Below are positions 1 to 51,824 of a stretch of 51,824 nucleotides of DNA, in pieces. The stretch is taken from NCBI GenBank assembly GCA_023381755.1, contig JAMCUF010000022.1, positions 1-51,824 on the forward strand. The letters are read 5' to 3'. Source of the DNA: Deltaproteobacteria bacterium (GTDB lineage: Bacteria > SZUA-79 > Acidulodesulfobacterales > Acidulodesulfobacteraceae). The notes under the pieces were generated by a model. It was not told where the DNA came from and did no database searches. It saw only the letters and a list, made by a program, of their open reading frames with translations. Made by a program: the position numbers and the translations under genes. How positions within the stretch are numbered: the stretch's first letter is position 1; every line of letters begins with the position of its first letter.

Positions 1-3
1 AAA

Positions 4-1776
4 TTAGACGAACAAAACATGCCTTAAATGAAGTTCTCCGACAACCGACCTGTGGTAATTTTCCCATGCCCTCATCAACTCGTGCAAATTGGCTGCCGCA
101 AGTTTTGGAGCATCGGCTTTAAGCCTGTTTAAAAGGTCCAGGCCCCTTAAAAGGCTTGCCTCGCTCGTCCTGTAAAACGTCGAAGTGCCGGCAACATATT
201 CGTCCATGAGTTTATTTAACCTGAACAGATAAAGCCTTGGTTTTATGTAGTTTGGATTAACATTCGGCTCGGTGGAATAATCCTTGAATTTTTCGAATGT
301 AATCATCGGGCCGTAAATTTCTTCGGCAAGGGTTTTATTGTCGGTATGAACCGTCGGCGCATAACCCGAATCGTCTAATATAAACCTGACGGCGGCTTTT
401 GCGGCTATTCTCCCCTCGGTATATGAACCGGACGAAAACTTATGCCCTGAAGCTCCGACGCCGTCCCCGCCCGTGAAAAGCCCGTTAACGGTTGTCATGC
501 GGTTATAACCCCAGTGCCATTCTTTAGGCGATATATCGGCCGGACCGCTAACCCACATTCCGCAAGCCCCCGCATGCGAACCAAGGAAATACGGCTCTGT
601 CGGCATAACCTCGGAATTTGTCTCCTGAGGGTCTATATCCATTGCGGCCCAAAGTCCCGCCTGGGCAACCGTCATATCAAGAAAATCTTCCCATGCGTCG
701 GCCTCCAGCGATTTTTTCCTTTTTTCCGGAAGGGTTTCGAAAAGCTGCTTCATCGCCCCTGAAGTGTTCATATAAAACGGGCCGTTACCCTCCAGCCAAT
801 CTTTGAGCATAGTGTGGTTCCAGAGGCAGGTCGCGGGAACATGGGCAAGCCCGTATGGTGGGTAATCTTTAAGCATGTCTCCCCACTTCTGCATATAGTC
901 TTCGCCGTGGGCATTTAAAACCCTGGATTTAAACAAGGTGAACCAGGCCCCGACGGGACCGTAGCCGTCTTTGAATCTATTAGGAACAAATCTATTTTCC
1001 ATCGTGGTCATTTCCGCTCCGGCTCCATATCCCATGGCATATGTAGAACCGGCATTCCATATGGCATACCACGTTCTTCCCATACCCTCGGCCTGAGACC
1101 TTGGCCTGAATACGTTAACCGTGCCGCCGCACGCCATTATTACGGCTTTTGCCTTGAATATGTAAATCTTTGCATCCCTTAAGCTGAAACCTATTGCACC
1201 CGCAATCCTGTTTTCATGCTTTTCGTCCATTAGAAGCCTTGTTATAAAAACCCTTTCGTAAATATTTTCCTCCCCAAGGGCTTTTCTTGCCGCCTCGGCA
1301 ACCAAAACCTTGTAAGATTCGCCGTGAATCATTATCTGCCATTTTCCAGCCCTGAGAGGCCTGGCTCCCTCCTCGATAGTCCTGGTATCTTCCTCGTCTT
1401 CTTTAAATATCGGAAGGCCGAACTTCTCGAAAAGTTGAACGGAGGTATCGACATGCCTGCCTACATCATAGATAAGGTCTTCCCTGACTATGCCCATAAG
1501 GTCGTTTGCGACCATTTTTACATAATCTTCGGGCGTATTATCCCCAAGATATGTATTGATTGCCGAAAGTCCCATTGCAACCGCCCCGCTCCTTTCTATC
1601 GCGGCCTTTTCGACTAAGGTTATTTTCATATCTTTCGGAGCCCATTTTTTTACTTCGAATGCGGCGCCGCATCCTGCCATACCGCCGCCCACTAATAAAA
1701 GGTCGGTATTGATTTCTTCTATCTTATAGTTTGCCAAGGCATCGGCGCTTGTCATTGAACCTTTTTGATCAGCCAT
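4..1776 (-). CDS. aprA: Adenylylsulfate (APS) reductase alpha subunit, C-terminally short
   Basis: 590-aa ORF with an FAD-binding N-terminus (LLVGGGMAGCGAAFEVKK) and AprA-like sequence throughout (LRAGKWQIMIHGESYK, FLGSHAGACGMWVSGP, GLFTGGDGVGASGHKFSSGSYTEGRIAAK); adjacent to aprB and sat. Ends HLRHVLFV*, where the family normally continues. Confidence 0.95.
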   Translation of the reverse strand: MADQKGSMTSADALANYKIEEINTDLLLVGGGMAGCGAAFEVKKWAPKDMKITLVEKAAIERSGAVAMGLSAINTYLGDNTPEDYVKMVANDLMGIVREDLIYDVGRHVDTSVQLFEKFGLPIFKEDEEDTRTIEEGARPLRAGKWQIMIHGESYKVLVAEAARKALGEENIYERVFITRLLMDEKHENRIAGAIGFSLRDAKIYIFKAKAVIMACGGTVNVFRPRSQAEGMGRTWYAIWNAGSTYAMGYGAGAEMTTMENRFVPNRFKDGYGPVGAWFTLFKSRVLNAHGEDYMQKWGDMLKDYPPYGLAHVPATCLWNHTMLKDWLEGNGPFYMNTSGAMKQLFETLPEKRKKSLEADAWEDFLDMTVAQAGLWAAMDIDPQETNSEVMPTEPYFLGSHAGACGMWVSGPADISPKEWHWGYNRMTTVNGLFTGGDGVGASGHKFSSGSYTEGRIAAKAAVRFILDDSGYAPTVHTDNKTLAEEIYGPMITFEKFKDYSTEPNVNPNYIKPRLYLFRLNKLMDEYVAGTSTFYRTSEASLLRGLDLLNRLKADAPKLAAANLHELMRAWENYHRSVVGELHLRHVLFV

Positions 1777-1840
1777 AAATTATCATCCCCTTATTTTATA
1801 AATTTAGTTTTAATTTTCTAAAAATTTGATTAATTTTATG

Positions 1841-2281
1841 CTATTTTTGTGGAACTGCAAGCGTCTTTCCTGCCTCGGTGCATAACAGCTCGCTTTTTAA
1901 ATCTCCCCCGCTTACTTCGGGCATTCCATGATAAGGGTCGATCCCTCCTTCAGGCGTTGTTCTAATCGGAAATTTAAACCTTTTAAGCTTTCCGTTTCGA
2001 TATTTTATCGTCCACATTATGGAATCGGAACCGCGCATCGGAATAACCGATGAACCCAGCGGGGCAAAATCCTGATACGCTCTCACTTCGATAGCCGACT
2101 GTGGACATATTTTTACGCAGCTGTAACACTCCCAGCATTGGTCAGGCTCCTGATTATAAGCCTTCATGACATCTTTGTTAAGAACCATAAGGTCGTTAGG
2201 ACAGATATACTGGCAGGCGGTCTTATCCCTCCCTTTACAACCATCGCATTTTTCCGTAATTACAAAACTTGGCATTTTCAT
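1841..2281 (-). CDS. aprB: Adenylylsulfate reductase beta subunit (ferredoxin-like)
   Basis: 146 aa; MPSFVITEKCDGCKGRDKTACQYICPNDLM...CWECYSCVKICPQSAIEVR, two 4Fe-4S motifs; directly upstream of aprA. Confidence 0.97.
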   Translation of the reverse strand: MKMPSFVITEKCDGCKGRDKTACQYICPNDLMVLNKDVMKAYNQEPDQCWECYSCVKICPQSAIEVRAYQDFAPLGSSVIPMRGSDSIMWTIKYRNGKLKRFKFPIRTTPEGGIDPYHGMPEVSGGDLKSELLCTEAGKTLAVPQK

Positions 2282-2405
2282 ACCTCCTCAATTAACATAT
2301 TATCATTAAATAAAACAACACTGCATCTCACGGGCTTTTAACCCACCATTAAACTTATTTTAATATTAATATTAATATATTATATTTTATATTGCATTTA
2401 TATTA

Positions 2406-3629
2406 TTATATTTCACCTTTTGCCGCCTTGTGCAGTTTAACCTCGACTTTGTCGTCTTTAGAAAGGGAAGCATAATAATCCTTTAATATCGCTAATACTT
2501 CAGGCCTCGAAAAATGCCCGGGCACTTCCTGAGATTCCGATAGCAGTTTTCTTAGCATTGTCCCGCTTAAAACAAGCCTGTCTTCCTTCGAATGCGGACA
2601 GGTTCTGGTGGATGCCATGCCGTCGCACTTATAGCAATAAAATGTCCAGTCCATTTTAAACGGTTTTAATTCAAGCGCATTTTTCGGAATTTCATCGAAT
2701 ATTTTATGCGCATCGAACGGCCCGTAATAGTCTCCCACTCCGGCATGGTCCCTTCCGACAATTAAATGCGAACATCCGTAGTTCTGCCTGAAAACGGCAT
2801 GAAGGAGCGCCTCTCTCGGACCCGCATATCTCATCTCCATGGGATAACCTGCCTGAACAATCGTATTTTTAACAAAATATTTATCTATTAAGGTATTTAT
2901 AGCAGCCGCCCTAACATGCGCAGGTATATCCCCCGGCTTTAATTTACCGATAAGCTGATGGATTAAAACGCCGTCGGTAGTTTCTACCGCAATCTTTGCA
3001 AGGTATTCATGCGAGCGATGCATGGGATTTCTTGTCTGAAAAGCGGCAACGGTATTCCAGCCCTTTTCTTCGAATACTTTTCTTACCTCTGCCGGACGCA
3101 TGTAAATTTCCTTAAACTCGTCAGGATATGACCCCTCGCTTAAAACCTTGACCTTTCCCGCAATATTGACATCTCCCTGAGCCATAACCTTTTGAACTCC
3201 GGGATGCTCCATATCGGTAGTTTTGAATATCTTTTGGCATTCGTATGCCTTGTCTATCGAATACTTCTCGCTTACCTTGATTATCCCTATAATCTCTGAG
3301 GTTTCCGAGTCCACGAGCGCCGCATCCTCACCTATTTGAATTTTATCCGCTAAATCCCTACCGGCCGAAAGGGTGATCGGAATAGGCCAAAACGTTCCGT
3401 CTTCCATCGTAAAGCTATCTGCAACGCTTTTCCAATCATTTTTTCCCATAAATCCTTCTAAGGGTGTAAACGCACCGATGCCCATCATTATCAAATCAGA
3501 TGTTTCCCTTGATGTCATAGGCACTTTTTTAAGCGTTTCCGCCTTTGCCTTTGCTTCTTTAAGTTCAGACCCCGATAACAATAAAGGCTTTAACCTTTTT
3601 TCTTTTCCGTGAGGATTGACTAACGGCAT
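2406..3629 (-). CDS. sat: Sulfate adenylyltransferase (ATP sulfurylase)
   Basis: 407 aa; [16 protein letters not shown] and [19 protein letters not shown] motifs of ATP sulfurylase. Confidence 0.97.
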
Positions 3630-3684
3630 ATGCCCCTCCGATTTTGATATATCTTTTATTTTATAAATTTATTTTATAAATCAG

Positions 3685-3984
3685 TTATCCCCACGTAACG
3701 GGATTATGGTCGCAAACCTTTTCAACAAAACCCTTATAATCTATCAAGCTGACATTTTCTATCAGCTCGCTTTCGGAAATCCCTCTTGCTTTGACGTCGG
3801 CAACCAAGCAAAAAACCTTGTTATTCTGTAAAACACCTTTTATTAAGTTTTCGAATTTCCCCCCTTTCTTCGCCGAATATATTCCGTCCTCGGTTAATAA
3901 CAATATATCTTTTTCCCTTATATACTTTAACGAATCGTTAAGGGCCGACGACTCGTAAGGCGACCTTTTAACTATATGCAACAT
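3685..3984 (-). CDS. dsrH: DsrH/TusB-like sulfur relay protein
   Basis: Small protein MLHIVKRSPYESSALNDSL...DILLLTEDGIYSA; third of three consecutive DsrE-family genes. Start moved to the internal Met of the 107-aa ORF (4008). Confidence 0.85.
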   Translation of the reverse strand: MLHIVKRSPYESSALNDSLKYIREKDILLLTEDGIYSAKKGGKFENLIKGVLQNNKVFCLVADVKARGISESELIENVSLIDYKGFVEKVCDHNPVTWG

Positions 3985-4045
3985 CTTATTTCCCTCCCGA
4001 AAATTCAATATCGATAAAAAAATTATTACTAAAATAATAATGCCA

Positions 4046-4417
4046 TTAAAACGGCAATAATGCCTTCATTTCGTCCATCTTTTGCCTTAAAACATTTCTG
4101 TCCAAAACCTCAACCTCCGTAATTAAATCGCTTTCATCCAGCCCCCTTTCCTTAAGCGATTCCTTTTCTACGTATAAATGGGAAACTTCGAAATCGTCTT
4201 TTATGACAAGGTAAGTTTGGGTAAAATTTTTGATATTTAATAAGGAAGGATCCTGCCCCTTTTTTAAAGAAAAAACCCCGTCTCCAATGAAAGCAACGCT
4301 GATGTCCTGTTCGTATGAACTAAACATAATCATTGCCTCTATGGCTTCCTGTTCATAAATAGTGCCGTAAGGAGCGGTACTGCATATAAACATAATTTTT
4401 GTTTTTTGATCTCCCAT
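4046..4417 (-). CDS. dsrF: DsrF/TusC-like sulfur relay protein
   Basis: 123 aa; DsrE/F-like fold pattern (IMFICSTAPYGTIYEQEAIEAMIMFSSYEQDISVAFIGDGVFSL), middle gene of the dsrEFH order. Confidence 0.85.
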   Translation of the reverse strand: MGDQKTKIMFICSTAPYGTIYEQEAIEAMIMFSSYEQDISVAFIGDGVFSLKKGQDPSLLNIKNFTQTYLVIKDDFEVSHLYVEKESLKERGLDESDLITEVEVLDRNVLRQKMDEMKALLPF

Positions 4418-4447
4418 TAGATATGTTCTCCTTCTTTAATAAAAATT

Positions 4448-4798
4448 TTAAAAGGTTACCAGCCTGTCGGATTCTATTGACAACTCAAGGAGCTGCCCCA
4501 GACCGGATATCTCCGCGGATTCGTTCACCGTGTCCTGCGTCACCCCCCTTCTTTTTCCCGCGGCAACGCAAATCACCAGCCTAACCCCTTTTGACTTGAG
4601 AGTGTCCATGTATGACTTTATGTTTCTATCACCCTGGGGCGGCTCTAAATATTTGTTGCCTGCATACACGGCATCGTCGTAAAAGAATATGCCTATAATC
4701 TCATGACCCATCTCTATTGCGGCATTAACAAAATGATAAACGCTGTCAAAAGCCTGATTGTTATAAGGGCTTTCCTTTACCAATATACCGAATTTCAT
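4448..4798 (-). CDS. dsrE: DsrE/TusD-like sulfurtransferase
   Basis: 116 aa; KFGILVKESPYNNQAFDSVYHF...LVICVAAGKRRGV. Cys at residue 77 sits in the conserved CVAA..RRGV motif of DsrE/TusD. Confidence 0.9.
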   Translation of the reverse strand: MKFGILVKESPYNNQAFDSVYHFVNAAIEMGHEIIGIFFYDDAVYAGNKYLEPPQGDRNIKSYMDTLKSKGVRLVICVAAGKRRGVTQDTVNESAEISGLGQLLELSIESDRLVTF

Positions 4799-4885
4799 CG
4801 ATCCTCCCGCATTTTAATTAATGCTTTAATTTAATAGATTTTAAAAATTTTTAATCCGTTTTAAAAACCGCGGATATTGAAAACA

Positions 4886-6376
4886 TCATAAAATTATGGC
4901 GGAACTGACAAGCTGATGGATACCTCCCACCATTTCCGCGTCCAAACCATACAACGGATACATTTTTGTAAACTGGGTCTTGCAAATTGCGCATATCAAT
5001 GCAAGGAAATTCACGCCCTTATTGTCCATTGCCTCCCTAATAGCTTGCATTTTGGGCATTGAACCGGCAATCCTTACGTTCATTACTTCATCGGTTAGTA
5101 TTCCGCCGCCGCCGCCGCAACAGTAAGTCTCTGCCTTATTAGTCCCGTTCCTCAATTCATGAAAATTATTTGCACATGCTTTTATAAGCTCCCTCGGGAT
5201 AATAAACTGACCCTCCGGCATCATGCCCATTCTTGAACCGCGCGCAACATTACATGAATCATGGTATGTAATTATTTTATCGTCGTTTGCCGACGGATCC
5301 ATTTTAATAGCCCCGTCTTTGACAAGCCCGAGCGTAAAATCGCAAATATGGGTAGGCTGCCTGTATTTGCTGTCAAGAAAATCGAACGGACCATTCATAG
5401 TATTGCTGTAACTGTACATAGCCCTCCAGGCATGGCCGCATTCACCTGCTATGACCCTCTTTACTTTAAGCCTTTTTGCCTCATCCCATATACGTTTATT
5501 TACCTCTTGCGTATTCCGGTAACTTCCGATAAACATGCCGAAATTAGCGGCCTCCGATGCATAGGAAGAAACCGTAAAACTGATGCCTGCCTTATAAAAC
5601 ACCTTTGCATAGCCTATCAAAGACTCCATATGAGGCATCGCAAAAAAATCGGCGGACGGCACGATGAGGAGAACTTCTGCGCCTTCCGCGTCCATAGGAA
5701 TCTTAATATCCTTTCCCGTGGCATCTTTTATTTCCTCTTCAAGCTCATCGAGGGTATTCCGGAGCGCGGCTGACGGAATACCTATATTGTTCCCCGTATT
5801 AAATACCTTGTGTATTATAACGGTAGAATATTTTTGTCCGAGGCCGATACCGTTCATAATTTCCCGTGCGGCCATTGTTATTACCGCCGTATCTATCCCG
5901 TACGGGCAGTAATAAGAGCATCTCCTGCATTCCGAACATTGATAATAGTAAGTAAACCACTTTTTAAGCATCTCCATGCTAAAAGGCTCGGCATCGGCCA
6001 GACCTTTAAAAAGGCTGCCTGCGGGCGTAAAATAGTACCTGTAAACCCTCCTCATTAACTCAGCCCTTCCGACGGGCATGTTGTTCGAATCCCCCGTACC
6101 GAGAAAAAACTGGCATTTATCGGTGCACGCGCCGCATCTAACGCAGATGTCCATATAATCCCTAAGGGCCTTATTGTGAGTCAAAAGCTGCTTAAATATC
6201 CCTACCGCCTTAATTTCCCATCCTTCCTCCAACGATGCCGGAAAACCGAGCGCGGCCATATCGTCCTTTTCACCCTGGTACATCTTTTCATAAGCGCTTG
6301 CACCCGGGACAACCTTAGGAACCTTGATCTCGCCGGTTAATACGGGAACTTTATAAGATGCTTTCGCTTTAGCCAT
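4886..6376 (-). CDS. dsrK: DsrK, HdrD-like Fe-S subunit of the sulfite reduction-associated membrane complex
   Basis: 496 aa; two ferredoxin motifs (CVRCGACTDKCQFF, CSECRRCSYYCPYGID) and a CCG-type domain (YHDSCNVARG...YCCGGGGGILTDE...CAICKTQF); next to dsrM. Confidence 0.93.
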   Translation of the reverse strand: MAKAKASYKVPVLTGEIKVPKVVPGASAYEKMYQGEKDDMAALGFPASLEEGWEIKAVGIFKQLLTHNKALRDYMDICVRCGACTDKCQFFLGTGDSNNMPVGRAELMRRVYRYYFTPAGSLFKGLADAEPFSMEMLKKWFTYYYQCSECRRCSYYCPYGIDTAVITMAAREIMNGIGLGQKYSTVIIHKVFNTGNNIGIPSAALRNTLDELEEEIKDATGKDIKIPMDAEGAEVLLIVPSADFFAMPHMESLIGYAKVFYKAGISFTVSSYASEAANFGMFIGSYRNTQEVNKRIWDEAKRLKVKRVIAGECGHAWRAMYSYSNTMNGPFDFLDSKYRQPTHICDFTLGLVKDGAIKMDPSANDDKIITYHDSCNVARGSRMGMMPEGQFIIPRELIKACANNFHELRNGTNKAETYCCGGGGGILTDEVMNVRIAGSMPKMQAIREAMDNKGVNFLALICAICKTQFTKMYPLYGLDAEMVGGIHQLVSSAIIL

Positions 6377-6510
6377 CGCTTTGCCTCCTGTTTACCTTTA
6401 ATCGTTTTCCTTATATGGAAAAAACTATTTTATATTTTAAATTAATTCAAAATTTAACGGACGACATTCTTGCTATGGTCCCTATGACCCCGCCGGTTGA
6501 AAAAATCCCG

Positions 6511-7272
6511 TCAAAGGCTTAAGTCTTCGGCATCCGGCTTGTAATACCTTTCTTCTTGCGGATTATCCGTCATATAACGGGTAGGACTGAAAAATACACC
6601 TACAAAATGCATCACCTTGCTAAAGGGTATATATGCAACAAGCAAAAGGATTAACGAATAATGAACGATAAAATAAGGGTTGCCGGGAATATTTATAGGA
6701 TGAAACACGGCGATGCCGGTAACAAACGGATCGAGTTTGTTATCAATCTTCGTGAGGGCGGGCGCGGATATAAAAAAATTCAACGATAATCCTGTAACGG
6801 CGATCATCATTAAAATGATAAGTATTAAATAATCCGAAAGAATAGAGATAATCCTCACCCTGTCAACAATCATTCTGCGAAAAAGCAGGTAAAACAACGA
6901 AAGGAACATGAAGATGCCGCAAACTATGCCGATGCTGACAAAGAGCTGATACCATGAAGGCAACGGATGATGGTAAACGAAATGACGTGCAAAATGCAGC
7001 AATATAAGCAGTAAAAACGAAATATGAAAAATATATCCGGCAACCCATGTAGGCTTATTTGCCCTGTATAAACTCCTAAATAATAAAACCTCGCTTGCAA
7101 CCCTGCCGGCAGCCCCCATTGGAGTCAGGGGAGCGGGGGTCAGGGGAATTTTTACCGGCATCGGAGTTTTGGCATATATAATTATTCTCAGCACAACGCC
7201 GATTATGAAAATAGCGCCTGCAAGGTAAGTTAAAAAAACATATATACCGCTTACGAAGTTTAAGTCCAACAT
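6511..7272 (-). CDS. dsrM: DsrM, NarI-like membrane cytochrome b subunit
   Basis: 253 aa with several TM helices and histidines (FHISFLLLILLHFARHFVYHH), upstream of dsrK. Confidence 0.88.
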   Translation of the reverse strand: MLDLNFVSGIYVFLTYLAGAIFIIGVVLRIIIYAKTPMPVKIPLTPAPLTPMGAAGRVASEVLLFRSLYRANKPTWVAGYIFHISFLLLILLHFARHFVYHHPLPSWYQLFVSIGIVCGIFMFLSLFYLLFRRMIVDRVRIISILSDYLILIILMMIAVTGLSLNFFISAPALTKIDNKLDPFVTGIAVFHPINIPGNPYFIVHYSLILLLVAYIPFSKVMHFVGVFFSPTRYMTDNPQEERYYKPDAEDLSL

Positions 7273-7324
7273 AATTTTGACCCCCTTTCAATTCTTAATA
7301 AAACATAGGAATTTCCATATTTTA

Positions 7325-7666
7325 TTATACGCAACCCGTAGGTTTCGGAAGGCCTGCTACCTTGGCAAGCTGTTTAGCGGGACCCTCTGGAAAAAGTTCA
7401 TAAACGAATTTATTTGCTTCCTTTTTATCGGACAAATTCTCAAGCTTTTCCACTTCTTTTATGAGAGACTTAATGGCGGGGGCAACCTGAAACTTAAAAA
7501 AGTAGTCCCTTACCCATTCTATTAACTTCCAGTGCTTCTCTGTAAGCGTAATCCCCTCGTCTTTAGCAAGATATCCGGCTATCTCTTTGTTCCAGTCGTC
7601 AAGGACTTGCAGATAACCTTCATCGTCGGTCTCAATTGTCTTACCATTAAACTCAAAAGACGGCAT
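7325..7666 (-). CDS. DsrC/TusE/DsvC family sulfur carrier, single-cysteine variant
   Basis: 113 aa; EGYLQVLDDWNKEIAGYLAKDEGITLTEKHWKLIEWVRDYFFKF...GLPKPTGCV. DsrC-family C-terminus, but only one Cys in the protein. Confidence 0.93.
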   Translation of the reverse strand: MPSFEFNGKTIETDDEGYLQVLDDWNKEIAGYLAKDEGITLTEKHWKLIEWVRDYFFKFQVAPAIKSLIKEVEKLENLSDKKEANKFVYELFPEGPAKQLAKVAGLPKPTGCV

Positions 7667-7756
7667 AATAATTAACCTCCCCTCTATTATAATTAATTAT
7701 AATTAATATTGCCCTTAATTCTGCGATAAGATTAAGGATTAAAAAATTTTTAAATT

Positions 7757-9448
7757 TTAACTCATTATAATATAACCGCATGGACAGCTTTCGAAGCATT
7801 TAGCGCAGCCGTTGCATGTTTCTAAATGAAACTCGTAATGCAGGCCCTTTTGCAGCATTTTTACGCAACCCTTGGAGCAATACATGAAGCAGTTGCCGCA
7901 GTCGTAACATAAGCCGCAACTCAGGCATCTTTTGGCCTCCCGCACAAATTCCTCCTTGGATAATCCATAAACAACACGTTGAAAGTCATTCCTTACCTCG
8001 GTTATTTCTCTTATCCGCCTTTCTTGCCGCTCCGCCGGCTCATAAAATTCCAGGTGCATGTCCTTGTGGCTTACGAGTTGCCTTTTATCCGCCGGCACAG
8101 GTTCGCCGCTTAACCTTTCGTGTATTGAAAAGGCAGCGGAATTTCCGGAACCGATCGCCTGGGTTACAAGCCAGAACCCTATTGCGTCCCCTCCTGCAAA
8201 AACACCTTCTTCTCCATCGATCAAACCTTTATCATTAATGCTCAAATATCCTTTTTTTAAATTTTTACTTATATCCTCAAGACCGGAAAAATCGGGCTTC
8301 TGTCCAAGAGAAGCGATCAGCGCCGAACATTCGATAGTGAACCGGGGATCGGTTTCCAGCATAATAAACTGTGCCCTGCCCGAAGCATCCTTTTCGCTCA
8401 GCCTTGTTTTTTGAAAAACAACGGACAAAGTTCCGTCACCCTTATCATTATTGACGCTAACCGGGGCAGCCATAAACTCAAAACCGACCCCTTCGGAGAT
8501 AGCAGCCATAACTTCCTCAGGGTTTGCGGGCATCTGTTCGCGGCCCCTTCTGTAAACTACGGTCACCTTTTCCGTCTTCGGCAGCCTGATGGCGGTTCTG
8601 GCGCAGTCCATTGCGGAATCCCCTCCTCCGATAACTATGACGTGCATGCCAAGATCGGGCACTTCGCCGCTGTTGACACGCTTTAAAAACTCGATCCCGC
8701 TGAAAACATTCGGCAGGCTTAATTCATCTATGCCAAGCGATATATTGTTATACGCACCTATGCCGATAAACACCGCATCGAATTCCCTCTTGAGGCGTTC
8801 AAGCATCAAATCTTTTCCCACCGTGGAATTAAATACGAATTCAACCCCGATATCCTTTATTCTGTTAATTTCAGCGTCAAGAACATCTTCGGGAAGGCGA
8901 AAATCCGGTATCCCGTAACGGAGCATGCCGCCAGCCTTTCCTAATTTTTCAAAAACGGTAACATTATAACCCCTTCTTGCAAGCTGATAAGCGCAGCTTA
9001 AGCCCGCGGGCCCGCTGCCGACGACGGCAACCCTTTCCTTCCTTCTTTCATCCGTAAGCTTTTTCAACGGCAGCTTATTTTCAATACCGAAATCACCGAT
9101 GAACATCTCGGCGGCGTTTATAGCAACAGCTTTGTCTTTCGCCGCCCTGTTGCATGACGTTTCACACGGATGGGGGCAGACCCGCCCCGTAACCGCCGGG
9201 AAAGGATTTGTATCGGTAAGTATATAAAAACCCTCTCTTATCGACTCGTCTATCTCCCTGCCGTACGCTTCGCTCTGAGCAACATACTGCAAATACTCCC
9301 TTATTTTTTCGCTGTTAGGGCAACTGTCCATGCAGGGAGGCTTTTTTTCGACATAACTGGGGCGCAGGGCCGATTGTTCCATAACGCTGGACGCTCCAAA
9401 CTGCCTGCCCCCGATTGCCCTTTTTATTTTTTTAATCTCGACAGCCAT
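7757..9448 (-). CDS. dsrL: DsrL-like NAD(P)H oxidoreductase (GltD-like flavoprotein with C-terminal ferredoxin domain)
   Basis: 563 aa; VAVVGSGPAGLSCAYQLARRGYNVTVFE, VIVIGGGDSAMDCARTAIR...VVYRRGREQMPA, C-terminal CLSCGLCYDCGNCFMYC...CNGCAKCFESCP; located between dsrD and dsrC. Confidence 0.88.
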   Translation of the reverse strand: MAVEIKKIKRAIGGRQFGASSVMEQSALRPSYVEKKPPCMDSCPNSEKIREYLQYVAQSEAYGREIDESIREGFYILTDTNPFPAVTGRVCPHPCETSCNRAAKDKAVAINAAEMFIGDFGIENKLPLKKLTDERRKERVAVVGSGPAGLSCAYQLARRGYNVTVFEKLGKAGGMLRYGIPDFRLPEDVLDAEINRIKDIGVEFVFNSTVGKDLMLERLKREFDAVFIGIGAYNNISLGIDELSLPNVFSGIEFLKRVNSGEVPDLGMHVIVIGGGDSAMDCARTAIRLPKTEKVTVVYRRGREQMPANPEEVMAAISEGVGFEFMAAPVSVNNDKGDGTLSVVFQKTRLSEKDASGRAQFIMLETDPRFTIECSALIASLGQKPDFSGLEDISKNLKKGYLSINDKGLIDGEEGVFAGGDAIGFWLVTQAIGSGNSAAFSIHERLSGEPVPADKRQLVSHKDMHLEFYEPAERQERRIREITEVRNDFQRVVYGLSKEEFVREAKRCLSCGLCYDCGNCFMYCSKGCVKMLQKGLHYEFHLETCNGCAKCFESCPCGYIIMS

Positions 9449-9531
9449 CTCCTTATTATTCCTCTTCGTTCATTTATTTCCGGTTTATTTTGGTTTATTT
9501 TATTTAGGCACTGCGCCTGCCTTCTTTTGTT

Positions 9532-9762
9532 TTACTCCGGCAGCGAGAGAAAGCTGCCTCCGGCATAACCGTATATCAAACGGCCGGAATCGGTAAGCTC
9601 CCTGATGGCGGACTTAACATCGTCTTTTGTGACATCGCTTGCCGAAAACTTAACCTCCATTTCTTTGACCACATCCCCGGGTTTAAATCTCTTTCTATTG
9701 ACAAACTCCCTAATAAGATTAACGATGGCCTCCTCTAATTGGGCCTTAGTTTCATCCGTCAT
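9532..9762 (-). CDS. dsrD: DsrD winged-helix protein
   Basis: 76 aa; EEAIVNLIREFVNRKRFKPGDVVKEMEVKFSASDVTKDDVKSAIRELTDSGRLIY; immediately downstream of dsrB. Confidence 0.93.
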   Translation of the reverse strand: MTDETKAQLEEAIVNLIREFVNRKRFKPGDVVKEMEVKFSASDVTKDDVKSAIRELTDSGRLIYGYAGGSFLSLPE

Positions 9763-9802
9763 TTTAAGCCTCCATATTATAAAACCATAAATACTACATT
9801 GC

Positions 9803-10888
9803 CTATTGCCTTACCTGGGCGGAGTAGTTCATCGTCGCTTCGCCAAGTCTGAAATCATCAATATGGTATTTTGTAAATTTAAATCCAGTAATCTTAAAGA
9901 ATTTGGGCCAGCCTATCCTTTCAATCCATTCCCCGACCCTTTCCCCTTTCTCTGCGCCGTTTTTGTAAGCATCGAGTATTGTTTTAACGGCCTCCACAAC
10001 CTTTGGCCAGCGCGGCGGATCATTTTCTAAATACGACACGGCAAGCTTTGAAAATGAAGGTTTAGTCCTGGCATTGGATACCTTGCCGCCAACCCATATG
10101 GATACGCCGTCGTTTAAGGGGTCGGATATAGGCATGCCGGGGCAAACCGTAAAACAGTTGCCGCAGAAAACGCATGCCTCTTCGATAAGCTTCACGCTCG
10201 GCTTTCCGTTATATGTATCCGGCCTGATCGCATTGGTAGGGCACGACGCTATCGTGCTTGGAATTTCGCAGAGATTTATTATCTTATCGGAAAGAAGTTT
10301 CGGCGGCCTTCTATGTATTCCCAGAACTGCGATGTCGGAGCAATGAACAGCTCCGCACATATTCAGGCAGCATGCAAAAGCTATTCTCACTTTTGCCGGC
10401 AGCTTGGCATCTATATAATATTCGTAAAGGTCGTCCATAAGCGACTTGGTCACGCCCGACGCATCGGAGGCCGCCGTATGGCAGTGTATCCACCCCTGCG
10501 TATGAACAATATTTGCAACAACATTACCTATGCCGCCTAAAGGAAGATTTAACTTTTTAATATCGTTCATAAGCGGCTCTATATTATCTTCTTTATCGAG
10601 CAAAAACTCAACATTATTTCTTGTCGTAAACCTAAGATACCCTTCGCTATATTTATCGGCAAGGTCGCATAAATCCTTTATAAAAGACCCACTGACAAGT
10701 CTTGGGGACCCGACCCTGACAGAATAAATCTTGTCGCCGGTCTCTGAAACGTGGACCATATGGGCCGTGCTTAAAATTTCGTGATATTTCCACTTTCCAT
10801 AATTGTTTTTAATAACTGGATGCAGGAAGTCATGGTAATCATGAGGACCGACATCGGTAATTCTCTTTGTTCCGGAAACATCAGGCAT
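9803..10888 (-). CDS. dsrB: Dissimilatory (bi)sulfite reductase beta subunit
   Basis: 361 aa; siroheme/4Fe-4S motif [21 protein letters not shown] and ferredoxin motif [16 protein letters not shown]. Confidence 0.97.
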
Positions 10889-11051
10889 AAAAACCTCCTT
10901 TTATAATACTGCAATTATGCATATATATAGATATATAGCCAGTAGATTATTATTGTTATAATTATTTATTATTTTTATATATGTTATATGCCGTTGGGTT
11001 TAATTATCATTTATTATTTTATTCTTATTGATTTTTATCTTTTATCCCCAT

Positions 11052-12272
11052 TTATCCCTGAGGAGATTCACCCTGCCCTTCATCCGCTTCCACGTAGTCT
11101 TCGTACAATACAAACGGGTTCCCCCTTGGGCTGGAAACCATTTCGGGAAGAGGTTCGAGCCCTATGGCCTCAAGAAAATTGCCTATGCCGACTCTCTGGA
11201 TTAATTCCCCTATTCTCTCCCTGTTGACGCCGTATTCATCCCAGAATTCCCATATTTTTCCGACGAAGTCTTTGAACCATTGATACCCGTTTTTGGCATC
11301 CTCGGCTACGTCATAAAATGGGACCAGGACCATCGAAAGACGGGGGCCTGAAACCATGGGCGCCTTTGACCCGAGAAGAATGGTCGCCCCTCCCTTGATA
11401 CCTGGACGCAGGGCTTTAGGCATTACATTTATACAGTGCATACATTTTGAACAGTTTGAATCGTCTATCTCAAGGCCGGTGTCGCTATAATTCATACATT
11501 TCGTGGGACACTTGCTGGTAACATATTTATGCAGGTTCATCTTCTTCGCATATTCTTTCACCATGCCCTGGTCTATTCGTATGTTGTCCTTCCATGTCCC
11601 TATAATAGACATGTCCGCCCTTGCAATAGATGCGGTGCAATCGTTTCCGCAACCGGAAAATTTGAATTTAAACTTGTAATTGAATATCGGCCTGTGCATC
11701 TCATCCTGAAAAGCCTGGGTAATATTGTAACAAATATGCATGGCGTCATAATTTGCAAATTCACATCTTGCCATGCCGACGCAGCATGAAGGCGTTCTTA
11801 ATGCGGAACCGCTACCCCCGAGGTCAAATCCGAATGACACCAATTGTTGAAAGATGGTTTCAAGTTCCGACGTTTTTACGCCAAGGATCTGGATATCGCC
11901 GGTTGAACCATGAAAGTTAAAAAGACTGGAAGCATGTTTTTCTCCTATATCCACTATCTTTCTCAGGCTATCGGATTTATAAAAAAACCCTGACGGCTGA
12001 TTAATTCTTACCGTGTGAAATTCCTTTACGCCGGGATATTTTTCCGGCAGATCGGAAAACCTGCCGACAATGCCGCTTCCGTAACCTTTAACGCCCACCA
12101 TTCCGCCATGTTTCCAATGACCCATCTTTTCCTTGTAGGACTGCTCAACCTGTCCCAAAAGATCACCGGTCATTTCGCTTGTTTCCGCGGCTCTTTCCAT
12201 TTCGGCAACAAAACTAGGCCACTTTCCCTTTTTTAGCTCGTCAAGAAGCGGAGTTTCATACTTTTTGCCCAT
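11052..12272 (-). CDS. dsrA: Dissimilatory (bi)sulfite reductase alpha subunit
   Basis: 406 aa; CCVGMARCEFANYDAMHICYN, FSGCGNDCTASIARADMSIIGTW, ferredoxin motif CSKCMHCINVMPKAL. Confidence 0.97.
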   Translation of the reverse strand: MGKKYETPLLDELKKGKWPSFVAEMERAAETSEMTGDLLGQVEQSYKEKMGHWKHGGMVGVKGYGSGIVGRFSDLPEKYPGVKEFHTVRINQPSGFFYKSDSLRKIVDIGEKHASSLFNFHGSTGDIQILGVKTSELETIFQQLVSFGFDLGGSGSALRTPSCCVGMARCEFANYDAMHICYNITQAFQDEMHRPIFNYKFKFKFSGCGNDCTASIARADMSIIGTWKDNIRIDQGMVKEYAKKMNLHKYVTSKCPTKCMNYSDTGLEIDDSNCSKCMHCINVMPKALRPGIKGGATILLGSKAPMVSGPRLSMVLVPFYDVAEDAKNGYQWFKDFVGKIWEFWDEYGVNRERIGELIQRVGIGNFLEAIGLEPLPEMVSSPRGNPFVLYEDYVEADEGQGESPQG

Positions 12273-12450
12273 AAAACCTCCCTTAGAAAATGTAAATTAA
12301 AAAGACATTATAAAACTTCATATTTATCATAAGCAACATTCGCCAACCAACAATAGCCCATAAACTGGCAGCACTCAAGAACCACGCGGGTTACAGGGAT
12401 TTTTACTTTTTGCCATTTCCGTCAATAAATTAAAATAACGTTTCCTTTTT

Positions 12451-12477
12451 ATAATACTTTTGCGTATCTATTGTCAA
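12451..12477 (-). promoter_or_regulatory. Candidate sigma70-type promoter for the dsr cluster
   Basis: Minus strand: TTGACA (12477-12472), 15-nt spacer, TATTAT (12456-12451). Lies between the dsrN stop and dsrA start, giving a leader of roughly 170 nt. Spacer is short. Confidence 0.3.
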
Positions 12478-12512
12478 GAAAAAAATTTATCTAAAGGTGA
12501 AAAAATCGCACA

Positions 12513-13997
12513 TTATTTTATTTTTAAAAGGTCTTTTCTGATTTCTTTGATAAAAGATACCCAATTTTTAAACCATTTGGGCGCAGCGGGGGAAAATACG
12601 TGCGTATAACTTGCGATTATATTTTTATAAATAATACCGTCGCTTGTCCCGTTTACCCCGAATCCCTTCTCCACATTAAAAGCAAAATTCATGTTATTTG
12701 ACAACGGCGTTTCTAAATTTTCTAAATATGAATGGTGAAATTCATGCCCTTTGATAGATTTAATCTTATTAAACCATAACCTGCCATTTTTATCGTAAAA
12801 GACGGGTGTTAATTTGGTATATCCATGCCCCTTCGGTCTTTTTGTCCATTTTACGCCGGCATCTATTGCCCCCACCATTTCGTACATAATGCCGTCGCAG
12901 GCAATACTTCTGCAAAGATACATAAGGCCGCCGCATTCCGCATAGACGGGAAGACCTGTTTCTATCTTTTCCCTTATATCCCTTCTTAAATTAATATTTG
13001 CCTCTAAATCCTTGCAAAAAATCTCGGGAAAACCTCCTCCTATATAAAGGGCGTCAACTTCAGGCAGGCTAACATCTTCAAGCGGGGAAAATTTGAAAAT
13101 ATCGCAACCCAGGTTTTCAAGAGCTTTAATATTTTCATTATAATAAAAATTAAATGCACCGTCATAGGCGAGCCCGATTTTAACCCTTCTTACGCCCCTG
13201 CCGGATTCGGTTTTTGCGGGAGGCGTAATGATATTATATTTTAATTTTATATTGCCATAAGATTTAGTCAAGGATTGGGGTGCTATCCTTGATATATCTA
13301 TAATGCCTTCTAAATCGAGGCAATTTAAAATTTTAGAGGATATATTAAAAACAAGGTTTTCGATGTCTTTTCCCGCGAGTGTGGATAAAAGGCCGAGATG
13401 CCGCTGTTTTATGGACAACTCCGGGTCATTCGGGATATTACCTACCACCTTTAAATCGGTATAATAATTGATCGCTTTTATAAGATTTTTTTCATGCCTT
13501 TTGCTATGAACCTTGTTTAGTATTACTCCTTTTATATTCACATTTTTATCGAAATTTACAAACCCTAAAAGCAATGGAACAACGCCTCTGTTTAACTCTC
13601 CAACGTCGATTACAAGAATGACGGGAAGGCTTAAAAGTTTTGCCATGGACGCGTTTGAAGATTTTCCGTATAAGTCAAAAGAGTCATATAACCCATGATT
13701 TCCTTCTATAATACTAATGTCCGAATTAAGCGAATATTCTAAAAAATGTTTTTTAATTTTGTCTTTGGACATAAAATAAAAATCCAGGTTATAGCAGTTT
13801 TTACCCGTAGCCGCACTCAGCCACATCGGGTCTATAAAATCCGGACCCTTTTTAAACGGCTGGACTATAAGACCCTTATCCCTGAGCAGGCGCATTACGG
13901 CAATAGAAATGGTAGTCTTGCCTGAATTCCTTTTTGCCGCAGATATGTAAAGCCCTTGAATTTGATAATCCTTATTTTTGAAAATCTTTTCCATCAA
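12513..13997 (-). CDS. dsrN: DsrN/CbiA-like cobyrinate a,c-diamide synthase family amidotransferase (probable siroheme amidation)
   Basis: 494 aa; P-loop-like GLYISAAKRNSGKTTISIAVMRLLRDKG, VQPFKKGPDFIDPMWLSAATG, EGNHGLYDSFD, glutaminase-like YAECGGLMYL. Next to dsrAB, hence DsrN rather than a cobalamin-only role. Confidence 0.82.
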   Translation of the reverse strand: MMEKIFKNKDYQIQGLYISAAKRNSGKTTISIAVMRLLRDKGLIVQPFKKGPDFIDPMWLSAATGKNCYNLDFYFMSKDKIKKHFLEYSLNSDISIIEGNHGLYDSFDLYGKSSNASMAKLLSLPVILVIDVGELNRGVVPLLLGFVNFDKNVNIKGVILNKVHSKRHEKNLIKAINYYTDLKVVGNIPNDPELSIKQRHLGLLSTLAGKDIENLVFNISSKILNCLDLEGIIDISRIAPQSLTKSYGNIKLKYNIITPPAKTESGRGVRRVKIGLAYDGAFNFYYNENIKALENLGCDIFKFSPLEDVSLPEVDALYIGGGFPEIFCKDLEANINLRRDIREKIETGLPVYAECGGLMYLCRSIACDGIMYEMVGAIDAGVKWTKRPKGHGYTKLTPVFYDKNGRLWFNKIKSIKGHEFHHSYLENLETPLSNNMNFAFNVEKGFGVNGTSDGIIYKNIIASYTHVFSPAAPKWFKNWVSFIKEIRKDLLKIK

Positions 13998-14325
13998 CCG
14001 GATTCCTAAACGATTTTATCGTAGAAATTTTTTTAAGTTTATATGAAGAAAGGTTTTTATTTTCGGTATCTTTATTTTCCAATAAAAATAACCTGTCAAC
14101 GGCAAGAAGAAACAAAGAAAATTCATATTCTGCCGTTTTTTGCTTGTCAAAGTAGCGCTGTAAAAAGGCAAACTCATTATCCTCTTCTATAAGTTTGCTT
14201 ATATGAAATACCTCGAGTTTGCCCATTAAAGGAAGTTCGGCAAAATATTTTAGTAATTCACCCACCCTGTCCCCGTCTAATTCGGTAATCCCTAAAATAT
14301 ATTCTAAATCGTATTTAATTTTCAT
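13972..14325 (-). CDS. Hypothetical protein overlapping dsrN
   Basis: 117-aa ORF on the same strand whose 3' end overlaps the dsrN start by about 26 nt; no motif recognised. Confidence 0.6.
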   Translation of the reverse strand: MKIKYDLEYILGITELDGDRVGELLKYFAELPLMGKLEVFHISKLIEEDNEFAFLQRYFDKQKTAEYEFSLFLLAVDRLFLLENKDTENKNLSSYKLKKISTIKSFRNPVDGKDFQK

Positions 14326-14378
14326 AAGATAAAAATAATAATAAGGGGGGGTTCCTTTGCTTTAAGGGAACTTTTTAC

Positions 14379-14470
14379 TGGCGGAGAGAGAGGGATTTGA
14401 ACCCCCGGTAAGCTTGCGCCTACAATTGATTTCGAGTCAATCGCCTTAAACCGGACTCGGCCATCTCTCC
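14379..14470 (-). tRNA. tRNA-Ser (anticodon CGA), CCA encoded
   Basis: Minus strand GGAGAGATGGCCGAGTCCGGTTTAAGGCGATTGACTCGAAATCAATTGTAGGCGCAAGCTTACCGGGGGTTCAAATCCCTCTCTCCGCCA-type sequence: acceptor GGAGAGA/TCTCTCC, anticodon loop CTCGAAA, long variable arm, GTTCAAATC T-loop. Confidence 0.95.
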
Positions 14471-14493
14471 GTATTGAAATTTATTTAACTTAT

Positions 14494-15054
14494 CTAACCT
14501 TCTTTATTTAATTTGCCAAACTCGTAACTTAAATAACCTCTTGGTATCTCTCCAGTAAAATGGGCAACAACATATCCCTTTTTATTTATGATAAACGACT
14601 GCGGTATTTCATATATATTGCCATAAGCCTTTTCAGTCTTATAATCAGCCATGCCTATCGGATAGGTTATTATGCCGCCTTTAAAGGTTTTTACAAAATG
14701 CAGCACATATTTTTTTCCTTGATTATTAACGGAAAGGCCAACGATAACAAAACCGTCTTTCTTATGCGATCTATAAAATGTTTCGAGTCTCGGTATTTCA
14801 TGCCTGCAAGGGGGACACCATGTAGCCCAAAAATTTACAAGAACAATTTTTCCTCTGTAATTTTTAAGGGAAATAGTCTTGCCGGGATAGTTTAAGCTTG
14901 CAAGGGAAAATTGGGGGGCCATAACTTCGCTGCCAGACTTTTTAACGCCATTTTTCCACAACAAAGGAGGAATTTTAACTATTAAGATAGAGGCTACGAC
15001 AACCGCTGCAACAAAAATGGCGGCCTTAAAAACCTGTGAATATTTTTTATCCAT
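14494..15054 (-). CDS. TlpA/ResA-like membrane-anchored thioredoxin-fold protein
   Basis: 186 aa; N-terminal TM and VLVNFWATWCPPCRHEIPRLE. Confidence 0.88.
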   Translation of the reverse strand: MDKKYSQVFKAAIFVAAVVVASILIVKIPPLLWKNGVKKSGSEVMAPQFSLASLNYPGKTISLKNYRGKIVLVNFWATWCPPCRHEIPRLETFYRSHKKDGFVIVGLSVNNQGKKYVLHFVKTFKGGIITYPIGMADYKTEKAYGNIYEIPQSFIINKKGYVVAHFTGEIPRGYLSYEFGKLNKEG

Positions 15055-15319
15055 TGATTATAAAACCCCCTTTATGCCTTACATCTTGCTTAATTGGTCA
15101 ATATATTTAATTTTTAATTAATAATTTTACTTTCTTGAATTCTAACATAATTTTAGATTATTATCAAAAATTGGAAAAAATTGTTAATATCACTTATTCC
15201 TTATAATCCGGCGCGTTTTAATTAATTTTTAAAAATTTAATTTTTATGATATATTAATTTAGACTTCGGACTAAAGTCAATTAAGTTAATTAACAAAAGA
15301 GACGGTGGCTTAAACTTTG

Positions 15320-16186
15320 ATGAAGGTAAATAAAGCAATATTCCCGGCTGCAGGCCTTGGAACAAGGCTTTTGCCCATTACAAAATCTATTCCCAAAGAA
15401 ATGCTGGTATTGGTGGATAAACCCTTGATACAATACGGGGTGGAAGAATGCATAAGCGCAAAAATCAATGATATAATCATTATAACGGGCAGAGGAAAAA
15501 CAGCCATAGAGGATTATTTCGACAGGTCGATCGAACATGAAATCATGTTGAAGGAAAAGGGAAAGCACCATCTATTAAAATCGGTCGATGATATTTCAAA
15601 TATTATTAATCTCACATATACCAGGCAAAAGGAGGCGTTAGGACTGGGACATGCAATTTTATGCGCACAAAATATGGTTGGAAAGGAACCTTTTGCGGTC
15701 GTTTTAAGTGACGACATAATAGATTCCAATATTCCCGCAATGAAACAAATGATCGGGATATATAAAAATTATGGGTATTCTATTCTAGCCGTTCAGAGGG
15801 TGCAGGACGAGGATGTTTCAAAATATGGCATAATACAGGGAAAGGAACTAGAAAAAGGGCTGTTTAAAGTCGAAGACCTTGTCGAAAAACCTGAAATCAA
15901 TGAGGCCCCTTCCAACCTTGCCATAATAGGAAGGTACATTTTAATGCCCGATATTTTTGATTTTATCGGCGTTACAAAACCAGGCAAGGGCGGGGAAATT
16001 CAACTTACCGATGCCATTAAATCCCTTCTTTCCATTCAGCCGGTTTATGCCCTCGAATTTGAAGGAGTAAGATACGACGGCGGCAATAAACTCGACTTGC
16101 TTAAGGCTCAGATAGTATACGGGCTGAAAAATGCCGAGCTGAGGAACGGGCTTATCGAATTTATTAAAAAACTTGATTTTGTTTAA
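15320..16186 (+). CDS. galU: UTP-glucose-1-phosphate uridylyltransferase
   Basis: KAIFPAAGLGTRLLPITKSIPKEMLVLVDKPLIQYGVEE typical of GalU; ATG at 15320 (track starts at the preceding TTG). Confidence 0.95.
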   Translation: MKVNKAIFPAAGLGTRLLPITKSIPKEMLVLVDKPLIQYGVEECISAKINDIIIITGRGKTAIEDYFDRSIEHEIMLKEKGKHHLLKSVDDISNIINLTYTRQKEALGLGHAILCAQNMVGKEPFAVVLSDDIIDSNIPAMKQMIGIYKNYGYSILAVQRVQDEDVSKYGIIQGKELEKGLFKVEDLVEKPEINEAPSNLAIIGRYILMPDIFDFIGVTKPGKGGEIQLTDAIKSLLSIQPVYALEFEGVRYDGGNKLDLLKAQIVYGLKNAELRNGLIEFIKKLDFV

Positions 16187-16201
16187 CTAAGGAACAACGG
16201 T

Positions 16202-16666
16202 ATGAATTTTTTCGATGAAAATGAAAATTTTAATAAAAAGATAATAAAATTTAAAAAAGAGGTTGAAAGATTGTTTAATTATCTTTTCGAATCTTTTTCG
16301 CATGAGGAACTGGCTTATTCTTTTAAAACAAACGGTCCCCCCATCGATACTTATATAAATCGCAGCAAATTAGTGGTGGAAATAGAACTTCCCGGGGTTT
16401 CCAAGGAAAACATTGCAATTGGCGTTCGTGACAACATTCTGGCAATAATGTGGAAACTCGAGCCTAAAGCAAATTCCAACGTTAATTTTTTTTGCATGGA
16501 AAGAAGGTTCGGCAAGTTTGAAAAATTTATACTGCTGCCGATAAGCCCCGCCAAACACTTCGTTAAAGCTGTCTTATCCAACGGGGTTTTAAAAATAAGC
16601 TTCGAACTTAGCGATATTTTTCTCCGCCCGGATATTGGCATACCCATTCATTATGACAAATCTTAG
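16202..16666 (+). CDS. Hsp20/alpha-crystallin family small heat shock protein
   Basis: 154 aa; VVEIELPGVSKENIAIGVRDNIL...FILLPISPAKHFVKAVLSNGVLKISF. Confidence 0.85.
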   Translation: MNFFDENENFNKKIIKFKKEVERLFNYLFESFSHEELAYSFKTNGPPIDTYINRSKLVVEIELPGVSKENIAIGVRDNILAIMWKLEPKANSNVNFFCMERRFGKFEKFILLPISPAKHFVKAVLSNGVLKISFELSDIFLRPDIGIPIHYDKS

Positions 16667-16846
16667 ATTATCTATATTATTTAGATTATAATAAATATGG
16701 AAATATATAAAACATGGAAAAACATATAGATTATATCAGTATAGTAATAATGCCACGGTAATACATATTTATTAATTCTTCTATTAATAATATAATTAAA
16801 ATAATTAAATATAATTAATGCATCTTCTATACGGGAGCCAGCGAAT

Positions 16847-19339
16847 ATGGATAGTACAAACCAAAAAAATTTTGGAAGCTTATTAGACAACGCAAGTGAA
16901 ATTGCAATAGGCAAGGGTGGAGGCGAGGGTGCCGACCAGCCCAATCTGGCTGAAGAAATCCAAATACCGGACGTTATTCCGTTGCTCCCTATTAGGGACC
17001 TTGTCCTTTTCCCTTTTATGATAATCCCACTTTTTGTCGGAAGGGAGGCATCCATTAAAGCAGTCGACGAGTCCATTGCCAAAGACAGGTTAATACTTTT
17101 GTCTGCCCAGAAGGATATTGTCGTGGAAGAACCGTCCCAGAACGACATCTATGGCGTGGGGGTTGTTGCAATGATAATGAAAATGCTTAAACTCCCCGAC
17201 GGAAGAGTCAAGATATTAGTTCAGGGTATATCGAAAGCCAAAATAGAAACATTTGTCCAAATAAAGCCCTTTTACCTTGTAAAGGTATCAAGGATAAAAG
17301 AAGAGAATATCGTTGACATAACGCCGACTATCGATGCTTTAATGCGAAATGTAAAAGAACAGCTCGAAAAATACGTTTCCTTGGGAAGACTTCCGTCTCA
17401 GGATATATTGATAATACTGGAAAACGTCAATAACCCCGGAAGGCTCGCGGATATAGTGGCATCCAATTTAGGATTAAAGGTAGAGGAATCCCAAAAAATA
17501 CTGGAAGATTCAAATCAAATAGAAAGGCTTAAAAAGGTTAACGATATATTGGCAAGGGAAATAGAAATTCTTTCTATGCAGGCAAAAATACAATCCCAGG
17601 CGAAAGAGGAAATGACGAAAACTCAAAGAAATTATTTTCTCAGGGAGCAACTTAGGCAAATAAAGCAAGAATTGGGCGAAACGGATGAAAAAACTCAAGA
17701 AATAACGGAGTTAAGAGACAAGATACTCGCTGCCAAGATGCCGCCGGACGTTCTAAGGGAAGCCGAAAAGCAACTTTCAAGATTGGAAACAATGCATCAG
17801 GATGCCGCCGAAGCATCAACTGTCAGGACATATCTGGAATGGCTTACTGATATTCCATGGTCGAAGAAAACAAAGGATAATTTAAACATAGAAACAGCAA
17901 AAAAGATATTGGATGAGGACCACTACGACCTGGAAAAAATTAAGGAAAGAATACTCGAATACCTAAGCGTTAGAAAGCTTAATAAAAAAATGAAAGGACC
18001 CATACTTTGTTTCATCGGACCGCCCGGCGTCGGCAAAACCTCTCTCGGAAAGTCCATTGCAAAGGCTATGAATAGAAAATTTATCCGGATTTCCTTAGGC
18101 GGCGTCCATGACGAGGCCGAAATTAGAGGCCACAGAAGAACTTATGTGGGCGCTCTCCCGGGAAGGATTATTCAGGGTATTAAACAGGGCGGAACTAATA
18201 ATCCCGTCTTTATGATAGATGAAATAGACAAAATCGGTATCGATTTCAGGGGTGATCCATCCTCCGCCCTTTTGGAAGTATTGGACCCGGAACAAAACTT
18301 TTCCTTCTCCGACCATTACTTAAATGTCCCGTTTGATTTATCAAACGTTATGTTCGTTGCCACGGCTAATGTCGAAGGTACGATACCGTCCCCGCTCAAG
18401 GACAGAATGGAGATTATAAACCTATCGGGATATACTCTCGAAGAAAAAGAAAAGATCGCGGAAAAGTACCTTATTTCAAGACAAATAAAAGAAAACGGGC
18501 TAAAAAATGATTATATCAAATTTAAACCAAGCGCTATCAGGACTATTATCTCCGGATATACCAGGGAAGCCGGCTTAAGAAACTTAGAACGTGAAATTGG
18601 AACTATATGTAGAAAGGTGGCAAAGCTAATCGCCGAAAATAAAATCAAGAAATATATCATAACCAACAAAAATATCCATAAATATTTAGGCACCATAAAA
18701 ATCCTTCCCGAAGAAGAAAGACAAAAGGATGAGATTGGCGTTTCCACAGGACTTGCATGGACCCCCTTCGGAGGGGAAGTTTTATATATTGAAACCGTGC
18801 TTGTTAAGGGTAAGGGAGGGTTATCGCTAACGGGTCAGCTTGGAGATGTGATGAAGGAATCGGCGCAAGCCGCCCTTAGCTATGCAAGGTCAAAAGCCGA
18901 CGAACTCGGCATAAAACCTAATACATTTGAAAAAAACGATATTCATATACATATACCGGAAGGGGCAATACCGAAAGACGGGCCATCGGCGGGAATCACC
19001 ATGGCAACGTCTCTGATTTCAGCATTATTAAAGAGACCTGTTAAAAAAGATATTGCCATGACCGGCGAGATTACCTTAAGAGGCAATATTCTCCCTATCG
19101 GCGGATTGAAAGAAAAATCTTTAGCCGCTTTAAGAGCGGGCATTAAAACGGTTTTAATACCCGAACGAAACAAAAAGGACCTCGAGGAAATTTCACAATT
19201 GGTCAAAAAAAATCTAAAATTCATACCGGTTAAACATATGGACGAAGTCATAAAACATGCAATCGTCGGGACTTTTAGCTCAAGCCCTGAGACCCATGGC
19301 AAGCCAAAATCTAAACCGGCAAAGCAAACCAAAAAATAG
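16847..19339 (+). CDS. lon: ATP-dependent protease La
   Basis: 830 aa; [41 protein letters not shown], protease motif [15 protein letters not shown]. Confidence 0.98.
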
Positions 19340-19341
19340 GG

Positions 19342-20376
19342 TTGAGAAAAACAGAAGAACTTAACGAAACTAAGTTAATAAGCGAGATTGAAAAAATAAG
19401 TCTTGTAACCCAAAAATTTAATAAATCTTTAGTTATTAAATCCATAGGTGACGATTGTGCTATTTTTAGAGATAAAAACGGCATGCTTGTCAGTACCGAC
19501 AATATAACGGAAAATGTTCACTTCACGCTAAAATTTTATAGTTTCTATGAAATAGGATCAAAATCTTTGCTGGTAAATTTAAGCGATATAGCCGCAATGG
19601 GGGGCGTACCCCGTTTATTTACCTTATCACTGTTTATACCCAAAAATATAACTGAAGGAAATATTAAAGAAGCCCTTCGCGGTATCGTCGATATTGCAAA
19701 GAAATACAGGATTTCACTTATAGGAGGCAATATATCGCGGGCGTCCGAATTTTCAATATCTATAACGATTATCGGGGATTATAAAGATGACAACGTCATA
19801 AAAAGAGGCAATTCAAAGATAGGCGATGCGATTTTTATTTCGGGAGAAATTGGAAATTCATGGATGTCGTACTATTTGCAAAAACGGAAGAAGCATATCG
19901 ATAAAAACTGCATTAACCTTAAAAATTTTGAAAAAAAAACCATCGAAAATTTCATAGGCAAATTTAAACTTCCCATCCCGAGAATTAAGCTGGCCAAAGA
20001 ACTGGCTGCTAAAAAACTGGCGAACTCCCTGACGGATATTAGCGACGGCTTACGCAAAGATATTTTCAACATTCTGAATTTTTCTCATGGTGCCGAGATT
20101 TGGATAGATGAACTGCCGATCAACGAAAATTTAAAACACATTGCAGGATTATTAAAAATTGCAAACTATATGGATAATGTTCTGTCTTTCGGCGAGGATT
20201 ATGAACTTTTATGGACAGCCGGCGATAAAAAGGAGGAAGAGTTTTTAAATTTATCAAACACGCTTGGAATCAAGATTAAAAAAATAGGGCGCGTCGTAAA
20301 AGGGGTTAACGGGATTAAGTTTATGAAAAACGGCATCAAATACTCCATTAAGGATTTCACTTTTAAACACTTATAA
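19342..20376 (+). CDS. thiL: Thiamine-monophosphate kinase
   Basis: 344 aa; IGDDCAIFRDKNGMLVSTDNITENVHF, GSKSLLVNLSDIAAMGGVPRL, LTDISDGL; TTG start. Confidence 0.93.
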   Translation: MRKTEELNETKLISEIEKISLVTQKFNKSLVIKSIGDDCAIFRDKNGMLVSTDNITENVHFTLKFYSFYEIGSKSLLVNLSDIAAMGGVPRLFTLSLFIPKNITEGNIKEALRGIVDIAKKYRISLIGGNISRASEFSISITIIGDYKDDNVIKRGNSKIGDAIFISGEIGNSWMSYYLQKRKKHIDKNCINLKNFEKKTIENFIGKFKLPIPRIKLAKELAAKKLANSLTDISDGLRKDIFNILNFSHGAEIWIDELPINENLKHIAGLLKIANYMDNVLSFGEDYELLWTAGDKKEEEFLNLSNTLGIKIKKIGRVVKGVNGIKFMKNGIKYSIKDFTFKHL

Positions 20377-20476
20377 CTATAATAATTATCGTTGTATCTT
20401 TACGTAAAAAAAATCAAAAATCAGCCGGAAGGGTTATACGATAAAATTTTAATTTAAAATAGCATATATTCAACTA

Positions 20477-21448
20477 ATGTATCTAATTTCCTATTTTCTG
20501 TTTTTTATCTTATTTATCGCAATATCGTCTATCTTTTCCATTTCGGAGTCGTCTATCTTCTCGTTGACTCAGGGGGATATAGATGAATTAAATCTGAAAA
20601 AAAAGAATAAGGTAATATTCCTGATAAGAAAATCGTCCATATTTCTTGTAATAATTTTGATCGGAAATATGACCGCCAATGTTATAGCCGCAAGTTTCGG
20701 ATCGATAATTCTGGGAGAATATTTCCATAAAATATCGGCAATTTACGTCATTATGTTAATCTCCCTTACCCTTATTATTTTAGCCGAAATTATTCCGAAA
20801 ATAATCGCTTTAAAAAAACCTGCGGAATTGTCCTTAATCGTTTCGCGTATATTTTATCCTGTTACGTTTTACACCGAATTATTAATTGAAAAAATCGGAA
20901 TAAGGGGAAAGCAGTTTCAGTTAAAAAAGGATGAAACTATTTCCAACGAAGAATTGAGAATGATAATTGAGATTGGCAAAACGGAGGGTGAAATAAAAGA
21001 AAAAGAATACGAGTTTATCAAAAATTTCCTGAAACTTTCATATTTAAAGGCCGGCAATATTATGACAAAGAAAGACAAGGTTTCCGAATTAGACGTCAAT
21101 ACCCCAGTCTTAACGGCAGTTAAGCTTATCGAGGAAAACCATTTTTCCCGTGTACCAGTATATTTTAGGGAGAAAGATAATATAATTGGAATACTTCTTG
21201 CTAAAAATATACTTTCAAAGGTCTATAACATTGGAGAGGAAAAGAGGACGCTTAACTCTTTTTTGATAAAACCTTATTTTATACCATCGTCAAAAAATGC
21301 GCTGGAGCTTTTCAGGGAACTTCAAAGAAAAAAGATTCATATCGCAATTATAATAAATGAATACGGGAAAATGGCGGGCATAGTTACCATGGAAGATTTA
21401 CTCGAAGAAATATTCGGAGAAATAGAGGATGAATATGATGTTCAATAA
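20477..21448 (+). CDS. CNNM/CorC (HlyC-type) transporter-like protein with CBS domains
   Basis: 323 aa; N-terminal DUF21-like TM region, CBS pair, MAGIVTMEDLLEEIFGEIEDEYD. Confidence 0.88.
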   Translation: MYLISYFLFFILFIAISSIFSISESSIFSLTQGDIDELNLKKKNKVIFLIRKSSIFLVIILIGNMTANVIAASFGSIILGEYFHKISAIYVIMLISLTLIILAEIIPKIIALKKPAELSLIVSRIFYPVTFYTELLIEKIGIRGKQFQLKKDETISNEELRMIIEIGKTEGEIKEKEYEFIKNFLKLSYLKAGNIMTKKDKVSELDVNTPVLTAVKLIEENHFSRVPVYFREKDNIIGILLAKNILSKVYNIGEEKRTLNSFLIKPYFIPSSKNALELFRELQRKKIHIAIIINEYGKMAGIVTMEDLLEEIFGEIEDEYDVQ

Positions 21449-22682
21449 CCAATACCTTATTTATATAATTATAATTATTGCCTCGATATTCTTCGAAGGA
21501 TTTTTTGCCGGATCGGAAATAGGCATCATAAGTTTTGATAAGATTAAAGTAAAACATATGGAAACCCAGGGGAATAAACTTGCCAAATTTTTACTTAAAA
21601 TGACAAAAAAACCGGAAAGCACATTTTCTACTTCCCTTATCGGGAATAATGTTGCCTATACGACGGCTTCCATTTTGGCGACGGCTATTATATACCGGTA
21701 TGCCCACTCTTATACCCCGTTTATCGTAGCGGTTATTCTTACGCCTGTTATGGTGATTTTTGGCGAAATTATTCCGAAAATGGTGTATAGAAGGCATGCC
21801 AACAATCTAATGTTAAAAAGCATTCCCCTGATAACCGTTTTTTTAATTATATTCTTTCCGATTAACATCGTTTTTATAGCTTTATCCAAACTTTTAAACA
21901 TACTTTTCAAGAGTAAGTCTAAAAATGTATTTTTAACCAAAGATGAACTCATAAAAGTCCTGACAATCAGCGGTAACATAGAAGAGCTTAAAGAGTATGA
22001 TAAAAAGATTATAAAACGGATATTCGATTTTAGGAATAAAACTGCCAAAGATATTATGATTCCACTTATTAATGTGATAGCGGTGGGTGAAAAAGAAAGC
22101 GTAAGGGTCGCACGGCAGCTCTTAACGGAATCCAATTATTCAAGACTGCCTGTTTATAAAGACCGCATAGATAATATATCGGGCATTGCATTTGCCTTTG
22201 ATATTTATAACTTAGAAAATATAGATAAAGTAATAAGCGATATAGCTAAACCCGCCCTTTTTATACCGGAAACGCTAAAAATATCGACGCTAATGATTAA
22301 GATGCAAAAAAGCCACCAGCAAATGGTTACGGTTGTGGACGAGTATGGCGGGATATCGGGGATAATAACATTTGAGGATATACTGGAAGAAATAGTCGGA
22401 GAAATCAGGGACGAAACCGATGAAGAAGAACCTATGTATAAAAAGATAGGCAAGAACACGTATGTAATAAACACAAGGCTCACATTGGACGAATTATCGG
22501 AACTTTTTAATTTAAAAATAGAAAAACACCCGGAAGCGGATTACGAGACCATTTCAGGTTTGATAATGGATAAGCTTGGAAGAATACCTGTTCCGGGCGA
22601 AAAATTTACCATAGAAAACCTTAACTTTACCGTAACGCAATCAACAAGCAAGTCATTGAAAGAGGTAATTTTAAGCTATTAG
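21429..22682 (+). CDS. CNNM/CorC (HlyC-type) transporter-like protein with CBS domains, second copy
   Basis: 417 aa; FFEGFFAGSEIGIISFDKIKVKHM, DIMIPLINVIAV, GGISGIITFEDILEEIVGEIRDE, C-terminal transporter-associated domain. Confidence 0.9.
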   Translation: MNMMFNNQYLIYIIIIIASIFFEGFFAGSEIGIISFDKIKVKHMETQGNKLAKFLLKMTKKPESTFSTSLIGNNVAYTTASILATAIIYRYAHSYTPFIVAVILTPVMVIFGEIIPKMVYRRHANNLMLKSIPLITVFLIIFFPINIVFIALSKLLNILFKSKSKNVFLTKDELIKVLTISGNIEELKEYDKKIIKRIFDFRNKTAKDIMIPLINVIAVGEKESVRVARQLLTESNYSRLPVYKDRIDNISGIAFAFDIYNLENIDKVISDIAKPALFIPETLKISTLMIKMQKSHQQMVTVVDEYGGISGIITFEDILEEIVGEIRDETDEEEPMYKKIGKNTYVINTRLTLDELSELFNLKIEKHPEADYETISGLIMDKLGRIPVPGEKFTIENLNFTVTQSTSKSLKEVILSY

Positions 22683-22692
22683 TGAACATTCA

Positions 22693-23028
22693 CTATCGCG
22701 CAACAGCCTTTTCTACCATCTGTTTAAATGCAGTTTTAGGCGCTGCCCCAACCAGTTGGTCCACCACCTTTCCGTTATTAAACAAAATAACGGTCGGTAT
22801 TCCCCTCACCCCGTACTTACTCGGAATAATCTGATTTTCATCAACATTTACCTTGCCAACTTTGACACTACCTTCATAGTCGGATGCCATCTCGTCGATG
22901 ATAGGCGCAACAGCCCTGCACGGAGCGCACCAAACAGCCCAAAAATCAACAAGAACAGGCTTGTCAGATTTTAAGACCTCGTTTTCAAAATTAGCATCAG
23001 TAAAAGCTAAAACAGACTCATTAGCCAT
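22693..23028 (-). CDS. trxA: Thioredoxin
   Basis: 111 aa; [35 protein letters not shown]. Confidence 0.95.
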
Positions 23029-23099
23029 AATTAATTAATCCTCCTTGAATTTTAATTTTAATTTTATTTGAAATATTTTTTTGCCTTATAAAGCAGGTT

Positions 23100-24104
23100 T
23101 TATAAACTAACCCTCTGTTCCGACCTTAGAATCAAAGAATCCGCTATCTTATTAAATACGGCTCTTACTTCCGGATGTATATCCTTTGTCATAATGGGTT
23201 CGCCTTTATCCGATAGCTCGCATATTTCTTCGACTAGAGGCACTTCACCCAAAAAATTAACGCCTAATTTTTCAGCGGTTTCTTTGGCGCCTCCATGTTT
23301 AAATATATCCGAACGCTTGTTGCAGTGGGGACATACAAAATAGCTCATGTTTTCAACTATGCCAAAAACCGGAACATTCACCTTGTCAAACATACCCAAT
23401 GCCTTTTTTGCATCTATAAGAGAAATATCCTGGGGCGTGGAAACTACTATGGCGAAATTTATCGGGACGGTTTGAACTAATGTAAGCTGAATATCTCCCG
23501 TTCCGGGAGGAAGGTCAACAACAAGAAAGTCAACCCCGCCCCATTCCACATCTTTTAAAAACTGTGTTGTAACCTGCATAACTATCGGACCTCTCCAGAT
23601 AGCCGGAGAATCTTCCGGGATTAAAAATCCTAAGGACATAAGTTTAATCCCAAATTTTTCTACAGGTATTATTTTATTTTCAGAGGTTACATCCGGCCTT
23701 TTGTTTATCCCCATCATAGTGGGAATGCTCGGGCCATATAAATCTGCATCCATAAGACCAACTTTTTTACCCTGCTGCGCCAAGCTAACGGCCAGGTTAA
23801 CGCTAAATGTGGATTTCCCCACGCCGCCTTTTCCGCTTGCAACGGCAATAATATTTTTTACACCTAAAATTGGGGTTTGCCTCTCAAACGGATTTTTATT
23901 GACTTGCCCCCCGTCATTTTCCGAAGCACATCCGCAAGAAGCTTCTTCCCCGGCTCCGTCACCGTTACAACCGCACGAAGAACCGCCTTCTTCATTTTTA
24001 TCGCCTCCGGCGCCTCCGCCGTAACCCTCTTCGTCGGTAGCGTTATAAGATTCGTCTTCATCATTCCTGTTAAATTTATTTAATTCCTTTTCATCATTAC
24101 GCAT
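23100..24104 (-). CDS. mrp: Mrp/NBP35 (ApbC) family Fe-S carrier ATPase
   Basis: 334 aa; [60 protein letters not shown]; Cys-rich N-terminal extension. Confidence 0.95.
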
Positions 24105-24234
24105 AAATACCCCTTTAGTTTTAATATAATTATTATTGCTATTGGTTTTACGATTAAGCTATGTAAAACTATATATAAATATTAATATATTTATATTATC
24201 ATAACTTTTTAACCGTTTCAACAAAAAAATTAAA

Positions 24235-25539
24235 TTATACGGCATCGCCAATTTTAAAGGCATCCATAAATGCGCTAACGGAAAATTCCGCTTTACCGGG
24301 ACCGGCTTCGCCATACCCTTCCGGAATCGGTAAATTATACTTATAATGAAGTTCATGCCATCTGAGAAGCAGCTTTACATAATATTCAAGCGGGGCGGGG
24401 GGATTTCCCATTCTTCCCAGTTTGCTTGTCTTTTCAGGGCACCAGGTAGTATATCTCGGTATAACATTATGGGACATAAAAAATTCCAGGCCTTCCGCCG
24501 TTGAATTAATAGCATCGTCTATGCTGTCAAATCCGTATGGGCTGGAAAGTTCCACTCCGGCAACAAAGTTTGGAATCACCTTGTATTCCCCGAATATTGG
24601 TACGGCATCCACTATTCTTTTTATCCATTCATCCCTGCCGATAAATTTGGACTTTCCGGGACAAATATTATCGAAAAGCCTTTTATCCCAAACCTCAAAA
24701 TTCGTATGGTAAATGTAAGCTCCCGCATCTTTAAGCCTTTTAAGATTTTTTGTATCGTGGGCCTGGACTACGACCTTGCTTATCCACTTTCCTTTGTACT
24801 TATCCTCGATGGCTTCCAAGAACCTGACGTAAAAATCTATCTCCGCATCTCCGTTAAATTTAACTTCGTCTATAATGCTCCCCCCTGTTAGCGTGTAAGC
24901 TTTGGACCTGGAATCTTCCGATGATCCGATTATGCCGAGGGCATCGATAATATCGCCTATAGATTTTACGGCGGAATAACTTTTGTTTGCCTTTTTTTGA
25001 CTTACATAATTTGAATTCATATCGCAAAATGCGCATTCATTATGATTTTCAAAATACTGACACATTCTGAAAACCGCAAGATATATTAAATACCCCCACT
25101 CTATGGTAGGAGCAACGTCTCTAACCGATTTTCCGGATGGCGTTTTTTGAAGCATATACGATTTTTCTGGTGAAAAAACAGCATCTCCGATAAAATGACC
25201 GCCATGAAACAGGGTATATTTGTTTGCAACCGGGTCATATTTAACCCTATAGGGGGAAGATTTATTAATCCTAACGGAAATAACAGTTCGTTTCAGGTTA
25301 TATGGCCCATTTTGAATGGCAATCTCTTCCGGGTATTTTTTTGTTATTACGTCATTATCATTATCTATGTTAAAAGAGAAAATGAAATAAGACTTACTTG
25401 AAAAATTTTCAACATCCGTGAAGGATTCAAAGAAAACCCCCTGCCTTAGGATATCTTCTTTTATGATGGCTTCGGGGTTCAACAGGTGACCGTATTCTTT
25501 AATGAAAAATTCCAGTTCACATAAATTTTTGTTCGCCAT
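24235..25539 (-). CDS. Radical SAM superfamily protein of unknown specificity
   Basis: 434 aa; MCQYFENHNECAFCDMN Cys cluster followed by AYTLTGGSI and a TIM-barrel-like sequence. Confidence 0.75.
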   Translation of the reverse strand: MANKNLCELEFFIKEYGHLLNPEAIIKEDILRQGVFFESFTDVENFSSKSYFIFSFNIDNDNDVITKKYPEEIAIQNGPYNLKRTVISVRINKSSPYRVKYDPVANKYTLFHGGHFIGDAVFSPEKSYMLQKTPSGKSVRDVAPTIEWGYLIYLAVFRMCQYFENHNECAFCDMNSNYVSQKKANKSYSAVKSIGDIIDALGIIGSSEDSRSKAYTLTGGSIIDEVKFNGDAEIDFYVRFLEAIEDKYKGKWISKVVVQAHDTKNLKRLKDAGAYIYHTNFEVWDKRLFDNICPGKSKFIGRDEWIKRIVDAVPIFGEYKVIPNFVAGVELSSPYGFDSIDDAINSTAEGLEFFMSHNVIPRYTTWCPEKTSKLGRMGNPPAPLEYYVKLLLRWHELHYKYNLPIPEGYGEAGPGKAEFSVSAFMDAFKIGDAV

Positions 25540-25606
25540 GCGGTTTATTTTATTACTTTAATAAAAAAAGTTCAATCAGTAAAATTCACTCAAAAATTCT
25601 ATTTTT

Positions 25607-28600
25607 TTACTTATTTACTTTATTTTTTAATTCAAATTTTTTCCATATAAAATATAAAACCGGCATCATAAGAAGGTTTAAAATTCCGCTGCTTATCATC
25701 CCGCCGACCATAGGCGACGCTATGAACTTTGTCATTCTTGCGCCCGTGCCGTAGGCGAACATCGCGGGAAGAAGTCCGATAATGATGGACATTGCCGTCA
25801 TAACTACAGGGCGAAGCCTTATTATCGAGCCTTTAATTACTATCTGCTCTATGTCGGCGCCGGCTTCGTAATAATTATGGAACGTAAGCTCCAGTATGGA
25901 AATCATAACCACCCCTATTTCCGTCGATACCCCCATTGCAGCGATGATGCCGACCCATACGGCGACGGACATCGTTATATGCATAAGATAAAGATACCAG
26001 AACGCCCCGACTAAGGCAAAGGGTATTGAAAAAAGCGCCAGAAGCGATAACGGTATGGATTTAAAATTAAAGTATATCAAAAGGAAGATAATAAATATGG
26101 TTATGGGAATTATAACCATAAGCTTGTTATTTGCCCTTTTGAGGGATTTATACTCTCCGCTTATGACAAAAGTATAGCCCTTGGGGAATTTAACGTATTT
26201 ATTAATCATTTTTTTAGCGTTTTTAGCCCATAATACCATATTGGACGTGTTTAAAGTTATATCGACCGTATCGTCCGGCGTTCCTCCCTGCGAAGATATG
26301 AAAGACGGGCCCAGTTCATACTTTATAGCTGCAAGTTCCTTCAAGGGTATGAATCCGCTGTCGGTTTTTACGAGTATATTTCCCAGGGATTCTAAATTAT
26401 TTCTATAGGCATAAGGGTATCTGACCGAAAGCGGGTAACGGGCTAATCCGTCGTAAACAGTGCTTATCGTCTTGCCGCCCACAGAGGAGTTTATAGCTTC
26501 GTTTATGCTTTTTAAAGGTATTCCGTAAAAACCCATGGCATCTGCATTCGGTTTGATTGCTATATATGGTCTGTTATAAACCCTTTCGGCATAAGCGCTC
26601 AATGTTCCCCTTACCATGGAAGCGGCTCCGGCAACCCCCTCCGCCAATTTTTGCAGGATTTTTACGTTAGAACCGTATATTTTTATTCCTATAGGCGTCC
26701 TTAAACCGGCGGACGTCATTTCTATCCTGTTTTTAATGGGCATCGTCCACACGTTTTCGAGACCGGGTATGTTTAATGCTTTATTCATTTTATTAATCAG
26801 CTTTGAGGCGGTCATGCCGGCAGGCCAATATTTCCTTCTTTTTAAAACGATCGTTGTTTCGGTCATGCTTAAAGATGCAGGGTCAAAAGCCGTATTTGCC
26901 CTGCCTGCTTTTCCGGTAACCATTTTTACTTCCGAAAATTTTTTGATTATCCTGTCCTCTATCTGTAAAAGCTGTGCCGCATCGGTGTAAGAATAACCCG
27001 GAGTAGAGGAAGGCATATATAAAAGCGTTCCTTCGTTTAGTGGCGGCATAAACTGCGAGCCGAGCCTGACAAACGCAAAATATCCGCTTGCCAGAAAGAC
27101 AAAGAGCATGGTCAAAAATACAGCTTTATGTTTCATGATAAATTTTAAGACGGGCGAGTACAAAAAAACTAAAAATCTGTTTATAGGATTTTTATCTAAA
27201 GGCATTATCCTGCCTCTAATCAAATAAACCATGAGGATAGGCACGAATATGACGGAAATGACCGCCGCAAAAACCATTGAGAATGTTTTAGTGTATGCTA
27301 ACGGCCTGAACAATGCACCTACCTCGCCCGTTAAAAAGAAAATCGGCAGAAATCCCACCGCTATAATAATAAGCGAGTAAAAAAGGGGCTTACCCATCTC
27401 TTTAGCGGAATCTACAATGCATAATTTTCTTGCTTCATCTTTATCTTCCATGTTTCCATAAGGGCTGCTTTCCGGATTATCTTCTAAAATTTCCAGATGC
27501 GAATGGGAATTTTCGATCATTACTATAGCGGAATCGGTCATTGCGCCGATTGCAAGCACTATACCGGAAAGAGACATTATGTTTGCGCTTATGTGAAGCA
27601 TATACATGAGCAAAAATGCTCCGAGAATAGCAAACGGAATCATTATAACGATAACCAAGGACGACCTTAAATGGAACAGGAAGAGCATAATGACGAAGAT
27701 GACTATTAAAACTATCATAATAAGCGTGGTTTTAAGCGTAGAAACGGAAGCGGCAATAAGGGTGCTCTGGTCGTATGTAGTTATTATTTTTGCATCTTTT
27801 GGGAGGGAGTTTTTAAGTTCTTTGAGTTTGTTTTTTACAGCGGCAATTACTTTTAGCGTGTCCGAACCCTGATCTTTTATGACCACCCCGCCTATCATCT
27901 GTCCTTTGCCGTTTAAATCGGAAATAGAACGGGAGGGAGCAGGCACTAATTGAACTATTCCTACGTTTTTGACTAAAACAGGCGTGTGGGCGGATGTGGT
28001 ACCCACGACGATATTTCGCATCTGGTTTAAATTATGAAGATAACCCTTGACGTAGATTAAATGGCTTACTCCCGACGAAGAGTTTATAACCCTTGCCCCG
28101 GTGTCGGAGTTGGAAGATTTTATATTATTAATCACCTGAGACAACGATAAATCATAATACTGAAGCGCTTTCGGATTAATTGTAACCTGATACTCTTTAT
28201 TCCAGCCGCCGTAAGTCGCAACCTGCGCCACTCCCGGCACGGTTTCTAAGGCATACCTAAGGAAATACTCCTGATAGGAATATAAATCGGCTAAACTCTG
28301 ATTATGCGCTTTGTCTATTATCGCATACTGGTAAACCCAGTCCACGCCGTTTGCGTAAGGGCTTAAAACTGGAGAAACACCCGGAGGGAGAAGTTTTTTT
28401 GCCTGGGACAGGTATGTAAGTATCTGCGCCCTCGCCCATCCTAACGAGGTACCTCTTTTAAATACGACCGTAACAAAAGAGGTGCCGTACATGGAATTCC
28501 CCCTGACCTCTTTAACCCTCGGAGCAGAGATAAGCGAAGACTCTATGGGATATGTTACCTGAAGCTGGACTATGTTCGGCGGCTGGCCCGGCCATGCCGT

Positions 28601-28783
28601 TTTGATAATAACTTCGGAAGGCGCTATATCGGGAAGGGCGTTAAGCCTTATATTGTAAATCGCGTAAACCCCGCCAAGTCCCAGAAAAAGCATAAAAACA
28701 AAAACTAAAAACATGTTGTTTATAGAGTAATCTATTATTTTATTTATCATAAGTATTCTCCGGTATTTTAGGCAATATCTCAA
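25607..28783 (-). CDS. cusA: CusA-type heavy-metal RND efflux pump, probably Cu(I)/Ag(I)
   Basis: 1058 aa; NIRLNALPDIAPSEVIIKTAWPGQPPNIVQLQVTYP, LLYMPSSTPGYS, LSMTETTIVLKRRKYWPAGMT, IEMTSAGLRTPIGIKIYG. True start probably at internal MINKIIDYS. Confidence 0.93.
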   Translation of the reverse strand: MRYCLKYRRILMINKIIDYSINNMFLVFVFMLFLGLGGVYAIYNIRLNALPDIAPSEVIIKTAWPGQPPNIVQLQVTYPIESSLISAPRVKEVRGNSMYGTSFVTVVFKRGTSLGWARAQILTYLSQAKKLLPPGVSPVLSPYANGVDWVYQYAIIDKAHNQSLADLYSYQEYFLRYALETVPGVAQVATYGGWNKEYQVTINPKALQYYDLSLSQVINNIKSSNSDTGARVINSSSGVSHLIYVKGYLHNLNQMRNIVVGTTSAHTPVLVKNVGIVQLVPAPSRSISDLNGKGQMIGGVVIKDQGSDTLKVIAAVKNKLKELKNSLPKDAKIITTYDQSTLIAASVSTLKTTLIMIVLIVIFVIMLFLFHLRSSLVIVIMIPFAILGAFLLMYMLHISANIMSLSGIVLAIGAMTDSAIVMIENSHSHLEILEDNPESSPYGNMEDKDEARKLCIVDSAKEMGKPLFYSLIIIAVGFLPIFFLTGEVGALFRPLAYTKTFSMVFAAVISVIFVPILMVYLIRGRIMPLDKNPINRFLVFLYSPVLKFIMKHKAVFLTMLFVFLASGYFAFVRLGSQFMPPLNEGTLLYMPSSTPGYSYTDAAQLLQIEDRIIKKFSEVKMVTGKAGRANTAFDPASLSMTETTIVLKRRKYWPAGMTASKLINKMNKALNIPGLENVWTMPIKNRIEMTSAGLRTPIGIKIYGSNVKILQKLAEGVAGAASMVRGTLSAYAERVYNRPYIAIKPNADAMGFYGIPLKSINEAINSSVGGKTISTVYDGLARYPLSVRYPYAYRNNLESLGNILVKTDSGFIPLKELAAIKYELGPSFISSQGGTPDDTVDITLNTSNMVLWAKNAKKMINKYVKFPKGYTFVISGEYKSLKRANNKLMVIIPITIFIIFLLIYFNFKSIPLSLLALFSIPFALVGAFWYLYLMHITMSVAVWVGIIAAMGVSTEIGVVMISILELTFHNYYEAGADIEQIVIKGSIIRLRPVVMTAMSIIIGLLPAMFAYGTGARMTKFIASPMVGGMISSGILNLLMMPVLYFIWKKFELKNKVNK

Positions 28784-28830
28784 TATTAAATTTTAAATTC
28801 CGATTTTATTATTCTTTCGCATCGCTTACG

Positions 28831-30183
28831 TCACATGCCGGACATACCAGCCATGGAAGAAGTCTTTTTCCGTTGACTCGAATTGTTTGACATTCCAGCA
28901 ATTCCCTGCGTTCCTGCCGTAGAAGAAGCCTTCTGCGATAAATTTGAATTATTTGACATTCCGGCCATCCCTGGCATTCCAGCCATGGAACCGGCCGTCT
29001 GCGATAGATTAGAGTCGCTAGACATAAGGAACGTTCCCGATACGACGATTCTTTCGCCGCCTTTTACTCCCGATATTACTGGATAGTAATTACCGTATCT
29101 TGTTCCTATAACGACATATTCCGGCATAAAATACCCCTTTCCTTTATAAACGAATATAAGGGGTTTAGCTCCGGTAATAAGAACGGCGGACGCAGGAACC
29201 GCAACGACCTTTTCGCTTTTAACCATAATTTCGGCATTCCCGTACATACCAGGTTTTATCTCGCCGTTTGGATTGTTAAAAACGAGCCTGACCTCGTCAA
29301 CCCTTTTTTTGCCGGCAAGATAAGGGTAAATAAACGAAACCCTGCCATAAAACACCCGCCCGGGATAGGCATTGAATCTTACCCTTACCGCTTCCCCCGT
29401 CTTTACGAAAGGCATATCCTTTTCATAGACCCATATATTCATCCATACGCGGTTAAGCCCCGCCAGTTTATAAAGCGGTTGTCCCGCATTGAAATAACTT
29501 CCCGAAAAAATCGATTTTTTCAAGAAGACGCCGTTTATCGGCGAATAAACGGTAGTATTTGTCAAAATAAGCCTTCCCGTTTTTAACAGGTTCAACTGGC
29601 TGTTTGTTATGCCGAACTGTTTGAGTCTGAAGACGGAGGAGTTTAAAAAAGCTTTAGCCTCTTTTATCCCGAAATTAAAATTGGATTTTTTTAATTTTAT
29701 ATAATTTTCATAGGCAAGCATAAAATCTTTTTCGCTGTTGACTAACTCTGGGCTGTAAACCGTAAAAATAGGCTCCCCCTTATAAACGCCCATACCCGGT
29801 TTATTTATAAAGAGGTTTTTGACGTAACCGCCGTACTTCAACGTTACGGTTCTTTCTAAGGGAACGCTGTAAGCAACCTCGCCTATGGTTTTAATTTTTC
29901 TTGTTAAATTCATTAATTTTGCTTTTCCGACTTTTATGCCGTAAAGCTGTCTTTGAACCGTACTGACTATTATTGCGCCCTTAGCCATGTGAGCTCCGCT
30001 ATGCGAAAGCACGTCTTTCGCGGTAGGTTCTATTTTTAGTTTTGTGTTTACGCTCTTTCCGGCGGAAATCTGTTTTTGTCCGGTAAATATATTAATATTT
30101 TTAAAAAATATAACCGTAACAATGCCGCCGAGAATAAAGGCGAATAAAAATATTAAAATGTTTTTAGCATTATAAGTTTTCAT
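28831..30183 (-). CDS. cusB: CusB-type periplasmic adaptor (membrane fusion protein) with Met-rich C-terminal repeat tail
   Basis: 450 aa; VPLERTVTLKYGGYVKNLFINKPGMGVYKGEPIFTVYSPELV, LYKLAGLNRVWMNIWVYEKDMPFVKTGEAV; tail SNLSQTAGSMAGMPGMAGMSNN repeated. Confidence 0.93.
   Translation of the reverse strand: MKTYNAKNILIFLFAFILGGIVTVIFFKNINIFTGQKQISAGKSVNTKLKIEPTAKDVLSHSGAHMAKGAIIVSTVQRQLYGIKVGKAKLMNLTRKIKTIGEVAYSVPLERTVTLKYGGYVKNLFINKPGMGVYKGEPIFTVYSPELVNSEKDFMLAYENYIKLKKSNFNFGIKEAKAFLNSSVFRLKQFGITNSQLNLLKTGRLILTNTTVYSPINGVFLKKSIFSGSYFNAGQPLYKLAGLNRVWMNIWVYEKDMPFVKTGEAVRVRFNAYPGRVFYGRVSFIYPYLAGKKRVDEVRLVFNNPNGEIKPGMYGNAEIMVKSEKVVAVPASAVLITGAKPLIFVYKGKGYFMPEYVVIGTRYGNYYPVISGVKGGERIVVSGTFLMSSDSNLSQTAGSMAGMPGMAGMSNNSNLSQKASSTAGTQGIAGMSNNSSQRKKTSSMAGMSGM
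28834..29013 (-). repeat. Tandem imperfect 66-bp (22-aa) repeats, about 2.7 copies, encoding the Met-rich CusB tail
   Basis: SNLSQTAGSMAGMPGMAGMSNN / SNLSQKASSTAGTQGIAGMSNN / SSQRKKTSSMAGMSGM, read directly from the ORF. Confidence 0.85.
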
Positions 30184-30206
30184 TTTAATTAACTCCTCAG
30201 TTTATA

Positions 30207-31523
30207 TTATATTTTTCCCATAATTTGTTCGAGCCGCGATTTATCGAGGTAATATTTTGCATTGTAGATGTCCCCTTCGAACTCCGAGTCGATTAACTTT
30301 CCGAAGCTGTCTAACAGCGAGAATGCGGACGACCTTTTTACCTCAAAAGATGCTGTTTCGGCTTTAAAAAGCAGCTTTGCTTCGGGGATATATAAACTTT
30401 CGTATAATCTATAATTGTTTTTGTTTAAACGCATGTCTTTTACATATACGTTAACGCCTTTTATAATGCGCAATTTTTCCCAGCCGATATCGTAAATAGA
30501 CGAAAGCCTGTCCTTTTCGGCTTTATTTATTAATGGTTTCTGGTAGGAGTTAAAATATACGGGCAGGGATATTCCCACAGAAACCGATAAAACGGGAACC
30601 ATCAAATATCTATCTCCGTAACCGGCTTTAAGGTAAAAATCGGGAAGATACGATTGCTTGGCGTATGCGGTTTCATAATCCGATTTTTTGGACAGATATT
30701 TTAACGACTTTAATTCCGGATTAGATTTATATGCCGTTTTTATATCTTCTTTTTCGTTTAATTCATTTGCCGGGGGCGTACCTGTTTTTGCCGCGGGTAT
30801 CTTCGGCAGGACGGCGCGGGTAAATTTAATATCCGAAGATTTTAGCCCCGTGAGTTCGCCCAATAAATAAATTAATTTAGCTTTAGCCTTATTCAGCGAA
30901 AACAATTCCGATTTTAGCGATGCATCTTCCAGCATAGTCCTGATATAAGCAGGAGCGGAAGCGCTCCCAGTGCCGTATTTCTTGGAAATATCCTTAAGGA
31001 TTATATTTAAAAGCAGTCTGTTATATTTTACCACGGCAATCTGCTTTTCTGTTAAAGCAAGATTGTAATAGCTTTCCTTAACCAAATAAGCGGTATTGAT
31101 TTTTAAAGCCCTTGTTTTTGCTTTTAACGACATGTAGGAATACTTATTTATCCGGCTTTTTGTTTCGAGCTTCGAAGGAAAGGGTATTTTCTGGCTTATG
31201 CTGAAGCCGATATCGCTCATCGAATTAATCCCTATGCCGGGGTTATTAAATCCGTTTGCGTCGGTAAGCCCTATGCCTGCTACCGGCTCCGGAAGGGCTT
31301 TTGCAATCATGATTTCTTCTTTGTATCCTTCAGTTTTAAGAACTGATGACGTTATGCGAGGGTTTTTTAAAGAATTTTTTATAAGCATACCCAAAGACAG
31401 AGTATTCGCCATTTTGTCTTTATGCCTATTATGCTTATACCCGTAAGATTTATTAACCGGATTAATAAAGATTGAAAGAACAAAAAATATTACAACAAAC
31501 ATATATGTAAAAGTTTTTTTCAT
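30207..31523 (-). CDS. TolC/CusC-like outer membrane efflux protein
   Basis: 438 aa; signal peptide, long helical outer-membrane-factor-like sequence; downstream genes are CusB- and CusA-like. Confidence 0.85.
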   Translation of the reverse strand: MKKTFTYMFVVIFFVLSIFINPVNKSYGYKHNRHKDKMANTLSLGMLIKNSLKNPRITSSVLKTEGYKEEIMIAKALPEPVAGIGLTDANGFNNPGIGINSMSDIGFSISQKIPFPSKLETKSRINKYSYMSLKAKTRALKINTAYLVKESYYNLALTEKQIAVVKYNRLLLNIILKDISKKYGTGSASAPAYIRTMLEDASLKSELFSLNKAKAKLIYLLGELTGLKSSDIKFTRAVLPKIPAAKTGTPPANELNEKEDIKTAYKSNPELKSLKYLSKKSDYETAYAKQSYLPDFYLKAGYGDRYLMVPVLSVSVGISLPVYFNSYQKPLINKAEKDRLSSIYDIGWEKLRIIKGVNVYVKDMRLNKNNYRLYESLYIPEAKLLFKAETASFEVKRSSAFSLLDSFGKLIDSEFEGDIYNAKYYLDKSRLEQIMGKI

Positions 31524-31723
31524 TGCAGATAAACCTCTTTTAAATTTTTAAATAATGTTATTCCGCAAGACATGCCCATGCCCATCATTCCATCCATACC
31601 CATTTGGAGCTTTTTAGGACTAATTCCTGCGAGCAGGTAAATCCATGCAATAACCGATAGTATTAATAATATTGAAATAATTATCGCTTTCCCCGCAACA
31701 CGGCAGTGATAACACAGGACTTC
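31520..31723 (-). CDS. Possible small Met-rich single-TM protein (not in the supplied ORF track; start uncertain)
   Basis: Open frame: (E)VLCYHCRVAGKAIIISILLILSVIAWIYLLAGISPKKLQMGMDGMMGMGMSCGITLFKNLKEVYLQ*, stop overlapping the tolC-like ATG as ATGA. No ATG before residue 40, so start is non-ATG or the 5' end is frameshifted. Confidence 0.45.
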   Translation of the reverse strand, partial: EVLCYHCRVAGKAIIISILLILSVIAWIYLLAGISPKKLQMGMDGMMGMGMSCGITLFKNLKEVYLQ

Positions 31724-31779
31724 TCATCCTTGTTAATGAACTATGTTTACTGCACGCAAAGCAAAAATTGGCGGTTTAA

Positions 31780-32205
31780 CTAAATAAGAATGTTTTGAGG
31801 GGGATGTGGTATATCGAAAGGAAAATGTTTGATATAAGATTTTTCGGTAGATGAGATTATTTTAATAAAACTATAGTAATAAAATAATGCAGGATAATAA
31901 GCGGCTGGTAAATTCTGACATTCCACGCAGGTTATATAAGATTGCAAATTTAACTTATTGGGATGCCGTGAAACTATTTTTAAAAAAGATAGCGGGGATG
32001 CTTTTTCCATCCCTTTTATCTGTTTTCCCGCTGCCTGCGCCACCTGCATGGGCATTCCGGCTTGCATCGGGGACATGACCATTTGAAGATTAAAGATATA
32101 GCTTACTTCGGTAACCCCGATTAGATAAAAAACCGCAATGGAGGCAAGAGGAAAAAATAGAAAAAGCTTATATTTTTTATTCAAAAAATACTTATCTGTT
32201 TTCAT
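31780..32205 (-). CDS. Hypothetical membrane-anchored protein with Met-rich segment and CxxC
   Basis: From internal Met: MKTDKYFLNKKYKLFLFFPLASIAVFYLIGVTEVSYIFNLQMVMSPMQAGMPMQVAQAAGKQ...YITCVECQN; upstream of the cus-like genes on the same strand. Confidence 0.55.
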   Translation of the reverse strand: MKTDKYFLNKKYKLFLFFPLASIAVFYLIGVTEVSYIFNLQMVMSPMQAGMPMQVAQAAGKQIKGMEKASPLSFLKIVSRHPNKLNLQSYITCVECQNLPAAYYPALFYYYSFIKIISSTEKSYIKHFPFDIPHPPQNILI

Positions 32206-32268
32206 ATTTAGATAATATAACTTAAACCGAACCAGTTTGTCAAAGCAATTTTGGGGACTCAAAAACTA

Positions 32269-32297
32269 TTGACATTATTTTAAAAATCTATTAACAT
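32269..32297 (+). promoter_or_regulatory. Candidate sigma70-type promoter for rplU-rpmA-obg
   Basis: TTGACA (32269-32274), 17-nt spacer, TAACAT (32292-32297), 65 nt upstream of the rplU ATG. Confidence 0.45.
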
Positions 32298-32361
32298 TAT
32301 CTTTTTACATTTATAAATTCATAAATTTCATAAATTTATTTTAAGCAAAGAGGGTTGTTTT

Positions 32362-32673
32362 ATGAATAAATATGCTATTATAAATTCAGGTTCAAAACAA
32401 TACAAGGTATCGGTTGGCGATATTATAAGGATTGAAAGTGTTGACAAAAACAAGGGGGATGAAATATCCTTCAACCCGAGCATGTTAAAAAACAACGATG
32501 ATATTATTCTCGGAGAACAGGCCTTAAAAAATGCAAATGTCAAAGGTGTCGTGGTTGGAAGCGGAAGAGCGAAAAAAATAATCGTATTTAAGATGAAACG
32601 CCGTAAGGATGAAAGAAAAAAAAGGGGGCACAGGCAAAATTTCACCGATATTAAGATAACCGATATTCCATAA
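32362..32673 (+). CDS. rplU: 50S ribosomal protein L21
   Basis: 103 aa; YAIINSGSKQYKVSVGDIIRIE, KMKRRKDERKKRGHRQNFTDIKI. Confidence 0.97.
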   Translation: MNKYAIINSGSKQYKVSVGDIIRIESVDKNKGDEISFNPSMLKNNDDIILGEQALKNANVKGVVVGSGRAKKIIVFKMKRRKDERKKRGHRQNFTDIKITDIP

Positions 32674-32771
32674 ATAAAAATAAGGAACAAACATTTAAAG
32701 TTTTTAATCCACAAATAAAATAAAATAATAAAAAATAAATAATATTTACCAGATAAAATATAGGTGCGGTT

Positions 32772-33032
32772 ATGGCTCACAAAAAAGCGGGCGGTAGTTC
32801 TAGAAACGGACGGGATAGCCAAGGTCAAAGAAGGGGGCACAGAAAATTTGGCGGGGAATTGGTAAGACCCGGCGAAATCATCGTTCGCCAGGTTGGTTCG
32901 TCCTTTCATCCCGGAAAAAATGTCAAAGAAGGAAGGGATTACACTCTTTACTCGATAATAAGCGGCTTCGTTAAATTTCATGCAGGAAAGAACAATAGAA
33001 AATTCGTCAGCATTCTCCCGCGAGAGAAATAA
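32772..33032 (+). CDS. rpmA: 50S ribosomal protein L27
   Basis: 86 aa; [48 protein letters not shown]. Confidence 0.98.
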
Positions 33033-33105
33033 CCGGCCGCGCTTCGCGCTTAGATTTCAATATTTGAAGTCTGCCATGTTCAGGGCAGGCTATGGTCCGG
33101 CGGTT
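33031..33105 (+). other. Structured intergenic element (several stem-loops)
   Basis: AACCG-g-CCG (33031-33039) versus CGG-CGGTT (33098-33105) inverted repeat encloses hairpins GCGC-TTC-GCGC (33039-33049), AGATTTCAA-TAT-TTGAAGTCT (33052-33072) and CTGCC-N8-GGCAG (33071-33088). Some pairings overlap. Confidence 0.4.
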
Positions 33106-33181
33106 TCACTTCCCTCCCCCAAATCCCTCATTATTTATTTTATTTTAAAAATAAATAACAAAAATAGAAACATATTGAAAG

Positions 33182-34231
33182 ATGAAATTTGTAGATAACG
33201 CCGTAATAACGATAATTTCCGGTAATGGCGGTAAAGGCGCCGTAAGTTTTAGGAGAGAAAAATTCATTCCTAAGGGAGGTCCTGATGGCGGGGATGGCGG
33301 GGATGGCGGGGATGTCATTTTTAAAACATCGCATAATGTGACAAGCCTTTTGGATTTTAGGTATAAACCGAAATTTGCCGCCGGAAACGGCGGAAACGGA
33401 CAGGGCAACAATAAAAAAGGGAAGAACGGAAAAGATATCGTTTTAAATGTCCCCGTGGGAACGGCGATAGCCGATTACGACTCCAACGAAGTAATAGCCG
33501 ACCTGACGAAAGACGGCGAAAAAATTAGAATTTTTCGGGGCGGTAAGGGCGGAAAAGGAAATGCCTTTTTTAAATCCTCCGTAAATAGAAGGCCGCGCTT
33601 TTCGCAACCAGGGACGCAAGGGCAGGCAAAAAAAATCCGCCTTGTTCTTAAAAGCCTCGGCGATATAGGGATAATCGGCCTTCCAAACGCGGGTAAATCC
33701 ACCCTTATTTCTAAACTATCAAGGTCTCATCCCGAAATAGCGCCATATCCCTTTACAACAAAAATACCCAATCTCGGTGTTTGCTATGATGATTCCGACA
33801 AAACGTACACAATAGTGGATATACCCGGCATCATTAAGGGAGCGGCGGAGGGTTCCGGTTTGGGTCTAAGATTTTTAACGCATGTGGAAAGATCAAATAT
33901 ACTCCTGCATTTAATCGAAATAGGCGATATCGCCGAAGTAGAAAATAGATATGAAACAGTCATAAACGAAATAAATAAATTTAATAAAGAAATTCTTAAA
34001 AAAACTCAGATAGTCGTCATCAATAAAATCGATTTAATCCCAGGTTTAAAAGAACTTAGCAAAATCATGGACGGAATTAATAATTTTTTAAATAAAAAAG
34101 ATATCAGACCGCTTTTTATTTCCGCATCCGAAAACACCGGCATAGACGCATTAAAGAATAGTTTAAGCATATTAGTCGGCGAATGGGACAGGAAGAAGAA
34201 AGGTTTGATTCCAAACAATAACAATAATTAA
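33182..34231 (+). CDS. obg: GTPase Obg/CgtA
   Basis: 349 aa; Gly-rich GPDGGDGGDGGDVIFK N-domain, GLPNAGKSTLISKLSRSHPEIAPYPFTT. Confidence 0.97.
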   Translation: MKFVDNAVITIISGNGGKGAVSFRREKFIPKGGPDGGDGGDGGDVIFKTSHNVTSLLDFRYKPKFAAGNGGNGQGNNKKGKNGKDIVLNVPVGTAIADYDSNEVIADLTKDGEKIRIFRGGKGGKGNAFFKSSVNRRPRFSQPGTQGQAKKIRLVLKSLGDIGIIGLPNAGKSTLISKLSRSHPEIAPYPFTTKIPNLGVCYDDSDKTYTIVDIPGIIKGAAEGSGLGLRFLTHVERSNILLHLIEIGDIAEVENRYETVINEINKFNKEILKKTQIVVINKIDLIPGLKELSKIMDGINNFLNKKDIRPLFISASENTGIDALKNSLSILVGEWDRKKKGLIPNNNNN

Positions 34232-34395
34232 TTTTATAGCGAAATAGAAACATTTACATATTTTCTATCGCAGGGTTAAGGAAATGCCCAAATGAATTAT
34301 AATGGTAACTATTGCAACGGCATACTATAATGATACATTGTAAAATATCAACATATAAATTTTTCAAATTTTTCCGCAAATAACAAAAAGCATAA

Positions 34396-35556
34396 ATGAA
34401 TAAAAAATACAACGGGTTAAATGATTTTAAAAAATATTTGAATTCTAAAAAAAGAATAGTTTTGAAAATAGGTACTCAGGTACTGCTCAACGATAAGAAT
34501 AAACTTTCCTTATCCGCCTTTAAAAGGATTTGTGATTTTTCATATTCCTTAATACGACAGCAAAAAGAAGTGATACTTGTTTCATCAGGCGCTATAGCAG
34601 CCGGAAAGGGTATATTAAACATGCCGCCTTCTTCAAATAATTTTAGCATGCCTGAAAAACAGGCTTTTGCCGCTTGCGGACAGGCAATATTAATGAAAAA
34701 TTACGGCTTTTTCTGCAAAAAACACGGAATAAAAACAGCGCAAATCCTTTTAACAAAAGATGATATAGCATCCAGAAAAAGGTTTGTCAACGCAAGAAAC
34801 ACGATATATGAACTGTTAAAGAATAAAGTTATGCCCATTATCAACGAAAATGACACAATCTCTTACGAAGAGATAAAATTTTCCGATAACGACCACCTGT
34901 CGGCTCTCGTCTCAAATCTTGTATGCGCCGACTTATTAATAATTCTTTCTGACGTAAAAGGCGTTTATCATAAAAATCCCGTATTGCATAAGGATGCAAA
35001 GCTTATCGACACAATAGGCAGCATAAAGGATTTCATTAAGGATTTTAAGGAAACCTCAAAAAGCTTGCAAGGCACAGGTGGAATGAAATCAAAACTTTAT
35101 GCCGCTTTTATTGCCGCGGAAGCCGGAATAGATACTGTTATTATATCCGGCAGGGATAAAAGAAGCCTTGATTTATTTGTAAATGGCAAGCTGCCCGGAA
35201 CATTTATACCATCTTTAAACAATAACATCAATAAGAAAAAACACTGGCTTTTATTCGGCATGGAAAAAAGGGGACAAATAGTAATCGACAGCGGCGCGGC
35301 AGGCGCAATTATCGACAAAAACAAAAGCCTTCTTGCAAGCGGCATTCTCGCGGTAAACGGTGAATTTAAAAAGGGGGAGGGGGTTTATATCGTAAATACC
35401 CTTGGTAAAATTTTTTCTATCGGCATATCTAATTTTGATTCAAAGGATATAGAAAGAATTAAAGGGCTTAAATCTTATGAAATAAAAACAAAATTGGGCA
35501 ATGACAGCCTTTCGGCGATAGTCGTGCATAAAAACAAACTGGTAGTGACCATTTAA
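34396..35556 (+). CDS. proB: Glutamate 5-kinase
   Basis: 386 aa; RIVLKIGTQVLL, VSSGAIAAGKGIL, GTGGMKSKLYAA, C-terminal PUA-like domain. Confidence 0.96.
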   Translation: MNKKYNGLNDFKKYLNSKKRIVLKIGTQVLLNDKNKLSLSAFKRICDFSYSLIRQQKEVILVSSGAIAAGKGILNMPPSSNNFSMPEKQAFAACGQAILMKNYGFFCKKHGIKTAQILLTKDDIASRKRFVNARNTIYELLKNKVMPIINENDTISYEEIKFSDNDHLSALVSNLVCADLLIILSDVKGVYHKNPVLHKDAKLIDTIGSIKDFIKDFKETSKSLQGTGGMKSKLYAAFIAAEAGIDTVIISGRDKRSLDLFVNGKLPGTFIPSLNNNINKKKHWLLFGMEKRGQIVIDSGAAGAIIDKNKSLLASGILAVNGEFKKGEGVYIVNTLGKIFSIGISNFDSKDIERIKGLKSYEIKTKLGNDSLSAIVVHKNKLVVTI

Positions 35557-35608
35557 GCATGTTAAATCCGGGCAATATTAAATTTTATTTATTTCAGGCA
35601 AATCCATT

Positions 35609-36880
35609 ATGGAACAGAAAACGCAATCGGTAGAAGAAATTGCAAGACATGCCAGCGTTGCAAGCAGTTTTATAGCAAACGCCGGAACAAACACAAAATT
35701 AAATATTCTTAACGCGATTAAAACCCTTCTGATCGAGAACAAAAATAATATAATACTTGAAAACATAAAGGATATAGGCAATGCTAAATCCCATGGGCTT
35801 AGCGCGCAGGTGATAGACAGGCTGACTATATCCGAAAAAACATTCAATTCAATGATAAAGGGGATAGAGGATGTAGAAAAGATTAAAGACCCTGTCGGGG
35901 AAATCGCGGATATTACGGTCAGGCCAAACGGGCTTATGGTTGGAAAGATGCGAATACCCTTAGGTGTTATAGGTATCATCTATGAATCAAGGCCTAACGT
36001 TACAATAGATGCATCCATACTTTGCCTGTTATCGGGAAACGCCGTAATTTTAAGGGGGGGGTCCGAGGCATTTAATTCCAATATGATACTGACCTCCATT
36101 ATCTCGGAAAGTTTAAAACTTAACGGCCTTCCGACCCAAATAGTTTCAATGGTTCCGTATACGGACAGGTCGGCTGTCAAGGATTTAATTTCCCAAAAGG
36201 GATATATCGATTTAATAATACCCAGGGGCGGTGAAGGGCTTATATCTTATGTTACGGAAAATTCTAAAATTCCGGTGATAAAACACGACAAGGGACTTTG
36301 CCATATATATATCGATGAACATGCCGATATTAAAAAGTCGGTTAACGTCGTTATTAACGCAAAAGTTCAAAGGCCGTCCGTCTGCAACGCGCTGGAAACG
36401 CTTTTAGTGCATTCTTCCATACTCGGCAAGTTCATGCCAGAAATACTTAACGAACTTAAAAAATACGACGTGGAAGTCAGGGTTGACACCGAAATTTTAA
36501 ATATATACAAACATAAATTTAATTTTCTTGTGGCGGCGAAAGATGCCGATTGGGACAGTGAATATTTAAATTTAACATTAGCTGTAAAATCGGTTCCCGA
36601 TATGCATGCCGCCATAGAACATATTAAAAAACACGGTTCCAACCATACCGAAGCAATACTCACCGAAAATTACGGCAATGCCCTGGAGTTTATAAAAAGG
36701 GTAAACTCTTCCTGTGTTCTTATCAACGCATCTACAAGGTTTAATGACGGTTTTGAGCTCGGATTGGGGGCGGAAATCGGCATATCCACCTCAAAGATTC
36801 ATGCATTTGGGCCGATGGGCGCCCGCGAGCTTACTACGACTAAATTTATAGTTTTTGGCGATTATCAGACAAGGTCATGA
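35609..36880 (+). CDS. proA: Gamma-glutamyl phosphate reductase
   Basis: 423 aa; GVIGIIYESRPNVTIDASILCLLSGNAVILRGGSEAFNSN, VQRPSVCNALETLLVH. Confidence 0.97.
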   Translation: MEQKTQSVEEIARHASVASSFIANAGTNTKLNILNAIKTLLIENKNNIILENIKDIGNAKSHGLSAQVIDRLTISEKTFNSMIKGIEDVEKIKDPVGEIADITVRPNGLMVGKMRIPLGVIGIIYESRPNVTIDASILCLLSGNAVILRGGSEAFNSNMILTSIISESLKLNGLPTQIVSMVPYTDRSAVKDLISQKGYIDLIIPRGGEGLISYVTENSKIPVIKHDKGLCHIYIDEHADIKKSVNVVINAKVQRPSVCNALETLLVHSSILGKFMPEILNELKKYDVEVRVDTEILNIYKHKFNFLVAAKDADWDSEYLNLTLAVKSVPDMHAAIEHIKKHGSNHTEAILTENYGNALEFIKRVNSSCVLINASTRFNDGFELGLGAEIGISTSKIHAFGPMGARELTTTKFIVFGDYQTRS

Positions 36881-37527
36881 ATATCGGCATTTTCGGCGGA
36901 ACATTTAATCCTATTCATTACGGGCATTTAAGGGCTGCAGAAGAAATTACGCAAAACTTTCTGGAAAGGGTTATATTCGTTCCGACAAATATAACTTCCG
37001 GTAAAAAAAATATATCGCAAAACCCAAAAAACAGGCTTGAAATGATAAATATCGCAATAAACAACCATAAAAAATTCGGAGTTTCGGATATCGAAATTAA
37101 AAGCGGCGGAATCTCCTATTCTTACGATACCGTTACCCGGCTCAATAAGTTATACCCAAATGATGATTTATACTTCATTATAGGAATGGATGCATATTTT
37201 GATTTAAAAAATTGGAAAAACGGTGGACTCCTTTTTGACATGATCAACTTTATCGTTATTAATCGTAACAGTGTAAGATTTGATGCGAAGAATCTGATAA
37301 AACTTGCATCTTTTTTGCCGGACGAGGTAAAATGTGGAATAAACGTCGACCACAAAAATAAAAGATTCATCACATCTAAAAAAAAATATATAAATTTCTT
37401 TAAAATTACAAGAATGGATATTTCATCCACAATAATCAGAGGTAACTTTAAGAAAAATATTTCCAACCTCTATCTATTGCCAAAGGATGTTATTAATTAT
37501 ATAATAAACAATAAAATGTACCTTTAA
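36877..37527 (+). CDS. nadD: Nicotinate-nucleotide adenylyltransferase
   Basis: 216 aa; MNIGIFGGTFNPIHYGHLRAAEE, ISSTIIRG; ATG overlaps the proA stop. Confidence 0.95.
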   Translation: MNIGIFGGTFNPIHYGHLRAAEEITQNFLERVIFVPTNITSGKKNISQNPKNRLEMINIAINNHKKFGVSDIEIKSGGISYSYDTVTRLNKLYPNDDLYFIIGMDAYFDLKNWKNGGLLFDMINFIVINRNSVRFDAKNLIKLASFLPDEVKCGINVDHKNKRFITSKKKYINFFKITRMDISSTIIRGNFKKNISNLYLLPKDVINYIINNKMYL

Positions 37528-37630
37528 CTTTTGATAACCGACAGGATGGTTTAAAACAATTAACGTAAAAATCGAAAGAAAGAAACTAAAAAGAACAAAT
37601 AAGGCTATAAGGTCTATCATAGATTCCCTA

Positions 37631-37936
37631 TTGGAAAAAAGGGCCCACGATATTATAGTCTTGGATATTAGGGGAATTTCCGGAATAGCCGATTTTGTTA
37701 TTATAGCAGGCGGCTCATCCGACCGCCAGATATCGTCGGTAGCCAATAATGTAATAGATTCTATAAAAAAGCACCCGATCGGAGTTGAGGGCCTTTCTAA
37801 TTCAAGGTGGGTTGTAATCGATTATGGAGATGTCATAATACACGTTATCCATGATGACATAAGGCCGTATTATAATCTTGAAGGATTATGGCCGGATGCC
37901 AAAGAATTAATTGTGGAAAAACCGAATAGCCTATGA
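37631..37936 (+). CDS. rsfS: Ribosomal silencing factor RsfS
   Basis: GISGIADFVIIAGGSSDRQISSVANNVIDSIKK...WVVIDYGDVIIHVIHDDIRPYYNLEGLW. N-terminus uncertain: TTG in the track, and the frame stays open further upstream. Confidence 0.9.
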   Translation: MEKRAHDIIVLDIRGISGIADFVIIAGGSSDRQISSVANNVIDSIKKHPIGVEGLSNSRWVVIDYGDVIIHVIHDDIRPYYNLEGLWPDAKELIVEKPNSL

Positions 37937-37976
37937 ATATAACCTATGAATCATTAACCGCTGCCGTTTATTAATT

Positions 37977-39353
37977 ATGTATCTCATTATATTAATAATA
38001 GCCATTCTGGTGCTGATAGCCTTTTTTGAGTATCTTTACGTGCTTAACCCAGTGAAGATTCCGTTGCATTATGCCCCCGGCGCACAACACATAATTAATG
38101 AATATCTTATGATTTATATTTTTTCGGCATTTTTGGCCGGAATTGTTCTTGTCCTGTCCATAGGTATTTTAAGGGATTTGATCTCCCGGATAAACAACCT
38201 CCTGTTCAAAAGGAAGCAGTTTATAAAAACAGAAATAGATAATTCCGTCAATAAGGCTTATGACTTATATATTAAAGGACAATACGATAAAGCTATAGAC
38301 TTAATAAAAAAATATCTGTCTGTTTATGAAAACAGCACGAGCGGTTATCTGCTTCTGGCTAAAATTTATAAACATAAAGGAAAAACTAAAGATTGCGAAT
38401 TTAACCTGAATAAAGTGCTGGATATCGAAAAGGATAATATTAATGCCCTTAACGAGGCCGGAAATCTATATAAATTAAACAAAGATTATGATAAAGCAAT
38501 AGTTTATTATAATAAGGCCTTAGAATTATCGGATGATAATCTATACGCAATAACACAGCTGAAAGATATTTACATAAAAAGGGGCGAATGGAAAAATGCT
38601 TACAAGATGTCCAAACTCTTTCTCGCGGCATCAAAAGACAAGGAGATTAATAAAAAAGAAGAATCGGTTATGCTTGGACTTAAATATGAATTTGGGAGAT
38701 ATCTTTTAGAAACGGAAAATGATACCATGAGGTCGGCCAAAAGATTTAATCAAGTATTAACCCAAAATAAAAATTTTGTTCCGGCGTACATATCCTTGGG
38801 AGATGTTTATATTAAAAAAGGAAAATATCCTGAGGTGTTCGACCTATGGGAAAAGGCGTTTTTAAAAACCGGTAACTTAGCCATTCTTATTAAAATTGAA
38901 GATACGGCTATAAAAACAAATCACCCCGAAAATGTAATTAAATTTTATCAAGAACTTATTTATAATAACCCTGAAAAATGGGAATACAGGCTATTTCTGG
39001 GAAAATTATACATGAGGCTCGAAATGGTTGATGAGGCGCTTTTAAGTCTTCACGAAATACCCGCTTCGATCTTTAAAGACAATTCCCTTAACCTGCTTTT
39101 AGCCGAATGTTACTTTAAAAGGGGGAAATACAACGACTCTGCGGTAAATTTTAGACAAGCCCTTAAAGACCGGTACCCGGTTAAGTTGCCTTTTACCTGT
39201 TCAAATTGCGGGTTTGTTTCTTATAGCTATTCCTCGATTTGTCCGTCTTGCAACCTATGGAGCACATTTAACATAAAAACCTCCGGAACGCTTTACGAAA
39301 GCGGGCAAAAAGACTACGTTAAAAATATTTCCTCATTAATCCCGGAACAATAA
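37977..39353 (+). CDS. LapB/YciM-like TPR protein with N-terminal LapA-like membrane domain and C-terminal rubredoxin-like zinc motif
   Basis: 458 aa; two N-terminal TMs around NPVKIPLHYAPGAQ, TPR repeats, C-terminal FTCSNCGFVSYSYSSICPSCNLWSTF. Confidence 0.78.
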   Translation: MYLIILIIAILVLIAFFEYLYVLNPVKIPLHYAPGAQHIINEYLMIYIFSAFLAGIVLVLSIGILRDLISRINNLLFKRKQFIKTEIDNSVNKAYDLYIKGQYDKAIDLIKKYLSVYENSTSGYLLLAKIYKHKGKTKDCEFNLNKVLDIEKDNINALNEAGNLYKLNKDYDKAIVYYNKALELSDDNLYAITQLKDIYIKRGEWKNAYKMSKLFLAASKDKEINKKEESVMLGLKYEFGRYLLETENDTMRSAKRFNQVLTQNKNFVPAYISLGDVYIKKGKYPEVFDLWEKAFLKTGNLAILIKIEDTAIKTNHPENVIKFYQELIYNNPEKWEYRLFLGKLYMRLEMVDEALLSLHEIPASIFKDNSLNLLLAECYFKRGKYNDSAVNFRQALKDRYPVKLPFTCSNCGFVSYSYSSICPSCNLWSTFNIKTSGTLYESGQKDYVKNISSLIPEQ

Positions 39354-39362
39354 ACTAAACAA

Positions 39363-40919
39363 ATGAAAAAATATGAGGGGTTAGCTTTGATTATTTTAGA
39401 TGGCTTCGGTTTGTCCCCTTTCGTAAAAGGCAACGCCATAACAAATGCAAATCCCGGGTTTATAAATTATATATTTAAAAATTATCCTTTTACGACTCTA
39501 ACTGCCCACGGCAAGGATGTCGGCTTGCCAGAAAATACCATGGGAAATTCGGAAGTGGGGCATTCCAATATCGGCGCCGGAAGAATTATAATGCAGGATT
39601 TAACAAAAATAGACATGCAAATTGAAAACGATACCCTGAAAAATAATAAAGCCTTGTCTTTATTTTTAGAAAAAATCAAGAAGGGCAATTCAAGGGTCCA
39701 CTTGATGGGACTTTTATCCGAAAGCGGAGTCCACTCCGAATTATCTCACCTGCTGTACTTAATTCGCTTCTTCAGGGCTAACGACGTAAGGGAGATTTAT
39801 ATTCATGCGTTTTTAGACGGCAGGGATTCCCCGCCAAAAAGTGCGGAAGTTTTTTTAAAAAAAATAATAAAAGAAATAGAAAAACTAAACGGGCAGGTTT
39901 TCTTATCAACGATATGCGGCCGTTTTTATGCTATGGACAGGGATACCAGGTGGGACAGGACTAAAATAGCTTTCGATTTACTTGCGGGATTAAAGGGGAA
40001 AAGGGTTTCAGGCGCCGTCCGCGCTATAAAAAAGTTTTATGGCGATGGAATAACGGATGAGTTTATGCCTCCAATCGTAATTGACAATAAGGAGAAGAAA
40101 GACGGTTTCATTAAAACGGAAGACGGCGTTTTATTCTTCAACTTTAGGGCGGACAGGGCTAAACAACTGACCATGGCTCTTACATTTAAAGATTTTGATG
40201 ATTTTTCGAGGGACGAATTCAAATTTAAATATGTCAAAAATTTTATATCTATGACTAAATATGACGATTCATTCAAAAACAAATACATCATAGAACCGGA
40301 AAACTATCCTAATATTCTGGGAGGGGTCATATCCGACCTTGGTTTTAATCAATTTAGGATTGCCGAAACCGAAAAATATGCGCATGTAACCTATTTTTTT
40401 AACTGCGGAAGGGAAAAACCCTTTAAAAACGAGGACAGGTTATTAATACCATCTCCGAGAAAATACAAAACCTACGATATGATTCCTGAAATGAGCGCCT
40501 TTAAGATTAAGGACGCCTTGACAAAAAGGGTTAAATACAATAAAAATAAAGATAAATTAATAGTTTGCAATTTTGCGAATTGTGATATGGTAGGACATAC
40601 CGGAAACTACGATGCCGCCGTGCAGGCGGCTCAGACCGTGAATTTAGTCCTGAGCGGGATAATACCAGTAATTTTAAACCAAAACCATGCCTGTATTATA
40701 ACGGCAGACCATGGAAATGCGGAAACAATGCTGGACGAAAATGGCATGCCTATGACTAACCATACTCTTAACCCGGTACCTTTTGCCATTGTTTCTAATT
40801 ATCCTAAGGAAATTCCGGCCTTAAAACCTGGAAAGCTCGCCGACATAGCTCCGACAATCCTTAGACTTTTAGATATCGAAATACCCCGTGAAATGACCGG
40901 ACGAATTTTATGGGAATAA
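39363..40919 (+). CDS. gpmI: 2,3-bisphosphoglycerate-independent phosphoglycerate mutase
   Basis: 518 aa; LIILDGFGLSP, NTMGNSEVGHSNIGAGRI, HAFLDGRDSPP, CNFANCDMVGHTGN. Confidence 0.97.
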   Translation: MKKYEGLALIILDGFGLSPFVKGNAITNANPGFINYIFKNYPFTTLTAHGKDVGLPENTMGNSEVGHSNIGAGRIIMQDLTKIDMQIENDTLKNNKALSLFLEKIKKGNSRVHLMGLLSESGVHSELSHLLYLIRFFRANDVREIYIHAFLDGRDSPPKSAEVFLKKIIKEIEKLNGQVFLSTICGRFYAMDRDTRWDRTKIAFDLLAGLKGKRVSGAVRAIKKFYGDGITDEFMPPIVIDNKEKKDGFIKTEDGVLFFNFRADRAKQLTMALTFKDFDDFSRDEFKFKYVKNFISMTKYDDSFKNKYIIEPENYPNILGGVISDLGFNQFRIAETEKYAHVTYFFNCGREKPFKNEDRLLIPSPRKYKTYDMIPEMSAFKIKDALTKRVKYNKNKDKLIVCNFANCDMVGHTGNYDAAVQAAQTVNLVLSGIIPVILNQNHACIITADHGNAETMLDENGMPMTNHTLNPVPFAIVSNYPKEIPALKPGKLADIAPTILRLLDIEIPREMTGRILWE

Positions 40920-41848
40920 TTTCATTTATTTGCCCTTATGGTGATATAAGGTTAGATTTATTTTTAACGACTCAATTGCTTAATAATACCAGAACATATA
41001 TTCAAAAACTTATATTAAGCGGCAATGTGACGGTTAACGGGATAGCCGTTAAAAAACCGGCACATAAGTTAAAGGAAGGTTCCTTGCTAACCATAAAGGA
41101 ACCGGAAACAAAAAAAGCGGGGCTAACCCCCTTAGACTACGACCTCGAAATAATTTATCAGGACGACTACATCGCTGTAATAAACAAGCCCGCAGGCATT
41201 TGCGTTCACCCCGGAAAGGGAAATTACGATAATACCTTAGTTAACATTCTTATCGGAAAAATACCAAACCTCCCCGGTATCGGCGGCGTTGAAAGACCTG
41301 GGATAGTCCACAGGTTAGATAAAGACACTTCGGGCATAATGTTAATTGCCAAAAACGATTTTTCTCATAATGCGCTCATATCCGCTTTTAAAGACAGGGA
41401 AATAAAAAAAACATATCTTGCCATATGTTACGGTCTTTTTCCACAAAAAGACGGTTGCATAGAAGGGTTTATCAAAAGAGACGCTAAAAACAGGATTAAA
41501 ATGCAAATAAGCAAGAAAACAGGGAAATATTGCCTGACCCGATTTGAAGCCGTAAAACAGGTAAGGGGCATAGCGACATTGCTTAAGGTAATGCCGCATA
41601 CGGGAAGAACTCATCAAATCAGGGCATCCCTTTTCGAAACGGGTCATCCGATAATAGGGGATAAAGTCTATAAAAGGAAAGATATATTGAATAAATATAG
41701 AAGTTTAAACTTTATAAAAAGACAAATGCTTCATGCGCATATATTAGAATTTTTACATCCAAAAACCGGAGAAAAAATGATTTTAAAGGCCGGAGTCCCG
41801 GCTGATATGATGTGGGCTTTTAATTCCAATGATAATGATAAACGATAA
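40910..41848 (+). CDS. rluD: RluA/RluD family pseudouridine synthase
   Basis: 312 aa; S4-like N-terminus, VINKPAGICVHPGKG, RPGIVHRLDKDTSGIMLIAK, HTGRTHQIRASL. Confidence 0.93.
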   Translation: MGIISFICPYGDIRLDLFLTTQLLNNTRTYIQKLILSGNVTVNGIAVKKPAHKLKEGSLLTIKEPETKKAGLTPLDYDLEIIYQDDYIAVINKPAGICVHPGKGNYDNTLVNILIGKIPNLPGIGGVERPGIVHRLDKDTSGIMLIAKNDFSHNALISAFKDREIKKTYLAICYGLFPQKDGCIEGFIKRDAKNRIKMQISKKTGKYCLTRFEAVKQVRGIATLLKVMPHTGRTHQIRASLFETGHPIIGDKVYKRKDILNKYRSLNFIKRQMLHAHILEFLHPKTGEKMILKAGVPADMMWAFNSNDNDKR

Positions 41849-41851
41849 AAA

Positions 41852-42601
41852 ATGATTTGCAATATTGAAGAACCGGGCTTTTTAAACGAATCTCGCGTAA
41901 TATACGGATTTGTGGGCAACGCGCTTGATTTTAGACTGGAAAATAAAGTTGCAAGAAAAGAACTTCTGAAATATATTCCTGCATATTTTAATAAAAAAGA
42001 TATATATATTTATGAAGTTAAACAGGTTCACAGTAATCAAATAGTAGCTTTAAACAAAGATTTTAACATGAATGATATTAATTATTATGACGGTTTAAAT
42101 TTAGCCGAAGCCGACGGGGTTTTTACCCAAAAACCGGGCATAATGCTTTGCGTAAGAACCGCTGATTGCGTTCCCGTTCTTTTTTACGACCGCATTAAAA
42201 GGGTTTCAGGCGCCGTCCACTGCGGCTGGAGAGGAATTTATGAGGACATAATAATAAATGCCGTAAATACATTAACAAATCATTTCCATTCAAATTTAGA
42301 TGATGTAGTTATTATGATAGGGCCTTCTATCTGTAAAAATTGTTATGAGGTTGAAGAAGGTTTTTTTAATAGATTTAGAGCCAAAAATGCGCTGAATCAA
42401 AGATTTTTTGAAAGAAAAATTAACCATACCAAGCTGTATTTCGATTTAAAGAGCCTCTTAAAAAATGAACTTAATCTTTCCGGATTCAAAAAAGAAAATG
42501 TTTACGATTTAAATAAATGTAATTTTGAGGATAAAAATTTTTACAGTTACAGGCGCGATAAAACGGATAAAAGACAGGTATCTTTTATTATGATGTATTA
42601 A
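41852..42601 (+). CDS. pgeF: PgeF/YfiH (DUF152) family peptidoglycan editing factor
   Basis: 249 aa; KQVHSNQIV, ADGVFTQKPGIMLCVRTADCVPVLFYD, SGAVHCGWRGI. Confidence 0.92.
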   Translation: MICNIEEPGFLNESRVIYGFVGNALDFRLENKVARKELLKYIPAYFNKKDIYIYEVKQVHSNQIVALNKDFNMNDINYYDGLNLAEADGVFTQKPGIMLCVRTADCVPVLFYDRIKRVSGAVHCGWRGIYEDIIINAVNTLTNHFHSNLDDVVIMIGPSICKNCYEVEEGFFNRFRAKNALNQRFFERKINHTKLYFDLKSLLKNELNLSGFKKENVYDLNKCNFEDKNFYSYRRDKTDKRQVSFIMMY

Positions 42602-42637
42602 GGATATAAGAAAACAGGATTTACTTTAAAATAAAAA

Positions 42638-43228
42638 ATGATAAAAATAGGTCTGACGGGTTCTATCGGCTCCGGAAAAACTACGGTTCTTAATTTATTA
42701 AAAGATTATGGGTTTTTAATTTTAAACCTCGATTCCGAGGCCAAAAAGTTGCTTAAAAAAAATACGATAGAATATAAAAAAATTGTTGCTTTTTTTGGTA
42801 AAAACATTTTAAATAAAGATGGTGAGATTAATAAGAAAATTCTGGCGGAGGCTATTTTTTCAGATCCCTCTAAAAAAAAGGCTTTAGAAAATATAATCTA
42901 TCCGACTTTAAGAACAAATATCAATAGCATACTTGAAGGAAGTAAAAAACCCTTAGCAATAATCGAAGGCGCGGTTATTATTGAATCTGGATATTATCTA
43001 AAATTGGACAAGACCGTTCTTGTTGTTTGTGACCTGTCAAGAAGGATTAAAAGGTCATATAAAAAATTCTCTTTTGACGATTTTAGAAGACGAGATAAAA
43101 ACCAGTTAAACCAAGCGGAAAAAATTAAAAAATCAGACTTTATAATCAATAATAACTACGGACTTAAATTTTTAATCCCCCAAATTCAGCTATTGATGAA
43201 CTTTCTAAAAAACATTTACAGTGCTTAA
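42638..43228 (+). CDS. coaE: Dephospho-CoA kinase
   Basis: 196 aa; MIKIGLTGSIGSGKTTVLNLLKDYGFLILNLDSEAKKLL. Confidence 0.94.
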   Translation: MIKIGLTGSIGSGKTTVLNLLKDYGFLILNLDSEAKKLLKKNTIEYKKIVAFFGKNILNKDGEINKKILAEAIFSDPSKKKALENIIYPTLRTNINSILEGSKKPLAIIEGAVIIESGYYLKLDKTVLVVCDLSRRIKRSYKKFSFDDFRRRDKNQLNQAEKIKKSDFIINNNYGLKFLIPQIQLLMNFLKNIYSA

Positions 43229-43291
43229 GCAATACAACTTCAAACGATTAAAATTTCTTGATTTCCGAATTTAATTCAGATAAAAGGAGAT

Positions 43292-44302
43292 ATGTTCGTG
43301 GAAGAATACAATAAATGTGAAGATTTTGGCTATACATTTATAAACGAACTTTTAAAATTCGCCAATCAAGGAAAACCGGCAGAGGAGATATTTCATTTTA
43401 TTAACGTTGGTTTTGAATATACATTTGGGGCAACGGCAATAATGTTTATATATAAAAAATATAACATGGGAGAAAAGATAGAAATTTCGAGGGGAATTTC
43501 CTATGAATATGTTAAGAAATTTAATGAAAATCCACCGTTATCCCTATTAAAAGAAATAAGTTCTATTAAAAACAGCCTGTATATAGATTTTAGTAAAGAG
43601 CGCGAAAAGTATTCCAAATACAGTTATTTATTTGAACACGATAATGTCGCCGAGTTTTACGCCTGCAAATTAAAAACTGCCGATACAGATTCGTATTTTA
43701 TCATGATGTATTCCGTTTCGGGATTTAAAAACTACGGGAACAAAAAAATTGTTATATGGGATACGATTTTTTCCGTCCTCGCATATATTTTAAACTCTAA
43801 CAAATGCGTTCAGGCTATGAGGGATTGTTCCCAGATTGATTACGTATCCGGCCTTAACAATTTTAAATATCTTCATGAAAAACTTTTTCAGGAAATGCAA
43901 AAAATTGGCAATGGAAATGGAATATTATCCGTTGCTTTAATTTCGCTAAATCAATTGAATAAACTAAATTCCATATTCGGCCACGGCGCCGGAGACAAAA
44001 ACATAGGGCTAATCGCAAACATTATTAAAAAAAATACACGTATATTCGATATAGCCGCCAGATACGGCAATAAATTTATTATAGTATTCCCGGGTATGGA
44101 CAGGAACCGGGCCAAGGATATTTTAAAAACTGTTTTTTCGGAGGTTGAAGCAAACTTTAAGAATGAAAATCAGGACATATTGTCGTTAAACGCCGGCATT
44201 TCGACATTCCCCACAGACGGCAGTAATGAACGAGCGGTTTTAGATCTGGCCGAAGGCCGCCGCACAGATGCCAGAAGGCAAAGTAAATGGTCCATAGTAT
44301 AA
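43292..44302 (+). CDS. GAF-like plus degenerate GGDEF domain protein
   Basis: 336 aa; DYVSGLNNFKYLHEKL...SVALISLNQLNKLNSIFGHGAGDKNIGLIANIIKKNTRIFDIAARYGNKFIIVFPG. GGDEF-fold sequence without the GGDEF signature. Confidence 0.8.
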   Translation: MFVEEYNKCEDFGYTFINELLKFANQGKPAEEIFHFINVGFEYTFGATAIMFIYKKYNMGEKIEISRGISYEYVKKFNENPPLSLLKEISSIKNSLYIDFSKEREKYSKYSYLFEHDNVAEFYACKLKTADTDSYFIMMYSVSGFKNYGNKKIVIWDTIFSVLAYILNSNKCVQAMRDCSQIDYVSGLNNFKYLHEKLFQEMQKIGNGNGILSVALISLNQLNKLNSIFGHGAGDKNIGLIANIIKKNTRIFDIAARYGNKFIIVFPGMDRNRAKDILKTVFSEVEANFKNENQDILSLNAGISTFPTDGSNERAVLDLAEGRRTDARRQSKWSIV

Positions 44303-44348
44303 TAAAAAATAATTAAAATTAAAAAAATTTTAAATTTAAGAGGTAGTT

Positions 44349-45614
44349 ATGAATATTAAAGAATTATCGGCAAAAAAAATTTCCGAGTTACTGCAGATAG
44401 CAAAAAATTACAATATAGAGGGGGCATCGGGAATGCGGAAGCAGGATCTAATATATGCCTTACTTCAGGCAGAAACCGAAAAAAACCAGCAAGCTGAAAA
44501 AAACGGTTTACTTTCGGGAGAAGGCGTGCTCGAAATTTTACCCGACCAATACGGATTCCTAAGGTCGCTTGAAGCAAATTACCTTCACGGGCCTGACGAC
44601 ATTTATGTATCGCCATCCCAGATTAGGAAATTCGGCCTCAGAACCGGCGATACCATTCGCGGGGTAATCAGACCCCCGAAAGACAGCGAAAGATTTTACG
44701 CCCTTCTTAAAGTAGAAAGCGTTAATTTTGAAGATCCTGAAACCGCTAAGGAAAAGATATTATTTGATAACCTAACCCCTCTGTATCCGCAGGACCCGAT
44801 AAAACTTGAATTCGATTCTAAAAATTTATCCACACGGCTTATGGATTTACTAATTCCTATAGGAAAGGGCCAAAGAGGACTGATCGTGGCACCGCCAAGG
44901 ACCGGAAAAACAATGCTTTTAAAAGATATAGCCCATGCTATAAATACCAATCACAAAGAAATTTTCCTGATGGTTCTTTTAATCGACGAAAGACCGGAAG
45001 AGGTTACCGATATGCAAAGATCTGTCGACGGAGAAGTCATCAGCTCCACCTTTGACGAACCGCCTCAAAGACATATCCAGATCGCTGAAATAGTAATAGA
45101 AAAGGCAAAAAGGATTGTCGAAACCGGAAAAGACGTTGTTATACTGCTGGATTCCATTACAAGGCTTGCCCGCGCATACAACGTGACCATTCCATCATCC
45201 GGCAAGGTTTTATCGGGCGGGGTTGATTCAAATGCACTTCATAAACCAAAAAGATTTTTTGGAGCCGCAAGAAATATCGAGGAAGGGGGGAGCCTTACCA
45301 TAATAGCGACAGCTTTAATAGATACCGGCTCGAGAATGGATGAGGTAATTTTTGAAGAGTTTAAGGGAACAGGAAATTTGGAAGTAAATCTAGATAGAAA
45401 ACTTGCGGAAAAAAGGGTATTCCCCGCCATCGATATAAATAAGTCAGGAACCAGAAAGGAAGAACTTCTCGTCGATAAAGACCACCTTAAAAAAATCTGG
45501 GTTCTAAGAAAGGTTTTATCTAATATGGATACCGCAGAGGCAATGGAATTTTTAATAGATAAAATTAAAAATACCAAATCGAATGCCGATTTTTTAAACT
45601 TAATGAACCAGTAA
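44349..45614 (+). CDS. rho: Transcription termination factor Rho
   Basis: 421 aa; [59 protein letters not shown]. Confidence 0.98.
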
Positions 45615-45662
45615 GCCCCCGCAATAACTTATATAAAACATAAGAAATAAGGACATAGGAAC

Positions 45663-47018
45663 CTATTTTTTTAACAATCCAGCTATATATTCCAAATTTT
45701 TTAGGGATGACCCTTTATTTTGCGATATAAGATTTAAGCCACTTTCTTTTGCGTCTTTTATAGCCTTTTCGTCATACAAATAATATAGCAACGCATTAAA
45801 TAATTCTGCGGGGGATCCTACCCTTTTACCTGCTTTAATTTCAATAATCCTGCCGGCAATTTCCGAGAAATTTTCCACATATTTGCCGAAGATTACGGGT
45901 TTTCCAAAAAATAATGGCTCCAATAAATTATGTCCTCCGGCCTGCACCATGCTCCCACCTATGAAAGCAACATCGCATATGCTATAAATTGTTATCAATT
46001 CTCCAATTATATCCACTAAAACAACAATCCCCGCATCAACCGGACTCGCCTTTTTAAGGCTCTCATTAAAGGGGGGGATAAGTTCATAATTTGATGAATA
46101 AATAGAGGAAAGCCTGTAGCATTGCAAGTTATAATCCGCCACAAGATTATAAACATATTCAAATCTTTCGGGATGCCTTGGAGCTATAAAAAGGAAAATT
46201 TTCCCATTTTTTTTATTTAGCTTAACAAAGGCATCCAAAATTAATTTTTCTTCTCCTTTATGGGTACTGCCTGCAACTATCACCTTCCCGTCTTTAAAGG
46301 TATTTTTTAAATTTTCTGCTTTTTCATCTATTTCTTCCGCAAAATTTCTAAGACTTAAATCAAATTTCATATTGCCAGTTATATGAAGGTTTTCCCTTTT
46401 TACGCCAAGTTTCAAAAATTTTTCATAATATCCGCCGGATATGCAAAGAACTAAGTCAAGACTTTCAAAAACATATTTAAAAAAGAACCCCAATACCGAA
46501 TAATTTTTATATGATTTATTGGAAATTCTTGCATTTATAATAGAAATTGGGATTTTTCTTTTTTTTAACATGTTAAATAAATTCGGCCATATTTCGGTTT
46601 CAACGCATACAAATAATGAGGGTTTTATCAGGTTTAGAATAATTTTAACAGAAAAATAAAAATCGTAAGGAAAATAAAAAATATAAATACGGCTCCTATC
46701 TTTTCCGTAGAGACTTTTTGCATAATCGTAGCCTGTTTTGACAACTGCGGAAAGATAAACGGGTTTGTTGGTTTTTTTTATAATAAGGTCAATAAAATTT
46801 GCGGATGCCTTAAGCTCGCCTAAAGAAACGGTATGAATCCAAACCCCGTTTTCAAAATCAGGTTCGTTTACACCTTTGTTTAAGGATGGAAAAAGCTTAT
46901 TAAAAAGGCCCGCCGCTTTTTTGTCCTTTAAAAAATAAAGACAGGACATCCATACAAAGAAAAGCGGCAGGATTATAATTAATAAAAGATTATAAAGTGC
47001 AAATAGGATTTTTTTCAT
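45663..47018 (-). CDS. waaA: 3-deoxy-D-manno-octulosonic acid (Kdo) transferase
   Basis: 451 aa; GVWIHTVSLGELKAS, ETEIWPNLFNMLKKRKIPISIINARIS, GGHNLLEPLFFGKPVIFG. Confidence 0.94.
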   Translation of the reverse strand: MKKILFALYNLLLIIILPLFFVWMSCLYFLKDKKAAGLFNKLFPSLNKGVNEPDFENGVWIHTVSLGELKASANFIDLIIKKTNKPVYLSAVVKTGYDYAKSLYGKDRSRIYIFYFPYDFYFSVKIILNLIKPSLFVCVETEIWPNLFNMLKKRKIPISIINARISNKSYKNYSVLGFFFKYVFESLDLVLCISGGYYEKFLKLGVKRENLHITGNMKFDLSLRNFAEEIDEKAENLKNTFKDGKVIVAGSTHKGEEKLILDAFVKLNKKNGKIFLFIAPRHPERFEYVYNLVADYNLQCYRLSSIYSSNYELIPPFNESLKKASPVDAGIVVLVDIIGELITIYSICDVAFIGGSMVQAGGHNLLEPLFFGKPVIFGKYVENFSEIAGRIIEIKAGKRVGSPAELFNALLYYLYDEKAIKDAKESGLNLISQNKGSSLKNLEYIAGLLKK

Positions 47019-47057
47019 AATAAATAAAACCGCTTATGCGCTTGGAACATCCGCAAA

Positions 47058-48809
47058 TTAATTACCTATTTGTTTGACAAGAAGATTTTTATAAATACCG
47101 TTAATTTCGATTAACTCTTCGTGATTTCCGCTTTCGACTATTTCGCCTTTCTCTAAAACATATATGGTGTCGGCTCTTTTTATTGTAGATAATCTATGGG
47201 CAATAATCACCGCAATCTTGTTCCGGCATAAACCGTGGGGACTTTCATCCGTTCCAAACAGGGCGCCCTGAATTTCTTTTTCGGACTCGCTATCCAAAGA
47301 AGAAGTGGCTTCATCAAGTATAATTATAGGGGCATCTTTCAAAAAAGCCCTGGCAATAAGTATCCTCTGTTTTTCGCCTCCGGAAAGTCTCAGTCCTGCT
47401 TCGTCAACAACCGTGTCGTAACCGTTTGGAAGTTTTATAATAAAATCATGGGCAAAGGCAAATTTTGAAGCCCTTATTATATCCTCCATATCTTTGTGAA
47501 AACTACCGTATGCGATATTAAACCTGATTGATTCGTTAAACAAAATTACCTGCTGCGATACATACGCAATGCTCTCCCTTAAATCCTTTAAATTAAATTC
47601 GTTAATATTTATTCCGTTAATCCGTATTTCGCCGCTATCCGGGTCGTAAAAACGGGGTATCAACATTGAAACAGTACTTTTGCCGGCGCCGGAATAACCT
47701 GCGATAGCTATTATTTTACCTTTCTGCGTTTTAATGTTTATGTTTTTTAAGTCATAATCCCTGTTTTTATCATAACTGAAATAAAGGTTTTTTATTTCTA
47801 AGCTGTTAATCTCCGCCGGCAACGGGCGTTTGCCCTCCGTTTTCTCGGGCTCGCCGTCTATTATGTCAAAAATCCTCGTTCCCGCTGCAATACCTTCTTG
47901 TAAACTATTATTTAACCGGGACAGGCTTTTGACAGGCTCGTAGAGTAAAAGAATCGCAGTTAAAAAAGAAAAGAAATTGCCAGGCGTATAACCGAACTTT
48001 ATTACTTGCAATCCTCCTATAAATATTATGAGGGAAACGGAAATACCGCCTATTAATTCGACAAATGGTACGGTTAATCCCCTTATCTTTGTCATTCTCA
48101 TTAAAAATCTATAAAGGTTGTCCGATAATTTTTTAAAATGGTTAATCTCAAATTCTTCCATATTGTAAGCCTTTACCGTCCTCAGACTCGAAATGGTTTC
48201 ATCTAAAAACTTGGTAATATTACCCATCTCTGTTTGCGTATCCGTGCTTGTTTTCCTTGCTTTTTTTCCCAGCAGCGTAACGGGAATTATAACTACGGGA
48301 AATAACACAAAAACAACTATGGCCAGGTAAAAATCCATATAAACCACGACGGCTACAAGCACGAGTATTGTCAATATGTCCTTCATAACCGCGCTTACCG
48401 AATCGGAAACCGTTCTTTGAATAATGTTGATATCGTAGGTTATTCTTGCAATTAAGATTCCCGTCGGGATCTTGTTTAATTTCGGCGCCGGGAATTTTAC
48501 GATAGCGGAATAAACCTCATCCCTTAATACTCTTACTATACTCTGCCCGACCGAACCTATATAATAAAATTCCGCGTAATAAAAGATGTTTTTCACCACA
48601 AAAATGGCAATTACGAGAACAGGGATCAACAGGAGGTCTTCATAACTTTTTGTTACAAATATGTCGTTTATGAGAGGCTTAACCACGTAAGCAAGAAGTC
48701 CCGTCAAAACAGAAACTATGGCCATGCTTATCATCGCCAATATTAATCTTTTTTTATGAGGAAGTATATAAGGAACCAACCTTTTGAAAATATTAAAGTC
48801 TTTTTTCAT
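47058..48809 (-). CDS. msbA: MsbA-like lipid A export ABC transporter
   Basis: 583 aa; six-TM exporter half plus Walker A GYSGAGKSTVSMLIPRFYDPDSGEI and signature LSGGEKQRILIARAFLKDAPIIILDEATSSLD; in an lpx cluster. Confidence 0.92.
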   Translation of the reverse strand: MKKDFNIFKRLVPYILPHKKRLILAMISMAIVSVLTGLLAYVVKPLINDIFVTKSYEDLLLIPVLVIAIFVVKNIFYYAEFYYIGSVGQSIVRVLRDEVYSAIVKFPAPKLNKIPTGILIARITYDINIIQRTVSDSVSAVMKDILTILVLVAVVVYMDFYLAIVVFVLFPVVIIPVTLLGKKARKTSTDTQTEMGNITKFLDETISSLRTVKAYNMEEFEINHFKKLSDNLYRFLMRMTKIRGLTVPFVELIGGISVSLIIFIGGLQVIKFGYTPGNFFSFLTAILLLYEPVKSLSRLNNSLQEGIAAGTRIFDIIDGEPEKTEGKRPLPAEINSLEIKNLYFSYDKNRDYDLKNINIKTQKGKIIAIAGYSGAGKSTVSMLIPRFYDPDSGEIRINGININEFNLKDLRESIAYVSQQVILFNESIRFNIAYGSFHKDMEDIIRASKFAFAHDFIIKLPNGYDTVVDEAGLRLSGGEKQRILIARAFLKDAPIIILDEATSSLDSESEKEIQGALFGTDESPHGLCRNKIAVIIAHRLSTIKRADTIYVLEKGEIVESGNHEELIEINGIYKNLLVKQIGN

Positions 48810-48911
48810 GACAATTTTTGGTATGCCGGCCGGGTTAAAAGTTTGAATATTTTAAAGAATATTTTAATTCATGCGTATCCCGACCCGCTTTAGCGGAAAT
48901 CCGGTTAAAAG

Positions 48912-50048
48912 TTAAACATTTTTTAATGTTTTATCATATATTAAATTGGCGGATGCTTCAAGCGGATTAACATCTGTTTTCAGGGTGGAAATTGCATTTG
49001 AAATTCCATCTATAATGGCGTTTTTATAAGAATTATTTTTTAAAATTTTATCTATTTCCATAAAGACATTTTTAGGGGTGAATTTCAATTCGATAAGCTC
49101 CGGAACAACTAATTTACCGGCCAATATGTTTATGAGTCCGATATACTTAACGTTAACTAAAGTCTTAGCCATTATATATGTTAAAAAATTTAAATAATAC
49201 ACGATTATTACGGGTTTTTTATAAAATCCCGCCTCTAATGAGGCTGTTCCGCTCGCTACTACTATTATATCGCTTGAAATTAAAGCATTGTTAACGGAGC
49301 GGGTGATATCATACCAATCTTGCGGTATATTTTTCTTTTTCAACATACTTATGAAATAAGACGCGTCAATTCCTTTTCTGAACGGAAAGATAAAAAAGGC
49401 ACCTTTATAAACAGATTTTATAAGCTGCAAAGACTTGATAATTCTATTTGTGTGATATTTAAGTTCAGTTTTTCTTGAACCAGGTAAAAATGAAATTATA
49501 GGATAATTGCCTTCCTTCCCCTTAGATTCTGTCATTATATTTTTATGTTTCAACTCATACAACGGATTTCCAAAATAGTAGGCTTCGATACCCGCCCTTT
49601 TATAAATTTCAAGTTCGAATGGAAAAATCGTAATCACAAACTTAATATGCCTTTTTATAAAATTAATCCTTTTATATCTTGATGCCCATATCTTCGGAGG
49701 AATAAAATAAACTACCGGAATTTTTAACTTATCGGATAATCTTGCTATTTTAAAATTAAAAGAGGGAAAATCTACTAATATGACAACATCCGGTCTATTA
49801 AACCTTATCCAACCCGAAACACTTTCTAAAATCCTTTTGATTGTTTTTATCCTGCATATAACCTCCGTAAAACCCATAACGGCTAATTCGTCGATACTCG
49901 CAATCAGCTGTGCCCCCTCGGATTTTAAATTTTCCCCTCCAATAGCATAATACATTGCCTCAGGCTTAATTTTTTTAAGATATTTAATTAAGCCTGAGGC
50001 AAATATATCGCCTGAAAGTTCTCCAGAAATAATAAGTACTTTTGCCAA
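48912..50048 (-). CDS. lpxB: Lipid-A-disaccharide synthase
   Basis: 378 aa; MAKVLIISGELSGDIFASGLI, VVILVDFPSFNFKIA, FLPGSRKTELKYH. Confidence 0.95.
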   Translation of the reverse strand: MAKVLIISGELSGDIFASGLIKYLKKIKPEAMYYAIGGENLKSEGAQLIASIDELAVMGFTEVICRIKTIKRILESVSGWIRFNRPDVVILVDFPSFNFKIARLSDKLKIPVVYFIPPKIWASRYKRINFIKRHIKFVITIFPFELEIYKRAGIEAYYFGNPLYELKHKNIMTESKGKEGNYPIISFLPGSRKTELKYHTNRIIKSLQLIKSVYKGAFFIFPFRKGIDASYFISMLKKKNIPQDWYDITRSVNNALISSDIIVVASGTASLEAGFYKKPVIIVYYLNFLTYIMAKTLVNVKYIGLINILAGKLVVPELIELKFTPKNVFMEIDKILKNNSYKNAIIDGISNAISTLKTDVNPLEASANLIYDKTLKNV

Positions 50049-50078
50049 TTTTCGTTGCGCCGGAATTTAATATAAATC

Positions 50079-50882
50079 TTACATTACATATATCGAAATG
50101 TATGCCTCATTTGCCTTTTTAACAAACTCTTCTTTATCCAGGACAATAGTGTTGGTTTCAAATGCTAGACAGGTAGCGTTGGCCGATATGAGGGTATCTA
50201 TCGTACCTAAGCCGACCGCCGGAATATCAAACCTTAAATCCTGATCCGGCTTGTTGACTTTTACGACGACAGCCCCGCCGTTCGCAAGTTTTCCGCCCCT
50301 CATAATTGCCTCATCCGTTCCCTCTATCGCTTCTAAGGCCATAACTGATTTATCTTTTATAACGACGGTCTGTCCAATATCTGCGGCGGAAATTAACCTT
50401 GCGGCACCCAAGCCGAACTTTATGTCTTCCATCTCTTTTTTGGTTGGAATCCTTTTAGACGCAACGCCTTTGGGTAAAAAAACGGAGGTTATATACTTGG
50501 TTTGCGGAACCACGTTTATACCTTCCTTTTTAAAAAAATCGCAAATCGCATTTAAGATGGTATCGTCTTTTTTATCCTTAAGCGATAAAAAAAGCGTTAT
50601 GGCCTTTAAATCCAGTTTAACCCCTTTAAACATGAGGGTTTTTCTGACTTTGCCGGCCATAATTACATCCCTGACCCCTTCGGATTTAAAAAATTCTACC
50701 AATTTCCCCAGCCGGCCGACGCTTGTATAAACGATTGAATCCGCATATCCCGTTAAATCCTTACCTGCTTCTTCCTCTATCGCGCAGACTTTTACGGAAT
50801 ATCCTTTGAATTTGAGCTCAGAGATGCATATTAAAGGAAACTTTCCGTAACCTGCTATTATCCCGATATTTTTATCTTCCAT
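50079..50882 (-). CDS. lpxI: UDP-2,3-diacylglucosamine pyrophosphatase LpxI
   Basis: 267 aa; IGIIAGYGKFPLI, VIMAGKVRKTLMF, EGTDEAIMRGGKLA, DIPAVGLGTID. Confidence 0.93.
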   Translation of the reverse strand: MEDKNIGIIAGYGKFPLICISELKFKGYSVKVCAIEEEAGKDLTGYADSIVYTSVGRLGKLVEFFKSEGVRDVIMAGKVRKTLMFKGVKLDLKAITLFLSLKDKKDDTILNAICDFFKKEGINVVPQTKYITSVFLPKGVASKRIPTKKEMEDIKFGLGAARLISAADIGQTVVIKDKSVMALEAIEGTDEAIMRGGKLANGGAVVVKVNKPDQDLRFDIPAVGLGTIDTLISANATCLAFETNTIVLDKEEFVKKANEAYISIYVM

Positions 50883-50911
50883 AAACCATAGTTATGCTTC
50901 ATAAATCAACA

Positions 50912-51682
50912 CTACCTTGCTATCCCCCTTTTAGATCTTTCGATAAAACCGGTAAATTTTTCTATTGTCTCCGAACCGCTTAGCTCCCGTTTTATTCTTT
51001 CTATTGCTATTTTGGTAGTAACTTTAGACCTGTATATAATTTTAAAAGCACTTTTTATTTTGCCTATTTCCTCTTTTGAAAAACCCCTTCTTTCGAGGCC
51101 TATCCTATTTACTCCGTATATCTTTGCCCTGTCCCCCGAAGCAACAAGATAAGGAGGAATATCCTGTACAACCATTGAACCTCCGGCAATTAAAGCAGAT
51201 TCGCCGATTCTCACAAACTGGTGAACGGCGCAAATCCCCCCCAGTATGGCATAATCATCAATCTCGATATGGCCGGCTAACGTTGCATTGTTTGCAAGTA
51301 TGGTATGACTACCTACAGTGCAATCATGCGCCACATGAACATGCATCATAAACAGGTTGAAATCGCCTATTATGGTAGTACCCCGTCCAGTTATGGTCCC
51401 GGTATTAAATGTTGCGTACTCCCTTATAATGTTATTATTGCCTATTACAAGTTTAGTATCTTCCCCTTTATATTTAAGATCCTGAGGGATAGAGCCTATC
51501 GAAGCGAACTGAAATATTTTATTGTTATCCCCTATCGTGGTATTTCCTTCTACGACGACATGGGAAGCAATTTTATTATTTTTGCCTATTTTTACGCCAT
51601 CTTTGATAACGGTATATGGCCCTATATCTGTTGAGTCATCTATCCGGGCGCCCTCATAAATAATTGCGGTTTTATCTATCAT
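50912..51682 (-). CDS. lpxA: Acyl-ACP-UDP-N-acetylglucosamine O-acyltransferase
   Basis: 256 aa hexapeptide-repeat protein; FASIGSIPQDLKYKGEDTKLVIGNNNIIREYATFN, HVAHDCTVG. Confidence 0.97.
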   Translation of the reverse strand: MIDKTAIIYEGARIDDSTDIGPYTVIKDGVKIGKNNKIASHVVVEGNTTIGDNNKIFQFASIGSIPQDLKYKGEDTKLVIGNNNIIREYATFNTGTITGRGTTIIGDFNLFMMHVHVAHDCTVGSHTILANNATLAGHIEIDDYAILGGICAVHQFVRIGESALIAGGSMVVQDIPPYLVASGDRAKIYGVNRIGLERRGFSKEEIGKIKSAFKIIYRSKVTTKIAIERIKRELSGSETIEKFTGFIERSKRGIAR

Positions 51683-51712
51683 AAACCATTTTGTCTTTAA
51701 AATACGGTATTT

Positions 51713-51824
51713 TTACGGTTTTACAAAAGAAGCCATGAGGTCAGCCTCGGCGCATAATTTTTCATCGACCAAAGCCTTCCCGTGAAACATCCACATAAAC
51801 TGCTTTATTTTAACAAGTTCGACT
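51713..51824 (-). CDS. fabZ: 3-hydroxyacyl-ACP dehydratase FabZ, C-terminal fragment (continues beyond the window)
   Basis: Minus-strand translation VELVKIKQFMWMFHGKALVDEKLCAEADLMASFVKP*, FabZ-like C-terminus upstream of lpxA. Confidence 0.85.
   Translation of the reverse strand, partial: VELVKIKQFMWMFHGKALVDEKLCAEADLMASFVKP

Follow-up and report, generated by a model that had tools for sequence, protein, structure and literature searches.

The window analysed here (the whole 51,824-nucleotide stretch) carries a dsr operon whose gene content raises the question of how, and in which direction, its sulfur pathway operates: dsrD, typical of sulfite/sulfate reduction, stands in one cluster with dsrL and a complete dsrEFH, typical of sulfur oxidisers. 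This combination had been pointed out in a sequence-only reading, and it was confirmed; all the genes named there are intact and lie on the minus strand, in the order dsrA-B-D-L-C-M-K-E-F-H-sat-aprB-aprA. Since the same gene content and order are kept in about 20 relatives, the arrangement is not due to chance. In same-genus genomes, genes resembling qmoABC and a membrane pyrophosphatase gene are found 3' of aprA. The genome, a fragmented draft from an uncultured acid-mine-type bacterium, was examined by targeted searches. DsrC, the odd member of the operon, was absent from the sequence-only reading. The features are as follows:

12513..13997, minus strand: TIGR00379 protein (426 bits); possible dsrN role, from its position
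11052..12272, minus strand: dsrA, reductive-type sulfite reductase alpha subunit, type B of the order (TIGR02064, 493 bits; PDB 3mm5_A, 2e-134; tree)
9803..10888, minus strand: dsrB, sulfite reductase beta subunit (TIGR02066, 478 bits; PDB 3mm5_B, 3e-133)
9532..9762, minus strand: dsrD, probable and divergent, predicted winged-helix fold (alignment with dsrB-adjacent ORFs; model)
7757..9448, minus strand: dsrL, probable type 2, NADP motif YRR present (family profile, alignment, tree; motif meaning from PMC7596348)
7325..7666, minus strand: dsrC, one cysteine (Cys112), CysB site Ala101, codon gcc (TIGR03342, 137 bits)
6511..7272, minus strand: dsrM, short (253 aa), cytochrome b-type membrane subunit (PF02665, 4e-14; NF038037, 113 bits, under its 300-bit cut-off)
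4886..6376, minus strand: dsrK (NF045796, 506 bits)
4448..4798, minus strand: dsrE, active Cys77 present (TIGR03012, 103 bits; PDB 2hy5_A, 1e-25)
4046..4417, minus strand: dsrF, putative cassette junction in or near its 3' part (~4175) (TIGR03010, 112 bits)
3685..3984, minus strand: dsrH, Ser at the A. vinosum Cys20 site (TIGR03011, 81 bits; PDB 2hy5_C alignment)
2406..3629, minus strand: sat, sulfate adenylyltransferase (TIGR00339, 404 bits)
1841..2281, minus strand: aprB (TIGR02060, 221 bits)
4..1776, minus strand: aprA, 3' end lost at the contig start (TIGR02061, 837 bits)
4175..12218, no strand: putative exchanged cassette, more similar to genus g5 (G007) than to the genus of the window itself (identity profile, three-sequence scan, per-gene identities, discordant trees)

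A DsrA tree, in line with the DsrAB phylogeny that had been proposed as a check, places DsrA with the reductive type and away from the one oxidative reference, rDsrA of phage Lau218, which replaced plasmid references (no plasmid sequences were found as a source of dsrB references); this agrees with the reductive-type DsrAB reported for the order by Tan 2019 (PMC6776010). The dsrD that was said to follow dsrB is upheld by its position, alignment and predicted fold but not by a Pfam match. Its 76-aa product was not matched by PF08679 (Pfam DsrD) even at E = 0.1, direct matches were likewise lacking in Pfam, NCBIfam and PDB sequence searches, and a genome-wide search with PF08679 gave no match anywhere and is hence uninformative. 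The product does, however, align clearly with the small dsrB-adjacent ORF of 33 other loci, 3 of the 34 aligned relatives match PF08679 (best E 2e-6), and its predicted structure is a confident winged helix (pLDDT 95). Structures of similar fold in the PDB comprise DsrD (1ucr/1wq2) together with numerous unrelated-by-name winged helices, and the fold search is not discriminating. On the strength of relatives, position and modelled fold, the ORF is thus probably a divergent dsrD. DsrL was placed, in a tree made without DsrL-1 or GltD rows, among DsrL-2-like proteins adjacent to reductive-type dsrAB, an association that the sequence-only reading had allowed for. Its VTVVYRRGRE motif is exact, with YRR intact at the NADP phosphate site, and the proposed use of NADP(H) would be consistent with the role given to YRR by Loffler 2020 (PMC7596348), where DsrL is also described as supplying electrons directly.

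The genes dsrE, dsrF and dsrH are syntenic and of type I, each product scoring above the cut-off of its family model (TIGR03012, TIGR03010 and TIGR03011, respectively), and Cys77 of DsrE is indeed present within an exact CVAAGKRRGV. Both DsrE (1e-25 against A. vinosum DsrE, 4e-16 against E. coli TusD) and DsrH (9e-17 against A. vinosum DsrH, 2e-6 against E. coli TusB) are nearer to Dsr than to Tus proteins, contrary to the grouping with TusBCD that had been named as a possible objection. Cys20, which is required in vivo for sulfur oxidation in A. vinosum DsrH, is absent from the window DsrH, where the aligned residue (versus PDB 2hy5_C) is Ser.

The presence of mixed sets in related uncultured bacteria, also anticipated, is borne out by Tan 2019 (PMC6776010), which lists dsrAB, dsrD, dsrL and dsrEFH for Candidatus Acidulodesulfobacterales; the mixture was published for this order by Loffler 2020 (PMC7596348) as well and the gene set is described in Neukirchen 2023, so the main observation is not new. 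Moreover, the co-occurrence of DsrL-2 and DsrEFH is not regarded as predictive of pathway direction (PMC7596348); a reversible or disproportionating pathway, as had been proposed, may still operate. What goes beyond prior work is a DsrC with one cysteine, the association of dsrC and dsrE with dsrAB and an apparent cassette exchange.

An intramolecular DsrC trisulfide is an intermediate in the current reductive and reverse models, and is generally accepted to connect sulfite reduction with energy conservation. The window DsrC belongs to the DsrC/TusE fold family and has the penultimate Cys112 (CysA), but CysB, expected 11 residues before it, is missing. With a single cysteine, the intramolecular trisulfide cannot form. 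The CysB position is occupied by Ala in all 20 full-length DsrCs of the order and by Val in a Desulfurella-like sister lineage (five genomes, all with dsrAB), whereas both cysteines are present in 45/45 dsrAB-linked DsrCs from other lineages; CysA is invariant and the loss of CysB corresponds to one change on the DsrC tree. Targeted searches found no other copy of dsrC in the genome; since the genomes are drafts, a second DsrC could escape notice in any one of them, but not easily in all. Among DsrA, DsrB and DsrL, no compensating lineage-specific cysteine common to both types was found. A cysteine difference in DsrK was discarded as compensation, its C-x2-C form being also present in L085, L108 and L122. 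C118 of DsrM occurs in 79% of the family and, by eye, appears to lie within a membrane helix. No mention of the DsrC cysteine was found in the texts of Tan 2019 (PMC6776010), Loffler 2020 (PMC7596348) and Neukirchen 2023. Nor was the missing cysteine found mentioned in the literature searched, outside which lies the Desulfurella amilsii proteome paper (Florentino 2019). The abstract of that paper reportedly refers to a modified sulfite reduction mechanism with DsrE and DsrL, and the missing cysteine may already be reported there.

The explanation that we favour, with a confidence slightly above even for all its parts jointly, is that the locus would be a sulfate-respiration island of a Candidatus Acidulodesulfobacterales species, with dissimilatory sulfite/sulfate reduction as its main mode. 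NADPH electrons would pass through DsrL to DsrAB, which would load sulfur onto Cys112 of DsrC acting as a one-thiol carrier; the same residue would be loaded by DsrEFH when sulfane sulfur is supplied, as could be the case because transfer from DsrEFH to DsrC in A. vinosum requires CysA only. The product would be either a persulfide of DsrC or an intermolecular di- or trisulfide linking it to a second DsrC or a small thiol, rather than the textbook intramolecular trisulfide, and DsrMK would reduce the sulfur-bearing DsrC with release of sulfide. Given such feeding of Cys112 by DsrEFH, operation in reverse may also occur. The greater part of the operon would have arrived as a cassette in which YRR (type B) dsrABDL replaced YNK (type A).

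The single cysteine of DsrC and the lack of Cys20 in DsrH also resemble the Tus state described for organisms without DsrAB, and DsrEFH with a TusE-like DsrC could form a TusBCDE relay for tRNA thiolation inside the dsr operon. However, dsrC and dsrE are present in relatives with dsrAB and absent from exactly those without it (all in genus g2, so that one single loss may be involved), and the latter retain MnmA, which is independent of both genes. Loss of dsrC and dsrE together with dsrAB, while MnmA stays, argues that they serve Dsr and that DsrC works together with DsrAB and is not a DsrAB-independent, MnmA-serving TusE; with the similarities of DsrE and DsrH given above, this largely refutes the relay, which we consider highly improbable. 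DsrC might instead be bypassed, DsrAB-DsrL and NADPH taking sulfite straight to sulfide and DsrC being a shuttle for DsrEFH sulfur or a regulator. Direct electron supply by DsrL (PMC7596348) and the loss of CysB would fit this, but wherever a relative's contig is long enough, dsrC and dsrMK still lie between dsrL and dsrE, CysA is invariant and the sister lineage retains dsrC without any dsrE, which makes a bypass unlikely. The operon could also be an ordinary mixed-marker one, as its published gene set would allow, with a small thiol or a second DsrC replacing CysB and the substitution mechanistically irrelevant; this account is doubtful in view of the silence of the same publications on the cysteine and of the description of CysB as strictly conserved among organisms whose energy metabolism is based on sulfur.

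With regard to the cassette, positions 4175-12218 (dsrF to dsrA) show 84–96% protein identity to another genus (g5, G007) and 52–80% to same-genus relatives, whereas the flanks show the reverse pattern. This pattern, with discordant trees, suggests that the cassette was exchanged between genera of the order; in published members the DsrL motif is YNK (type A), as opposed to YRR (type B) in the window. The sharp shifts in identity at the junctions, in a fragmented draft genome without read coverage, might also reflect a misassembly that joined two co-occurring genera into a chimera. This is quite unlikely, given that other drafts carry similar mosaics with junctions elsewhere (dsrC|dsrM in G006, G012 and G018b; dsrL|dsrC in G009, isolate AP1, and in G011) and that G003, from the same genus as the window, likewise carries a type-B cassette between flanks of that genus.

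Among known systems, the dsr operon of AP1, AP3 and AP4 (PMC6776010) comes from the same taxonomic order and comprises the same set, dsrAB, dsrD, dsrL and dsrEFH, with reductive-type DsrAB, and the AP1 contig (L074) shares both the dsrABDLCMKEFH order and the one-cysteine DsrC; their DsrL, however, has YNK. In Desulfurella amilsii (PMC5317093, PMC7596348), dsrA, dsrB, dsrC, dsrM and dsrK follow a similar order, with a two-gene space between dsrB and dsrC, and DsrL-2 has YRR and no JOP, as in the window. The Desulfurella-like sister genomes with that layout, among which D. amilsii may be represented, also lack CysB but, unlike the window, yielded no dsrE. A. vinosum rDsr (DsrEFH to DsrC to rDsrAB-DsrL-1) has in common with the window the DsrE Cys, DsrC CysA and type I DsrEFH; the window differs by reductive-type DsrAB, a probable DsrL-2 and dsrD, and by the missing DsrC CysB and DsrH Cys20. 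Mixed genomes of SAR324, Nitrospirota and Actinomycetota (PMC11406059) also combine dsrD, dsrL and dsrEFH, but DsrC has both cysteines in the two mixed Nitrospirota examined.

For the wider group, we give an even chance to the view that, in Acidulodesulfobacterales and in Desulfurella-like bacteria, the DsrAB pathway does not involve the intramolecular DsrC trisulfide and relies on a one-cysteine DsrC to carry sulfur (supplied by DsrEFH as well, where present), and that exchange of dsrABDL(C) cassettes between genera of the order switches the DsrL cofactor motif between YRR and YNK. A gene list with complete dsrABCMK plus EFH is no proof of either the canonical mechanism or its direction, and annotation should include residue checks at DsrC CysB and DsrH Cys20. 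If true, the cassette exchange would mean that the sulfite-reductase/NAD(P)H module is swappable as a unit inside a conserved operon. A clade that keeps dsrAB with a trisulfide-incapable DsrC allows a direct test, perhaps in a cultured relative, of whether this intermediate, which is also invoked for reverse operation, is needed.

The dsr gene list of the sequence-only reading is correct. All the genes it named were found on the minus strand of the window, where the full set in transcription order is dsrA, dsrB, dsrD, dsrL, dsrC, dsrM, dsrK, dsrE, dsrF, dsrH, sat, aprB, aprA, and both the DsrE Cys77 and the DsrL YRR motif are present as claimed. The last gene, aprA, is cut off by the contig start; its downstream neighbours in same-genus relatives are qmoA, qmoB, qmoC and a membrane pyrophosphatase (identified by eye). 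The observed mixture of reductive and oxidative markers is thereby confirmed, and its interpretation in terms of a reversible or disproportionating pathway is supported only in part. However, the mixture is known for this order: exactly the same one was described in Ca. Acidulodesulfobacterales by Tan et al. (2019), who made the case for sulfate reduction, possibly alongside sulfide oxidation, and found dsrD transcripts far above those of dsrEFH, so the headline of the finding was already known. The window also carries, at 25607-31523, a heavy-metal RND efflux set of CusA/CzcA type (permease, adaptor and outer-membrane-factor-like ORF), as would suit life in acid mine drainage. Its genome assembly is small (877 kb versus 1.4–3.0 Mb in relatives, though rated 86% complete), so absences called in it are weak.

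By sequence, the window DsrA is of the reductive type: it matches A. fulgidus DsrA at 2e-134 and phage rDsrA at 40% identity only, and its family stands apart from the oxidative reference (n = 1) in the DsrA tree. The dsrD gene reported after dsrB was partly borne out. A small ORF does lie there, but it gave no direct match to the DsrD family (PF08679). Along its length it can be aligned with the ORF adjacent to dsrB at 33 other loci, 3 members of that alignment match PF08679, and its predicted structure is a winged helix (pLDDT 95) whose fold matches include DsrD (1ucr and 1wq2), not singled out from the others; on alignment and model, we call it a divergent DsrD. Separately, the last C-terminal cysteine motif of DsrK (4886-6376) is C-x2-C (ICAICK) in the window and at three other loci (L085, L108 and L122), whereas the other dsrAB-linked DsrKs compared have C-x-C (CICAIDK), a difference that may separate two DsrK types.

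The window DsrC, encoded by the only dsrC copy found in the genome, has a single cysteine, the penultimate Cys112 (CysA). The position of the second C-terminal cysteine (CysB), 11 residues earlier, is occupied by Ala101, whose codon (gcc) is two base changes from Cys. The same Ala state, with a single Cys each, was found in 20/20 full-length DsrCs of the order; CysB is present in 45/45 dsrAB-linked DsrCs of other lineages, in five further genomes and in the solved DsrCs of A. vinosum, A. fulgidus, D. vulgaris and Pyrobaculum. On the DsrC tree, which is built on few columns, one change suffices to explain the CysB state. CysB was described as confined to organisms with DsrAB, and organisms lacking DsrAB as almost always having Ala, Ser or Thr at this position (Stockdreher 2012); the Acidulodesulfobacterales clade, with dsrAB and no CysB, breaks this rule. 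An intramolecular DsrC trisulfide is used by the reductive model and by the 2026 cable-bacteria reverse model, and with one cysteine it cannot form. A lineage-specific replacement cysteine was sought in DsrA, DsrB and DsrL, where none stood out.

How, then, might the pathway run? DsrL groups with DsrL-2-like proteins encoded next to reductive-type dsrAB (in a tree without any DsrL-1 or GltD row), and DsrE and DsrH are nearer A. vinosum DsrEFH than E. coli Tus. In these comparisons, neither of the contrary placements named beforehand (DsrL with generic oxidoreductases, DsrEFH with Tus proteins) was seen. Every dsrAB-positive relative searched has dsrC and dsrE; among dsrAB-negative relatives, both are absent in G004, G013 and G015, and dsrE in G017. 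Of these, G004 and G013 have an MnmA match above the cut-off, and G015 has a strong one. Transfer onto DsrC from Cys78 of DsrE requires CysA alone in A. vinosum, where DsrH Cys20 is important in vivo (Stockdreher 2012); the window retains the DsrE cysteine and CysA but has Ser at the DsrH Cys20 position, where Cys occurs among relatives only in G003 (same genus), G007 (another genus) and G009 (isolate AP1). TusA-family proteins, candidate loaders of DsrEFH, are encoded in the window's genome, and reverse operation with DsrEFH as feeder is possible. We favour sulfate reduction as the most likely working, at slightly better than even: Sat would activate sulfate, AprBA would reduce the activated product, DsrL would pass NADPH electrons to DsrAB for sulfite reduction, and Cys112 of DsrC would carry away the sulfur, to be freed as sulfide by DsrMK via a persulfide or an intermolecular adduct. 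The analysis establishes the genes, residues, co-occurrence and trees, and each catalytic step is our inference.

A MAG labelled Campylobacterales (G041) led to a Desulfurella-like sister lineage, five genomes of which have dsrAB. Their dsr-linked DsrC (C-terminus ...QLVRYAGLSKPTGCV) is also without CysB. No dsrE was found in these genomes, so DsrEFH is ruled out as a general stand-in for CysB. Where the contig covers the region, the genes run dsrABDLC and then dsrM or dsrMK; in this order and in having a second dsrC, the lineage resembles Desulfurella amilsii.

The order has two deeply separated dsrABDL types, A with the DsrL motif YNK (15 sets) and B with YRR (the window, G003, G006, G007, G012 and the second set of G018); Loffler 2020 gave only YNK for this order. 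YRR is also the motif of the sister lineage, which suggests that YNK is derived. The types are discordant with the Lon species tree, both occurring within the window's genus. From dsrA to dsrF, window proteins are 84–96% identical to those of G007, from another genus, and 52–80% to those of same-genus G001 and G002; from dsrH through sat and aprBA, same-genus relatives are nearest. A scan of three sequences (G001, G007 and the window) placed the G007-like stretch at 4175-12218 (sites 1317 versus 238 inside, 341 versus 717 outside), with a score of −1079, beyond all 500 shuffles (minimum −717). For the window alone, a chimeric contig is a possible explanation of this cassette; in other genomes the junctions fall elsewhere, at the dsrC/dsrM boundary in G006, G012 and the type B set of G018, and at the dsrL/dsrC boundary in G009 and G011. 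We read the pattern, from sequence comparison, as exchange by homologous recombination within a conserved operon. Next to the cassette, a candidate dsrN (12513-14000) is nearest to G009 and G001 (74–86% nucleotide identity), unlike the cassette itself, and G003 differs there; it may have an exchange history of its own. The draft genome G018 has both types on two contigs (L044 and L045) and is either a two-operon strain or a mixture of bins. What is worth following in this order is the single-cysteine DsrC across a whole dsrAB clade, together with the exchange of modules.
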